DNA of 64,000 nt from the NCBI GenBank assembly GCA_009829735.1, contig CM020619.1, positions 4,417,727 to 4,481,726 of the forward strand. The letters run 5' to 3'. Below the pieces are notes generated by a model. It was not told where the DNA came from. It made no database searches and saw nothing but the letters and a program-made list of their open reading frames with translations. Within the stretch, counting starts at the first letter, position 1, and every line of letters begins with the position of its first letter. Positions 1 through 64,000 of the stretch are shown one piece after another. The translations under genes and the position numbers were made by a program. The DNA is from Pyropia yezoensis (lineage: Eukaryota; Rhodophyta; Bangiophyceae; Bangiales; Bangiaceae).

Positions 1-1337
1 CGCTGTCACTGGTCCTGCGAGCGCGACGGTCGACGCCGCAGTCGATGCAGGAGATACCAACAGGGGAGGAATGGCCGCGACCGTTCCATCAAGAATGGGG
101 GCGTTTGGGACAGCAGCCCCGGCCCTCACCCCCCCAGCTGCCGCCGCCGCCGCCGTCGATCCCGCGACCGTGCGCCCCTCCTCCCCCCCCGACACTGCGG
201 AGGAGGCCCCCACCCCCGCTTCCTTCCACAAGCGCCCCTGCAGCTGCCGAAAGAATCTAGGCGCCATGGACGCCGTCCCAACTCAGCCAGCCGCGTACTG
301 TGCCGCTACACACGCAGCGGCGTCCGCACGCGACGCCTGTCTCACCCGCCCTCAACAGGACCAGCCACCGCAAAGGAAACTGCCTGTGGACGTCACGGAC
401 GCCAGCTGCTTACGCAAGCGGCTACGCGGACCCTTGCACCGGGAAAGTTGCGCACGGTGGGGTGGAGTGGGGTCGGTATGGACGCAACGCGTCGCCGCCG
501 CTGAGGTGGAAACAAGCACATGAAACTATGGTCAACGCGCGCTTGCTGAGTCACGTCTTGGGACGACCGTGCGTGCGGAGGTGCGTGAGGCGCCCACCCC
601 GCGCCAGCGCAAGCCAGCACACACACCCCACCGCCGCGTACGCGTGCGGGCCAGCACATTGTACCCTCCTCTGCCTGGGCCACGCCCTTCTCTCCCTGGG
701 CCACGCGGACCCGTCAAGGCGCCCCGCCGCATGCACGCACAGTCTGCCACGAAGTGTCTGGGCCCGCCGGCGCCGTCGGCTGCCTGGACCGCCCCCATCC
801 AGCGCATCACACACCGCCGTGGCCCTGAGAGCCCCACACTGAAGTGTGTGTACATACGCCGAAATCCAGGGTCAGCCCGTGGGGGTGGAGCCCGCCAGAT
901 CACAAGGACTTGGGAGTGTGCTGTGCAGTTCATACAAACAATTCATTGCCTGAAATGTGGCTATCAAAGACTCCTGTAGGCGCACCGTTCACTGAAAGCC
1001 ACATTGGTGGAGTGGAATCCCCTTGGTATTGAGAGGGGCGAACACACTTAGCGATGAGGGGTGATTGGTACCCAATCCACTACAGTCATTATTCGACCAT
1101 ATGATGGTGGGCTACGCGGAAGTAGCCTGCTGCTATCATCTGAGACGCACTAAGTCGTGGCTGACAGAAGCGGCACTTCCAGTTGTAGTTCCAGCACAAA
1201 TTCTTTTCGAACCGTCCGTGGTCACCCTGACGAAGACAAAGATGGTAGAGGCGGCGCGGCTGGTGTGCACAAAAGACCAGAGGCGGCTGTCCACGTGCGC
1301 CATGATGAAGAAAAAAAAGAACGTCAGCGCACCTATC
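1..1337. other. No supported gene
   Basis: Several short overlapping ORFs occur on both strands, but they are Pro/Arg/His-rich and none shows a domain. Positions 1 to about 840 are GC-rich and later sequence is closer to balanced. A plus-strand ORF at 1065-1505 overlaps the minus-strand candidate at 1338-1562 and has no recognisable motif. Confidence 0.5.
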
Positions 1338-1562
1338 CTACTCTCCGTCCTCCCCAGCCAAAGCCATGTCAACCGTCTCGTCTACGGCCTCTACATCGTC
1401 CTCGGCAGCAAACCACCCTTCATCGGCGCGCCCAAACTCCCCTTCGGACAGCCCCTCGAAGTCACCCCGCATGCTGCTATTGGCCAACAGGGGCACCCCC
1501 TCTGAACTGGTATAAATGTTCGAGAGACATGCGTCGAAAGACTGTTGGGGCGGTCGCATCAC
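1338..1562 (-). CDS. Short acidic hypothetical ORF
   Basis: This 74-residue minus-strand ORF is not recognised. Its composition is acidic and balanced (many Glu, Asp and Gly, few Arg or Pro), unlike the GC-driven noise ORFs nearby, and most codons end in G or C. A TATATA motif lies about 90 bases upstream on the minus strand (around 1648-1655). It could be an exon or the end of a degraded transposon gene, because the ORF following it on the minus strand (1136-1372) is in another frame. The call rests on composition alone. Confidence 0.25.
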   Translation of the reverse strand: MMRPPQQSFDACLSNIYTSSEGVPLLANSSMRGDFEGLSEGEFGRADEGWFAAEDDVEAVDETVDMALAGEDGE

Positions 1563-1975
1563 AACTGCGGAAGTACTCTACTGTAAGAACAGTCCACAGT
1601 GTTTTCTGCGACATCGGCTCGTTTATACCGCAGTCATGTAAACGAGCCATATATAGTCGACTACACACTGTAATACGGCAGCAAGCACCCCCGCCAGGCG
1701 CGTCTCCGCTACCGCGAACGTAGCACGTGCCGAAAGTCTGAACGTGACGTGCCATCACGCCCGACCATGCCGGAGCGCGACGTCGTCACGCCGTTTTCAA
1801 CGAGTCTAAAGCGTAAAGTACTTTACAACAACTCAACTTTATTGCACACAATCACACATTGAATCGCATCTTACGATGACCTTCATCCGTGCGGATCGCG
1901 TCCTAAAACTGCAAAGGCCAATAGTTCAGGCACTGCCTCAAGAACACAAAACCGTTTACAGTACTAATCGCCCTT
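1563..1975. other. Intergenic, AT-richer
   Basis: No gene is seen. On the minus strand an AATAAA-type signal is present near 1838-1845 (read as TTTATT on plus), which could mark the 3' end of a minus-strand transcript coming out of the tandem repeat. Confidence 0.35.
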
Positions 1976-4900
1976 TCCCGCCTGTCCATGGAAGCAAAAG
2001 TGACAGCTATATTGCCACGGAAAAGGCACTGACAAACAATCAAGAGAAACAGGTGAAGCAAAATCAGCATTAAAAGCATCATCTCGTCAAGCTGCGTCTC
2101 CTGATCTTGGGAAAAAACAAGACTTGGCGTATTGGAAGTATTGAATAATACTCACTACCGTGTGTGGCGGCTGACTACAGAAGACTCATTCTTTTCCAGA
2201 AGCCCGACCAGAGATACGGGCCCTGGAAGCTTGTCAGCTTGATCGTACTCGGGACCAGAGTAGCCTCCATCCGCAGCGAAACGCAGCGAAACGAATACCG
2301 CTCGGAATGCGATCTGGTCTGTCTGGAGCTGTTGGACACCCTCGCTCGACAGACGACAACTCCAGTACGGCGAACGGCACAATCCAAGGCGTCCAATCAA
2401 AAGCCCCGTGGTCCCAGCTGGCGTACAAATTTGTAGACTGATGCCCATGGCGCGCACGCCAGTACCGTGAATTCAACCATTGCCCTGAGAAGTAGCCCTC
2501 GTGAACCCTCTAGCAGTCGACACTTTCCTCATGAACGTTGGAACGTGCGTGACATACGCTTTCTCCAAAGAAACGGTAGTGAGAGACAGCCAAGACGAGG
2601 AGGCGGGGAACAAAGAGCATGAGCAGAATGAGCTTGTCGACCTACATCGACGGCGATAAGAAAATGAGAAACTTGGTTGCGTCAGGAAAATGAGTCTTCC
2701 ACAGTACACCGCCACTTATACACTAACACTTCAACCGTACACTGCAAACCTTCCTTTTACCCTGTCTACCGGAACCACAGCTCTGAGTCCCCAACCTACA
2801 AACAACGTACGAGCAAAGGAGGCTGTCGCTTTGTTCTTTTGCGTTCCTGTGTTGGCTCATGCGACTGCCTCAGGTCTAGTTGCAATTATAAATTGACGTA
2901 TACTATTTATGAATATATATTCACGTTCATCAAAGAGTGCGTCATGTTTGTGGCAGCATCAGTCAGGTGCGCTAGTGCCTGCCTGACCTGACGTCGTCCA
3001 AAGCAGCTGAAGATGTCGCAGCTTCAGTGCTGAAGGAAACGGTTAATGCAGAGCCCCGTGGTACCAACTAACGGAATAATTTCCGGTCTGGTGTGAACGC
3101 TGCGAACTCCGGTGCCGTTCATTCAGTACCTGTCCTGAGAAGCAACCCTCCCAATTGTTTTACTATTCGTCATATCCCGCCTGTCCATGGAAGCAAAAGT
3201 GACTGCTACATTGCCACGGAAAAGGCACTGACAGACAGTCAAGAGAAACAGGTGGAGCAAAAGCAGCATTGAAAGCAAGAGCTCGTCAAGCTGCGTCTCC
3301 TGATCTTGGGAAAAAACAAGACTTGGCGTATTGGAAGTATTGAATCTTACTCACTACATGTGTGGCGGCTGACGTCAGAAGACTCATTCTTTTCCAGAAG
3401 CCCGACCAGAGATACGGGCCCTGGAAGATTGTCAGCTTGATCGTACTCGGGACCAGAGTAGCCTCCATCCGCAGCGAAACGCAGCGAAACGAATACCGCT
3501 CGGAATGCGATCTGGTCTGTCTGGAGCTGTTGGACACCCTCGCTCGACAGACGACAACTCCAGTACGGCGAACGGCACAATCCAAGGCGTCCAATCAAAA
3601 GCCCCGTGGTCCCAGCTGGCGTACAAATTTGTAGACTGATGCCCATGGCGCGCACGCCAGTACCGTGAATTCAACCATTGCCCTGAGAAGTAGCCCTCGT
3701 GAACCCTCTAGCAGTCGACACTTTCCTCATGAACGTTGGAACGTGCGTGACATACGCTTTCTCCAAAGAAACGGTAGTGAGAGACAGCCAAGACGAGGAG
3801 GCGGGGAACAAAGAGCATGAGCAGAATGAGCTTGTCGACCTACATCGACGGCGATAAGAAAATGAGAAACTTGGTTGCGTCAGGAAAATGAGTCTTCCAC
3901 AGTACACCGCCACTTATACACTAACACTTCAACCGTACACTGCAAACCTTCCTTTTACCCTGTCTACCGGAACCACAGCTCTGAGTCCCCAACCTACAAA
4001 CAACGTACGAGCAAAGGAGGCTGTCGCTTTGTTCTTTTGCGTTCCTGTGTTGGCTCATGCGACTGCCTCAGGTCTAGTTGCAATTATAAATTGACGTATA
4101 CTATTTATGAATATATATTCACGTTCATCAAAGAGTGCGTCATGTTTGTGGCAGCATCAGTCAGGTGCGCTAGTGCCTGCCTGACCTGACGTCGTCCAAA
4201 GCAGCTGAAGATGTCGCAGCTTCAGTGCTGAAGGAAACGGTTAATGCAGAGCCCCATGGTACCAACTAACGGAATAATATCCGGTCTGGTGTGAACGCTG
4301 CGAACTCCGGTGCCGTTCATTCAGTACCTGTCCTGAGAAGCAACCCTCCCAATTGTTTTACTATTCGTCATATCCCGCCTGTCCATGGAAGCAAAAGTGA
4401 CTGCTACATTGCCACGGAAAAGGCACTGACAGACAGTCAAGAGAAACAGGTGGAGCAAAAGCAGCATTGAAAGCAAGAGCTCGTCAAGCTGCGTCTCCTG
4501 ATCTTGGGAAAAAACAAGACTTGGCGTATTGGAAGTATTGAATCTTACTCACTACATGTGTGGCGGCTGACGTCAGAAGACTCATTCTTTTCCAGAAGCC
4601 CGACCAGAGATACGGGCCCTGGAAGATTGTCAGCTTGATCGTACTCGGGACCAGAGTAGCCTCCATCCGCAGCGAAACGCAGCGAAACGAATACCGCTCG
4701 GAATGCGATCTGGTCTGTCTGGAGCTGTTGGACACCCTCGCTCGACAGACGACAACTCCAGTACGGCGAACGGCACAATCCAAGGCGTCCAATCAAAAGC
4801 CCCGTGGTCCCAGCTGGCGTACAAATTTGTAGACTGATGCCCATGGCGCGCACGCCAGTACCGTGAATTCAACCATTGCCCTGAGAAGTAGCCCTCGTGA

Positions 4901-6712
4901 ACCCTCTAGCAGTCGACACTTTCCTCATGAACGTTGGAACGTGCGTGACATACGCTTTCTCCAAAGAAACGGTAGTGAGAGACAGCCAAGACGAGGAGGC
5001 GGGGAACAAAGAGCATGAGCAGAATGAGCTTGTCGACCTACATCGACGGCGATAAGAAAATGAGAAACTTGGTTGCGTCAGGAAAATGAGTCTTCCACAG
5101 TACACCGCCACTTATACACTAACACTTCAACCGTACACTGCAAACCTTCCTTTTACCCTGTCTACCGGAACCACAGCTCTGAGTCCCCAACCTACAAACA
5201 ACGTACGAGCAAAGGAGGCTGTCGCTTTGTTCTTTTGCGTTCCTGTGTTGGCTCATGCGACTGCCTCAGGTCTAGTTGCAATTATAAATTGACGTATACT
5301 ATTTATGAATATATATTCACGTTCATCAAAGAGTGCGTCATGTTTGTGGCAGCATCAGTCAGGTGCGCTAGTGCCTGCCTGACCTGACGTCGTCCAAAGC
5401 AGCTGAAGATGTCGCAGCTTCAGTGCTGAAGGAAACGGTTAATGCAGAGCCCCATGGTACCAACTAACGGAATAATATCCGGTCTGGTGTGAACGCTGCG
5501 AACTCCGGTGCCGTTCATTCAGTACCTGTCCTGAGAAGCAACCCTCCCAATTGTTTTACTATTCGTCATATCCCGCCTGTCCATGGAAGCAAAAGTGACT
5601 GCTACATTGCCACGGAAAAGGCACTGACAGACAGTCAAGAGAAACAGGTGGAGCAAAAGCAGCATTGAAAGCAAGAGCTCGTCAAGCTGCGTCTCCTGAT
5701 CTTGGGAAAAAACAAGACTTGGCGTATTGGAAGTATTGAATCTTACTCACTACATGTGTGGCGGCTGACGTCAGAAGACTCATTCTTTTCCAGAAGCCCG
5801 ACCAGAGATACGGGCCCTGGAAGATTGTCAGCTTGATCGTACTCGGGACCAGAGTAGCCTCCATCCGCAGCGAAACGCAGCGAAACGAATACCGCTCGGA
5901 ATGCGATCTGGTCTGTCTGGAGCTGTTGGACACCCTCGCTCGACAGACGACAACTCCAGTACGGCGAACGGCACAATCCAAGGCGTCCAATCAAAAGCCC
6001 CGTGGTCCCAGCTGGCGTACAAATTTGTAGACTGATGCCCATGGCGCGCACGCCAGTACCGTGAATTCAACCATTGCCCTGAGAAGTAGCCCTCGTGAAC
6101 CCTCTAGCAGTCGACACTTTCCTCATGAACGTTGGAACGTGCGTGACATACGCTTTCTCCAAAGAAACGGTAGTGAGAGACAGCCAAGACGAGGAGGCGG
6201 GGAACAAAGAGCATGAGCAGAATGAGCTTGTCGACCTACATCGACGGCGATAAGAAAATGAGAAACTTGGTTGCGTCAGGAAAATGAGTCTTCCACAGTA
6301 CACCGCCACTTATACACTAACACTTCAACCGTACACTGCAAACCTTCCTTTTACCCTGTCTACCGGAACCACAGCTCTGAGTCCCCAACCTACAAACAAC
6401 GTACGAGCAAAGGAGGCTGTCGCTTTGTTCTTTTGCGTTCCTGTGTTGGCTCATGCGACTGCCTCAGGTCTAGTTGCAATTATAAATTGACGTATACTAT
6501 TTATGAATATATATTCACGTTCATCAAAGAGTGCGTCATGTTTGTGGCAGCATCAGTCAGGTGCGCTAGTGCCTGCCTGACCTGACGTCGTCCAAAGCAG
6601 CTGAAGATGTCGCAGCTTCAGTGCTGAAGGAAACGGTTAATGCAGAGCCCCATGGTACCAACTAACGGAATAATATCCGGTCTGGTGTGAACGCTGCGAA
6701 CTCCGGTGCCGT
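1976..6712. repeat. Tandem array of a 1198-bp unit, about 3.95 copies
   Basis: The same sequence recurs at offsets of 1198 bases (1199 between the first two). The motif CCCGCCTGTCCATGG occurs at about 1977, 3176, 4374 and 5572, and the array breaks off at about 6712 just before the last unit would be complete. Units 2 to 4 look almost identical; unit 1 has diverged at its left end, for example around 2010-2160. Each unit contains two related blocks of about 100 bases starting with AGCCCCGTGG (2402 and 3052 in unit 1) and ending with CCTGAGAAGtAgCCCTC-type sequence (2484 and 3134), both offset by 650. It also has short hairpins (GTCAGG at 2962 with CCTGAC at 2982; CTGAAG/CTTCAG near 3007-3027). 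Short ORFs repeat in each unit but stay under 105 codons and show no domain. A satellite or spacer array is more likely than a gene. Confidence 0.93.
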
Positions 6713-7400
6713 ACGAGTCAGATGCGAAAAGCAATTCAGGGGTGCGTGTGTGCGCCGAGCGCAATTAGCTCATTGCCATGTCGGTCTATGTCTATGGTGT
6801 CTCCTGACTGCGTAAGGAAAAAACTGCTCTCCAAACAATTTTGCACTTGCCCGTGTGCAGTATATAGGAGAAGCACCTCTGCTATCGGCCGGTCTGGCGC
6901 CTGTCCTCAGGGATGTGGATATCAAGTGGGCTACTTGAGCTATATGGAATCCACCTGTAGGCGGAAATCGATGCGAACGGGTGTTTCTCTACAGGCATCT
7001 TCGCTTCACGCCGCGATCCTCCAGTACTGCTACGAGCGAAGGAGGGTCTTCTGACGGTCAGAACACATTTCCATATGCGTGCTGACACTTTTTTCTGCGT
7101 AGCAAAGAGCCAGAACGCTGACCTGCGCTGCTGCCGGGGAAAAGCACCAAAGTGCCAGTTGCACTTGTATGAGCTCTTCTCCAGGAAACTGCAGCTATAT
7201 TATCCCTCGACAACGTCTCTGAGATGACAAAACTGCGAAAACGGCACATGCGGCAGAGCTATGTGGGGTCGAAGTCTGCTCCTGCTTGTCCGTCTCGTGA
7301 GATATATGGAATCGACATTTAGTACTTAATCGTGCAAGGCAAACATGTTTTTTACATTGTCTACCGGAAGCACAGCTCACCACTTGGCGGGGTAAGAGGG
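6713..7400. other. Intergenic region with a remnant of the satellite unit
   Basis: No gene is supported. About 30 bases at 7349-7379 (around GTCTACCGGAAGCACAGCTC) match the satellite segment at 2755-2787 with a few changes, so a decayed copy may extend here. Two related stretches, near 6944-6962 and 7300-7322, share ATATGGAATC. Confidence 0.5.
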
Positions 7401-9055
7401 GGGCGATAGTCCCTGGGGGGGGGGGGGGGTGAGCGGGGGTGAGGCACGCCTGAGCACCAGCAAGGCCACGCCCAGCCGTTGCCGGCGTCACACTCCCCCG
7501 CTAAACAGAGCGCGGCCGGGAGTCGCCGCGCACGCAGCGCGGGGGGTCTCCCCCCGCTCCCCACTCCGCTCACGTCAGCCGCGGTGGTGGGGTTGGCAGC
7601 GGCGGCGGAGGCGGGGGTGGCAGCGGCGGTGGGGACCACCCACGAAGCCACCGCCGCCGCCGCCGGCGGGGCGGCCACCCGGTGCCCAGCCCGGCGTGCC
7701 GCTCACGCGCACGCCGACCGCGGCGGGACGTAGCGGCCCCCGCGTGCGGCGGCGGCAGCAGAGGCGGCCAGGCACTGGCGGGCGGGAGACAGGGGGCCCC
7801 CCCGCGGGGCACTGTCGCCCCACCGTGACGACGAGCTGCCGCCCGCCTCCGGTCCGGGCTGCCGATAGTGTGACCGTAGACGCACACGCATTGTTCACCG
7901 TGGGGCCACCACGGTTGTGGGCTTTCTAAGCGGGGACGACAAGCCAAAAAACAAGACCACATCGCCAGACAAGACACACACGGAAGACGTTGTACCAGTT
8001 CGTAGAAGAGAAGAAGAGCAAGCAGTAGAGCCATACCTGTGGACCACCGGCGCGCAGTGTTCCTGCCTCGCCCGCGCGTCGATGCGGGGATGGCCGTTCC
8101 TCTCCACCGTCGCCCCGGACCTGCTGCTGCTGCGCCGCACGGCTGCACCGCAGAGAGCGGGGGGGAGGGCGGGGGGGGTGCGTCGCCACATCGGGGGCGT
8201 GGCCGCGCCACGCGGGGGCGCTCCCTCTGGCCACCCGCCATTTGCTTATCAGGGAGGCACCCGCGGGACGACAGCACCCCCGCGGGCAGGGAGGTACAGT
8301 ACATCCCTTTATTCTTTTCTTGGCCGTACGAAGAGGGGAAAGGGAGGGAGGGCGGTGCGCCACCATCGCCGCCGCCCCGTCGCCGCTGCCCGTCGGGCGG
8401 GTGGCGGCAGCGGGGGTGGCCAGTCCCACGTGGGGCTATGCACGTGTACGTACGCACCGCAGCGGCGTGCGCGGGCGCGTCGTTGGGCAGGGAGCCGCGC
8501 CGCGCCGGGTACAACAGCGGCGGGCGCGAGGCACTGGGGGCGGCAACCCGCGGCGGCGGCGGCGGCGGCGGCGGCATGTGCGGGGGCAAAGGGGGGCACC
8601 ACCCGCGGCGGCGGCGGCCGCGGCAGCGGCGACTGTGGGTGCGTCGACGGCAGTGGCGAATGCGTCGTCGTGGTAGAGGGGGTGCGGGGGGGGAGGTCGC
8701 CATCTTTCCACGCGGCGGTGGGGGGGGGAGGCGAGCGTGGCGGTCATGGCCATGACGCCGGGGCTGTGTATGACCGGCACCGTGGCGTGGGAGGGGGGGA
8801 GCGACATTGGGCCTGAGGAGGAGGGGGGGTGGCGGGGGGAGGCTTGTCCTGCCCGACCGCCGCGCGCCGGCGCCCCCCGCCGCCCCCGGCGCGGCCGGCC
8901 GGGCCCACTGCCGCCCCCGTGGCCCATACCTCTTCGAGGGGTGACCGCCGCGCTGGCCGTGGTCGGGTGCCAAGTCGAACACGAAATGTACACGCGCCCC
9001 CCCCTGACGCCCTCACGCCCGTCGGGGCACTCTCCCCCGCGGGCGCCACCGGCCT
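7401..9055. other. GC-rich intergenic region, no supported gene
   Basis: Most frames are open on both strands because stop codons are rare at this composition. The longest ORF (minus, 7570-8982) is Pro/Arg-rich with no domain. A minus-strand stretch around 8640-8800 has a more balanced composition and could be an exon fragment, but no start or boundary can be defended. Confidence 0.4.
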
Positions 9056-10781
9056 TCACCCCTGCGGCGGCGGCAGGCGCAGCGGAAAGGCCGCCGCCCT
9101 GTCCGCCTCAACGGCCGCCTTGGCTTCCCTGAGAAACAGCTCCACCGCCGGGGCCGCCGCCCGGGGGACGCCCCACGGTTGGTATGATAGCAGGAGCGAT
9201 GCGGTCTTGGCAACCGCCGCGTCCTCGATGCTCGCGACCGCGGCGCCGTTGAGCAACTCGTGCTTCGCGCTGCTGTGAACGGACCTGGAAACTCTGTCCT
9301 TCACGTGGGAGGGGTAGCCGGCCGTCACAAATGCCACCAGCTTGTCGGCGAGAGCGTCGCAGCCCCAGCCGAGGACGCCCGCGAAAAAAGTGCCCGCCAC
9401 CGTGGGCAACGTCGACGTCTGCGGCGGAGGCGCCTTTGAGCACAGCCGGCGGGACAACCCGTGACTGCGAGGGGTGCGCCCCGGTGCTGCCGCGTGTACC
9501 GTCGGGGTCCGCGGCGGTAGAAGATGAGGGCGCGGTGGCACTGCCGCGCCTGCGGCTGGCAGGCCCGTCCGCCATGTGGTCCACGAGTTTGCGCTCGGCC
9601 AACTGCGTTTGTCTGTCAGCCCCATTCGCCTTGGCTACCGCCTCCGCCACGGCCTTGCGCCGCTCTCCCTTGGCAGCCGCCCGCTCCCGTGCCGTCAACG
9701 CGGGAGTGCGGGCCTGCGCGCACCACCGGAGAAGGACCTCTGGGGTGGAGCAGGCGAACTTCGAGACTGCTGGCACCGCGGCACCCCACAACAGCAGCAG
9801 CCGAATGGTGCTTTCCATCGCCGCAGGGTCGACGAGCCCCTGGTAGATGCGGCGGACTACCAGCTCAAGCGGTGCGTCACCCCTCCTGTTGGAGGGTCCG
9901 ACGGGCGCCCCCGCGGCCAGTAGCGCCGCCACAGCCTCCCCGCGACCGGCACTGGCGGCCTTGTGGAGCGGCGTATCACGGTCCTCGTTGGTCGCGCCCA
10001 CCGGCGCCCCCGCCGCCAGCAGCACCGCCATCGCCTCCGCGAGACCGGCGCTGGCGGCCTTGTGCAGCGGCGTGTCGCGTTCCTTGTTCACCGCCTCCAC
10101 CGACGCCCCCGCGGTCAGCAGAGCCGCCACAACCGCCGCGTGACTTGCCACGGCCACAGCGTGGAGCGGCGCGTCTCGTTGCCCGTCGGCCGCCTCCACG
10201 GGCGCCCCCGCCGCCAGCAGTGCGGCCGCAACTTCTACGCAACTGGCGTCGGCGGCCCAGTGTAGCGGCGTGTCGCCGTCCTCGTTGGCCACCCCCACGG
10301 ACGCTCCCGCGGCCAGCAGCGCGGCCACCACATCCATGTGACGCCCCTGGACCGCCCAGTGGAGGGGCGTCTCGCTTCGACCGTTGGCAGCATCCACGGG
10401 CTCCCCCGCCACCAGCAGTGCGCCCACAACGTCTGCGAGAGCAGAAGAGGCGGCCAGGTGCAGGGGCGTGTCGGAAAAGGAGTTTCCAGCACCCGCGGGT
10501 GCCGCCGCCGCCAGCAGCGCCGCCACCACTGCTGGGAAGCCACCCCCAGCTGCGTCGTGAAGCGGGGTGTTGCCAAAGATGCCGGCCGCCTCCACGGGCG
10601 CGGCGACGGCGAGCAGCGCCGTCGCCACCGTTGCGTGGCCGGCCCTAGACGCCCGGTGCAGCGGCGTGTCCCGACAGCCGTCGGTGGCGTCCACGGGCGC
10701 CCCCGCGTTCAGCAGTGCCGCCACCTCCGCCGCGTCACCGTCCTGAGCAGCCACGTGGAGGGACATGTCCTTTGCCCCCAT
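9056..10781 (-). CDS. Ankyrin-repeat protein with a frame change near its 3' end
   Basis: The chosen ATG at 10781 opens directly into ankyrin repeats; the frame is open up to 12137, but that extension is Pro/Arg/Ala-rich and has no domain. Nine consecutive 33-residue ankyrin repeats follow, most with TPLH or APLH at the start and an AALLAAGA-type second helix, then a degenerate tenth. Repeats are very alike in DNA, suggesting recent internal duplication. After the repeats comes an Arg/Ala/Glu-rich segment. Near 9380-9470 the good composition moves from this frame (which runs on to 9108 as Arg/Gly noise) to another minus frame, which continues as a plausible C-terminus and stops at 9056. A six-A run at 9384-9389 lies at the switch. 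A short intron, an assembly indel or a real frameshift would explain it. Ankyrin proteins mediate protein contacts; the partner cannot be told. Confidence 0.75.
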
Positions 10782-12459
10782 CGTCCCGGCGCCACGCCCC
10801 GCAGCAGGGGCCCCCGGCACACGACGCGCCCGCCGAGCCGCATACGGGGCGGCGCCGCGGGATGGGCAGCCAGGGGCGGCCGGGGGGTGAGGGTCGTGCC
10901 GTGCCACCAGAGGCGAAGAGTGGGTACGAGGATGGGAGGGACGATGGCGCACGACCGGCTCGTGTCGGGCGACGTGGCCGGCAGAAGCCCGCCGAGGTGC
11001 GCACAAGTAGGGGACGGGGGGAGGCTGTGGCGTGGGCGCCCGACCGGCGGTCGCCCGCTTTGGCGGGACTCGGCGTCGGACGCGTCGCTGTGCGCCGCCG
11101 CCGCGACAGAGCCGTGGCCCCACGGGAGGGGGGACGGCGGGCCCCGTGGGCAGCAGGTGCCCCCTCAAGGGGACACCGCCGCGTGCGGCTTTCCGGGAGG
11201 GGGCGCCCCCTTGGCGCCCCCTGACGCCCCAAGGGGGCGCCCCCCCTGTGAGGGGACACCGCCCCCCGCGGGGGGCCCGCGCCAAGGTGGTCCCCCCCTT
11301 CAGGCCCTGGCGTCGACGGTAGCCCCGCCCCCCCCCCCCCCGCCCTGGCGCACGCAGCCGTCGCGTCGACTGTATTGCGCGTCGCGGCGAGGGGAGGCGG
11401 GGAGGGAGGGCGTGGCGGCGGGGCGGGGCCCCTATCCCCGACGCCCGCCATCCCATCCAGGGGGGGCGTGCCTGCGCGTCCGACGGGCCGGGGGGGGGGC
11501 AAGCCGCGCGTTGCCGCCGCCGCAACACCGTGGCACCCGTCACGGTCGCTGTGGACGCCCGCCGACGTTGCCACGGGGCCGACCCCATCGCAGGGGGGGG
11601 GGGGGGGGGGGGGGGGCGGGGACGCCGTCGGCAGCGGCCGCCGCCGAGGCCACCTGGCGGCGGCGGCGGCGGCAGCGGCGGCGGTGTGGGCGTCGGCTGC
11701 TGGTGGGCGTCGGCTGTGGTGGCGTCGACGCCTGTCGAGGGGCGTTGAGGGCAGCAGCCCCACAGGGGGGAGTCGGGCCGCGTGTGGGGACACGTCCCCA
11801 CTGCCGGTGGCGTCCGGGAGGGGGACAGCGCCGTTGCCGGCTGGCGTGTGGGCGGGGAGCCCACCGGCTGGCACCCCGCCGCCGCTGGCGGTGGCTGCCG
11901 CAGCCGCCGCCGCCACGGCCGCAGCCGCCGCCTTGCGATGCAGGCGCCGCCCGTTGCGGTCAGGCGCCACCCCAACGTCGACGGCGGCGCTGCAAAGGGG
12001 TGTCGGCAGCCGCGGTGGTGGCGGCCCAGGAGGCGGCGGCTGCCCCGCGGCGCCGGTCGGCGGCGCCGTCGTGCGGGCGGTGCGGCAGAGGAGGCGGCCC
12101 GGCGTGCCAAGCGGGCCGACGGGGGTGGGGGCTCCACCCCCTAAATAGTGGCGGCGGCCGCGGGGGCGGTGGCGACCCCCTTGACCTTTCGGCAGCTCCG
12201 CTTTCATGGAGTATGTATGTCAAGTAGCCCTTTTACGTCATAGGATAAGTCGTGCGAGCGGAGAAAAATCAAGGTTGCACGACGTCTGGGCGGTGGCGGT
12301 CGCTCCAGCGGCCTGTCGTCAGCCAACGGTGTGGTAGGGGTGGGGGGTGGGCGGGCGACTGCCTGGTCGCCACCGACGCGCCCGCCCCCCCTCTGCTCGT
12401 GCCAAGGGTCGAGCGGACCGGCCCGAGTGGTGCAGACCCCCGTCGGGCGTCTCGCGCTG
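10782..12459. other. GC-rich intergenic region with a 24-base poly-G run
   Basis: All six frames are largely open, but the ORFs are Pro/Arg/Gly-rich and show no domain. A pure G run lies at 11593-11616. Repeated GGGGGCGCCCCC-type blocks occur around 11200-11240. This segment may hold the promoter and 5' leader of the ankyrin gene; no specific site can be defended. Confidence 0.4.
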
Positions 12460-13023
12460 TCATGCTTGGCCGTCCCCGCCGCCCGCCCCCGTTGGCGCCC
12501 AGCCCGTCGCGGCGACCCCCCCCCCCCCTCCCACCCCCGACCCTTCCTTGGGCGGCACCAGCCACGCGCATGCCCACACGTCGGCGGCCGTCACAATGGC
12601 CGTCACAAAGCCCGTCACGCCCATGGAGGTGGCCACCCACGGCCGCCGCAGCCACCAGCTACCGGTGGCCGTGAAGCGGCCCGTCGAACGAAAGCCGAGC
12701 AGCAGCACCCACCCCACCACCCCCGTCGTTGCCCAAACCACCGTCACCGTCGCGCCGGTGAGGCTGTACAGGAGGTAGGCCGCCCGGCCGGTGCGGTGGG
12801 TGACGGGCGACGACCGGGCGGGGGCGACGGCGGCGGCCAGGAGGGCCCCGCCAACCACCTGCGCCGCCTGCGCCGCGACGGTCTGCCAGCCCACCTGCCA
12901 GCCGCGGGCAAAGGGGGGGGCCCACGCGTACGAGATGACCACAACCACCAGCAGCCCGGCGTGCAGCGCCAGAACGAAAAGGTGGAAGGCAAACGAGTGG
13001 GGGATGGGGGGGTCCCGTTCCAT
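12460..13023 (-). CDS. Four-helix integral membrane protein, uncharacterised
   Basis: The start is taken as the ATG at 13023 (MERDPPIPHSF...), because sequence upstream in the same frame is Pro/Arg/Gly-rich. The 187-residue product has four hydrophobic segments of about 20-26 residues, roughly at residues 10-35, 43-68, 83-112 and 131-158, and a Gly-rich C-terminal tail. There is no clear cleaved signal peptide; the first helix follows a short polar N-terminus. The layout resembles small four-span families such as MARVEL-type proteins, but no diagnostic motif is visible, so I give no family. Nearly all codons end in G or C, as in the other host genes. Confidence 0.6.
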   Translation of the reverse strand: MERDPPIPHSFAFHLFVLALHAGLLVVVVISYAWAPPFARGWQVGWQTVAAQAAQVVGGALLAAAVAPARSSPVTHRTGRAAYLLYSLTGATVTVVWATTGVVGWVLLLGFRSTGRFTATGSWWLRRPWVATSMGVTGFVTAIVTAADVWACAWLVPPKEGSGVGGGGGVAATGWAPTGAGGGDGQA

Positions 13024-13567
13024 GGCGGCCCGTCGGGAGGGCGGGCGGGTGGCGGGGGGGGAGTGGGGGGGGGGGGGGGGGGGGAGGGGACGAGCGGAGA
13101 GCCGGTGGGGCGCGGGGGAGTTCAGAAAAGGCGCAGCAGGGGGGGTGGCGCAGTGTGCGCGTGCGTGAGAAAAAGGGTGGAGGCTTGGCGAGGTCGGCCG
13201 CACAAAGGGGGCGACGCGAGACGGGTCACGGCGGCGGGCTCGGGCGACCGCGCCCTCGGCAGACGGTAGCGAGCGTCGGCGGCAGCGCCGCCGACGGCGC
13301 CGCGGCACGAGGTACGACACGGCGGCGGGGCTGGTGCCGAGGAGGCGCTCCGCGCACCCCCCCCCCGCGGCGCCCCTCTGGCGGCCCGTTGCCGCGCGCA
13401 GGCGGCGGGCAGGGGGCCCGCCAGCAGGGGGCACCCGCTCCCAACGCGCCGGGCGGCGGCAGCCACCGGCGCGCGCGCCAGGCGGGAGGGGCGACGGCGC
13501 GGCGGGGGTTGGGGAGGCCACCCACAGGCGCCGCCGCCTGGTGGGGTCCCGCGAGCGTTCTCCCCCG

Positions 13568-13599
<32 letters not shown>

Positions 13600-14065
13600 G
13601 CGCCGCCCGCCTGCCACGCGGCGCTGCGCGGCGGACCACGGCAGGCCGGGGGGACCACGGGCGGGCGGCGGCGCCCCCCACCCCATACGCACGGCCCCCC
13701 CCCCTCCACCCCCCCCCGCAGCGTCCCCTCCATCGTGCTCCCCACCACGCCACGCTGCCGGCGGGCCGTCCCCCCCACCACCCCGATGGGCGGCGTGGCG
13801 GTGCGTCACGGGGGCAGTGTCCCCACCAGACTCCCCCCCACCCCCCCCCCCCCCCCCCCACTTTCAGCAGCCCCCGCCGCCGCCCCCCCCCCCCACCACC
13901 TCCTCCGGCAGTCCCACCACCCACCCGTCCGCCGTGCCATCCCCGCGGCCGCGCTGGCAAACCCGCGGCCTTCCCGCAACGCTGCCGGCGCTGCCGACGC
14001 GCCACGCGGGCCCGCGTCGACCGCCCGGCGGAGGTCGGCAGAGGTCGGCGGCAGCCGCCGCGACA

Positions 14066-14099
<34 letters not shown>

Positions 14100-14100
14100 A

Positions 14101-14177
<77 letters not shown>

Positions 14178-15040
14178 GTGCGTTGGCGCCTTGGCAGGTC
14201 GCCGCGAGGACGGCCTTGGCAGCAGGCCGCAGCGACGCCTTGGCAGCAGCAGCACCGACCGCGGCGGGGGTGCGGCGCGGTAAGACAGCAGGACGCGGCA
14301 GGCAGCGGGGCCGGGGGGCGCGGGGCTGGGCGGTGTCGCGCCGCGACCGTCGGCTGGCGGTCGGCGGCAGAGAGCGGGAGCGCGGGTGCGGTCCCGCCCG
14401 GGAAGGGTCGCCATCGGCCGAGTCGAGTCCAACGAAAAGTCATTCCGTACGTATCTACAGGAATATCTCAACGGCAATGGACGTGGGTGGGGTCGTCTTG
14501 ACAGATCCGGGACCTGATGCAAGCCCTTGAACCAGCGGATCTTGTTTGTTGGCTGCTGCTGTGCCACGTGTCATGGGGACGCGACCGTCCAGACCCCCCA
14601 CACAACGACCATCATGACAGGATGCCCCGCACTCCACCGACGGGCCCACCGCGACGGCTAGCGCGGGGATGAGTGGCCGAGAGGTGGCAATGGACAGCGC
14701 GGCAGTGGTCATTGGGTGGCGTGCCGCGCGCCATCCCCTTTCGATGGCACGGGGAGCGTGCCGCGGATGGCGGCTCCGGCCGCTATGCACATGATGGCGG
14801 CTGCCCCCCCTGTGCAGTGACAATGGCGCCAGACTGGTCGCACCGTACGGCGGCGGCGGGTGGGGACGTGACTAGTGTACCCTCCCGCCCACGCTCGGCC
14901 CCCCCGTTCCCGTCAAAGACGACCCGCCCGCTCCACCCGCCCCACTCGCCCCGCCGGCTGACCAGCGTCAGCACGCCACCACCTCCACCACCTCCACCAT
15001 CCCTTCCGCTGGTGACCTTTCCACCCGCCCCTCTGCCCCC
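13024..15040. other. GC-rich intergenic region with poly-C and poly-G runs
   Basis: ORFs here (for example plus 13155-14501) are Arg/Pro/Ala-rich shadows of low-complexity DNA. A pure C run of about 28 bases lies at 13568-13595 and a G run at about 13067-13084. A balanced-composition stretch at about 14400-14820 contains short ORFs without a recognisable domain. Confidence 0.4.
14066..14175 (+). repeat. (GGC)n microsatellite
   Basis: About 25 uninterrupted GGC triplets occupy 14101-14175, preceded by alternating GGT/GGC from 14066. It reads as poly-Gly, poly-Ala or poly-Arg depending on frame. It is not inside a gene I can support. Confidence 0.95.
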
Positions 15041-16798
15041 GTGGTCCCCTCGCTCATGCCCGCAACTGGGATGCTGAGCGCGTCGGCGCTCGCCCCCCCC
15101 CCACCCCCCCCCCATACCGCCGCCGGCGCTGACCCGGCCCTCTCCCTCGTCCGCCGGTTGCCCCCGGTGGTGACCGCCGCGGTCACCTACCGGCGCTCCC
15201 GGCTGACGGCGCCCACCCCCACCGCATGGGCCGAGGTGCGGTCTGCCGTGCTGCTCGTCTACGCCTCCCGCGCGGCGGCCGTGACGGGCGCCGCGCCGCC
15301 GCTGCTGCTGCTGCCGCTCGACGCAGAGGCGACCGTCGCCCGCCGGGGCGGTGGCGGCAACGGGGATGGGTACGGCGGCGGCGACGGCGGGCGGTCCCTG
15401 CGGGTGGCCCACCCCGAGGCGGGCGCCGCCACCCTCACATTCCCGTCGGCCGACGCAGCGCGCCACTGGCAGGGCGTCCTGACCGCCGCCGCCGGCGCGT
15501 CGGGCCGCTGCCTGGCCGACTATGAGCTGCGGGCGCCCGCGGGCGTCGGCGGCAGCGGCACCGTCTGGGCGGCCGTGGAGGTTGCCACCGGCGAGCCGGT
15601 GGCGGTCAAGGAGGTGGCCAAGGCAGACGCCTACGCGAGCGACGGCAGCCTGCGGCACGCGGTGGATGAGCGGCTGGTGGCAGAGCTGGCGGCGGGCGGC
15701 TGCCCGTCGCTGCTGCAGCTGCGCGCCGCCTTTCAGACCCCCCGCTCGCTCTACCTGGTGACCGAGTGGTGCGGCGGGGGGGACCTCCGCGCCGCCCTAC
15801 GCGGGCGGGGGCCCACTGGCCGCCTGTCGGCCGCCGAGGGGGTGGCCGTGCTGTCCCAGCTGGCCGTGGCGGTCGGCTACCTCCACCGTATGGGCGTGGT
15901 GCACCGGGACATCAAGCCAGAAAATGTGCTGCTAGCGTCGCCCCCACCGCCGGGGGGCGACCTGACGGCCACGCCCATCCGGCTGGCCGACCTGGGCCTT
16001 GCCAAGCTGCTCCCTGTGGCACCCGACGGCGGCGATGGTGGCCACGACGGCGGCCGCGCCACCTCCTTTTGCGGCACCGACGAGTACATGGCACCCGAGG
16101 TGGTGGCCCGCCGGCCGTATGGGCGGCCCGTGGACTGGTGGTCGTTTGGCGTGCTGGCGTACCGGCTGCTGGTCGGCACGCCCCCCTGGGCCGCCGCCCC
16201 CGCCGCCGCGGGCAGGCGCGGCGGCTACGCCGCCCGCGAGCGCCTGCACGCAGAGATTGTGGGTGGCTCGCCGGTGGGGGTGCCGGCGGACGTGGACCCC
16301 GCCGCCGCCGAGCTCCTCACGGGCCTCCTCTGCCGCGACCCGCGGCGGCGGTGGGGGGAGGCGGAGCTCCGGGTGTGTGCCTTTTTCCGGGGCGTGGACT
16401 GGGGGCGCCTTGCCGAGGTGCCCCCGCCGGGCACGGCGTCGGCGGTGCTGGCGGCGGCGACGTCGGCGGCACCGTCGTCGTCGCTGCCGCCCGCGTCCAC
16501 CGCGTCGGGGGCAACGACCGCGTCTCGGCGGGCCACTGCTTCCGGACCTGACCCGGACGCGACGGGGGGTACGCCGCCGTCGCCGCCGTTGCCATCGCCG
16601 CCGCCACGGCGGGGCGGCCTACGGCGGCGGGCCAAGGGCGTCCTCGGCGGGGCGCTCGGGGTGGGCTCTGGCATGACCCGCGCGCCGTCGGCGACGAGCA
16701 TTGTCGGGTACAGCTTTTCGGCCGATGGCGGGCGGGGGGGGCCCGCGTCGGCGGGCACCGACGACAGCAGCGGCGGCACGGATGGCCCCTCTTCGTAG
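15041..16798 (+). CDS. AGC-family Ser/Thr protein kinase with a PH-like N-terminus
   Basis: The 585-residue product reads as an AKT/S6K-type kinase. Residues about 45-155 have the strand pattern and a terminal Trp helix (HWQGVL) of a degenerate PH domain. The kinase domain spans about 163-455: Gly-rich loop GVGGSGTVW (about 168), VAIK-type lysine in AVKEV (about 190), catalytic loop HRDIKPEN (about 288), DLG in place of DFG, activation-loop TSFCGTDEYMAPE with the PDK1-type Ser at 342, and VDWWSFGVLAYRLLVGTPPW. The C-terminal tail ends in IVGYSF (about 554), which fits the AGC hydrophobic motif. The DLG change is tolerated in some active kinases. The N-terminal 30 residues are Pro-rich; the first ATG is kept but a later start is possible. 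It likely acts in membrane-linked growth or nutrient signalling; this is family knowledge. Confidence 0.88.
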   Translation: MVPSLMPATGMLSASALAPPPPPPHTAAGADPALSLVRRLPPVVTAAVTYRRSRLTAPTPTAWAEVRSAVLLVYASRAAAVTGAAPPLLLLPLDAEATVARRGGGGNGDGYGGGDGGRSLRVAHPEAGAATLTFPSADAARHWQGVLTAAAGASGRCLADYELRAPAGVGGSGTVWAAVEVATGEPVAVKEVAKADAYASDGSLRHAVDERLVAELAAGGCPSLLQLRAAFQTPRSLYLVTEWCGGGDLRAALRGRGPTGRLSAAEGVAVLSQLAVAVGYLHRMGVVHRDIKPENVLLASPPPPGGDLTATPIRLADLGLAKLLPVAPDGGDGGHDGGRATSFCGTDEYMAPEVVARRPYGRPVDWWSFGVLAYRLLVGTPPWAAAPAAAGRRGGYAARERLHAEIVGGSPVGVPADVDPAAAELLTGLLCRDPRRRWGEAELRVCAFFRGVDWGRLAEVPPPGTASAVLAAATSAAPSSSLPPASTASGATTASRRATASGPDPDATGGTPPSPPLPSPPPRRGGLRRRAKGVLGGALGVGSGMTRAPSATSIVGYSFSADGGRGGPASAGTDDSSGGTDGPSS

Positions 16799-17955
16799 AG
16801 CTGCAAGAGGAGGATGGCGTTGGACGTGGGGAGGCAACCGCGGGTGTGCCCCACGTGTTTTCTTTTTGTTGCACAGGTGCGGGGGGTGGTGGCGGTGTTG
16901 TGCCTCGGTTGTGGTATTCTCTCTGTTGTGCTTTTGTTTTTTTATTTTTGAGGGGGAGGAGTAGGAGCATGTGGGGTGTATATATGACAGGCGTCTGTTT
17001 CGTGTTCTGCTCTATCGCGCTCCCTCGGCTTCCTGGCCAGGCTGGCGTTCCATCTTGCAGGTGTCGTCGCCCCCAGCCGCGACACGCGCGCAACGGCCCG
17101 TCGCGTGAGGCTGGGCGACGCCGCACACGCGGCGCGACCTGCTCGCAGGGTGCGGCCGGCGGGCGCCATGGTTGACGGCGGGCGGCAGTACTCTCCCCTC
17201 CCCGACGCTCTCCCCCTCCCCCCCCTTCTCCTTCTCCCCCCCCCCGCTCCCCCGCTCCCCCGCCACCGCGCCTGCCCGCCAAACCCCCGTCCCCCCGCAG
17301 CCTGGTTCCCCGCCCAAACGGCCTCCAGCCGGCCGGCCACCCAGCGGGCGGGCGGGCGGGATGGAAGCCCCGAGGGGGCCCCGCCTGCAGGCTGGGCGGC
17401 GCTGCACTGCCGGAGACACACGTGACGTGGCACGTTACGCGGCCGCGGCGGCGGCGGCGGATTGGCCGGCCCCCCCGATCCGGCCACCCCCGAACCGCCA
17501 GCCGGGCGTCGGGCGGCGGCGCGCCGCCGCCCCGCCGCACTGGTCGGCGGCGCGGGGCCTCACGCTGCTTCCACCAGCCGGCCCGGCGGCCAGCGGCTGT
17601 CTGCCGGCCGACAGGGGACACCCGCCACCCGCCGCCCCGCCGTTGCGAGCGTGCGCCCCCCTCTCCCTCTGCAGCTGCCACCCCACCCCCTTCACCCCTT
17701 CTCCCCCCCGCTCGGCAGCCACGCAACGACGCCCCTACCACGCACCCTCACCCCCCTTGCCGCTCCGCCACCGTCGCCCGCCCCCCCCCCCTCGCACCCC
17801 GCCCGCCCGCCCGCTCACCCGCCCGCCCCACCTCCCACCTGCTCCCTCCCACCTCCCCCACCCTCCCAACCCCCCCCTTTCCCCCCCCGTCCTATTACTG
17901 TCCTTCCCACTTACTCCCTTTTTCACCCCCAACCCCCTCCTTTCGCCGCGTGCCA
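16799..17955. other. Intergenic region between the kinase and transporter genes
   Basis: The first 200 bases after the kinase stop are T/G-rich with TTTGTTTTTTTATTTTTG near 16936-16951 and TATATA near 16979, and may hold the kinase 3' UTR. From 17170 the sequence is strongly C-rich pyrimidine DNA up to the transporter ATG, probably its 5' leader. No gene is supported. Confidence 0.45.
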
Positions 17956-19887
17956 ATGACACACGCTGTGCCTATGCCGACCATGACACGCGCAGGGGGC
18001 ATGCCGGCCTTTGCGACGCTGCCCCCTGGATCCGCCCCCACCCGCCCCGCGGCGGGCCGCTGGGTCGCCAACTGCCGCGGCGCTGCCGTCTGTGCGCCCG
18101 CGGCCGCCGCCACCGCCGCAGGACGACGCCTGCCGTGGCGTCCGCCGAGGTCGCCGGCGTCGGCGGTGGGGTGGCACGTGCGGGACCGCGCGGGTGGGCA
18201 GCGGCTGCTGACGGGCGGGCGGTATGGCCACGGCGGTGGCCGCTGCGTGAGCGGCGCCGCCGCCGTGCGGGCGACCATGCGGGGAGCGGGGGGAGAGGGA
18301 CGGGAGGCGGCCGCCGCCACTGGCGCGCCGCCGCCGCCGCCGCCCCATAGCGGGGTGAATGGGCTTTGGGAAGCGCCCGCCGCTGGCGGGGAGCGGGGGG
18401 TGGCCGCCGATGAGCCCGTCGCGGTGCGCGGCGGTCGGCCGGCAGCCGCCGCCGGAGAGGACGCCCCGCCCGCGGCTGCCCCCTCCCCCCCCGCCGCCAC
18501 CACGACAGGCGATGCGCCGCTGACGCCCCCGCCACGTCCACGGCGGCCGCGGCGGCCCTACTCCAACGTGGACCCCGTCTCGTTTCAGCGGCGGCCCGGC
18601 TCTCTTATCGCCGCCGCGGCGCTGGTGGCAGGCACCACCGTTGGCGCGGGGGTGCTGGCCCTGCCCGCCGTCACGGCGAGCAGCGGCTTTGTGCCCTCCT
18701 CTGCGGCGCTGTGTGGTGTGTGGGCGGTCGCGGCGGTGCAAGCGCTGCTGCTGGCCGAGACGGCGGTCAACACGCAGTGCGCGCTGGGCAGGCCGTCGGC
18801 GGTGAGCATCCTTTCCATGGCGCGGGCGACGCTCGGCGACGCGGGCGCGGCGGTCACGTCGGTGGCGTATGGGCTGCTGCACGTTGCCATCCTCACCGCG
18901 TTTACCGCCCAGGGGGGTACCATCCTGACAGAGCTGTTTGGGGCGGGAGGGCGGGGGGGGGGGGGGCTCCCCGTGTGGTCGGGCGCGCCGGTCTTCTCCG
19001 CCGCCCTCGGCGCGTTTCTCTTCTTCGCGTCGGACGGGCTGGTTGCGCGGGTCAACAACGCGCTGGTGGTGGCCACCGTCGCGCTCTTCCTCGCGCTCGT
19101 CGCCGCCACGGCGGGCCAATTTCAGGCCGACGCGCTGCTGACGGGCAGCCACTGGGGGGCGGTCATCCCCGACGCCATGCCCGTCCTCCTCGTGTCGCTG
19201 GTGTTCCACAACGTCGTGCCGTACGTGTGCTCCTTTCTCGAAGGGGACCGCACCAAGATCCGAGCGGCCGTCGTGGGCGGCAGTTTGTTGCCCCTGCTGA
19301 TGTTTTTGACATGGAATGGGGTCATCCTGGGGAGCTCGGACGTGCAGGCTGCCGCCGCGGCGGCGGCGGCCGCCTCGGCGGCGGCCGTCGCAGACAGTGG
19401 CGTGGTGGCCCCGCTGTTTGACCCCGTCGCGTTGCTCCGCAACAGCGGCGGCGCCACGGGCGGGGTGATCACTGGCTTTTCCCTGCTCGCCGTCGTGACG
19501 TCGTACGTGGGCGTCGTGGCGGGGCTGGTGGACTTTGCCAATGACGGCTTCCTTTCGACGCGCCTGCTCACCGCCGAGCAGATCCGCCGGTGGCCCGCCG
19601 TCGCCTATGCGGTGACGCTGGTGCCGCCGACGGTGGCGGCGGTGGCGGCGCCCGACGCTTTTTTCGGGGCCCTCGACGTGGCCGGCGCGTTTGGGGTGAG
19701 CGTCCTCTTTGGACTCCTCCCCTGTGCCATGGCGTGGCGCCTCCGGTACGGGGCGGGGGTGGCGCTGAACGCCTCGTACGCGCCGCTGGTGCCGGGTGGG
19801 CGGGCGATGCTGGCGGCCATGATGGTCGGTCCGGCGGCGGTTCTTACCACCGAGGCCATGCAAAGACTGCAGGGGCTTTTTGGGTAG
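17956..19887 (+). CDS. Aromatic amino acid permease of the Trp/Tyr permease (HAAAP) family, probably organellar
   Basis: The chosen ATG (17956) follows a long C-rich leader; the frame is open further upstream but Pro-rich. The 643-residue product has an N-terminal extension of about 210 residues, Ala/Arg/Pro-rich with few acidic residues at the start, then a transporter core of about 430 residues starting at RPGSLIAAAALVAG (about 213). The core has about eleven hydrophobic helices and the family opening G-T-T-V-G-A-G-V-L-ALP in helix 1. It fits the Trp/Tyr permease family (Mtr/TnaB/TyrP in bacteria), whose plant and algal members are often plastid proteins. The extension may therefore be a transit peptide, though it is long. 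A poly-Ala insertion sits in the loop near residue 465. Proton-coupled uptake of Trp or Tyr is the family role; the substrate is inferred. Confidence 0.88.
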   Translation: MTHAVPMPTMTRAGGMPAFATLPPGSAPTRPAAGRWVANCRGAAVCAPAAAATAAGRRLPWRPPRSPASAVGWHVRDRAGGQRLLTGGRYGHGGGRCVSGAAAVRATMRGAGGEGREAAAATGAPPPPPPHSGVNGLWEAPAAGGERGVAADEPVAVRGGRPAAAAGEDAPPAAAPSPPAATTTGDAPLTPPPRPRRPRRPYSNVDPVSFQRRPGSLIAAAALVAGTTVGAGVLALPAVTASSGFVPSSAALCGVWAVAAVQALLLAETAVNTQCALGRPSAVSILSMARATLGDAGAAVTSVAYGLLHVAILTAFTAQGGTILTELFGAGGRGGGGLPVWSGAPVFSAALGAFLFFASDGLVARVNNALVVATVALFLALVAATAGQFQADALLTGSHWGAVIPDAMPVLLVSLVFHNVVPYVCSFLEGDRTKIRAAVVGGSLLPLLMFLTWNGVILGSSDVQAAAAAAAAASAAAVADSGVVAPLFDPVALLRNSGGATGGVITGFSLLAVVTSYVGVVAGLVDFANDGFLSTRLLTAEQIRRWPAVAYAVTLVPPTVAAVAAPDAFFGALDVAGAFGVSVLFGLLPCAMAWRLRYGAGVALNASYAPLVPGGRAMLAAMMVGPAAVLTTEAMQRLQGLFG

Positions 19888-20008
19888 GGTGCTGTGCGGC
19901 AGAGGCGGGGTGGGGATGGAAAAGAGAGCGGGGCGGGAGGGGGGGGGGGGTTGGGGGGGGGAAAGAAGGACAAAGAACGATGGCACACGGCCACAAGAAG
20001 AACGTTTG

Positions 20009-20944
20009 CTACATGCACGCGACGTCCCCGTCTCCGCCTCCCTTTGCCGCGACATCCGCATCGCGGACGCCCCCACCCCCCCCACTCCCGGCAGAGCCGT
20101 CCTCTGACGCCCCCCTTGCAGCGCCAGAGGCAGTAGCCGCCAAGACAGTGGTGAGTGCTGTCGCCCCCTGGATGGCCGCCGCCGCGGCGGCAGCGTCCCT
20201 CACAAAGCCGCCGCCGTCGTCAGCGTCCCCAGAGGCCGCCCCCGCGAAGGCGTCGCTAGGGGCAACCCCGTCACCGCCGCCGCCACCGCCCCCGCCGCCG
20301 CCGCCGCCGCCACTGCCGTCGTCTCCGCCGTCACCGCCTCCTTGGCCACCGTCGACGGCGTACCCCTGCGGGTAGACGCGCACCGCCAGCGCGGGCGCGG
20401 GGCGACCCCCCGCAGGGCGCGCCCCCCCCCCCCCCGCGACGGCGAGCCGCCGCGGTGGAGCCAACAGCGGCCCTCCCCCTCCATGGCGTCGACCAGGGCC
20501 ACCCGGTAGCGGCGGCCGCCGTACCCGCCGCGGTACACGCGGTGGGGCAGCTGGCCGGCGCGCACGACATCCCCGCCAGCAATGGCGTCGGGAAAGGGCG
20601 CTCCCGGCGCCAGCCGCAGGCGGCGGCCGCCGCCGCTGAGCCGGCTGCCGCGGCCGCCGCTGCCGCCGTAGCCGACTGGGTCGTCGGGGAGCCACTCGAG
20701 GCCCGCCACCGCGTCGGCGGCTGCGTCCCAGCACGCCGCCACCGCGTCGGCGGCTGCGTCCCAGCACGCCGCCGACACGGGGGCAGAGGCGTACTCGACC
20801 ACGCGCACGTCGCCGTTGGCGGCGACGGGCTCGTGATGAGGACACTGACAAGCGCCGGCGACGGCGGGGGCGGCGGTGGCGGTGGGGGTGCCCGCGTCCA
20901 GCTGCCGCCGCCGGGGCGCCGCCGCTTGGCTGCCCGCCCGTCAT
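20009..20944 (-). CDS. Hypothetical minus-strand gene, reading frame uncertain
   Basis: The sequence looks partly coding on the minus strand but changes frame. Balanced composition is seen in one frame from 20808 to about 20430 (containing LEWLPDDPVGYGG and YRGGYGGRRYRVALVDAMEG) and in another from about 20390 to 20009 (containing VRVYPQGYAVDGG and an Asp/Ala-rich end). An Ala-rich stretch further upstream (about 21050-20940) may be an earlier exon. I recognise no domain. Introns, sequence errors or decay could explain the breaks. The coordinates mark the best-looking region, not a defended model. Confidence 0.3.
   Translation of the reverse strand: MTGGQPSGGAPAAAAGRGHPHRHRRPRRRRRLSVSSSRARRRQRRRARGRVRLCPRVGGVLGRSRRRGGGVLGRSRRRGGGPRVAPRRPSRLRRQRRPRQPAQRRRPPPAAGAGSALSRRHCWRGCRARRPAAPPRVPRRVRRPPLPGGPGRRHGGGGPLLAPPRRLAVAGGGGARPAGGRPAPALAVRVYPQGYAVDGGQGGGDGGDDGSGGGGGGGGGGGGGDGVAPSDAFAGAASGDADDGGGFVRDAAAAAAAIQGATALTTVLAATASGAARGASEDGSAGSGGGGGVRDADVAAKGGGDGDVACM
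20706..20771 (-). repeat. Perfect 33-bp tandem duplication
   Basis: A 33-base unit occurs twice in exact copy at 20706-20738 and 20739-20771. In the minus-strand hypothetical frame it repeats an 11-residue block (AACWDAAADAV) in frame, which mildly supports that frame being coding. Confidence 0.9.
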
Positions 20945-20960
20945 CGACGCCCGCCGCGAG

Positions 20961-20993
<33 letters not shown>

Positions 20994-21066
20994 CGCCGCG
21001 GCGGGCTCGCCCAGCATCGGCAGCAGCGCCCGCTTGGCCCGCCACCCCCGCATCCGTGGGCTCACT

Positions 21067-21876
21067 GCCGTTCCGGGACACGGTCGAGTTCGCGGCACAT
21101 CGAGTTCGCGGCGCCGCGAACTCGTTGCCACATCCGATGCGTCTTTTTGGACATCGCAGATGGTCATTGAGTTGGGGCCTCGGACGACGCCAAATGCATA
21201 GCAGTTGGGTCCACGTAGTTTCAAAAACTTCTTATGGACCAATCGACCAATCTGTTTTGCAAATTTTCTTGGGACCATGGTTGCTGTCCCACACTGGTCT
21301 CCACGTCCATGCCGACGCCCTGCTCGCCCCTCCAGAGCTGTTGCCGGTGCATCACGATACCCCCCCTCCTTCCCCCTACACCCCCGGAGCTCCCCCCCCC
21401 ATTGCACAGCGATGGACTACTCGGCAATGGAGGCCATGATGGTCAACAATCTGTTTTTTGCCGCAGAGCTGGAGACCGGCTGCGTTGACACGGCCGCCCG
21501 CCGCATGGCGGGCGCGCAGAGCGCGGCATGCGCCACCCTTCTGGTCGCGACCCCGCGTGCCTGCGCCGCCGCCGCGTTCAAACGGGACCTGTCCGTGGGA
21601 GATCCCTGGGCCGGCCAAGCTGTTTTGGGGAATGAAGTCCTGCAGTTCTCATGAATTTACTGGCGCAAATGCTGCCGCGAAGGCGCTGCGGCGAACTCAG
21701 ACTGCCGCAGGATGCGGCAAAAAGTGGCTTTTGCAAAAGCCACTCCGTGCCGCATCCCGCGGCAGCTTGAGTTCGCGGCAAACGACACGGGACACGTGGA
21801 CTGCAACAGCCAATCCCAGAGCGCCACGAAGTACCGCGACCTCGCTGCCGCGAACTCAGATGTGTCCCTGAACGGC
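21067..21876. mobile_element. Short non-autonomous TIR element (MITE-like), about 810 bp
   Basis: The two ends form 31-base terminal inverted repeats matching at 26 positions: GCCGTTC, one mismatch, GGGACAC, four mismatches, then GAGTTCGCGGCA at 21067-21097, with its inverse at 21846-21876. The GAGTTCGCGGC core recurs inside several times in both directions (around 21101, 21113, 21691, 21768). Base composition inside is more balanced than the flanks. I could not define a target-site duplication. No transposase is recognised; a minus-strand ORF inside (about 21100-21280) has an ordinary composition but no known domain. Confidence 0.6.
21684..21783. repeat. Long imperfect hairpin inside the TIR element
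   Basis: Two arms of about 50 bases meet at a perfect 22-base palindrome at 21723-21744 (AGTGGCTTTTG and its inverse). Outer arms match at 33 of 40 positions and carry the GCGAACTC/GAGTTCGC and GGATGCGGCA/TGCCGCATCC pairs. This could fold as a cruciform in DNA or a hairpin in RNA. Confidence 0.85.
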
Positions 21877-23117
21877 CGTCAGGGGCGGCCGCCGCCAACG
21901 CCATGACGGTGGGGGGCTACCCGGCGGCAGGTCTGGCTGGGCGGTGAGGGCATCCTGGCGTGGCGCCCAGCCCCACCTGCGCGGTGGGGTCTAAGGAGGG
22001 ACCACCGATTTCTTGCATTCCGGGTGTTCTGCTCTTGCGCAGGATTTTGCAACCCCCTCTCAGTGCTTGAAGAACGTCGATTTTGAGGACTAAATTTGCT
22101 TTACGCTTCCAGATGCAAGTTGCACAAGCCCGCATGGATGGTGCTTGTCTGCGCCGGAAGCGCACGACCCTCAGCTTCCTTGTGGTATCGACAGAACAAC
22201 TTGCGAGCTTGTGAAGCGCTCCCTGAAGAGGGAACGGATAAAGTTACATCTGGGATCTGTTCTGCACAGCAAGCGCTGCACCCGCAAGCTACGGACGATG
22301 CAGGTCTGTATCCCACTGCAGGGCGCCCCCTGAGCAGGAACAAAATTCTCCCAGCATTCCGTTTGGAACTGCGGCCAGTCATATGTTCTCAATCGTGACA
22401 GCGGAGCCATCCGGGCCGTTCAGTTGGACACTAGCGGAGAAAGAGTAAGGATCAGTCACGGGAGATTTTTTGCTCGTGCCGAAGAGCACGGCCGACCTGG
22501 GTTGTCCTCTTGTTGTGCCCTGCAATAAGTTGCGCTGCGCAGCAATCTCAGGAATCTTTCTTGCGCCCGCGATGCAAACTCAGCGTCGCTAAGGGCGTAC
22601 CCACCAACGTGACTATCCGACAATGGACTACAATGTAACGTTACGGAGCGAAATTGCCTATTCTTGTAACGAAGCGACAGCCAATCAGATGAAGCCCAGG
22701 GAGACCTCCGCTGGTCCGTGCACTACAGTCTTTCTCCATTGCTGTGACATCCTTTCTTGGGCACGGTGTCTAGTAACCCATGCAGGTCGACCGACCTCTA
22801 CGGTGCGATCAACGCATGTGTCAGCATTCGATCGTTGTCACCGACCAATCAGAGGGCGGAATCAAGTTAGAATCCTTGGGCTTACGGTCGCCATAAAGGG
22901 TGCCCAATAATGGAGAAAGACTGTATCGGAGTGACCAAAGCAGCGAGTTTTGGTCACACCGATAGTCAACAGACTATCGGGCGCGTGGTGATACGCGCGT
23001 CTGATTGGCTGAAGAGATTTTCAAGTTGTGACGAAAAGTAAGTAGGACTTGAATACCAAAAACCAATATATGGCCTCGTTTTAGTCTCCCCGTTAGTCCA
23101 CATGGGTGGGTATACCC
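21877..23117. other. Intergenic, balanced composition, no supported gene
   Basis: No ORF with a recognisable domain is present. CCAATCAG boxes occur at 22681, 22845 and inverted at 23001. A short inverted repeat lies at 22926-22965 (ATCGGAGTGACCAAA against TTTGGTCACACCGAT), followed by GATAGT/ACTATC. The sequence may belong to an old transposon. Confidence 0.4.
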
Positions 23118-23825
23118 TCAAAGCAAGGTTCGGGCCAGGACCCCGCTTGCTCGTGGTCCTGGCTTAAGCCCCACTGCGCTGGGGCGACCACGCCCCTCGC
23201 ATGCGCCATCAACGCCGCCTCTGCGGCGGTCATACGCCTGTCGCCAGCGTCGAAACGGGGGCGCGCCGGCGTCGACAGCGCCGCCGGCGCTGGCGCCGGC
23301 GCCAACGTCGCGGGCGGCGGCGGGGGTGGCATGAGTAGGGGCGACGGCCGCGGCGTCGGCGGCCGTACCGTCGACGGCCGCCGCTTGCGCTGCACCGGCG
23401 TCGTGGGCAGCGGCGGCGGCGGCGGCGTCAAGGCGCGACGGGTCACCACCGCCGCCTCCGCTGGCAGCGGCCGCAGCTGCCAGACCCGCGACCGCCCGTT
23501 CCTCCGTGCCGATGGCAGACGTCCCCCCGCCAACTCTGGTTTCCGCCTTGACGAGCCGCAGTGCCTCCACCACCGCCGCCACTTTATCCACCGTCGCCCT
23601 TGCCTTCTCCCCATCCGGCTCCAACGTGCCCGGGACGGCGGCGGACGGATTGATGGTGGTGCGACTGCCCCCGTCGCCGTCAGCATCGCCGCTGCCAATG
23701 TCCAGGGTAGCGCTGCCATGGCCAATACCCCTTCCATCAGGGCCACGACTGCCCCCGCCGCCACCGCCGTCACCCACCTCCATAGGGACGTTGCCATCCC
23801 CGTCCTGACGCCCCCGCGCATCCAT
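23118..23825 (-). CDS. Hypothetical Ala/Gly-rich protein
   Basis: This 235-residue minus-strand ORF has a moderately balanced composition in its first half, including a segment with helical character around residues 70-105 (EKARATVDKVAAVVEALRLV). The second half is Ala/Gly low complexity. Near its end an overlapping minus frame (ending at 23093) has a more natural composition, so the true gene may switch frame through an intron. I recognise no domain. Competing plus-strand ORFs here are Arg/Pro-rich. Confidence 0.3.
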   Translation of the reverse strand: MDARGRQDGDGNVPMEVGDGGGGGGSRGPDGRGIGHGSATLDIGSGDADGDGGSRTTINPSAAVPGTLEPDGEKARATVDKVAAVVEALRLVKAETRVGGGTSAIGTEERAVAGLAAAAAASGGGGGDPSRLDAAAAAAAHDAGAAQAAAVDGTAADAAAVAPTHATPAAARDVGAGASAGGAVDAGAPPFRRWRQAYDRRRGGVDGACEGRGRPSAVGLKPGPRASGVLARTLL

Positions 23826-25124
23826 GGCCGATGCGTTGCGGACGTGCCACGGGCGTTAGTCCGCGCCCGCTTACGGGGCGGTCCAATGGCTCACCGCCGG
23901 CCCACCCGTTCCCCCTCGAAAAGGGGGGCGGCGCAAGAGTACCGGCGTCGCCCGTTGCTGCCACTGCCGCCGCTGCTGTCACTGCTGCTGCCGCCGCTGC
24001 TGCCGCCGCTGCCACCGCTGCTGCCGCATGTTGCCGCTGCTGCCACCCGCCGCTGCGGTCGTACGCGGGGCTGCCGTCGTACAGCGGGCGCCGTCACCTG
24101 CCGCCAGCCGTACCGCGCCCGTGCCGTCGCAGCACGTAAGGCCAGACGGTGGCCAATGCCCCAGCGGGGTGCAGCCCTCCGCGCCCCGTCCAGGCCGCAC
24201 CCCAGCACCTCAACCCCCCTCCCACCCCCACTACCACCTCAATAGGGCATCCAGGCACAGGGCTCTCGCATGCCCCCCGGTCGGCGCCCTCGCGGGGCTC
24301 CCCCCGCACTCGGCCACGTCGGCGCACGCCCCGCCGCGGGGCATCCCCCCACCCGCTCCCACCATACGTCGTGGGTCATGGTCCACGCAATGGCCACCCG
24401 CGACGGGCCCGCCCCTCCCCTCCTCCTCACACTCCTCTCCCCCCCCTTCCCTCCCCGCCCACCGCAGCCAGCAGCATGGAGTGGTGCCCCGGCCGCTGTG
24501 CGGGCCGCGGTGGCAGCAACCAGCCGCAGCCGCAGCGGCGGCCGCACAGCCGAGGGCACCGCCGCGTGGCGGGGGGAGCTGCCGCCGCCGGTGGTGCGGG
24601 CCGCCGCCGCCGCCGGTGGCGCCGGTGGCGCCAGAGGCCCTCCCGCACCGCTAACCGGCGAGCCGCGACCGCGGGCATTCCCTTTGATGGCCATACGTAC
24701 ATACCTCGGACGCTCCCACGACCATGTCGGCTGGAGCCGTCGGGCGCAATCATACCACAAGCCGCCACCGCCGCCGGTGCCGCTGCACAAGATCGCAGCT
24801 CTGCTGCTCCGCACTGCAACTTCCCCCAACGCGCCCCCCCACCTCCCCCCGCGTGACCGTCACGTTGAATGCCCTGCGCGTCGGGAGGGCGAAGGGTGGA
24901 GAGAGCGGCGACCGGAACAAAGTCGGCGGATGGCACGCAACACGCTCGCCAGAGATGGGGCGAGCCCGGAAGGGGGGCGGCGGATGCGTGGCACCGGGAG
25001 ATCTGGTAGATTGTCTGGGATGTTACGTGACTGGGACGGTGCGCTCCTCGTGTAAAGTGATTGCCCGTGACGCACCTCGTCTGGGATGATTGCAGGTGAC
25101 GCACCTCGTCTGGCATAGTAGCCC
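23826..25124. other. GC-rich region, no supported gene
   Basis: Open frames on both strands are low complexity (Ser/Gly, Pro/Arg). A tract of GCTGCCGCC-type repeats lies at 23960-24030. A minus-strand stretch around 24680-24860 has a more natural composition and may be an exon, without a defensible boundary. Confidence 0.35.
25058..25115. repeat. 29-bp tandem duplication
   Basis: Two 29-base units (TGATTGC..GTGACGCACC..) at 25058-25086 and 25087-25115 differ at three positions, and a degenerate third copy follows from 25116. Confidence 0.8.
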
Positions 25125-27264
25125 GTGAGACGGCGCCGGCGGGCCGGCGGGCCGGCGGGCCTCACGTCAACCACTTTGGTGGAGGAGAATACCCCAAAGT
25201 TAAGGAGGCGACGTGGAGTAGTGCAAAGAAACGCCCAAGACTCTTGCGGGCGGGACCATGTGTTTGAAAGCGTCGGACGAACGGGAGAAAACGCTTCAGG
25301 AACCCGAGGGATCAGACAGCCGCTTGCTTTGAATGTCAAAGTGGAAACGGCAATTGTCTGGTACATACTCCTGGAAGTGAAACTGCAGCAAGAACATTTC
25401 TGGACGCTGAACCTCAAAAGCATCCCTTCACAAGCTCATGCCAAAGAAGACCCCCCCTGAGAGCAGCACCGATTTTGCGTCGCATCCCCACTATTAGGCT
25501 TTTTTTTTAGGGCGACTCACGGCCCAAGCGGATGGCTCCATACTGTCTGTTGCGTCGAGTCTCTCGAGGAGACGGGATGGGCCACGAATAGCGTTGGGCC
25601 AATGTCAGCCACGTAGGACATCTTTCCTAACATGTCACGACCCCTCTCCATCGTCGGGAAAACGTACCACTCGTACTGGGGCTTACTGGGGCCGTGACCA
25701 CCCCCCAACCTAGATTCATTTCATTTGGGGTGAAATGACCCGCAGTACACATATTCGCAGGTGTGCATAGCTCTGGCAGTACGTGTCTTCCACAGTGTCT
25801 ACCCAATTCAGTACAGGCCCATATTCGCACGGTTTTAGGCAGTACTCGCATCCACTGCGCCCACGACCGCTCTGTGTGGGTGTGTGTGCGCATGGCGCAC
25901 CCCCCAAGCGCGACAAACGACCAGGCTGTGACCCCGGAAGGAGTTGTATCCAGCTACTTATCGACCGCCTCCAGTCCAAAGCGTGTCCACTCCCTGTCAC
26001 GGAGCGTGTCCAGCCGTTTGTTGTCTACGTTGAGCACAGCGGTGCTGATACGCACTGCGCTGGGGCTCGTTCTGGTATCGGGGTATCCGACTGGGCTCTC
26101 GCGGGTACGCTCCGCAGTCTGCATGCAGTACGTTGCAGAAAAGAAAGCTATTTCTGGATCCCCAGGGGCACTCCCAGGGGCACCCCCAGGGGCACCCCCA
26201 GGGGCACCTCCAGGGGCACCTCCAGGGGCACCTCCAGGGGCACCTCCAGGGGCACCTCCAGGGCACCTTGAGGGGCACCAACAGGGTCACCTACAGGGGC
26301 ACCTCCAGGGGCACCTCCAGGGGCACTTCCAGGGGCACCTCCAGGGGCACCTCGAGGGGCACCAACAGGGGCACCTACAGGGGCACGCGGACGGGCACCC
26401 CGACCCGGATGCTCACCCCTCCCGATGCCCCCACCCCACCGCCTCGACCGCCTCGTCCCTCACGCCTCTCACCCCCCTCACCTCGTCCCTCACACCCCTA
26501 ACCCCCCTCACCTAGTCCAGTGCGCCCCCAGAGACAAGAAGTGGAAGTAATGGAAAAACAAAGGAAAAAAAATTAAGAAGCAAAAAAAACGAAAAGAGCA
26601 AAGCACGCCAGCGCATATGGCACTAGGACGACGCGCTGTCGTCCCCAACAGAAAACTCAGAGTCCGAGTCCAGACTCCCCCCGCGAGCGTGCTCACCCGA
26701 CGAGCGCCGCCGGCTCCACAGCGGCTGCTTGCGTCACCGCACCAGCTGAATCTCGTCGTCCGATGGCGCCGGAGACAGAGGGTGGCGATCAGGAGGCGGT
26801 GCAGGAGGGCTGCGCCCCACGCTGCCACCCACGCCCTCTTGCGCGTAGTGGTGGCGAGGGGTGGTGAAACAGAGCCCTCAGCAGTACTGGCAGCCGGACC
26901 TGTGCGCTCGGTCATGCCGGAGCCATCAGAGGGAAGTTTGCGTACGGGCCAGAAAAACGAGAGCTTGAATTGACTGTGAGAAAGGTGTGCGCGACAAAGA
27001 AGCAAACGAAAGGAGGACATTAGTAGCAGTGCGGTGGTGAACAGAAGCACAAAAGAACATACAGCATAACACCAGGGGCAGTACGGCAGCACAACAGGTC
27101 AGGACGGCTCATACGGAGTCTCACGCACCGACCCACCACGCCAATGGAGGATCCCACCCCATACCACAAGGCACATGCCCGCGAGGAGAACTTACGCTCG
27201 CTGCAGACCAGGAATAAAGCGAATGCGCTTTTTCGCCCGTGTCATGCGCTCCACGTCCACCATC
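25125..27264. other. Region without a supported gene, containing a 12-bp minisatellite
   Basis: Sequence from 25125 to 26150 is of balanced composition, with short ORFs lacking domains and a T run at 25499-25508. A minus-strand ORF at 26508-27092 is Leu/Phe/Arg-rich with no clear membrane pattern, and I do not accept it. A-rich DNA occurs at 26555-26600. Confidence 0.4.
26161..26395. repeat. 12-bp minisatellite (CAGGGGCACCTC)
   Basis: About 19 units of 12 bases run from 26161 to 26395, starting with CCC variants and moving to CTCC variants, with two related interruptions (GCACCTTGAGGGGCACCAACAG type). In two plus frames it encodes GAPP or LQGH repeats, which I regard as incidental. Confidence 0.92.
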
Positions 27265-28608
27265 TCAACGGCTTCGTTGGCCTTGTCCACACCTCCCCCG
27301 CCTCACCAACCAGACCCCCCGCCGTTGGGACCGTTCCAAGCGACGCGCCGACCACGCCCGCCGCAGCACCGACCGCGGCCACTTCCGCTCCGGGGCAGGC
27401 CGCGCCGCCGGCGACATCCGCCGCGCTGACAACGCCGGCCGCCGTGCTGGCGGCCCCGACCGGCTGGCGGCACCCTCCGCCGTGCTGGCGGCACCGCCCG
27501 CGGTGCCCGCGGCACCGCCCGCCGTGCTGGCGGCACCGCCCGCCGTGCTGGCGGCACCGCCCGCCGTGCTGGCGGCACCGCCCGCCGTGCTGGCGGCACC
27601 GCCCGCCGTGCTGGCGGCACCGCCTGCCGTGCTGGCGGCACCGCTCGCCGTGCTGACGGCACCGTCCGCTGTGCCGGCGGCACCGCTCGCTGTGCTGCCT
27701 GCACCGCCCGCCGTGCTGCCGGCACTGCTCGCCGTGCGGGCAACAACGCCTGCCATGCTGCCGGCACCGTCCGAACTGGCGGCACGGACCCTGCTGCCGG
27801 CACCGCCCGCCATGCTGGCGGCACCGACCGGGCAGCTCACACCGCCGGCCGTGCTGGCGGTGCCGCCCGCCGTGCTGGCGGCACCGCCCGCCGTGCTGGC
27901 GGCACCGCCCGCCGTGCTGGCGGCGCCGATCGTACTGGCGGCACCGACCCTACTGGCAGCAGCGACCGTGCTGCGGGCACCGCCCGCCGTGCTGGCGCCA
28001 CCGACAGGGCTGGCGGCACGGCTCGCCGTGCTGGCGGCATCGAAGGTGCTTGCGGCACCTATCGCCGAGCTGGCGTCACCACCCGTTGTATTGCCCGTCG
28101 TGGCGGCCGTGCCGATCGCGCCGCCCGCCGTGCCGGTCGCACCCGACTCTCCCACGTCAGGTGAGGCTCTCCCAGGACGAGGCGCTCTTGCCCCGCAAGA
28201 GCAGGTTGCGGGAGCAGCGGCCGCGACCGACATCAGATCGACGGCCCACGAGGTGGTGCTTGCGTCCGGGTGCAGCTCGGTAGATAGGGACGCGAGAGGA
28301 TGGCGCGTAGGACGAGGATGCTTGGCGTCGCCGGTGTCGTCGGTCGCGGCGTTGTCCCCGGCGCGGCCAGTCGCGCCGCCGACGAAGACGCGCCCAAACG
28401 CGTCGCCGACAACGGCGTGACCGGCCGCGTCGCCGTCAGGGGCGTGGTAGGCGGCGTTGCCGCCGGCACCACCAGCGGGCACGCCTCCAGCTGCGCGCCC
28501 ACCGGCTGTGATCCTGACGAAGCTAGCGATCGCTGGCCCCAGTGCGGGCGGTACGTACGGCACTGAGCTCTTCAGGCGACGACTGTACTCGGCCTGACGC
28601 GCGCTCAT
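27265..28608 (-). CDS. Low-complexity Ala/Gly/Thr repeat protein, hypothetical
   Basis: The start is taken at 28608, where MSARQAEYSRRLKSSVPYVP begins; the frame is open to 29049 but that part is Pro-rich. The first 150 residues have a natural composition, then come degenerate and finally perfect heptads of the STAGGAA type from a 21-base minisatellite, and an Arg-rich end. No domain is recognised. The opposite strand is also open (27239-28420, AVLAAPP repeats), and I prefer minus because of the N-terminal composition. The repeat length would be expected to vary between individuals. Confidence 0.4.
   Translation of the reverse strand: MSARQAEYSRRLKSSVPYVPPALGPAIASFVRITAGGRAAGGVPAGGAGGNAAYHAPDGDAAGHAVVGDAFGRVFVGGATGRAGDNAATDDTGDAKHPRPTRHPLASLSTELHPDASTTSWAVDLMSVAAAAPATCSCGARAPRPGRASPDVGESGATGTAGGAIGTAATTGNTTGGDASSAIGAASTFDAASTASRAASPVGGASTAGGARSTVAAASRVGAASTIGAASTAGGAASTAGGAASTAGGTASTAGGVSCPVGAASMAGGAGSRVRAASSDGAGSMAGVVARTASSAGSTAGGAGSTASGAAGTADGAVSTASGAASTAGGAASTAGGAASTAGGAASTAGGAASTAGGAASTAGGAAGTAGGAASTAEGAASRSGPPARRPALSARRMSPAARPAPERKWPRSVLRRAWSARRLERSQRRGVWLVRRGRCGQGQRSR
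27488..28090. repeat. 21-bp minisatellite
   Basis: The unit GTGCTGGCGGCACCGCCCGCC is repeated almost perfectly about eight times at 27488-27655 and again at about 27853-27920, with degenerate copies between and after, to about 28090. Confidence 0.92.
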
Positions 28609-30392
28609 GCCTGCAACGCGGCGTGCGAACGGCCACGCAAACGCGGCAACGCGGTACGGGAGGGCGCGGCGGCGGGAGAGAGGGAAGGAAAAAAGGAAGA
28701 CGGGCGGGGGGGGGGGGGGGGAGAGGGGGGGGGGGGAGGGCAGTGGTCGGCAGCGGGGGCGTGAGGGGGGGGACGGTTGTGAGGGGGAGAGGGGGGGGGA
28801 GGACGAGGGGAGATGGCGCGGTGGGGCGGGCCAAGAAGAGGTGGCTCGCGAGCCAGCACAAGGCAGTACTGCACGCCGGCCCGCGAGAGCTGTCACGGGC
28901 GGCGCCCTGTGTCGCGGACAGCACACAGGGTCTACCAGCGGGTGGACCACAGCACCCCCTTGGAAGGGTGCATCATCCTGTACCGGCGCGGGGCCCGCCT
29001 GGTGGCCCGCGTGGTGGCCCGGTACGTGGGCAAATCCGGGCTTCAACACTGAGTAACGGGCCAGTATATGGCCCGGTCGGCGTGGCGCGCGGTGAGGCAG
29101 ACCCCACCAAGAATCCTGATTTCTGAGGTTGCCGCAGAGGGTGCCTGATTTTGGGGAGATCTACGTGGCGCACAGCGTATCGTCGCGTGTCCAATCGCGT
29201 CAGCTAGCGAATCACGTGCTGCGCAGCCGCCTGTGTGGGACACCTTTGACAGCTGAGCTCTGTGTACACAGGTTCAGACGAGCTGATAGTTGCCACGCGA
29301 GCGCATACGGCGGCTGACGGTGCGCACGGTGCCTCCCGCAGGGGGGTCACAGCCGGTGGCAGGTACGTGGTGGAGGTGGCGGCCGTCCCCACCAGCACGG
29401 GGGATACCGCCTGTGCTCAAAAGATCGTGCTGGCCGTGGCCGCCGCCGCGGCCAGCGGGGAGGTCACCGCCGGCGACAAAAAGACGGTGGTGGTCGTGGC
29501 GGCCGCCGTGGCCAGCAGGGGGGTCACGGCCGGCGGCAGGCGCGGGGTGGTGGCGGCCGCCCCCGCCAGGAATAGGGAAATGTTCGCTCGCATGCAAGGG
29601 GTGGTCGGGGTGGGCCCCGTGCTGGTGACGGGCCCTCGTGCCTGGGATTGTCCGGAGCGCCGCGCCGGGGGGCGGGGCTGCGAGTAGGGGAGGGGGGTTT
29701 CGGGAACGGGCCCGCGAGAGGGGAAAGGCACCACGCAACGAGCGAAGGATGCCCCGTTGTCCGAGAGCGGGTGATGGCACAGAGGCGTACTGCAACTGAA
29801 GGGATTTAAACCGAGATGTTCACGCAATCCCTCCACAAGAGCTGGCGGCAACCCCCCTTCTCTCTGTCGGGCGTCGGTCCGGTATTTCCTGGTGACAGAA
29901 ATTTCCCCGGTCTTTCTGCACAACGCTAGCCAGGAGCTCGATGGTCTTTCAAGGGGTGGAGGTCGTGGGGTATTGGCGAGCAGAAGCGAGAGTAGGACGG
30001 AGCGGGAGCTTGCTTCGTGTGGTCGCGGGGTACGCGGGAGGACGCGGGAGAACACGGGAGACGGCCCGGTGCACACCGAAGCAGAAGGACCTTTGAGCAC
30101 ACGATGTCAAGTCATTGAGAAGCACTTGTGAAGAGAGCACTATGCATATCCATCATGGGCACGCGGCACCATGGTGCTCTTTGCCAGTTGGGAATACTCC
30201 CACAAGGACCTTTCTCCATGCCAGTCGAACAGTTCTTCAAATGTCCTCCCCATCATTTCAACACCGAGTCGTATATTTTAGTCATTACAGATTGCCACGA
30301 TAATGGGACCTCTGACAAAGACTTGGGAATCGGAACTGGGCAATATCACCAGGACCTCCATGGAGGTTTTTTAGGCCAAATTTGACAGTCTA
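28609..30392. other. Region without a supported gene
   Basis: A G-run-rich tract lies at 28690-28800. A palindrome CGGGCCA/TGGCCCG occurs at 29058-29076. A 141-codon plus-strand ORF (29262-29687) is built on a short tandem repeat. Sequence from 30100 to 30390 is AT-richer and may be the left flank of the DIRS-like element. Confidence 0.4.
29336..29576. repeat. About 60-bp degenerate tandem repeat, 3-4 units
   Basis: Units begin with GGTCACxGCCGG (29343, 29461 and 29521 among others) followed by GTGGTGG and GCGGCCGCC segments. In the plus frame they encode VTAGG...VVAAA repeats. Confidence 0.6.
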
Positions 30393-30854
30393 GTGGGGCG
30401 CCGCCGTGCCGTTCCTGCCCCGCCGACTGGCTCGGCTCATCCTCTGTTGTTCGCTGTCTGCAAACAACAGCGTCTACCGCTCTGTCGGTGGGCTGAAGAC
30501 TCGAGCCACGCTCATGGCGCCGACTACGGCGCCCGACTCCCTGCGGGGACACGGCTTCTGCGGCGCTTTGCCCAGCCGTACCGGCTTCCTCTTGGCGGGG
30601 GAGTTGGCGGTCAAGACGGGGGTGAGTCCACCCCTCTTGTTGCTCTTCTTGCTGTTCCTGTCGTTCGGCGCTCCAAGCGCCCTTTCCCCGGCGGCGCGGC
30701 AGAAGCGCCCTGCTCCCCCCGCCCCGCCCCCGACACTGGCGCGCGGCGCTGCACCTCGCGGCCACCCGACGGCGCCCAACCCCCCTTCCCCACCGCCCCC
30801 CCCCCCCCCACGGCGGGCGGTGGCTGCAGTGGTGGCGCTGGCGGCGGAAACGAA

Positions 30855-30915
<61 letters not shown>

Positions 30916-32000
30916 ACGACGACGCTGACGATAACAACGAGGACAACACGGACGACGTGGACGGCGACGGCGGCAACCCCGACGACGACCCCGACGACCC
31001 CGAGGACAACCCGGACTACACGGACGAGGACGATGACGACGTCGACGGTGGCGTCGGCATCACGTACGCGCCCTCCTGCCAGAACCTGTTTAGGCCGGCG
31101 GCCGCACGTCGCGCACGCTTCTCGCGCCCGGCCATCCATGGCTTTCTGTTGCCTACGCGGATCGGGGGGCCGCGTCTACTGCCCGCCCCCTTTGACGTTT
31201 TCGGCGAAACCCTGTACGAGCGGTTGGCCGGGCGGGTCCACGGCAAGGCGTCGGCGGAGTTAAAGCTCACCTACAACGTCTGCGCCTGGGTCCAAGCCCC
31301 GCACAACCGCGCGCTCACGACCGAGCTGCAGGCGGAGGCCGACGACCACCCCGTGTCGCGGTTCGACGTGGACACCCGCGTTGACCTCCACCGGCTCTTC
31401 GTTTTGACGTCTGCCCGGTACAAGGTGCTCGACCCCGCGGTGACGGACGTCACGCAGTCGGCCACCCTCCACGCCCTGTTCAACAGGCACAACCGCCCAG
31501 ACCAGTACTTTCCGGCCTTCGACTTCCTGGCGACCGCGCAAGACGAGCAGCTTGTCCGCGCGGCTGCCCGCCATAATGGTCGGCGGGCTGCGGCTACGAT
31601 CCGCGGCGAGGGAGGCGGCGGGCGGGGCCGCGGCGGGGGCGGCGGAGGGGGCGGCGGTGGCAGCGGGGGTGGAGGCGGCAGTGGTGGAGGCGGCGGCGGC
31701 GGTGGAAGGAACGGCGGTGGCGGGGGCGGCGGCCCCCGCAAGGACAAGAAGAAGAAGCAGCGGCCCGGCCGGCGGGCTGAGGCCCGGCCCGGCCGCCACG
31801 GCGCGCCCGACCCCCCGCCACATACGCATCCGCCCCGCCCACCGCAAGTACTTCAGCTTCGTCGTGGACGGGGTGGTGTACGAGCCCCGCCTGCTGCTTT
31901 TCGGGATGCGCCTCTCCCCGTGGGCATGGACCAAGGTCCTCCGCCCCGTCGTGGCGGCGCTGCGCCTGCGGGGCCACAAGATCAATGCGTACGTCGATGA
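30393..32000 (+). CDS. Gag-like ORF of the DIRS-like element
   Basis: The 535-codon frame starts with an Arg/Pro-rich part, then poly-Gly (about residues 160-182), an Asp/Asn-rich acidic stretch (about 183-230), and a globular-looking segment (about 230-400: LTYNVCAWVQAPHNRALTTE and RFDVDTRVDLHRLFVLTSAR), then a Gly-rich basic tail with RKDKKKKQR that could bind nucleic acid. The globular region is not a family I can name; position before RT suggests Gag. The last residues overlap the RT frame and are noise, so the true end is probably near 31790. The start is uncertain. Confidence 0.55.
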
Positions 32001-32952
32001 CTTCGCCGCGACAGGGCGCCGGGGGCACCCGTCCTCCGCGGCGGACGCTATGGCTGGCAGGATCGAGATCCTGTCCCTCTTCCGCTTTCTGCGGCTGCAA
32101 GTCCACCCCACCAAGGGCGAGGGCAAGGGCACGTGCGGTCTGCCGCTCCTCGGCTTCTTGGTGGACACCCGCAGGTGCCTGCTGCTGCTCCCGGCCGAGC
32201 GGCTCGCCAAGTTGGTAACCAACGCCAAGATTCTGCTGTCTGCCGCGTGCTGCGACGGCCGACGCGTCCCGCACCGCGTCCTGCAGCAGTCCACCGGCGC
32301 GGCGGTCTCGTGCTCGCTGGGGATCCCGTCCCCGCGGTTGTTCCTCGAGCGTCTCTACCACGCCCAAGGCGGGCTAGAGCGGACATGGGCGTCCGCCCGG
32401 CTGCCGGCTCTTTGGGGCGTCGGCACGTCCCAGAAACGCACGGGCGTCGCCCATCTAACGCACGGGGCGATGGAAGACCTGCACTGGTTCACCGGTCTGC
32501 GGACGGAGCCCGGTGTCGGCCGGGCGCTGTGGCAGCCTGACGCGGGCATCCTGACGACCAAAGCCTCTCCCTACGGGTGGGGTGGCCTCCTCGGTCGCCT
32601 GTTGCCGGCCGCCGGCTTCTTCACCCTCTCGGAGCAGCAGCAGAACATCAAAATCAAGGAGGTTGCGGCCGTGCGCTTCTGCCTGACGGCCTTCGGTCGC
32701 GACCTGCTGCGCCGCGGCGGGCTGCTGCGGGTCAAGGTCGACAACCGCGTGGCAATGCACATCATCAACGGCCTCACCAGTCGGTCGCACGCGCTGATGG
32801 CAGAGTTGCGGCGCCTCCACGTGGTCGTGTCGTCGCTAGGGATCACCCTCAGGGCGTCGTGGCTCCCGTTGGTCGCTAACGTGTGGGCGGACGCGCTGTT
32901 GCGGATGCGCGCCCGCGCCGACTATCGCCTGAGCGACGCGGTTCGCAGCTAG
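31822..32952 (+). pseudogene. C-terminal half of DIRS reverse transcriptase plus RNase H
   Basis: The frame is open from 31552, but RT similarity starts at about 31822 (RIRPAHRKYFSF), which is the region just after motif A. It continues through LLFGMRLSPWAW (motif B) to AYVDDF (motif C, the YxDD box) and the thumb, then RNase H with ASPYGWGGLLG, IKEVAAVRFCL, KVDNRVAMHIIN and a final ADALLR. Motifs 1 to A, with the first catalytic Asp, are missing upstream. The ORF ends at 32952 and the expected downstream domain continues in another frame from 32982. The product would lack half the palm and could not polymerise. Confidence 0.82.
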
Positions 32953-32981
32953 ACAACTTATAGGGGGCGCCGACTGTCGAC

Positions 32982-33345
32982 ATGTTTGCGTCGGCCGTCA
33001 ACAGGCGGTGCACGCGCTTCTTCTCCCGCCTACGGACGCCCGGCTGCGAGGACGTCGACGCCTTTACGGCCGACTGGGGCGGCGCGGCGAACCGCTGGAT
33101 CTTCCCCCCGTTTATTCGACACCCGCAGGGTAGTGGACAAGATCGTCGCCGACGGCGCGACGGCGTCGGTCTTCCTGCTGGTGTAGCAGGCCCAAGACTG
33201 GTGGGGCGACGCCGTAGTGGCGGCGCAGGAGGCGTACCTCCTCCCCAAGGAGGACGGCATTATCATCGCCGGGAACGCGCCGCTGCCGTTGCAGCACCCG
33301 AAGTGGCGGAGTGCCGCCTTCCGCATCGTCCGTGGCGGGCGGTCG
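32982..33345 (+). pseudogene. DIRS polyprotein FAS/FPPF domain, broken by a frameshift and a stop
   Basis: MFASAVNRRCTRFFSR, then DVDAFTADW and WIFPPF, match the segment that in DIRS elements follows RNase H. At about 33115-33120 the homology moves to the next frame (VVDKIVADGATASVFLLV), meets a TAG at 33184-33186, and continues in that same frame with QAQDWWGDAV and the QHPKW region to about 33340. One indel and one nonsense change are therefore needed to explain it. Confidence 0.72.
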
Positions 33346-33422
33346 ACGGCGGAGAAGAGCCGAGCGCCCCCCACGCACGTCCGGCCGGCAGCCGGAACAC
33401 CAGTTGTGGGCCTGCGGGAGAG

Positions 33423-33703
33423 ATGCCCGCGGCGGAGCAAGGCTGGTGCGGCGTGGAGGTCCCGCGCTGGGTAACGGCGGGGTACTTGCGCCGCCTCTCG
33501 ACAGCGGCCGGCGCGAGGTCTCCCTGGGTCTCCTCGTCGTTCGTGTTGCACGACAGCAAGGACCGCCTCGTCGTGGACTTGCGGTTGATCAACCGCTTCA
33601 TCCAGCCGCGGCCGTTCAAGTACCAGCGTCTGGCGAGAATTTTCTCCTCGCTGGTGCCCGGCGACCACCTTGTCTCCTGGGACGTGATGGACGCGTTTTA
33701 CCA
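33423..33703 (+). pseudogene. N-terminal half of a DIRS reverse transcriptase, out of order
   Basis: This frame carries RT motifs 1, 2 and A: SSSFVLHDSKDRLVVDLRLI, then NRFIQPRPFKYQRL and HLVSWDVMDAFYQ with the motif A Asp. In any normal DIRS element this lies upstream of motifs B and C, but here it sits 1.6 kb downstream of them, between the FAS domain and the recombinase. After DAFYQ a one-base frame change leads to LRPTHYPIF, which is related to RPAHRKYF at the start of the other RT half, and then directly into the recombinase. Confidence 0.78.
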
Positions 33704-34366
33704 GAGCTCCGCCCCACCCACTACCCCATCTTCGTGCCGCTCTCCGCCCAGGTGGTGTCGGACCTGGCGCGGCGGGCGCTGACCGCCGCCCCCGCGCGTC
33801 GTCGCCGCCTGACCGCCCTTGTCTGTCAGTTTTGGTGGCTGCGGCGGGCCAGCGACCTGGCCCGCATGACGGTTGGCGAGGTGGACGCCCGGCCGGATGG
33901 CACGACGCACTACGTCATGCCGCGCCACAAGACCGCGGCGGCGACAGTGCTCATCGCGCGGTCCCTGCCCGCCCCCCGGCCGCAAGACGCTCCTGCCGGG
34001 GGGCAGGGCGACCTCCCCCACGTCCTCCTGCGCCGGCTACTCGAAGACCTCTCCCGCTACCCCACTGCCTCCCGCCTGTTCACCACCTGCGGCGAGAAGC
34101 AGGCGGCAAAGCTCTTCTGTGGCTGGCTGCTGGCGGAGCTGCGGCTGATGGGCGTCGTGGCGCCGGTCGGCGCGTTCTACGCCTCGCACTCCCTCAAGAG
34201 CGGCGGGGCCACCGCGGCCAACGCGGCGGGCGTGCTGCGGGGTGCCATCGCCGAGCTGTCGGCGACCACCGAGCGCACCTTGGCGGCCAGCTACATCTCG
34301 GCCCTTGCGCCCCCCACCGACTTTGATGGGTTCTTTTTCGGGCGGCTGCTCCCGCGTGTGGCGTGA
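33704..34366 (+). pseudogene. Tyrosine recombinase of the DIRS-like element
   Basis: The frame contains the catalytic motifs of DIRS-type tyrosine recombinases: LRRASDLARMT with the first Arg, YASHSLKSGGATAA at the H-x-x-R box, and AASYISA with a candidate catalytic Tyr near the end. The second catalytic Arg of H-x-x-R is Lys here. The N-terminal core-binding domain is short or missing, since the RT fragment is joined directly to it. DIRS elements use this enzyme to integrate circular DNA without target duplication. The Lys and the truncation make activity doubtful. Confidence 0.78.
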
Positions 34367-35939
34367 GCACCCCCCCGTTTTCCATTTGATGGGCTCACGG
34401 CTTTCCCTCTCTGTAACCCTCTTCGTTTCTCGCTGGTTATCTCTCTTCTTGGGCGCCTGCGTGGGGACTTGGCGGTAGGTCAGAATTCACGGACACACTT
34501 AGGATTGGGCTGGCTCCCAATCCTCCCACCCCCCCTTGCCAGAGCCTCGCCCCTGCCCGAAACGTTTCAACTTTTCGGGGCAGCTGTCTTGAGACAGCTC
34601 CGCCGCCGTCGGCTCGCGTCGGCGGCGGAGGGGGGGCGCAAGGCGGGGTCAAGAGCAGGCGCCGCCGTGCCGTTCCTGCCCCGCCGACTCGCTCGGCACG
34701 TCCGCTGTTTTTCGCTCCCACCCGCCAGTCTGGGTACAGAGAGCCCTCGGAGCACATCCATTGTTTTTCAGACGGCTTATCTGTCTGATAATTCAACATC
34801 TCGGCTCTTAGAGCACGCCCTTCAACAGCAAACCCCAACCGAATATGTACACGTGGTAGAACATTGCCCCCCAAACCACCCCAATATGACACAAATGTGG
34901 TCGATTCGGCAATGAACGGGTTGGTCGGGTGCCTGTAGCAACACTGAGACCCCAAGACTATTGCAAGCGTTTTGAATTCATTTACCCGACCGACGGTAAC
35001 TCCTTGTCGATTGAGATTCAGGAATGGGGGTTGGTCTTGGTCCCGCCCCATATGTTTCAGAAATGGGGGAGGACCAAGACCATTCCCCATTCTCGAGGCC
35101 CTCTGGCAGGCGATCTGGAGAGTCCGTAGCGTGCCGCGTGGCAATTTTCTGAATACCATTCTAGACGTAGACGATCGCGTCCGCGTCGCCCGACGATCGC
35201 CTCCCGACTGGCGCTTGATGCGCCCCGCCGTCGGCTTTCTGAAGTGATATCGCCCTCGTGTGCCGAAGCGCATGCCGGCTATCCCGACGGGACGTGGTTG
35301 ATGCCGGCGGCAGTTCACACCGCGGTCTCATGACAACACGTGCGTGCTTTGTTGCCATCCCCCCTGCGACCGTTGATTTCCGGCAGCGATAGCGAAAGCG
35401 CCCCCCCCTCCAGAACTGCGTGGAATGGGCACCTGGCGTGGAGGGGCGGCGGCCCCACAGTGATTGCCGCCCGCTGATTGGGTGAATTGATGCAGGCGGG
35501 AAAGCCTCGGAACGGCCGCCGAGCCCCCTCCCCCTGCCAACAGTGCTTTCTTGCTGGTGGCGGATGAGCGTGCGGGGGCCCGACCGCATCGCGCCCCTGT
35601 GGCGACTGGATGAGGGGGGAGGACAGGGGGCACAGCGTTTGCCCGATTTCTTGCCCTTGATTGGCCGACGCGAAGATAGGAATTTGCCGGCGTGCTCTGG
35701 CCACCCGACCGCCTTCTGCAAGCATGTTTTGGGGGGTTTGGGGGGGGGGCGCGGCGTGTCCGTTGCGACACTGGCCGTGGGGCCGATTCCTGGGGGGGTG
35801 GCCAACCACGCCAACCGCCGTCGCCACCGCCGCCACGCTCATCGTCGTCGTCGTCACGCCCACCATCGTCGTCACCCGCGTCCCTACGCCCGCCATTAGC
35901 TCCTTCCCCCCCCGCCAATAGACCTGTGTACCCGCCGGC
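34367..35939. other. DIRS 3' region and unexplained flank, with a hairpin
   Basis: 34367-34697 contains the repeat segments described for the DIRS-like element. From about 34720 the DNA is AT-richer with no supported ORF. A strong inverted repeat at 35022-35043 and 35071-35092 (20 of 22 positions pair, 27-base loop) surrounds TTGGTCTTGGTCC. The section 35540-35935 leads into the transposase ATG and has no clear terminal inverted repeat. Confidence 0.5.
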
Positions 35940-37403
35940 ATGGAGGAGGAGCTTGATCTGGACGTTTGCGTGCTGATGCGGGACCAGGAGGACATTGAGG
36001 CGGCCTCGGCCGTTGCTGCCCACCTTTCCGTTCTGCGGCGTTATCGCCGCCGTGTGCGCGCGACCCACCGTGGGAAGCGGCTGAGGTACCGCGGATCTGC
36101 GCGGGGCCGGCAGAACAAGCCACGGGACTTTGCGTTTGGCATGTTTTGTATCTTACGTGACTATTTTGGTGTGAATGGTGCCCCCCCTTTGTACTCGGAG
36201 GCCGATTTTGAGCGTCGCTTTCGCGTCCCTCGCGCTGTGTTTGTCCGCGTGTATCGAGCTTTGAAGGACCGGCCGTGGTGGGCGCAGAAGGTCAACGCAA
36301 CCGGCCAACTGCAGGCCCACCCGCTGCAGAAGCTGGTTGCCGCTTTTCGAGTGCTGGGGTAAGCCACTGACCGTGCCGATGAGTACTGCCGCATTTCCTC
36401 CACCACGATCGAGATTGCTGTGAAGAAGCTGGTTGTTTTTATTGGTAATGAGTTGGGAGGCGAGTACCTGCGCCCACCCAACGATGCCGGGCTGGACGTG
36501 CTGCTGAAGAGGAACGCGGAGAGGGGCATGCCGGGCTGCATTGGATCGCTGGACTGTTCCCAGTGGGAGTGGAAGAACTGTCCGAAGGGGCAGGCTGGGC
36601 TGTACCAGAACAGGAAGGGGCGCCGGGCAGTTGTCATGGAGACCGTTTGTGACGAGGACCTGTTTATCTGGCACCGGTTTGTCGGCTGCCCGGGCAGTAT
36701 GAATGACCTCAATGTTATGCAGCAGTCTCCGCTCTACCAGGATATCACTGCGGGGGATTGGCCGCCCCGTAGCAAGCCCTTCACTATCAATGGCCACACG
36801 CGCACGCTTCCCTATTACCTTGTTAACGGCATTTACCCGCACTACGCCTTCTACACTTGCTCGTATGGACGGGCTGTCACAGACAAGCAGAAGACCTTCA
36901 ATCGCCTCCAGGAGGCGCTGCGTAAGGACGTTGAGCGACTTTATGCGGTACTGACCTCTCGCTTTCACATCGCCCTCCACCCGGCCAGGTACGCCAAGGT
37001 CACAACCATCTGTTCTGTGGCCAAGGCGGTTGCTATCTTGCACAACATGGTGACTCAGGTGCGTCGGGGGGGGTATCTGGCCAAGCAGCGGCGGGGCTTC
37101 GCTGTTGCTGTTGCTGAAGAGACGTCGGACTCTGGTTCTTTGAGTGAGTCTGGTGGCTCTGCCGCTGGGAGTGGTGCACCTGGCAGTAGGCGGGGGGGAG
37201 GTCCACTTGGAGGACGCTTTCCCACCGCTGGCGAGGCAGGCCCAGACATCATGCCCATTGCCCAGGCGGCACCCAACGCGTTTGTACGAGCTATGATGGC
37301 CTGGAAGGAGGTCCGAAGTGCTAAGGAGCACGTCGCGCTGCGTAACGACCTCGCCGAGCGCATCTACCGCGACCGGGGGGAGCTGCTGGAGCCGTACCTG
37401 TGA
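35940..37403 (+). pseudogene. PIF/Harbinger transposase with one in-frame stop codon
   Basis: The 487-codon frame encodes a DDE transposase of the Harbinger/Tnp4 type. The N-terminal part has the PIF helix-rich segment (FERRFRVPRAVFVRVYRAL). The catalytic residues are D205 in GSLDCSQWEWKNCP, D256 in GSMNDLNV and E332 in KDVERLYAVL, followed by the usual AILHNMV. The tail is Gly/Ser-rich and ends in an Arg/Glu helix. A TAA at 36360-36362 interrupts the frame where the family usually has a Tyr (RVLG, stop, ATDRADEY), and frame is kept on both sides, so a single base change explains it. A GTAAG follows the last G, so a spliced product is formally possible. It faces the Myb/SANT gene at 39286-41454, which is probably its partner. 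Confidence 0.88.
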
Positions 37404-37434
37404 GGGAGTCCGCCAAGCTGAGAGTGTAGTCGTC

Positions 37435-37482
37435 ATCAAAGTTTTTTTTTTCCCCGTTCAGCAGGGTTTTTTTTTTTCCTTG
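37435..37482 (+). terminator. 3'-end motif after the transposase: ATCAAAG, T-tract, short stem, T-tract
   Basis: Beginning 32 bases after the transposase stop are ATCAAAG, a T run of about ten, CCCC...GGG, a second T run of about eleven, and CCTT. The same arrangement occurs on the minus strand after the Myb/SANT stop (39177-39229). Confidence 0.5.
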
Positions 37483-39176
37483 GACACGATTGTCTCTTGC
37501 TCTTGCGTACAACAACAATGGACGCAACTGTGTAGCCGTCCGAAGCGGGAGAAGAGGGCGGGGAACTCGGTGGGGGGAGGGGGTGGAGCGTAGCAACTGG
37601 CTACGCGCAGGGAGGGTGTGTCCAGCAGCGGAGAGGGGGGGAGGGTGTCCGGAAACTGGAGGCGTGCAGGGGGAGGACTGCGCTGGGTGTGATGGCGTAA
37701 AAGGGGTGCCAGTCGGGGATGGGTTGCGCGTGCGTGCGGTGGTGCGAGCAAGTGGGTGGGGGGGGGGGGCATGCGCCCAGACCTGCGGTGGTGGCCGCGT
37801 TCACCCGCGACAGGCACAGCGGCGCCGCCGGCCACAGTCGGCCGGAGCTGAGGGGAAAGTGCTGACGGGTGGTGGGATTGAAAGGCGGCACAACTCTGTG
37901 CCGTTCGCTGGACACCGCCATCCGCAGCGGCGGTGGCGGCGGTGGTGGCGGCGGCGCGCGCCTCTGCCGCGGCTGCTGGGGTTGGTCGCTGAGTAGCTGA
38001 GAGGATAGGTGGGTAGAGGAGTGGGAAGGGGGCCAGCCCCTGTGGTGCTCGCCGCCCGAAGCCATCAGGGGCGGTGGCGGTAGCGGCGCCGGCACGGCGC
38101 CAGCCGTCGCGGCTGGAGTTCCAGAGGGGGTGGGGGGAGGGGGGGGGGGCGAGGGGGGAGTGGCCACAGACCTTTGGTGCTTGCCGCCAGCCGCCAAAGG
38201 CGGCGGGCGGCGTCTGCGGCGGAGCTGGCCGCGGCCCCGGCCGCTCTGTCTGGCTGGGGTAGACGCCGGGGGACAGGTGGGCAGTGGGTGGGGGAAGGTG
38301 CGAGCCGCTGGCTCGCTCGCCAATCGATTGCGGCGGTTGCGTCGGTTGGGGCGGCAGCCGCTGGGCCTGGCTGGCGTGGAGGGGGGGGAACTGGTGCGAG
38401 GTTGGGGGCGGAGGTGTGCCAACCACGTGTGGCGCTCGTCGCCCCCCGCCATCGGGGCAGTGCCGGTTGGGGCGGCGGCCACAGTGCTGGCGGCCGCGGC
38501 TGTCTGTAGAGGGGGGGGAAACTGCTGAGAGGAGGGTGGGGGAGCGCGATATTCACAGTGCTGCTTGCCGCGCGCCGCCATTGGACGCGGTCGGGGCGGC
38601 GGCAGCTGCCGGTGCTGGTAGGGGTGGAAGATGGTACACTCGTGGGAGGTGGGGGGGGAAGGGGGCCAGCCCCTGTGGTGCTTGCCGCCCGCCGCCATCG
38701 GGGGCAGTGGCGGTGGCGGCGCCGGTCACGGCGCCGGCCGTCGCGGCTGGTTGCGGAGGAGGGAGGGGGACTGGGGGGGGGCGGAGAGGGAAGCGGCCAC
38801 ACCCCTGTGGTGCTGGCCGCCTGCCGCCATTGGCGGCGGGCGTCGTCTGCGGCGGCGCTGGCCATGGCGCCGGCCGCTCTGGCTGGCTGGCGTGGAGGGG
38901 GGGGACCTCGTGCGACGTGGGGGGGGAAGGGGCCAACCCGTGTGGCGCTTGTCGCCCCCCGCCGTCGGGGCAGTGCTGCTGGCGGCGGCGGCAGCGGCGC
39001 TGGGCGCCGCGGCTGCTTGGGGTGGAAGGGGGGGGACTGGTGGGAGTCGGGGGGGGGAGCCGGCCAACCCCGTACCATGTGCCGCCCGCCTCCATCTGCG
39101 GCGGCAGCAACGGCGGTGATGGCCGGGGAGGAAGTTGCCCAGATGCTCTGGTTCATCCAGGACAAACAAGAGGTAT

Positions 39177-39229
39177 AGGAAAAAAAAAAAACACCCTGCC
39201 CAATGGGTGTAAAAAAAAACACCTTTGAT
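39177..39229 (-). terminator. Matching 3'-end motif after the Myb/SANT gene
   Basis: Read on minus, starting about 57 bases after the stop: ATCAAAG, a T run of nine, ACACCC and GGGTGT forming a perfect six-pair stem, a T run of about eleven, CCT. It mirrors the motif at 37435-37482, so the two convergent genes end in the same element. Confidence 0.5.
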
Positions 39230-39285
39230 TCCCACGGTCTCGTACAAGCACAAGCAACATGCACAAACACTTCCCAGATACAACA

Positions 39286-41454
39286 CTACATGCCGGCATC
39301 ACTATCAGATTCACTGCTGGATTGGTCAGAAAGGCGGGGAGTCCGCGCCCGCCCGCGGGGCGAGGACAGCCCAGAGGACAGGTCGGACTCATCGAGGGGT
39401 AGCGTGGTGCCCAGTGACTTGTTCTGCAACTTCGCCGCGGCCGCCACCTTTGTCAGTTGGGCTTTGGCCGCGCGCGAGAGCGCGAGAACAGGGGTCACAA
39501 CAGTTAGGGGGCGGGATCGTGGAGCGCCCTCCGCTGCTGTGGGTACTTGCGCGGGTGTGGCTGCCTCCGGTCGCGTAAGCGGCCGCACGGGCCGGTCCAG
39601 GGCCGCTTCAACAGTTTCCAATGGCCCAGCCGCAGAGGCGGGCAGCGGCACCATATGAACAGGGGCGGCGGGGGGGGACGGCGGCGGTCGCACACTGTCG
39701 TCGTCGTCCTCCTCCTCGTCGGCAGGGGCCGCGGATGGGGGGGGCGGCGGTCGCACACTGTCGCCGTCGTCCTCCTCCTCGTCGGCAATCTCATAAACAG
39801 CAGGCCCGGTCGTGGCGTCCATTGCCGCGGCCGGGCTCACCGTCGGGGGGGTCCAGGACTTGGCCGGCTCGGGGCCGAGAGGAATGCCGGCCGCCTTCAG
39901 CATCTGGCGCGCCTTGGTGCGCATAAACAGCTTCGCCTCCTCCCTATCGCGCATGTTGGGCTGGTTGAAAAGGATAATGGCCGACCGCTCGGCCGCGGCA
40001 TTTGCCACAGCCTGGAGTGCTTCAGTGCTGGCCCGCACTTCCCGCGCCGCCGCAATGTCTTCCTTGCCGCCACGCTTAGCCGCTTTGGTGCCAGGTGTGC
40101 GAGGGTCAAATTTGCGTGCAGGGCCCCCGACGTTGCCACTGGTGCGGGGGCCATCCGCCGGGTCGTCCGTCTCCGGGTCGTCATGCTCACTCGTCCCGCT
40201 GCCCTCCGTGCCGCTGCGGGTGCCGATTCCCGCCGCGGCCGATCCAGCGGCGCCGCTCCACTTGTCCGAGTTGCGCAGCACCTTCCAGCACGGGACATAT
40301 TTCTGCAGCGGGTAGTACTTGCGCTTCCCAGTCTCGGCCTCCGCCCCGTCCATACGCGCCTGATGCTTTCGGATAGCCTCGTAGATGTCCATGCCCTTGC
40401 TGTGGGCCAAAGCGCCCTGGATGACCGCCTCCTCGGACGGGTTGCCTGTCAGCTTCAGGCGCCGCACAGCTAAAAACGACGATGCGAAAGCGCTGGTCCC
40501 CTTCTTGACTTTGTCCAAGGTCTTGGTGATCGATCCCACCGTGCGGTCGTTCGTCATTGGCAGCGCCCCGCGGGCGCGCATCAGGTCCAGGTACTCGTCG
40601 CGCACCCCAGTGTAGAAGTCTGCCCCCCTCTGGTCCGTCCCGACAATGCTGTCCCGCGTCTTCACGAGCCATGCCTGCGACAAACACGTCAGCTCCACCT
40701 CCGACCACCCCAGGCCAGAGCCCATGGCGTTAGTTACGCGGAGGGCCTTTCCCGCGGTAGCCGCCACGACCACCTTGGCGCGGAAAAGGCAGTCGAGGGT
40801 CGGCGGGCGGGGGCCGAGGTCGGCGGCAGGCGGGGGCGGCGGCGGCGGTGGCGGCCGCTGGTCGTAGAGCGCAGGAGGGCGCTCGTTGTAGGGCGGGGGC
40901 AGGCGTTCGTTGTAGAGCTGGGGCATGCGCTCGTCGTAGGGCGGGGGCGGGGCGTCAGGTGAGACCCAGCGGTCGCCGCGGTCCTCCTCCCAGCCGGGAC
41001 TGGGGGGGCACCGGCGTTGGTCGTTCCGATACCGCGGTGCGCGTGTGCGGCTGCGGGGGCGCGGCGGCTCTTCCTGCTCAACGCGGGGGGGGTGGCGGCG
41101 TCCAAAGTTGTCGTTGTCGCGACCGCCGTAGTGGCCGTGGTGATCGTTACGCGGAGGCGTAGGTCCGCCACCATAAGTAGTCGGCGGCGGGGTGTAGGTC
41201 CAGCCAGGAGGCGGGGGCGCCGCCCAAGGGCACGGGCAGGTCCAGTGGCAGGCGCCGCGGGGCGCGCTGCTTGCCGCACGCGGCATCCAATCAGTCGGCG
41301 AGGGCGCAGCCGGCATCCATGCGCCGTCGCGGGGAGGCAGCGTCCAGGCGCCCCCCGCGAAGGGGCCACTAGCACCGCGGCTGTGCATGTCGTTACGGGC
41401 GGGGAAGGGAACGGTTGGCGTGGGCGGGGGCGGGGTAGGCCGTGCCGGCCCCAA
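39286..41454 (-). CDS. Harbinger accessory Myb/SANT-like DNA-binding protein
   Basis: The 722-residue product has a Pro-rich N-terminus of about 230 residues, then a Myb/SANT-like domain at about residues 246-300 (LGWSEVELTCLSQAWL, then GTDQRGADFYTGV) and a linked helical block ending in KYYPLQKYVPCWKVL and DKW (about 377-397), the layout of the second protein of PIF/Harbinger elements. An Ala/Glu helix (about 500-540), acidic EEEDDDDSVR repeats (about 600-640) and a Ser-rich tail follow. Such proteins bind element ends and bring the transposase into the nucleus. The start is the first ATG; one 22 codons downstream is possible. Unlike the transposase, this ORF is uninterrupted. Confidence 0.8.
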   Translation of the reverse strand: MGPARPTPPPPTPTVPFPARNDMHSRGASGPFAGGAWTLPPRDGAWMPAAPSPTDWMPRAASSAPRGACHWTCPCPWAAPPPPGWTYTPPPTTYGGGPTPPRNDHHGHYGGRDNDNFGRRHPPRVEQEEPPRPRSRTRAPRYRNDQRRCPPSPGWEEDRGDRWVSPDAPPPPYDERMPQLYNERLPPPYNERPPALYDQRPPPPPPPPPAADLGPRPPTLDCLFRAKVVVAATAGKALRVTNAMGSGLGWSEVELTCLSQAWLVKTRDSIVGTDQRGADFYTGVRDEYLDLMRARGALPMTNDRTVGSITKTLDKVKKGTSAFASSFLAVRRLKLTGNPSEEAVIQGALAHSKGMDIYEAIRKHQARMDGAEAETGKRKYYPLQKYVPCWKVLRNSDKWSGAAGSAAAGIGTRSGTEGSGTSEHDDPETDDPADGPRTSGNVGGPARKFDPRTPGTKAAKRGGKEDIAAAREVRASTEALQAVANAAAERSAIILFNQPNMRDREEAKLFMRTKARQMLKAAGIPLGPEPAKSWTPPTVSPAAAMDATTGPAVYEIADEEEDDGDSVRPPPPPSAAPADEEEDDDDSVRPPPSPPAAPVHMVPLPASAAGPLETVEAALDRPVRPLTRPEAATPAQVPTAAEGAPRSRPLTVVTPVLALSRAAKAQLTKVAAAAKLQNKSLGTTLPLDESDLSSGLSSPRGRARTPRLSDQSSSESDSDAGM

Positions 41455-43600
41455 GGCGGGAGAGGGAAAGGCGGGAGACGGAATGGTGGGTTCGGTTGGG
41501 CGGGGGCAAGCAGAGTGGCGAGCGTCGTGCGGGGCGGGGCGCGGCTAATGGTGGCGGGTGGGCGGGGTGGCGTCGACCCGGAGAGTGTTGCGACGTCTCC
41601 GCCCTCTCCCAAGAAAAACCGTCGACGGCGGGTGGGAGCGCGCCCTCCGCCAGCGCAACGCCTGCGCCCCCCCCCCCACCATTGCAGAGGAGGTGGGGGG
41701 GGTGCGTGTCCGGTCGTTGGGGCTGTTGGGAGGTCAGCCCGGATTCACGTCGTGGGGGGGGGGGGGGGGCCGAGGGAGGGCATAGACGGGGCGGGGGCGG
41801 TTTCGCGGTGTGCTCCCCCCGATCCACGCTCTGTGCGGGGATTGAAGGGGGGGGGGCGGTCAGGAGGCGGTTTGCACTGCGTCTTCGCTGTCCATGCCGT
41901 ATGGGGAGGTTATGACGAGGGGGGGGGGCGTCGAGGGGCGGGCGGCCTGCACTGCACCCCCCACAGAAGCACGCTGTGGGACGGGGGTCGACCGGGGGGG
42001 GGGGATAGGGCGGTCGGAGGGCAGTTTGCACTGCGCCCCCGCCGTCCATCGCGAGTGGGGGAGCTGCTGCGGGGGGGGGGGGCGCGCCGCGGGGCGCGCG
42101 GCTTACACTGCACCCCCGCCAAACTATGCTCAGGGAGGGGTGAGAAGGGGGGGAGGGGGCTGCTGGGGGGCTGTGGGCCGTGCCGGGGCTGCAGGTGGGG
42201 GGAGGGCCAAGAAATGGCTCTCCTGCCCCGGGTTGCTGGGCATTTTGTGCGGTGGAGGGTGGTGGCTGCCGCGAGAGAGTGGTGTCGGTTGTCACACAGA
42301 GCTTGGGGAAGAGAGGCCTGTGGCACGCACACCCCCCTCCCCGCCTGCTGCATGCCCCGACGCAGCCGCCCCGCCCCGCCGGAAAATATCCAGAGGGCTC
42401 GCGCGACCGCCGCGGGAGCACCACGACGAGCGCACACTCGACTGTCCAATGACATGTATCGTGGGGAGACTGTGGCAGGGGGGATTTAGGCAATGGGGAC
42501 TGTTTGTAGGTGGCGACCTGGTGGCACAACGCCCGAACACACACCTCCCTTGCAGGCGGATGATAAAGACCACTTCGCGTCGGCGCCATGACGGCCTCAC
42601 ACTTTTCCGTTACGTAATGCCCGCCACCGGCGGCGTCACACCATGGACTGCCGTGAGGGAGCCCCCCCCCTCTGTGTCTCGTCCTGGTGGGAAACGCTCG
42701 CCATATGGGCTCGAAAGCCATCAGAACGGTCCTCCCGCCAATCAGAACCGAGGCTTCCGTGCGAGGGGGGGGGGCGGACGTGCTGAGCGCACAGAGCCCG
42801 AGGGAAGGACGATGTGGTGTCTGCAAGAGAGGCTGACGCGAGAGAGAGAGAAAAGAGAGACGCAGGTGTTGCTGACCGCAAACGGACGGCTGCGGGGTCC
42901 ACGCTGGTGCCACCCGAATAATCAGCGGCTGATCAATGTACATCGTTGGCGACCCGTGGAGTCACGCGGGAAGGGAACACAGGTGACATGGTTGCCATAG
43001 GAGACACCGCGACACACCCACACTAGCACCCCCCCACCAAAACCCCCTGTATACGGGGAGACTACGGCCAATGCGGCGGGTCAAAGCGAGTGTTCCACCC
43101 GTTTCTCCCCCCCCACGTCGCGCGGATGAGCACATAGGGGGAGATCCGAGCCAGATTGCGACGCGTGCGCCGATCGTCGAGAAAATTGTACGGTTTGGGG
43201 GCCATTTGGAGGCCATGATTGCGATCGACAGCGTAGTTGCGCTCTACGTGTCACGTTTGTTCGCCCAAGAAACGCTTCGGAAGGATACGATCGCAGGCGA
43301 TCCAGGAGGCTCGGACAGTATCTCCCCCGCCAAGATACCGCGCTTCGGTGGTCCCTGTGAAATATTCTCATGGGAATGGGCTTTGGTCCGGCACGGTGTA
43401 GCAATGGCTCCGAAAATTTACGCCCGATTTTGCCGCCCTCTGACATCGTTCTACACAAGTCCTGCCCCCCCGGTTGGGGAAGCACGGTTTTGTTTGGTCG
43501 TCCAGTCACAAGCCGCCACGTGCTCCCATTTCAGCCTTAAATGAAATTCGCTTGGTCTTGGTCTCACTGTTGAAGGGTCTCGTAATGAATGTTTTTCGTG
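41455..43600. other. Region without a supported gene, containing a 76-bp tandem repeat
   Basis: This may hold the 5' part and outer end of the first Harbinger element, but I could not find a matching terminal inverted repeat on the other side. A CCAATCAG box lies at 42738. Two related sites, near 42454 and 43049, share TGTATxxGGGGAGACT. No ORF has a domain. Confidence 0.4.
41800..42160. repeat. About 76-bp tandem repeat, 4-5 units
   Basis: A TTTGCACTGCxxCCCCCGC-type block recurs at about 41873, 41947, 42025 and 42103, with a weaker copy near 41800. The spacing is 74-78 bases, and the blocks are separated by G runs. Confidence 0.7.
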
Positions 43601-43602
43601 GC

Positions 43603-44889
43603 TCAACGAATAAAAATTTGATCGTCTTCTTGGCTCACGGCTTTCCCTCTCTGTAACCTCTCAAGGCGTGCACACAGAAAGTGCAAGAAATAGCCCCCCC
43701 CGCCCCAACTGCCGTCCAAAAAAAAAATAGATTCAGAGGACCCCCCCGCGCTGCTCACGAAGCCTCGTCCCGTTGATCCCTTCGTCCGCACTGGCGTCAT
43801 CCCGACAGTCAGGGCTCGCGCAACCAACGCTGGGGCCATCAATGCATGAGCAATCGAAGCGCACGTGATGCACGATTGCCACCCCACCAACAGATACCAC
43901 CCCACAGGCAGTGCAAAACAACCGGCGTAGGGCATCACCGCATCCTTCCTGGTGGTGCCGCGGGCCGCGTCGGTGCCTACCCGTCGGCCTCGCCGAGAAA
44001 GACGTGAAAGCCACAGCGCGCCCTTGATCAGAAGCCTCGGCGGCGGTCTGCTGACAACTCCCGCAAAGCTGGCACGGATGCAAACGCCCGCCACTCGCGC
44101 CCGAGACATTTTGTCGAGGTCCACGGCGGCTCGTTGGCGCCACCCCCACCCCCGGCCGCGTGCAGACCGACAATAAGATGTTCTCCTATAGCTGCTACGC
44201 GAGGGTGACGCACACCCGCACATCGCGGTTGAGGCCAAACCGCAGCCCGCCAGCGACGATCGTGCCGTAGAAGGGGAGCGTGAAGGGATACCTCCGATGT
44301 AATACAGCTGGCCTCGTCCGTGCCATCAGTGGCTCATCGAAAAATCGCTACTTACTAGTCACAGACGGGGCGCCGGCGCAAATGCAGCGCGTAAAGCGGG
44401 TACAGGGTTGGGTGGCCAGCTGAGAGTCGATGCTCACGTCAAAGCACTGATGGAGAACCAGGTCCAGGCCACTCTCGGAAGCGCAATCCCCAGCTCGAAG
44501 CTCCACTCCGCCGCATCAAGCGCTCGTCTGGCGGTCGTCGCCACCGCCGCCGCCGCCACCCCCCGCTCTGCGGCGGCCGCCGCCACGTCTGCCTGATTGG
44601 GGACCGCCCGCACATCAGTGGAGGTGGGGGGCCGCCATTATCCACCGCCTGCCGGGACGGTCCATTGACTGAAACCCACTGGGTCAGCAGGGTGAGTAGG
44701 TCGAGGGACGGCTGCCGCACAGGCGGTGAGCGCCGAGGGGCCAGGACGGTTGCGAGGCAGGACAGCCCTGCCCGGTCATGGCCGGGTAAGAAAAACACGA
44801 AGCTGTCCGGGTGGAGCTGACAACAGCGACAGCGGCAGCAGCAGCAGCGGCGGCGGTGCACGCTTCGAAGAGAGGCGGGCCCTTAGCAC
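43603..44889 (-). pseudogene. Possible decayed or intron-containing minus-strand gene
   Basis: Several minus-strand stretches have natural composition but in different frames: about 44860-44590 (PDSFVFFLPGHDRAGLSCLA), about 44590-44450 (EWSFELGIALPRVAWTW), about 44450-44360 (Cys-rich), about 44340-44210 and 44173-43733 (Cys-rich, with HPCQLCGSCQ and LFCTACG). A GTAAGT donor-like site occurs near 44353-44358 on minus. I recognise no family; the Cys pairs suggest zinc binding. Confidence 0.25.
43632..43658 (+). mobile_element. Fragment matching the DIRS 3' region
   Basis: Twenty-seven bases starting GGCTCACGGCTTTCCCTCTC are identical to 34392-34418, and both copies are preceded by ATTTGAT. It is either the end of a second DIRS copy or the displaced end of the first, with the Harbinger element between. 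Confidence 0.6.
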
Positions 44890-47800
44890 TTAAAACAACA
44901 CCACGTAGCAGCCGAATACCCAGTCCATTCCCAAGCTGAAGTCAAGGTACGTGCGCCCAATGAGGGAGCCAATGTGTCGCCGTCCCAACACGATGGAGTT
45001 CTGCGAGCAGTGGCGCAGGAAGTCAGTCGGCGCCTCGCCAAGATTCATCTGCGTCATCGTCGAGCACTTCCGGTTGGCAGCGTTCATGTAGACAATGCGG
45101 GGGGCCCATGAAGCGCGAATCTTCTGCAGATGCTCGTCCAGCAGCTTTGCGCCGTCGCGCGTCAGGGCCGTTGTTTGGAACAGCTCCCTCTCGAGGCTGC
45201 GCCAGTTCGACACCACCTTGCCGGGCGTCAAGGTTGTGCTCGCTTCCGCACCAGAGTGCTTGTACTGGATAACGAAGGCAAGATTCTTGCCGACCAGCTT
45301 CGGGTTCCGCGGACACGATACACAGCGGAAAAACATAACAGCGTCGATCCCAGGAAAATTCTCTGGTAGCTGGTAGACGTAGTCCAGGATCTCGTCATCG
45401 GCGTCCGTTCTCGGCAGAATGGCCCTGACGTCGCGGACAACGACGCCCTTTCGCTTTCGAGATGCGTCGACGAGAGCGTCTTCGAGCAGGTAGCCGTTGC
45501 CAGCATACGCACACCCCTCAGCCGCCATCAGCTTCTTCAATGAAATGGCCGCGAACTGGTCCGGTTGTCGCGATCGCGCAATAGAATGGGCGACCTCTGT
45601 CTCGGGAGCAAACACCTCCCATCTGCGCCATGTCCCTACCTCGGTGCCAGACGACGGGGTTCGTTGAGAAGCGGTCAAACCCAGCTGCTGCCGCAACATG
45701 TCGTAGAAGACCAGCTTCTTGGAATCTTCGCGCTCGAGGAGCTTGACCATAACAACGACGCTCAGGCGAGGTCGAAAGCGACTGCCAGAGCCAAGAACGA
45801 GACCCGCGCGGCGCGCCAGGTCCCACGTGATCGCTGGCCGCCCCGACATGGCAGGCAGGCACACTTCGCCGTGCGAAACGAGCTTGGATAAGATGATAGT
45901 AGACAGCATGTCGTTGAGCGCGTCCGGAGCTTCCCTCAAGGCATCACTCCAGTACTTTTCAGCAAGGCCCAGGCTCAGGTCGCTAGCAACCTGCAAGAGC
46001 ACATCTTTGACCGGAAGTTGCAGGCTCCTGATACGTCCGCTGTCCCGGTTGCCGCCAACAGCCATGCTGACGTCACCGACAGCCCACTCGCCGAGGCCAT
46101 TCACATCGCCACTGGCGGCCTTTCTGCCCGAACTCGCATCCGCCCGCTGGTAACCGTAGCCCGCGTCAACCACGGCCTTGCTGCTGCCACTCTTAACGCT
46201 CGTCCGTGATATCTGACCAACTGCGTCGCCGAGGTACACTGCTCCGCGCATGTGGCCACTCGAGCAGTGAGACAAGCCCACTGCCGTGTCCCACAGCAGC
46301 TCCCCAATCTGGCGCTTGTAGTCCTTACGCTTTGACGCGGAGCTTGCAGTTGCATGTGCGTCACATAACGCAACAAGCTCGTTCAATCCAGGCCACACCG
46401 ACGACGACCTTGACAGGTACATACGCTTCAAAGAAAGCGCAATTAGGCCGTCGAGCAGTAAAGCAGCCAGTTCAGGTGGGTCGTCTCGGGATAGATCGGC
46501 ATACTTGACCGACCGACCTGAGGGTGTAGCAGCATCTACGACTGTTTGAGCCGTCAACGACGTAGAGCACACGCAAACTCGAGCACAGTCCCCAGCTGCG
46601 CACATGGAAGCCAACAAAATCTCAGGCAGGGCAGGAAGCGTGCCGTCCTTCAATATGAACAGCTCCCGGTTGTCGTAGATGAACTCACGCAAAGCAGGCA
46701 CGTTGTCGTCCACCTTTGCGGGCTCATCGACCAGGAGAACAGCACAACCACCAGGCGGGCGGCCACTCGCTGTGCGCAGAAGGCTATTAACCTCTCCTGC
46801 GATGCTCGAGGACGTCAGAGCGCCGGCAAAAAGCGCTTGATGCACACCGGCCAGAAAGCGATCAAAAAGATGACCCGGCTCCGGATGACGCAGGTCAACA
46901 TAGTGATGAAAGAGCACACGAAGACGCCACAGGTCCGCAACGTCGGTCACCTTGGCCTTAATCGCCTTGACCTCAGCACATCGAACAGAGAACGTGCTGT
47001 TGAAGTTAACAGCCAAGAAGGACAGCTTCTGAGCAAACGCCAACTTGCGCTTCGCATTTCGGCGATGCTGGAACAGAGTCGCGACCCGCTGAGGGACGTG
47101 CTGCATGATGAACGTCTTCCCGCTGCCAGCCTCCGCCACCAGACCGGAAAGGGTGTACCGCGGATCTTTGACCTTCTGCAGCTTCATAGTCGTCTGCCAG
47201 ATGTCGACGAGCTGCTCCAACGTGCGATCGACGTCGATGGTGACAGGAGGACGGCCGGGGCTGGTTGGGAACGTCATGTCCCATTGGTACGCCGGCTTTC
47301 TTCTCAGGACCCCCAACACAGCAACAACATCTCGAACAGATAGCGCGCCGCGCAGGTCCTCGCGCTCACGGTCGGTCAGAAGAGAGGTGCCCGACTTGAC
47401 AAAGGAGAGCGCGCGCCCGTTCACATCTCTTGCCTCAATCGTAGGCACAACCGAGTGGTGCACGAAAGGTGTACTGGCGTGGCCCTGAAGCACATGCGGA
47501 GGCCTCCGGCCCGCCCAGGCAAAGCTCAGTGGCATGGAGACCGGCAAGGGCATAGACCAAGCGCGCCGCAGGTCACCGCAACTCACCAGACGCTCTGGCA
47601 ACAAGGAGCCGATGTAGCGCCGCGATGTAGCCGCAAGAACGACGGTTGCTCCTTGGCGCCTCGCAGCGCGAGGATGGCGGACTGACACACCCAAAGAGCT
47701 CCCAGGGCGAACAAGACGGCCACCGGCAACCGCTCCAGTGGGAGGAACGAATAAAGCCCATCCACGCAACACATCTTGGCGCTCGTGGCATCGCGTCGGC

Positions 47801-48027
47801 AGGTCCTTCGAGCCCATCATCGACGCGACCGCCTGAAGGTGGCCGCCAGAGAAAACGCGGTGGGGTCCGCCGCGACAGAGGTCACCGCACCGGATGGAGA
47901 TATAGTGCGCGTTCGAGCCGAACGGGGAAGGGGGCGACCCGGTCGCGTCATGGAGGAAGAAGAGGCGAACAACCGCGTCGTGTGCTTGGCCAGCAGCGGC
48001 GCGACGAACGACGCAGATGGTTACCAC
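44890..48027 (-). CDS. Large P-loop NTPase with a nuclease-like C-terminus (Crinkler/RHS-type), hypothetical
   Basis: The 1045-residue ORF is uninterrupted and of natural composition. After about 200 residues of uncertain N-terminus comes a P-loop NTPase domain: Walker A EAGSGKT with the Lys at about 304, and Walker B AVLLVDEP with Asp-Glu at 434-435. A long helical middle follows (about 480-860). Near the C-terminus, GIDAVMFFRC (Asp 895) and FVIQYKHS (Gln 921, Lys 923) form a D...QxK pattern of the PD-(D/E)xK nuclease fold. NTPase plus such a nuclease is the architecture of Crinkler-type and trypanosome RHS proteins, which are linked to transposons. The first ATG is kept; the first 100 residues are Arg/Gly/Ser-rich, so a later start is possible. 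No partner gene is adjacent. Function is inferred from architecture. Confidence 0.72.
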   Translation of the reverse strand: MVTICVVRRAAAGQAHDAVVRLFFLHDATGSPPSPFGSNAHYISIRCGDLCRGGPHRVFSGGHLQAVASMMGSKDLPTRCHERQDVLRGWALFVPPTGAVAGGRLVRPGSSLGVSVRHPRAARRQGATVVLAATSRRYIGSLLPERLVSCGDLRRAWSMPLPVSMPLSFAWAGRRPPHVLQGHASTPFVHHSVVPTIEARDVNGRALSFVKSGTSLLTDREREDLRGALSVRDVVAVLGVLRRKPAYQWDMTFPTSPGRPPVTIDVDRTLEQLVDIWQTTMKLQKVKDPRYTLSGLVAEAGSGKTFIMQHVPQRVATLFQHRRNAKRKLAFAQKLSFLAVNFNSTFSVRCAEVKAIKAKVTDVADLWRLRVLFHHYVDLRHPEPGHLFDRFLAGVHQALFAGALTSSSIAGEVNSLLRTASGRPPGGCAVLLVDEPAKVDDNVPALREFIYDNRELFILKDGTLPALPEILLASMCAAGDCARVCVCSTSLTAQTVVDAATPSGRSVKYADLSRDDPPELAALLLDGLIALSLKRMYLSRSSSVWPGLNELVALCDAHATASSASKRKDYKRQIGELLWDTAVGLSHCSSGHMRGAVYLGDAVGQISRTSVKSGSSKAVVDAGYGYQRADASSGRKAASGDVNGLGEWAVGDVSMAVGGNRDSGRIRSLQLPVKDVLLQVASDLSLGLAEKYWSDALREAPDALNDMLSTIILSKLVSHGEVCLPAMSGRPAITWDLARRAGLVLGSGSRFRPRLSVVVMVKLLEREDSKKLVFYDMLRQQLGLTASQRTPSSGTEVGTWRRWEVFAPETEVAHSIARSRQPDQFAAISLKKLMAAEGCAYAGNGYLLEDALVDASRKRKGVVVRDVRAILPRTDADDEILDYVYQLPENFPGIDAVMFFRCVSCPRNPKLVGKNLAFVIQYKHSGAEASTTLTPGKVVSNWRSLERELFQTTALTRDGAKLLDEHLQKIRASWAPRIVYMNAANRKCSTMTQMNLGEAPTDFLRHCSQNSIVLGRRHIGSLIGRTYLDFSLGMDWVFGCYVVLF

Positions 48028-50833
48028 GCGAACTACAAGCGTGGTGTGGCTTCTCTCAGTCAGAAAACCCTGGAATTACCCCAGACCTGGACATGTGGCG
48101 AGGTTGTGGCATTCGAGTTTGTGGCGCAACAAACAAGGCGAAACTTCTGGTCGGCATTCTGGGGACATCCACCGTTCATCCAGCATGTGGCAGGAGGTGA
48201 CCACGAAACACTTCTCAATATAGCCCCCTCCCGGGCACGTGGGGGGCTGGTAGCGAAGCTTTATCAGCTGAAATGTTGAACTGTGAACTCCCTGAAGTGT
48301 GTGGTATCGCAGGAATTGTACGCTCGGACGGTCGGTGTGCCAAACAGTGCAGTCAATCAACAAACACAAGTATGAAGACTATGGCTGTACTTTCAAGATC
48401 CGCGCCCTGTTGCGCTGTCCTGCGCGGTATCTGCCTCGCAAGAGGACGCAGCGGTCCTGGACCGATGGCATCTTCGCTCGCGCCAAGCGGAAGAAGAGGA
48501 AAGGCCAACAACTGGCAGAGTAATCGGGTAAGTCGCGGAAGTGGGGAGGCTCACGTCGGAGCAGTGGAGATTTAAGACGACCTTTCCAGACCGGGGGCAA
48601 CAGTGAATGCTCACAGTGAGGGGCGGCGCTGCAAGGCAAGGTGCAACACGAAGGAGAGAGTTGGTGGGCCGTGGGGGGCTACCAGCTTACTGGTATCCAT
48701 GGAGGCAGCTGAGCCGGGGGGGCACGTGTGCGCATGCACAAGCACCCCTTGCACGGGTGCACGAACAAAGGACCCCCGCACGCGTGGGGTCTGCTTGGGC
48801 GAGCGCGGAGGAGCGACCCTCCTACTTCTCTTCCGCCATGCTGTCGGGCTGCGAGGGACCACGTGCGTGCGAGTACGGGGGTCAATCAGCCTCTGGATCC
48901 AGGCCTGGATAGAGAGGAGCAGAAAACGCACCTCGACCCAAGGTCCTTGGGCTCCGGTGGCAAGCTCACAGCGGGGCTTCTGGGGTTCCACAGACTCGTC
49001 TTCTCATGTCAGAACACGACAAGTCGATGTATTTATTCCCAAGAACGACACATTTCGAACGCATTCGCCGACTATTCGTCGTCCAATCATGTCAGGCCGC
49101 TGGAGAACATGCGGCTGAGCGCTATTCAAGCTTCATCCTGGCGTCGGCCAATCAGAGCCCCTATTGGCGTCCCGCTGAGAGCGATGATGAGCCATGAATT
49201 CTCCTTAAGGCTGGCCACACCGTATACAGCTTCGCTAATCAAACATACAGACTGTGCTTTCACGAACATTGGCAAGCATCAAAGCTCTCTGGGCGATGCG
49301 CGGCCAGTGCCCTGGTGGGGGTCCAGGAAGACCAGGTATCTATGTCATCGGACGATAGAGTTCTTCTTTTGTTTCTGGTGGGCCGCCACGTTAGATAAAC
49401 GCCTCCTGAGCGGAAATACTGAATATATTTGTAATAAACTATCGTGTTTCAAAGCGTCCTATATGCGACGAAATGAAGCTTGTCAAATTAGAATAGACTC
49501 GAATGGACTACATAAGTCTGTACTAATCCTGTCACAAGTACGGGAAAGTTGCTGTTCGTGGGGTTGGCCGTCTGGAACGCCACTCCACCGCAGGTAGGCG
49601 CTGGGCGTCGACGCGGTGCCCAGCAGCGACTGGGCGGCGACTAGGCGGCACCGGCGTGGCGGCGCGGGTGGTGTCGGTGGCGATGGGGTTGTTTTTTTTC
49701 TAGACGGGGTGGGGCAATCCTCCTGCGACGGCCCCCCTGTCGACGCCTGGACCACCGCCACCAATCCCCACGGCTGCGGAGGGGCGGCCCGCGGCGGGGA
49801 CGCGCTGGTCGCAGCGGACAAGCCTGGAGAGGGCGGAACGGCCGCGGCGACGACCAGCGGCGTCGCAGCCGCGGTGGCGGCCAGCGACGTGCCGGGCGCG
49901 ACGGGGTAGCGGTCCGCTGGTGGTATTAGTGGTGGCGATGGTGGTGTCGTAGGCGGTGCGGTGGCGGTGCTTGGCGGCGGCGGGTGGTGATCCCCCCCCG
50001 TCACCTTCTCAACGCTCCCTACCGCTGTCGTGGCGCCCAACGCTGTCGCCAAGGCCACAAGGGTAGGCGGCGTGGCAGTGTGGGCGGTGCATTTTGATGA
50101 CGCCGCGGCGCCGGCGCCGGCGGCGACGGAGCCGGGCCGGCGAGGTAGGGCGGGGGGGAAAGGAACCTGCCCTTCGGCGACACGGACGACGGAACGACGG
50201 GCGCCCCCGTTGACGCCGTAGCCCCCCTCCGCCCACCCGCCGGCGGCGGTGGCAGCGGCAGCGGCAGCGGCAGAGGCTGAAACGACGACGGAAACGCGGC
50301 CGGCACCCTTGCTGACCTCCCGGCGGCGCTGACTCCTCAGCCAAGGAGCTTGGCGCGGCGGTGGCGGCGGTCGCCGCTGCCACCGCCGCCACCTTCCTCG
50401 GCGACGAGCCCGCTGGTGGGGGCGGCTCCGGCGCTGTCGGCAATTGCAGCGACGGCGGCCGCGACGGCGGTGGCGGCGACGGCGACGGGGACGGCGGCGG
50501 CACCCCTTTGCGCCTGGTCGTGGCGCTGGCGCAGGCGGCAGCGACGGCCTGCCTGCCGCCGGCGGCTGCCTGCCTCCTACTCCTCTGCCTGCACTAGCGG
50601 GTCGGCCGGCGGCGGCGGCGCCCCCGGCTCGCCGCCGCCGCTGCTGCCGTCGCCGCCACAGCGGCCGCCTCTGCTGCCGCCGTAGTCGCCGCCGCTGCCG
50701 CCGCCGCTGCCGCCGCCGCCGCCGCCACCAATGCCGCCGCCGCCGCGAGCCTCCCGCCTGATGGTGCAAGACGTGGGGCGCGCGTATGGCGGTGGTTGCG
50801 GTGGCGGTGGCTTGCCAGCCTTTAGGGCGTGAC
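48028..50833. other. Region without a supported gene
   Basis: 48028-49560 is of balanced to AT-rich composition with short ORFs only, a CCAATCAG box at 49148 and an AATAAA near 49433. 49560-50830 is GC-rich. Minus-strand ORFs there (49483-50769, 50009-50503, 50577-50861) have Ala/Pro/Gly stretches that could be exons of a low-complexity protein, but the frame changes repeatedly. Imperfect GCC-type triplet repeats lie at about 50620-50745. Confidence 0.4.
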
Positions 50834-50836
50834 TTA

Positions 50837-50997
50837 GAGCATGTCTATCGGTGGAACCCAAAACCCATACTATTATGGGTTATAGCTCAGATCATGTCTA
50901 TCGGTGCACCTATAACCCATAAAAAATAGCTCTGAGCTATCTGCGGGGCCAAATCCGGGCTCGGATAGCGCAGAGGATAGCTCAGAGCTATCCTCTG
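50837..50997 (+). promoter_or_regulatory. Harbinger left end: terminal motif, subterminal repeat and palindromes
   Basis: The terminal GAGCATGTCTATCGGTG is repeated with one change 53 bases inward at 50890-50906. It is followed by ATAGCTC-T-GAGCTAT near 50926-50940 and a 27-base near-perfect palindrome at 50971-50997 built on the same AGCTCaGAGCT core. These are plausible binding sites for the Myb/SANT protein or transposase. Confidence 0.55.
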
Positions 50998-51092
50998 AGC
51001 TACTATAGCAAAGCCAATCAGATGGTTCCATCCCAGGAATGAGCGGCGGTGGCACAATTTCTGTTCAGAAGTAAAGAAGAAGTGGCACAAAT

Positions 51093-52280
51093 ATGGTCAG
51101 AGTGACACTCGCAACTGCAAAGCCCGCCTGTCCCTCCGTCCAACCCATGGCACTACCCGCCGTCTTCGTTGGAGCTGCGACTCTCGAGTGGCCGCCCCCC
51201 CTTCGCATGTCAGCGAGGACCATGGCATCGTCGGCGGACAGCCCGAGTTCCCCCGCCGTGACTGATCCCATTCCTGTGCCTGCCTCTCCCCGTTCTCGTT
51301 CATCTGGTCCGCCGGATTCAACGGTGTCGCCTGCAGCGAGCGCCACCACTGCGCGAGGCCCCAACATTTCCCCCGAGGAGGACTTGGCTTTGGCGCGGTC
51401 GTGGATCAACGTGTCGGAGTATATTGTCGACATGGACAGGGACTGCTTTTGGGAAAAAGTGGCGGACGTGTTTGTCAAGCAGCCGGAGGTCTCGGAGCAG
51501 CGGACACCCGGGAGCCTGCGGTCGCGGTTTTCGACTTTGCAGAAGCAATCCCAGAAGTACAATGCTGCGGAAGCCAAGTATCGTAGCGCCATCCCGTCCG
51601 GTGAGTCAGAGGCGGAAACGGTCAAGAACATTATGACGTACTACCGAGTCTCCAACAAAGTTTTGAACAAGAAGAAAGAACGTGTACCCGCCCCCATGTT
51701 CAAGAGTGTCGCTGCGGCGCACCTTCTCGCCACGTGTCCCAAGTTTTCTTCCAAGGTTCTGGCGTCTTCTACCGGCGGCAGGGCGGAACCTGGAGCGCCG
51801 TCAGCGGAGCGGCGCGAGTCAGTGGCTGGACCGTCAGAGGCTGGGACGACACCTGACACCACCAGTCCGCCTCGGGTCGCACCAGGAGCAGCTGAGCCAC
51901 CAGCTGTGGAACCAGCCATCCCGGCTGTCAAGCCGAGCGCGGCTCGCCCTCGGGGCGTCAAACGCACGAAGGCCTCTTTGGTGGACCCCAACCCCGCTGG
52001 TGCCGCCTTCGAGCGCTTGGCTACTTCCGTGACGAGCATGAAAGAGGCAATGGTCTCTTCCAACCGGCGGAAGGCGGACTTGGCGGGGTTGGCGCTAGAG
52101 GCGAAGCTGGTGGACATGCTGGACGAGGGAGCCGAGAAGCAGACGATGGTGAGGGATTCACTGCGTAGGACCAGGCAGGCCAGCACGGCAACTGACAGCG
52201 CAACCGCGTCCGCGCAGCAGCGCACACCGACCGAGGTCCCTCGTGAAGTGGACGACAATGATGAGGAAGAGGAGGGTTAG
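51093..52280 (+). CDS. Myb/SANT-like protein of the second Harbinger element
   Basis: The 395-residue ORF has a Ser/Pro-rich N-terminus and a Myb/SANT-like domain at about residues 91-135 (ISPEEDLALARSWINVSE, then RDCFWEKVADVF), followed by RTPGSLRSRFSTLQKQSQKY and a helical block to about 220. This is the trihelix-type layout of Harbinger partner proteins. The middle is Pro/Ala/Ser-rich, the C-terminus helical, ending in an acidic DDNDEEEEG tail. Starts at 51093, 51207 or 51222 are all possible; the DNA-binding part begins after all three. A CCAATCAG box lies at 51014, about 80 bases upstream of the first ATG. It is complete and uninterrupted. Confidence 0.75.
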   Translation: MVRVTLATAKPACPSVQPMALPAVFVGAATLEWPPPLRMSARTMASSADSPSSPAVTDPIPVPASPRSRSSGPPDSTVSPAASATTARGPNISPEEDLALARSWINVSEYIVDMDRDCFWEKVADVFVKQPEVSEQRTPGSLRSRFSTLQKQSQKYNAAEAKYRSAIPSGESEAETVKNIMTYYRVSNKVLNKKKERVPAPMFKSVAAAHLLATCPKFSSKVLASSTGGRAEPGAPSAERRESVAGPSEAGTTPDTTSPPRVAPGAAEPPAVEPAIPAVKPSAARPRGVKRTKASLVDPNPAGAAFERLATSVTSMKEAMVSSNRRKADLAGLALEAKLVDMLDEGAEKQTMVRDSLRRTRQASTATDSATASAQQRTPTEVPREVDDNDEEEEG

Positions 52281-52993
52281 CGGGAACTTGTGCTTGCCTT
52301 CGTTTGTCTCATGTCAGCGACAGTTATCTGTTGCAACGTACTTGCTTTCCAGTCGTTTTCAATAATCTCCAGTTTCTGTCTTTTTGGGCCACGTGTACCA
52401 CAGTCCTTCGAACTCTTCTTGTGTTTCTGGGGCTTCAAACATGGCATTGTGCGGAGAACCGTGAAGCGCACCCCGCTGTCAGACGTTCCGCGCCCCCCAC
52501 CTGCCCTTCCAAAATCCTCAATGAGATCCGGCCGCCTCGCTCGAACCCCCCCCCCCCCCCCGCGTGGTCCCCCCTGCCCGCCCCCCCCATGCGAATGGTG
52601 GCTTTTTCGTGACCACCGCCACAGCGGCAACACGGCACAGACCCTGCCTACGCGGCCGCAACTACTCGCTCGTCCAGTCTCAGCCTCCTCAGCAACGGCG
52701 CCGGCGCCGCAGACGCCACCGCACCCCCTCGCTCTACCAGCAAGCGTCCCCCTTCCGAGATTCGGCCGCCCCTCTCGAAGATCCTTCCCCCCCCCCTCCG
52801 TACCCGAATGGTGGCTTTTTGGCGGCCACCGCCGCAACGACAACAGCGGCACAGAGCCTACCTACGCCGTCGCCTCCATTGACTGGTCCCGTTCCGCTCA
52901 TCCTGACCCGCCCTCATCAGCAATGGTGCCGACGCATCCGACGCCACCGCATCCCGTCGCTCCCCCCACCCCCCCCCTGCCAGGCATCCCCCC
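52281..52993. repeat. Harbinger spacer with a 213-bp tandem duplication
   Basis: CGAATGGTGGCTTTTT plus about 45 following bases occurs at 52592 and again at 52805, and the sequence after each copy (CTCAGCAAxGGxGCCG, ACGCCACCGCA) is also related, giving a period of about 213 bases. No ORF here has a domain. The 5' LTR of the inserted retroelement follows directly. Confidence 0.65.
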
Positions 52994-53567
52994 TGTAGCA
53001 TCCCTGGCCCCGACTTGGCGCCGACACGGGACTGCAACCAGAGGGCACCAGGTGCCAGTACACGCCCGCCGTGTGGTGATGGTTGGCGGCCGTGGCCCGT
53101 GCCCGGCACTGGGATGCGGTGGACTACGCTATCCACACGCGAGAGAGGGATTTCTGATGTGTTTTTGCATACTTGTGAGGGACTTGATTTGAGAGAAATT
53201 GAGTGTGAGATTAGCGAGTGGGAATAGAATTAGTAGTGATAGTGGCCCCCGACCTGACGAGGTTAGACTCGGGTCGGGGCCACTCGGGGTTATGGGGGGG
53301 GGCTACCTGGCCAACGTGCCGAGGCTCCCCCAGATGCACGTTAAGAGGGACAGCGAGGCGCCCTTGGCCTGCGCCCTCAGGCAAAAAGACAACTGCGCGT
53401 TTGCTTTCCTCTTCCCCGTGTGCACTACCGTGCGTATCTGTTTGCCCTGCGAGCAGGCACGTGAGGCAACAGGCATACCATTCTCGTAGTTCCCCTTTCT
53501 GTGTTACCTGTCCCTTTCCCCCGAGGGATATTGACACGTGTCTGGGAGGATCGAGTTTTATACCACA
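52994..53567 (+). repeat. 5' LTR
   Basis: TGTAGCATCC...TATACCACA, 574 bp. It contains an inverted repeat at 53242-53283 (GTGGCCCCCGACC against GGGTCGGGGCCAC) that is better paired here than in the 3' LTR. Confidence 0.95.
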
Positions 53568-53571
53568 TATT

Positions 53572-53589
53572 TGGTGGAGCAGCAGGGGA
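53572..53589 (+). other. Candidate primer binding site
   Basis: TGGTGGAGCAGCAGGGGA starts four bases after the LTR. Its complement ends in CCA as required for a tRNA 3' end. I could not assign the tRNA. Confidence 0.55.
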
Positions 53590-53778
53590 TAGTGGAGTGT
53601 TTGGGAAGAGACATTTGGGAGCAGCGGTTGGGTTGTTCCTGTTCTGTCTTTTTCTGTGGTTTGGGAATTATTTGCAACCGTTCACGGGAATCCCATTCCT
53701 GGCTCTCCAACCCCTCTCTTGTGGTCTTGCGATCTTTGGACACGCAGGCAACTGGACTGTGGCTGTCAAGAGACCAAC

Positions 53779-55539
53779 ATGGCTACCCTCCCTGGCACGA
53801 CGGTGCCCGAAGGGGTAGACCCCGCGTCCCTTGACGCATCCCTGGTCACCGCGGGGGACGGTGCCCAACCCGGCGTTCTCCCTACGGGTGAAGCAGACCT
53901 GGGCGTGACATCCGGTAGCGGACTGGAGTCTACAGGCGGCCAAGTACCTCCTGCTCCCGTTCCTCCGGCTGTTCCTCCTGTGGGAGCCACCCCGGGGTCA
54001 ACGGCGTTTGAGTCCGCTCGCAGCAGACGTCTCCCTCCTGTCGGTTCTACTCCTCAACCTCCAGGGATAGCCCCTGGTGTGTTTACTCCTGGACCCACAT
54101 ATGGCAGCTGGGTGTATACACCTCTTCCTGTGGGCACTAGCAGTGCCAGAGGCACCGCTATGACTGGTTCTACGGGTCTTCCTGAGACTTCGACTCCTGG
54201 GACCGGCCAAGCTTTTCCTCCCCTTGCATCCTATGGGGCGGGGAGCTCCAAGACCGGCAACCGGAGCAGCCGTAGGCGTCGGCGTCGTCGCCGTCGCTCT
54301 AGCACCAGCGAGACCAGTTCCTCCAGCTCTGAGGAGGGATATGACTGGGATGCATCTCCCGGTCCTACCCGGCGCAGGCTGGTCGAGTACGACTTCCCTG
54401 CCCACCAAGTGGGAGATGCCACCCTGAACAAGGTCACGTATTGGGGTAACTACCGGCTGGAGAACCAAGACCAAGGTTACACCCGGAAGATGGCCAAGAA
54501 GATGGCATCCCTGAACCGGCGAATGCAGCCGAGCTTTGGGGGACATCCTAAGTTTTCCGGGAAGAAACCGGCGCTTATCTTTGCCTTCCTGCGCCGGTTT
54601 GTCAAGGCATGCAATGACAACGATGTGTCCGAGGGCAAGGCTCTCTATCTCCTGGTTAACTTCATGACCGGAGAGGCGGAACAGCGGTTTGCACAGGTTC
54701 TACCAGACTCTGCCGGACCCATTGTCGGGCGTACCGTTGCGAGTTACCCGGAGGCGGTCAACTGGCTCCTGTCCAACTACGCTGACGCGGACTCCCTGCG
54801 TAAGGCAGTCGGCAGGTTGAACCGGGCAACCATGGAGAGACAAGAGACTCCAGAGGCATTCGCTCGTCGTGTCCGGGAGATGAGCGAGGCTTGTGGCAAC
54901 GTTTACCCTGAGGACAGGCTCAAGATGATCTTCTCAGAAGGGCTTCCTGAATATCTTCAAGTGGATGCGGAGAACTACAACCAGGAACATCAAGAACATA
55001 CCTTCCAGCAGTTGATGGCCTACACCCAGGGCAAGTACCGGCAAGCCAAGGCCCTCCAAACTCCCATGGTATCAACTCCCAAGCCGTTGTCGCGAGTTCG
55101 TCCCGGACCCGACAAGTATAAGGGAGGTGATAGCCCTGTAACGGTACTCGCAGTCGGCGAGGCCTCACCCATGGAGTCAAGGGACAAGTGGGGCGGCTTC
55201 GTTTCTAAGGAGCAACCCTCCCTGGTCACCCCCAAGCAGGTCAAGAACCAGCGGTTCCGGTCTTGCTGGCTGTGCCAGAAGGAGGACCACATGTCCTACC
55301 AGTGCCCGACCATCCCCAAGGACCTCCAGGAGAAACTCAAGCGTCAAGGACTGGTGTTTGCAAAGGCGGTCAACTGGGCTGACCGGCGGGCACCCTCCAA
55401 GATGGACAAGGCACAGGTACATGCAATCCGAGTGGCAACCTTGCAGAGCATCACGGAGGCTCTGGCAAGGGAAGCTCCTACGGACTTCGACCTGGAGACC
55501 GAAACCTCTAAGGACTCCTCGGACCCGGGAAACGAGTAG
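53779..55539 (+). CDS. gag: Gag protein of the Ty3/gypsy element
   Basis: The start at 53779 (MATLPGTTVPEG) is preferred to an upstream in-frame ATG at 53656 because it follows a 211-base leader and sits in an ACATGG context. The 586-residue protein has a Pro/Gly/Ser-rich N-terminus, an Arg/Ser-rich stretch (about 158-185), then the capsid-like gag domain at about 250-430 (GHPKFSGKKPALIFAFLRRF; EQRFAQVLP; WLLSNYADADSLRKAVGRLN; FARRVREMSEACG; EGLPEYLQ). A CCHC zinc knuckle, CWLCQKEDHMSYQC, lies at about 495-508 and should bind the genomic RNA. It ends at 55539, six bases beyond the slippery heptamer. Confidence 0.9.
   Translation: MATLPGTTVPEGVDPASLDASLVTAGDGAQPGVLPTGEADLGVTSGSGLESTGGQVPPAPVPPAVPPVGATPGSTAFESARSRRLPPVGSTPQPPGIAPGVFTPGPTYGSWVYTPLPVGTSSARGTAMTGSTGLPETSTPGTGQAFPPLASYGAGSSKTGNRSSRRRRRRRRRSSTSETSSSSSEEGYDWDASPGPTRRRLVEYDFPAHQVGDATLNKVTYWGNYRLENQDQGYTRKMAKKMASLNRRMQPSFGGHPKFSGKKPALIFAFLRRFVKACNDNDVSEGKALYLLVNFMTGEAEQRFAQVLPDSAGPIVGRTVASYPEAVNWLLSNYADADSLRKAVGRLNRATMERQETPEAFARRVREMSEACGNVYPEDRLKMIFSEGLPEYLQVDAENYNQEHQEHTFQQLMAYTQGKYRQAKALQTPMVSTPKPLSRVRPGPDKYKGGDSPVTVLAVGEASPMESRDKWGGFVSKEQPSLVTPKQVKNQRFRSCWLCQKEDHMSYQCPTIPKDLQEKLKRQGLVFAKAVNWADRRAPSKMDKAQVHAIRVATLQSITEALAREAPTDFDLETETSKDSSDPGNE
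55527..55533 (+). promoter_or_regulatory. Candidate -1 ribosomal frameshift heptamer GGGAAAC
   Basis: G-GGA-AAC is in gag phase as X-XXY-YYZ, one sense codon before the gag stop (GAG TAG). The -1 frame is open from 55512 through the stop into pol without interruption. GGGAAAC is a known retroviral slippery sequence. A downstream structure was not folded. Confidence 0.7.
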
Positions 55540-58500
55540 GGCAGGCGCTCTCCCCAAGTGTCTTCCCGAATCTCCGACGGCAGGGTACTTCTACCCGTTC
55601 TCCCCTTGCGTGCCGGGAGAAAGGACGGCAGTTACCTGCTCAACCGGTAGCCGCCTGGACACCCTGTTTGTTCAAGGGGACCTTGCTCGTCCTGCGTAAG
55701 GAAAACCTCAAGATTAATGCTCGTATGCGTGTGGGGGATAGCCTCCACCAAGCTGTTACGCCGGTGGTTGACACGGGAGCCGGACCAAGCGTCATCACTG
55801 AGAACCTGTTACCTCCGGGCTGGCGTCGACATGCCTGGAGAGCGCCTACCAAAACCCACATTGTCGACGCATCAGGTCAAACCCTACGACCGCTTGGCCG
55901 TCTTCCTGTCGCCATCTATGTCAACAATGAACCAATGCTTTTTCCCTTTCTAGTAGTCAAGACCCTATCAGTCCCCCTCATCCTAGGCTGGGACTTCCAG
56001 AAGCAGCATGTCAAGAGTATCCTGCCCGGAGAAGGAAAGGTGCAGTTCAACAATGGGTTTGTGTCACCAGTACTGGAGCACCTGGACGCCAAGGTTCGTG
56101 TGGTCAAGAACCAGAAGGAACGCATTTCACCCTCTACCTTGACCCTCTTCAAGCCGGTGCTCCTACCTCCTCGCTCGGAGACCAAGGTTCAAGTCACGAC
56201 CCGGACTGCAGGCCAATGCCTGATCTACGGACGCAAGGAATTTCTGGCGAAACACCGATTATACCTAGCCCACGGACATCACAAGAAGGTGGAGAGGCAC
56301 ACCCCGTTCTCGGTGCTGATCGTCAACGTGAGCCGGAAGCCAATCACCCTCGCCAAGGGCACCCGAGTTGGTACAGCAGAGCCTTACCGGGGGTCCCCCC
56401 ATGCTATGAGCAAGGAGGACCTCTTGAACCTGCAACAAGAGCTGGCATCCAACTTGACGGCCTCAGACGTATCTCCGGAACAAGAGCAGGCTGGCAGTGC
56501 AACTCCGAAGCCCGAACGAGCACCCCCCGGGATGCCAAAGGTCAACCAAGAAAATGTCCCTCCCGACTTGAAGGAGACACTGGAGAAGCTTCTCCAGGAA
56601 TATCGGCACCTGTGGTCTGGAGAGCTGGGCAAGATGGACGCCACCCTACATCGGATTCAACTCAAGCCAGATGCCAAGCCAGTGCACATGCAGCCATATC
56701 GGGCTGGACCTCATCGCCGGGATGAGATTGAGAAGCAGGTTAACAAGATGCTCAAGATGGATGTTATCGAGCCGTCGGATGGCGAGTGGGCTTTCCCGGT
56801 GGTAGTCGTCCCGAAAACCGGCGGTCACTTCCGTTTCTGCGTTGACTACCGGCGCCTGAACGAGATGACGGTCAAGGATGTATACCCGATACCCCGGATG
56901 GATGATTGCATCGACTTCCTTGGTGATGCCACCCTCTTCTCGACGCTGGATTGTAATGCCGGTTACTGGCAGATCCCTCTGGCTGACGAGGACAAGGATA
57001 AGACTACCTTCACGTGCCACTTGGGACTATTCCGGTGCAAGCGTCTTCCTTTTGGTCTCACCAATGCCCCGGCAACCTTTCAGAGAGCCATTGACATCAT
57101 CCTGTCGGGGCTAAGGTGGAGAACATGTTTGGTCTACCTGGACGATATTATTGTTTTCTCCAAGACCCCGACGGAACACCTGGAACACCTTCGGGAGGTC
57201 CTGGCCCTCCTGTCCAAGGCTGGAGTCACCCTCAAGGCCGAGAAGTGCCACCTGTTTGAGACTGAGGTGGAGTACCTGGGGCACGTGCTGAGTCCGGGGG
57301 AGCTCCGAGTCAATGAGAAGAACATCAAGGCCCTCTGGCATGCACGGCAACCTAAAACCCAGACGGAACTCAAGAGCTTCCTGGGTATGTGCAACGTCTA
57401 CCGCCGGTTCGTACGGGACTATGCTCTGATTGCCCGGCCATTGACCAAGCTCACCAGCAAGAAGCTTCCAGCGCAACTCCCGGTGTTCGACGAGAAGCAG
57501 ACCGCGGCTTTCGAAGAGCTCAAGAAGCGCCTGACCACCACTCCAGTACTGGCGTTACCCAAGCGGGAGGGCCAGTTTGTTCTGGAGACTGATGCCTGTG
57601 GCGTCCAGGTGGGGTGCTCACTACTCCAGCAGCAACCTGATGGGCACTTTCTCCCGATAGGCTACTACAGTCGCGTCTTGACTCCAGCCGAGAAGAATTA
57701 TTCCACGACGGAGCGCGAGTGCTTGGCAGTCGTCTGGGCTTGCTTCCTGTTACGGCCATATCTTGAAGGACAAGAGTTCCTCATCCGGACGGACCACGCC
57801 AGTCTAAGGTGGCTACTATGCATGGACAGCAGCCAAGGAAGGGTCGCTCGGTGGCGCCTACGCCTTTCGGAGTTCAAGTACAAGGTGTGCACCAGAGCAG
57901 GGAGGGAGCACCACTGCGCCGACACCATGTCCCGGCTGGAGACTCCTGCAGCCGACACCGGTCCTATCCCGGAGGAAATACCTTGCTTCATCCTCCCGAA
58001 TGTCGGACGTGGCTGGCATGCTCCCCTGTATGAGACACCTGAAGCTCATCAACCGGTAACCATTCACCGGATGCTGGAGGCACAGTTGACGGACCCTCAA
58101 TGCTTGGAGCTTCGCCACCAAATGGACCTGAACCGGAACAGTCGCTTCTCCGAGTCTACAGACGGACTCCTGGTAGGGGTGTCACCCTTCGATGGGGCAA
58201 CTCAAGTCTACGTACCCCGGAGTCTACGGGCTGACATCCTACGCCTGGAGCACTCGTCTCCCCAGGCCGGACATCCTGGTATCAATCGGATGTATGCTTC
58301 CATGAGACGACACTATTACTGGGAAACCATGGCCAGTGACGTCCATAAGTACCTGGAGGCTTGTGTTTCTTGTGCGAGGAACCGGTTGCCCCAGAGGAAG
58401 AAGACTTCCAAGCTACGCCTATTCCCTGCGGCGGAACCCTTTGCAAGCTTAAGCATGGACATCCTGGGGCCCCTACCTGAAACATCCAGTGGCAACATAT

Positions 58501-59627
58501 ACCTGCTCATCATTTGTGACCGGTTCTCCAAGTTCACTCGAGCAATCCCGCTGAGGACCATCACGGCTCTGGATGTCACATCGGCCTTCTGCGAGTACTG
58601 GATAGCTGCCTACGGCCCTCCAGACTCCGTCTTAACCGATAATGGTCCCCAGTTTGCATCCCTGTTCTTCCAAGGAGTCTGTGACCTGATGGGCATCAAG
58701 AACTTGTACACCACGACGTACCATCCTCAAACGAACGGCCAGGTGGAACGATTCAACCGGACCCTAGTGGACATGTTACGACACTACGTGGAGGAGCACC
58801 AAGAAGACTGGGACGAGCTCCTGGCTGTCCTCACTCTAGCCTACAACTCCCGAGTTCACCGGACAACGGGAGTCGCTCGACTCGACTTTGTCACCCCAAG
58901 GCGGCTGACCAACTTCTCCCTGGAAAGAATACCGGATGGTCTCCAGCCTGCACTGAAGTCAGGTCCCAAGGCAAAGGATGAGTTCCTGGAACAACTGAAG
59001 CTCCTGCTCCCGAGAGTCAAGGAGTCAATCTCGAAGACCCAGGAGCGCTACAAGCGGGAATATGACAAGGGCGTTCGGGAAAAGAACAAGGAACTAGGTG
59101 GTGGCGACTGGGTTTTTGTGGACAACCATAGCAAGACCCGGGGGAAGCTGGACTCGAAGACGGATGGACCATATGAGATCCTGAATACGGATGGCTGGAC
59201 CTTCCTTCTAGACGTGGATGGTTCCCCGTACCGGGTGAGCAGCGACCATGTCACCCGAGCTCCACCGCCAAGCAAGCGGGACTTGACCCGGCGCAAGCGG
59301 GCCGCAGTACCCTGGCTATCCCAAGAAGAAGGCCGGGAATATGTCTACGTCAAGTTTGTCGACCATGCCTGGAGAGACGGGCGCTTGTACCTGCGAGGCC
59401 GCTGGTTCGGTTTTAACCCGGCAGATGATACCTGGGAACTCTCAAACCGGTTACCCATTGCGGATGTCTGTGCCTACACGCGACGGAACGGGATAGAGGG
59501 CACTCCAGTGGCCAGGGCCGGCAAGACGCTGGAGTCGGGCGCGGAGGAGGACCAGGAGGATGGGGCTGATCAAGACCATCGGGACGAGACGAGCTCACCC
59601 GCAACGGATGCGGAACAAGAGGATTGA
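55534..59627 (+). CDS. pol: Pol polyprotein: protease, RT, RNase H, integrase, chromodomain-like tail
   Basis: Pol is in the -1 frame relative to gag and is probably made as Gag-Pol; the first ATG in frame is 55668. Numbering from it: protease DTGAGPS at 35; RT with FPVVVVPKTGGHFRFCVDYR, LDCNAGYWQIPL (motif A) and LVYLDDII (motif C, about 490); RNase H with LETDACGVQ (about 640), STTERECLAVVWA and RTDHASLRWL; integrase with the HHCC zinc motif (about 862-905), first Asp in MDILGP (about 931), LTDNGPQF (about 991) and QVERFNR (Glu about 1026). The tail at about 1225-1275 (YVYVKFVDH, LRGRWFGFNPADDTWE) resembles a chromodomain, which in chromoviruses steers integration by chromatin marks. The last 50 residues are acidic. 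No internal stop or frameshift is seen. Confidence 0.93.
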
Positions 59628-59772
59628 GAAGAAGGGAACGGGTGTATCAAGGAAAACACGCAATGCAAGCAAGGAACAATCAAGAAAAACAAACACCCGC
59701 TCGAGCAACCCTTCTCTCCGCCTCTACCCTCCTCGCTTTTCCCCAGACTCTCACCCTCCTTGCCTCCAAGTA

Positions 59773-61890
59773 CTACTCCCGGCGCGGACGCTGAGCCGCG
59801 GGAGCGTCCTCCAGCGCTGCCTCTGCGGCACGACGGGAACCGGAGGAAGACGGGATGACGTAGTGCGGTGGACGCGAGGCATCCCGGTATGACGCCATCG
59901 GGGTAGTACCGGTAGTTGCCGGGGGCTCCCGCTCATCCAGATATGCCCGTCGGCGCCCCTGGAAGCCAGTGAAGGTCTCTGACCACCGCTGGGCCAAGCC
60001 ATGCCGCGTCAAAGTCGCCAGAAGTTCGCCAACCACCGGGCTGTTCGACATCTGGCCGCTGTCCGCGCACGCAAACACCCGGTCGACCACGTCGTTCAAG
60101 ACGCTGGCATAAGTGCCCAGCACCAGGGAGGACCCAACGCCTTCAACCTGCACCGGAAGACGACCCAGCTGGTCTTCAATCATACCGACGTCGTACTGGT
60201 CGCAGGTCGGACCACCTTGGATCAGGTACCAGTCAGGCACCCGGAAGCGGGTAAGGCGCAGAGTTGGCGCCGGAATCTCGAACCGCCCCGAGGATGACAC
60301 TACCGGACGGTCCACAACGGCCCCAGAAACCGGAGTACCCAACTCCAGCGGAGGCACAGCGCCGCCGGCGTTGGAAGAAGGCGTCCGAGGCAGAGCGGCC
60401 GGAGTAGTCGGCGACCGCACGGCCACCCCCAGACTCGCTGCGGACAAGCGCGGTGCCGGAGGAGCCTGAAGCACCGGCACAGCCGGAACAGGGCGCGGAC
60501 GCGCCGGCGACGGTTCAGGCGAGGCCACCGGGGCGACAGGTGCAACAGGAGGAAGCGGAGCCGCCGCAGACGCCTGACCGACCGCCGCGGCCCATCCCGA
60601 CTCTTGCACCGGCGGCCCAGCTGGCAGAAGATCAACGGCGACCGGAGCAGGAAAGCTGCCCAGCTGCGGCCACGCCGGAAGCGGTGTCGCGAGCTGCACC
60701 TTGGCCGGAGAAGACTGGTAGACCACCTGCGCCCAACCGGAGCCATCCCGACGCGGGCGGTTCTGGTCGGCAATCGCGTTCAAGAAGTTCCGGTCATGCA
60801 CCGGCACTAGACGCCGGAAGTCAATCATCGCCTGGAAGAGCCCCTTGTACTCCTCGTCCTGGCTGCACAGGAAGTCGACGGTCAACTTGTCGACAATCCA
60901 GACCATCAGGAGGTCGGGGACAAACCAAAGCCGGTTGGACACCAAGACCTCGTGAAGCCAGTGGTTGGCCGCCAAGACTGTCATCTCGGACGTGTACATC
61001 ATGTACGGGATTGAGTGGAAGAAGCCCTTCATCGACGCCTGGGTCAAGGCGTCCAAGAAGTACCAGGTGAAGGGGATGCTAGAAGGAGCAAACCCGACCG
61101 GGATCTCGACTTCCTGCTGCTGCGGGATGACCTTGGGGTAGTACGCCGCCCGGTTAGCCTTGTCCAGCTTCCAGAACTCTTGGTGGTTGCAGCTCACGAG
61201 GAAGTCACGCTGACGCCCGCGTCGCTCACCCTGCTCCCGTGCCGGCGACAACTTGGAGTACTTCCGGGTCAGGAAGGGCGGCTCCAGAGCGACCATACTC
61301 GGACGGGGATCGCAGTTCAGGCTCCCCGACCCCTTGAGCGCCTCATCCCAGACCTTGAGTGCCCGGTGGACGTACCCTTCCTCCTCCGGCCACCGGAGAA
61401 CGGACGCGGACACGCGACGCTCGGTCAAGGGTAGATCCAGCACCAGCGCGAAGGGGAGATCCTCCAGACGAGCAACCCAAGAGGAACCCGAGAAGCTCTG
61501 GGAGCGGTCTTGTGCCAGGCGCATCTGGTCCGCCGTGTGAAGACGAGCCTTATCCATCTCGGTCAAGACCCCGCGCTGGAGTTCCTTGCGCCAGAGGTCC
61601 AAGCAATCCTGCTGGCACTGGGCCGCGCCGGCGTTGCCGACCACCGTGGAGTAACGCCGGGCCGCCAGGGGGTCCTGCCCAAGAAGCATCTCCGGGAGAC
61701 CCACCGGGGGGGTCTCGACCGGGTGCAACGCAGAACCCGGGGGAACCCGATCCGTCTCCGCCGTAGCAGCCGGCGCCGGCACCGACACCCGAGGAACCGG
61801 AGGCAGGAGAAGGGCGCGACTACCCGAGTTCTCCTCCGCAACGCTCGCCGCCGGAACCACGGGCCCAGCTTGAATCTCGGAACTGGACAT
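59773..61890 (-). CDS. Large antisense ORF inside the LTR retrotransposon, function unknown
   Basis: This 705-residue ORF runs opposite to gag-pol, converging on pol with 145 bases between stops; its ATG is 187 bases inside the 3' LTR. Composition is that of a real protein. Residues about 80-390 form a helix- and aromatic-rich region (LDLWRKELQRGVLTEMDKA; EFWKLDKANRAAYYPK; GFFHSIPYMMY; LWFVPDLLMVW). About 400-520 is a Pro/Ala linker; about 535-650 is a second folded-looking part (LTRFRVPDWYLIQGGP; LATLTRHGLAQRWSETF). The end is basic (RPRRE). I recognise no Gag, Env or transposase motif. Antisense ORFs are known in some plant Ty3/gypsy elements such as Grande, but I cannot show homology. A promoter must lie in or near the 3' LTR on minus. 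Confidence 0.75.
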   Translation of the reverse strand: MSSSEIQAGPVVPAASVAEENSGSRALLLPPVPRVSVPAPAATAETDRVPPGSALHPVETPPVGLPEMLLGQDPLAARRYSTVVGNAGAAQCQQDCLDLWRKELQRGVLTEMDKARLHTADQMRLAQDRSQSFSGSSWVARLEDLPFALVLDLPLTERRVSASVLRWPEEEGYVHRALKVWDEALKGSGSLNCDPRPSMVALEPPFLTRKYSKLSPAREQGERRGRQRDFLVSCNHQEFWKLDKANRAAYYPKVIPQQQEVEIPVGFAPSSIPFTWYFLDALTQASMKGFFHSIPYMMYTSEMTVLAANHWLHEVLVSNRLWFVPDLLMVWIVDKLTVDFLCSQDEEYKGLFQAMIDFRRLVPVHDRNFLNAIADQNRPRRDGSGWAQVVYQSSPAKVQLATPLPAWPQLGSFPAPVAVDLLPAGPPVQESGWAAAVGQASAAAPLPPVAPVAPVASPEPSPARPRPVPAVPVLQAPPAPRLSAASLGVAVRSPTTPAALPRTPSSNAGGAVPPLELGTPVSGAVVDRPVVSSSGRFEIPAPTLRLTRFRVPDWYLIQGGPTCDQYDVGMIEDQLGRLPVQVEGVGSSLVLGTYASVLNDVVDRVFACADSGQMSNSPVVGELLATLTRHGLAQRWSETFTGFQGRRRAYLDEREPPATTGTTPMASYRDASRPPHYVIPSSSGSRRAAEAALEDAPAAQRPRRE

Positions 61891-62063
61891 GACGTCCAGG
61901 CTCCGGGGGGAACGAGAGGGCCAAGGTGAAGGAGAAAGGGGAGGTGGCAGAACCGGAGCAGGTGATCGTGACCGGGGGGAAGACGCTCGACCTCGGCACC
62001 GGTGTGGACGTGCTCGAGGCTGTGCACGGTGGCACCTGGTTCGGCCCGAGGACGTGCCGGACT

Positions 62064-62073
62064 AGGGAGGGAG
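62064..62073 (+). other. Polypurine tract
   Basis: AGGGAGGGAG lies three bases before the 3' LTR, in the expected place for priming plus-strand DNA synthesis. Confidence 0.75.
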
Positions 62074-62076
62074 CTA

Positions 62077-62650
62077 TGTAGCATCCCTGGCCCCGACTTG
62101 GCGCCGACCCGGGACTGCAACCAGAGGGCACCAGGTGCCAGTACACGCCCGCCGTGTGGTGATGGTTGGCGGCCGTGGCCCGTGCCCGGCACTGGGATGC
62201 GGTGGACTACGCTATCCACACGCGAGAGAGGGATTTCTGATGTGTTTTTGCATACTTGTGAGGGACTTGATTTGAGAGAAATTGAGTGTGAGATTAGCGA
62301 GTGGGAATAGAATTAGTAGTGATAGTGGCCCCCGACCTGACGAGGTTAGACTCGAGTTGGGGCCGCTCGGGGTTATGGGGGGGGGCTACCTGGCCAACGT
62401 GCCGAGGCTCACCCAGATGCACGTTAAGAGGGACAGCGAGGCGCCCTTGGCCTGCGCCCTCAGGGAAAAAGACAACTGCGCGTTTGCTTTCCTCTTCCCC
62501 GTGTGCACTACCGTGCGTATCTGTTTGCCCTGCGAGCAGGCACGTGAGGCAACAGGCATACCATTCTCGTAGTTCCCCTTTCTGTGTTACCTGTCCCTTT
62601 CCCCCGAGGGATATTGACACGTGTCTGGGAGGATCGAGTTTTATACCACA
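62077..62650 (+). repeat. 3' LTR
   Basis: 574 bp, same ends as the 5' LTR. Of the six differences I see, three fall together in the right arm of the inverted repeat (around 62354-62366). Confidence 0.95.
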
Positions 62651-63031
62651 CCCCCCTAGATACGCGCACCCCCGGGAAGTGAGCTGTTTTCTCTGCCCTG
62701 GCGACAAACGGCGACGCCGCCGCCGTCACCGCCTCGGCTGCCGCGGCCGACACGATCCCTGGTCCCGTCGACGGGGGCCGTTGTGCGCACGAGAATTACT
62801 GAGATATACAGAATTTTGGATTGTTTTGGATTTGGGCCTAATGTGCATTTTGTGGGGTACTTGCGGACCCGGAATTCATGAGAGGCTTAGACCGTGCATG
62901 GTGTGCGCGCTCGTGGCATTCAGTCAAAGCGCTCTTGCTCTTGCAAACACGAGAGATACTATGCAAAAAAAACACATAGCCATCAGTACAGTTGCGTCTC
63001 GCCACAAACAGACACCACGAGCGGACCACCA
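62651..63031. other. Right part of the Harbinger spacer
   Basis: This continues the spacer interrupted by the LTR element. No gene is present. An A run at 62963-62970 within ATGC-A8-CACAT lies behind the transposase stop. Two related stretches of about 40 bases occur on minus at 63010-63055 and 62985-63010 (GTGGxGAGACxCAAC core). Confidence 0.5.
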
Positions 63032-64000
63032 TCATGGCTGTTGTGTCTCCCCACGAACCGACCACAAGTGATCAATTAATGAAGCACGCAGAGGAACATG
63101 CCCACTCTCGCTCATGACCTCGTCCGAGCGCTCCACCAAGGACGCCAGCCCAACACAAGGTCCCACAGGTGAAGCAATATCCCCGGCCCCATGCATACCA
63201 GGGAGGCACTCGTAAAACTCATCCAGCACGCCAACAGACTCCCCCCCATCATCCGCCTCGCCGGCGAGCTCCCCATGCTTATCCATGGATGCAATCAAAT
63301 TGTGCAAGATAATGCACACGTCCGCAACCTGCAATATCAACTCGTCACTCCACTCTTCCCTGTCTTGACGCAGTATCCGAAAGCGCCCCTGAAGACACCC
63401 GAAAAACCTCTCAACATCCTTACGTATCGCTTCTTGGCACTTCTTGGCGTGAATCTCTTTCTCGCTTGTTGCACCAGAGCCGGGAAGAAAAAAAATCGCC
63501 CATCGCGGGTATATGCTGTCGCCGAGAAAGAAGAGTGGCCAGGAACGTCGGATTCCGTTCAGAACGTAGCCACCAGGAAGATGGATGCACCGGCGGCCGC
63601 ACAATATCTCGGAGAAGAGGGGGCTGTGGCTGGCAACAGTGATATCGTTGTTCGTACCTGGCCGACCAGCAAACCAGTCCATGCAATACAGGTCCCCGTC
63701 CACGAGCGCCTGGCACGACAGCACCGCCAGTTTTCCGTCCTTAGGGTTGTGGTACTGTCCTTTGAAGGCTCTGGGGCAGTTCTTCCACTTGATTTTCATG
63801 CAGTCCACTGACCCCATACAGCCTGGGAGACCACGCGCCGCAAAACTGTCCGTCAGGGCCGCGAGCTCAGCTGCAGTCGGATGCCGGTTCAAAAATTGAG
63901 GTCCAAATCGGGACCGCACGGCACGGAGGACGGCTACAAAAGCTTGTCGTTGAGCCTCCACCGACATGCGGGAGTGGTCGTCGAGATCTCGAAATGATCG
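63032..64000 (-). CDS. PIF/Harbinger transposase, N-terminus beyond the window
   Basis: The frame is open from the window edge to 63032, with at least 322 residues; an ATG at 63967 exists, but upstream residues (RSFRDLDDHSR) fit the family, so the start lies outside. The DDE residues are in GSVDCMKIKWKNCP, PGTNNDITV and KDVERFFGCLQGRF, followed by the usual CIILHNLI. The C-terminal 60 residues are acidic and less conserved. It is not interrupted in the part seen, unlike the transposase at 35940, and the two proteins differ strongly, so they belong to different Harbinger families. Its partner is probably the Myb/SANT ORF at 51093, now 10.7 kb away because of the LTR insertion. Confidence 0.88.
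   Translation of the reverse strand, partial: RSFRDLDDHSRMSVEAQRQAFVAVLRAVRSRFGPQFLNRHPTAAELAALTDSFAARGLPGCMGSVDCMKIKWKNCPRAFKGQYHNPKDGKLAVLSCQALVDGDLYCMDWFAGRPGTNNDITVASHSPLFSEILCGRRCIHLPGGYVLNGIRRSWPLFFLGDSIYPRWAIFFLPGSGATSEKEIHAKKCQEAIRKDVERFFGCLQGRFRILRQDREEWSDELILQVADVCIILHNLIASMDKHGELAGEADDGGESVGVLDEFYECLPGMHGAGDIASPVGPCVGLASLVERSDEVMSESGHVPLRASLIDHLWSVRGETQQP

Follow-up and report, generated by a model that had tools for sequence, protein, structure and literature searches.

A Ty3/gypsy retrotransposon of the red alga Pyropia yezoensis very probably carries an antisense protein gene between pol and its 3' LTR

Background

Antisense open reading frames located between pol and the 3' LTR are known from the flowering-plant retrotransposons Retand, Grande and RIRE2 (PMC11963269, PMC7264820). 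Retand, a lineage of eudicots and Liliopsida, is described as standing outside the chromoviruses, and in 97% of its clusters antisense ORFs with the TRP28 domain are present (PF04195; PMC11963269, PMC7264820). For Grande, a promoter upstream of the antisense gene is reported to drive its transcription, and the protein is reported to be nuclear (PMC7264820). Regulation of element expression or of host silencing has been proposed as the role of these plant proteins. Outside plants, the Boty-like elements of the fungus Botrytis carry the antisense gene brtn (PMC7264820, PMC8365987), and HTLV-1 possesses the minus-strand gene HBZ, whose promoter is located in the 3' LTR (PMC7264820, PMC11963269). 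Flowering plants and a fungus are thus far the hosts in which antisense extra genes of LTR retrotransposons have been described.

Chromoviruses have already been reported from red algae (PMC3605345). The published 107-Mb assembly of P. yezoensis, which made use of PacBio transcriptome data, has a GC content of 65% and consists to 48% of repeats, mostly LTR elements (PMC7423979). For elements of red algae, no report of an antisense ORF was found in the open-access literature searched by title and start of the abstract, a corpus that leaves most subscription papers outside. Here we describe such an ORF (aORF) from a 64-kb stretch of P. yezoensis DNA, which is called the window in the following.

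Results and Discussion

Structure and affinity of the element

Judged from its sequence, the retrotransposon in the window is a Ty3/gypsy element that has multiplied in Pyropia yezoensis and has a chromodomain-like pol end (Table 1). Both LTRs are bounded by TG...CA and differ in 6 of 574 positions in a gap-free pairwise comparison (98.96% identity), in agreement with the value of about 99 percent given in the initial annotation, which had called the element young. The length of the target-site duplication is unreadable because the element is inserted in a run of six C. The gag and pol genes lie in different frames, and their stop-free runs overlap. In gag, the zf-CCHC match (E 0.021) is under the curated Pfam cut-off, while RT, RNase H and integrase of pol score above their cut-offs and the protease slightly below (20.0 vs 20.7 bits).

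Table 1. Position of the features of the retrotransposon in the window
Feature	Position	Strand	Remarks
5' LTR	52994..53567	+	574 bp, TGTAGC...ACCACA, ends read off the sequence
gag frame	53593..55539	+	stop-free run, which may begin ahead of the real start; weak CCHC zinc knuckle
pol frame	55512..59627	+	protease, RT, RNase H, integrase, apparent C-terminal chromodomain
pol/aORF gap	59628..59772	.	145 bp separating the convergent stop codons; shared variants 0.124 per site
Antisense ORF (aORF)	59773..61890	-	705 aa, ATG start, ~77 kDa
aORF segments	residues 1-100; 101-350; 401-540; 541-660		loose; strongly constrained; Pro/Ala linker; conserved
aORF leader and polypurine-tract side	61891..62076	.	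non-coding; GGGAGGGAGCTA at its end, just before the LTR
3' LTR	62077..62650	+	574 bp, paired with the 5' LTR
TATAAAA	62639..62645	-	LTR edge; candidate antisense promoter element

The antisense frame is present exactly where it had been annotated, between pol and the 3' LTR and with an ATG start. It meets pol tail to tail, as had likewise been observed, with the two stop codons 145 bp apart and its ATG 186 bp from the 3' LTR. Its position is that of the aORF-3R class, i.e., antisense to gag-pol and within the interval from pol to the 3' LTR. The GC content of the aORF is 0.657, against 0.592 in gag and 0.567 in pol.

In the PDB, the C-terminus of pol finds matches among HP1/CBX chromodomains (best E 1.7e-4), and the Pfam chromodomain gives no match at E<=1 across the whole of pol. 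We interpret this as pol seemingly ending in a chromodomain, which the initial annotation had missed. Its reading of the element as young, as Ty3/gypsy and as bearing a protein-coding ORF on the antisense strand is supported. Because of the PDB matches at the pol end, the element is labelled here as chromovirus-type, an assignment drawn from domain order and chromodomain matches. The element shows the chromovirus arrangement of PR-RT-RH-INT with an apparent chromodomain at the C-terminus of the integrase, the latter without a Pfam chromodomain match and the protease just under the cut-off.

Abundance of the antisense frame in the genome

The aORF-bearing element is present in hundreds of copies in the nori genome, of which 107,475,971 bases in 11 contigs were searched. 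A codon pattern for the peptide WYFLDAL is found at 391 places (0 for the reversed control), and a second pattern, with up to two mismatches, at 468 places (14 for the reversed control). At least 63 close copies of the aORF exist (63 scored of 25370 candidates). The initial annotation had regarded stops and a lack of purifying selection in other copies as evidence against a gene; 50 of the 63 listed copies have no stop, and purifying selection is found (see below). The 48 copies at the top of this list were taken for alignment, leaving out 15, and 38 of these 48 have an intact aORF. Both shares, 50 of 63 and 38 of 48, are biased upwards, as the list holds the best-scoring places and the 48 are its top part. 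Alignment to the 2118 nt of the window is gapless in 47 of the 48, the exception being L030 with 9 inserted bases.

In most of the copies examined, the spacing between pol and the aORF is nearly constant. Pairing was assessed for the 97 of 419 pol-motif places that were listed on contig C1, with aORF places listed on C1 to 27.43 Mb. Within 27.4 Mb from the start of C1, an aORF motif lies on the opposite strand 1.57-1.64 kb beyond 73 of the 97 pol chromodomain motifs, compared to 1 in the same-strand control. Conversely, 73 of 106 aORF motifs in this region have a pol partner and 33 have none. At least 2 of the 24 pol motifs without an aORF motif have an aORF match in another search.

Chance frame or gene

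The stop-free run of the aORF extends over 762 codons. None of 500 first-order simulations of positions 59628-62076 reached 705 codons (longest 514). Stop-free runs of this order (600 codons or longer) nevertheless number 11 in the GC-rich window, 3 of them being frames of this element, and the length of the ORF by itself is therefore weak evidence. A chance open frame in GC-rich DNA would be in keeping with these further long runs, some of which lie on opposite strands of each other. Against it stand the 19 and 15 stops in the remaining two frames of the same strand and, above all, the frame-specific selection between copies, by which the question is settled.

Variants shared by at least two copies should mostly date from the replication of the element, and singletons mostly from the time after insertion. 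Variants and segments were counted in 46 of the 48 copies, leaving out L005, whose alignment is one base short, and L030 for its inserted bases. The 190 shared variants comprise 139 synonymous, 51 missense and no nonsense changes (observed/expected N/S 0.18). Among the 344 singletons, by contrast, 123 are synonymous, 212 missense and 9 nonsense (observed/expected N/S 0.79; Fisher P 7e-17 for the difference); mutations confined to one copy are thus under largely relaxed selection. Selection on the aORF is as strong as on the 3' end of pol, since shared variants in the same 48 copies amount to 142:56 (synonymous:missense) in the former and 86:34 in the latter, without stops in either (P 1.0).

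In the 168 nt of the leader from 61891 to 62058, read in the frame of the aORF, shared variants include 12 synonymous and 18 missense changes and 1 stop, which differs from the aORF (P 0.0007), and coding therefore starts at or near the ATG. Within the protein, residues 1-100 are loosely constrained (18 missense, 12 synonymous) and residues 101-350 strongly (6 missense, 46 synonymous); the remainder is intermediate. Chance is ruled out by the frame-specific constraint, leaving an accidental frame extremely improbable, and we regard it as practically certain that the aORF is a selected protein gene.

Alternatively, the functional product could be the antisense RNA and not a protein, e.g., double-stranded RNA by which the number of copies is restricted. 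This explanation draws some support from plant elements, for which a regulatory role of antisense transcripts is under discussion (PMC7264820). The shared variants in the red-algal element, however, are distributed as 29, 31 and 130 over codon positions 1, 2 and 3, and such freedom of the third position requires a translated product. An RNA in place of a protein is thus very unlikely, while an RNA role in addition to the protein is possible.

Sub-families and deletion derivatives

The aORF has diversified into sub-families. A comparison of dN/dS between element copies, as the initial annotation had proposed, yields 0.12-0.27 against L001 (L036 0.12, L004 0.16, L053 0.22, L057 0.26, L058 0.27, L060 0.26), with 0.22-0.27 for the sub-families that are 10-20% apart in protein. 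For the alternative frames, computed for 8 pairs, dN/dS is >1 in every pair in four of five; the fifth, on the sense strand with coinciding third positions, has values of 0.17-0.55 but contains 12 stops in the window copy.

The divergent copies are in different states of preservation. Among 8 divergent places from the WYFLDAL list, only L053 (90% identical) has retained an open frame across all 705 codons; the remaining 7 are broken, with 62-95% identity in pieces. L057-L060 come from another search and were chosen partly for their long open frames. L058 (80%) and L060 (83%) have no stop in 705 codons and both have lost the ATG, L058 also the stop codon; dN/dS between these two is weaker (0.46). 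L057 (85%) is open over 693 codons without a stop codon, and L059 is broken.

Four further unmatched pol ends (L061-L064) all retain a part of the aORF and therefore resemble deleted or truncated copies. One deletion, equivalent to 59658-61394 of the window, is common to L061 and L064, that of L063 is a different one, and in L062 the match stops at 60455. The junction of the common deletion occurs at three places in the genome (L061, L064 and G000:C3:29182816), two of which were shown to have different flanks. As L061 and L064 are 98.1% identical and differ in their flanks, a derivative lacking the greater part of the aORF has transposed and multiplied a little. Its spread fits either a protein supplied in trans or a dispensable protein.

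Affinities of the protein

The 705-aa protein looks like a new family with respect to Pfam, NCBIfam, PHROGs, the PDB, viral contigs and prokaryote genomes. The protein of the window matches no Pfam family at E<=1, and the best Pfam match over 20 members of the alignment has E 0.041 (DUF6525, in 2 of 20), with PF04195 not among the matches. The alignment of the aORF (A2) corresponds to a version A1 without L055 and one piece of L049 and with three A1 rows shortened. NCBIfam and PHROGs gave no relative of the aORF; 2 pattern matches in viral contigs and 17 in prokaryote genomes were obtained, none of which was confirmed. The initial annotation had seen no known motif either, and no DNA-binding or silencing motif was found in the aORF.

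A search of the PDB returned 7 matches, five of them to Rieske-subunit chains at residues 474-556 (best E 0.0086), the others being 2q5i at residues 616-697 (E 2.7) and, at residues 285-384 (E 0.87), the defence reverse transcriptase 9yfd. The PDB profile search gave 6 matches, all at residues 428-555 (best E 0.02). We judge the matches in the linker to be compositional and those to 9yfd and 2q5i to be due to chance. The Pro/Ala linker (42% P+A) is located between the strongly constrained region and the conserved C-terminal part. It had been annotated as lying between two folded-looking parts; the linker itself is borne out, and the folding finds no support in AlphaFold2 models from a shallow alignment, in which pLDDT is 28 over the full length and reaches 51 over residues 540-662, where helices are predicted at this low confidence.

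Pro-rich linkers occur in Gag proteins, and this feature, together with the large size of the protein and its predicted helical C-terminal part (weak at the pLDDT given above), might point to a structural or particle-associated factor translated from an antisense mRNA, i.e., a second gag-like protein, a nucleic-acid chaperone or an Env-like protein. Similarity to the element's own gag is limited, however, to Pro/Ala-rich stretches (best E 0.10), and a derivation of the aORF from that gene was rejected. Env-like ORFs are described as sense-oriented (PMC7264820) and would have transmembrane segments; the aORF is on the minus strand and has no strong transmembrane stretch, its best 19-residue hydropathy being 1.56. 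Consequently, we consider a structural factor unlikely.

An antisense protein unrelated to the rest of the element would also fit a host gene captured as a unit with its own promoter, which kept its cellular function and now serves the element, and the higher GC content of the aORF compared to gag and pol is in line with such an origin. Yet no donor was found in the window, the family-profile libraries, the PDB or the prokaryote and viral collections, a weak test in which the search of the host genome was swamped by copies of the element. We regard capture as decidedly unlikely.

The red-algal element resembles Retand, Grande and RIRE2 in that an antisense ORF is located between pol and the 3' LTR in most copies (73/97) and is conserved like other element proteins. 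It differs from Retand, a lineage defined as non-chromovirus Ty3/gypsy, in its chromodomain-like pol end, its red-algal host and an aORF protein without a TRP28 match, and membership in the Retand/TRP28 group was rejected on the pol end and the Pfam results. A genome-wide search for PF04195 gave no match, but recovered 0 of 14 controls and is hence uninformative. Boty-like elements likewise carry an antisense extra gene in a gypsy element, in a fungal host; this likeness is drawn from the description of brtn. HBZ is a bZIP protein, and the aORF has neither a bZIP nor any other Pfam match, so that HBZ is a possible analogue of the layout by analogy only. The red-algal antisense ORF, which encodes a protein family of its own, appears to be a new variation on the layout known from plants and a fungus. 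If it is indeed unrelated, its presence in a chromodomain-bearing element, under selection as strong as that on pol, would suggest that the layout has arisen more than once and benefits the element.

Antisense expression and putative role

Two transcripts are implied by the layout: gag-pol would start in the 5' LTR, and an antisense mRNA in the 3' LTR or close to it. We infer leftward transcription of the aORF from an antisense promoter within or next to the 3' LTR, which would yield a second mRNA apart from that of gag-pol. A possible antisense promoter element is the motif TATAAAA, which in the window occurs only at the edge of the 3' LTR and at the counterpart in the 5' LTR, in both cases on the minus strand (the shorter TATAAA is present at other places as well). 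Over the 17 bp of the LTR edge, 40 of the 48 copies are identical. The motif overlaps the integrase recognition end, which is another possible cause of its conservation. A leader transcribed from this TATA would contain four ATGs ahead of that of the aORF, and simple scanning from a promoter at the LTR edge is therefore disfavoured.

The ~77-kDa protein would act in trans, most likely in the nucleus, and regulate element expression or host silencing. A silencing suppressor and a regulator of the sense transcript had also been guessed at in the initial annotation, and both stay conjectural. A nuclear regulator or anti-silencing factor is favoured because of the analogy with the antisense gene of Grande, and we give a trans-acting nuclear regulatory role a little short of an even chance. 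Taken as a whole, the explanation of a genuine, selected antisense accessory gene that is expressed from an LTR-side antisense mRNA and encodes a trans-acting nuclear protein has, in our estimate, a probability of roughly 0.5. The multiplied copies that lack most of the aORF, with their deletion at three places, speak for action in trans, but fit a dispensable protein as well. Further points against the whole explanation are the lack of a DNA-binding or silencing motif among the features searched for, and the incomplete association with pol in the examined part of C1 (33/106 aORF motifs without a pol motif, 24/97 pol motifs without an aORF motif).

It is conceivable, though speculative and somewhat unlikely, that a red-algal chromovirus independently evolved a two-strand genome, in which gag-pol is expressed from one LTR and an antisense mRNA from the other, and in which a trans-acting protein of a new family counters silencing or activates the LTR. 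Such a protein would correspond to HBZ and to the TRP28 proteins of plants, but would not be related to them by descent.

Neighbouring features

On one side of the retrotransposon lies an ORF at 51093-52280 (+) with a weak NAM-associated match (E 0.015, below the cut-off), and on the other a Plant_tran/DDE_Tnp_4 transposase ORF at 63032-64000 (-). Given both flanks, it may have inserted into a DNA transposon, which we take to be of the PIF/Harbinger type. A second ORF with a NAM-associated domain (E 8.6e-7) at 39289-41544 (-) is possibly another transposon partner gene. The stop-free frame of 1061 codons at 44893-48075 (-) contains a GSGKT P-loop and matches no Pfam family at E<=0.001; it may encode a Crinkler/RHS-type NTPase. 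Positions 1962-6712 consist of a tandem array of about four copies of a ~1198-bp unit, 98-99% identical, with a GC content of about 50% in surroundings of 65-75%; Rfam has no match in the 64-kb window. Host-like genes encode a large ankyrin-repeat protein at 9111-12140 (-) and a transporter of the tryptophan/tyrosine permease family at 17176-19884 (+).
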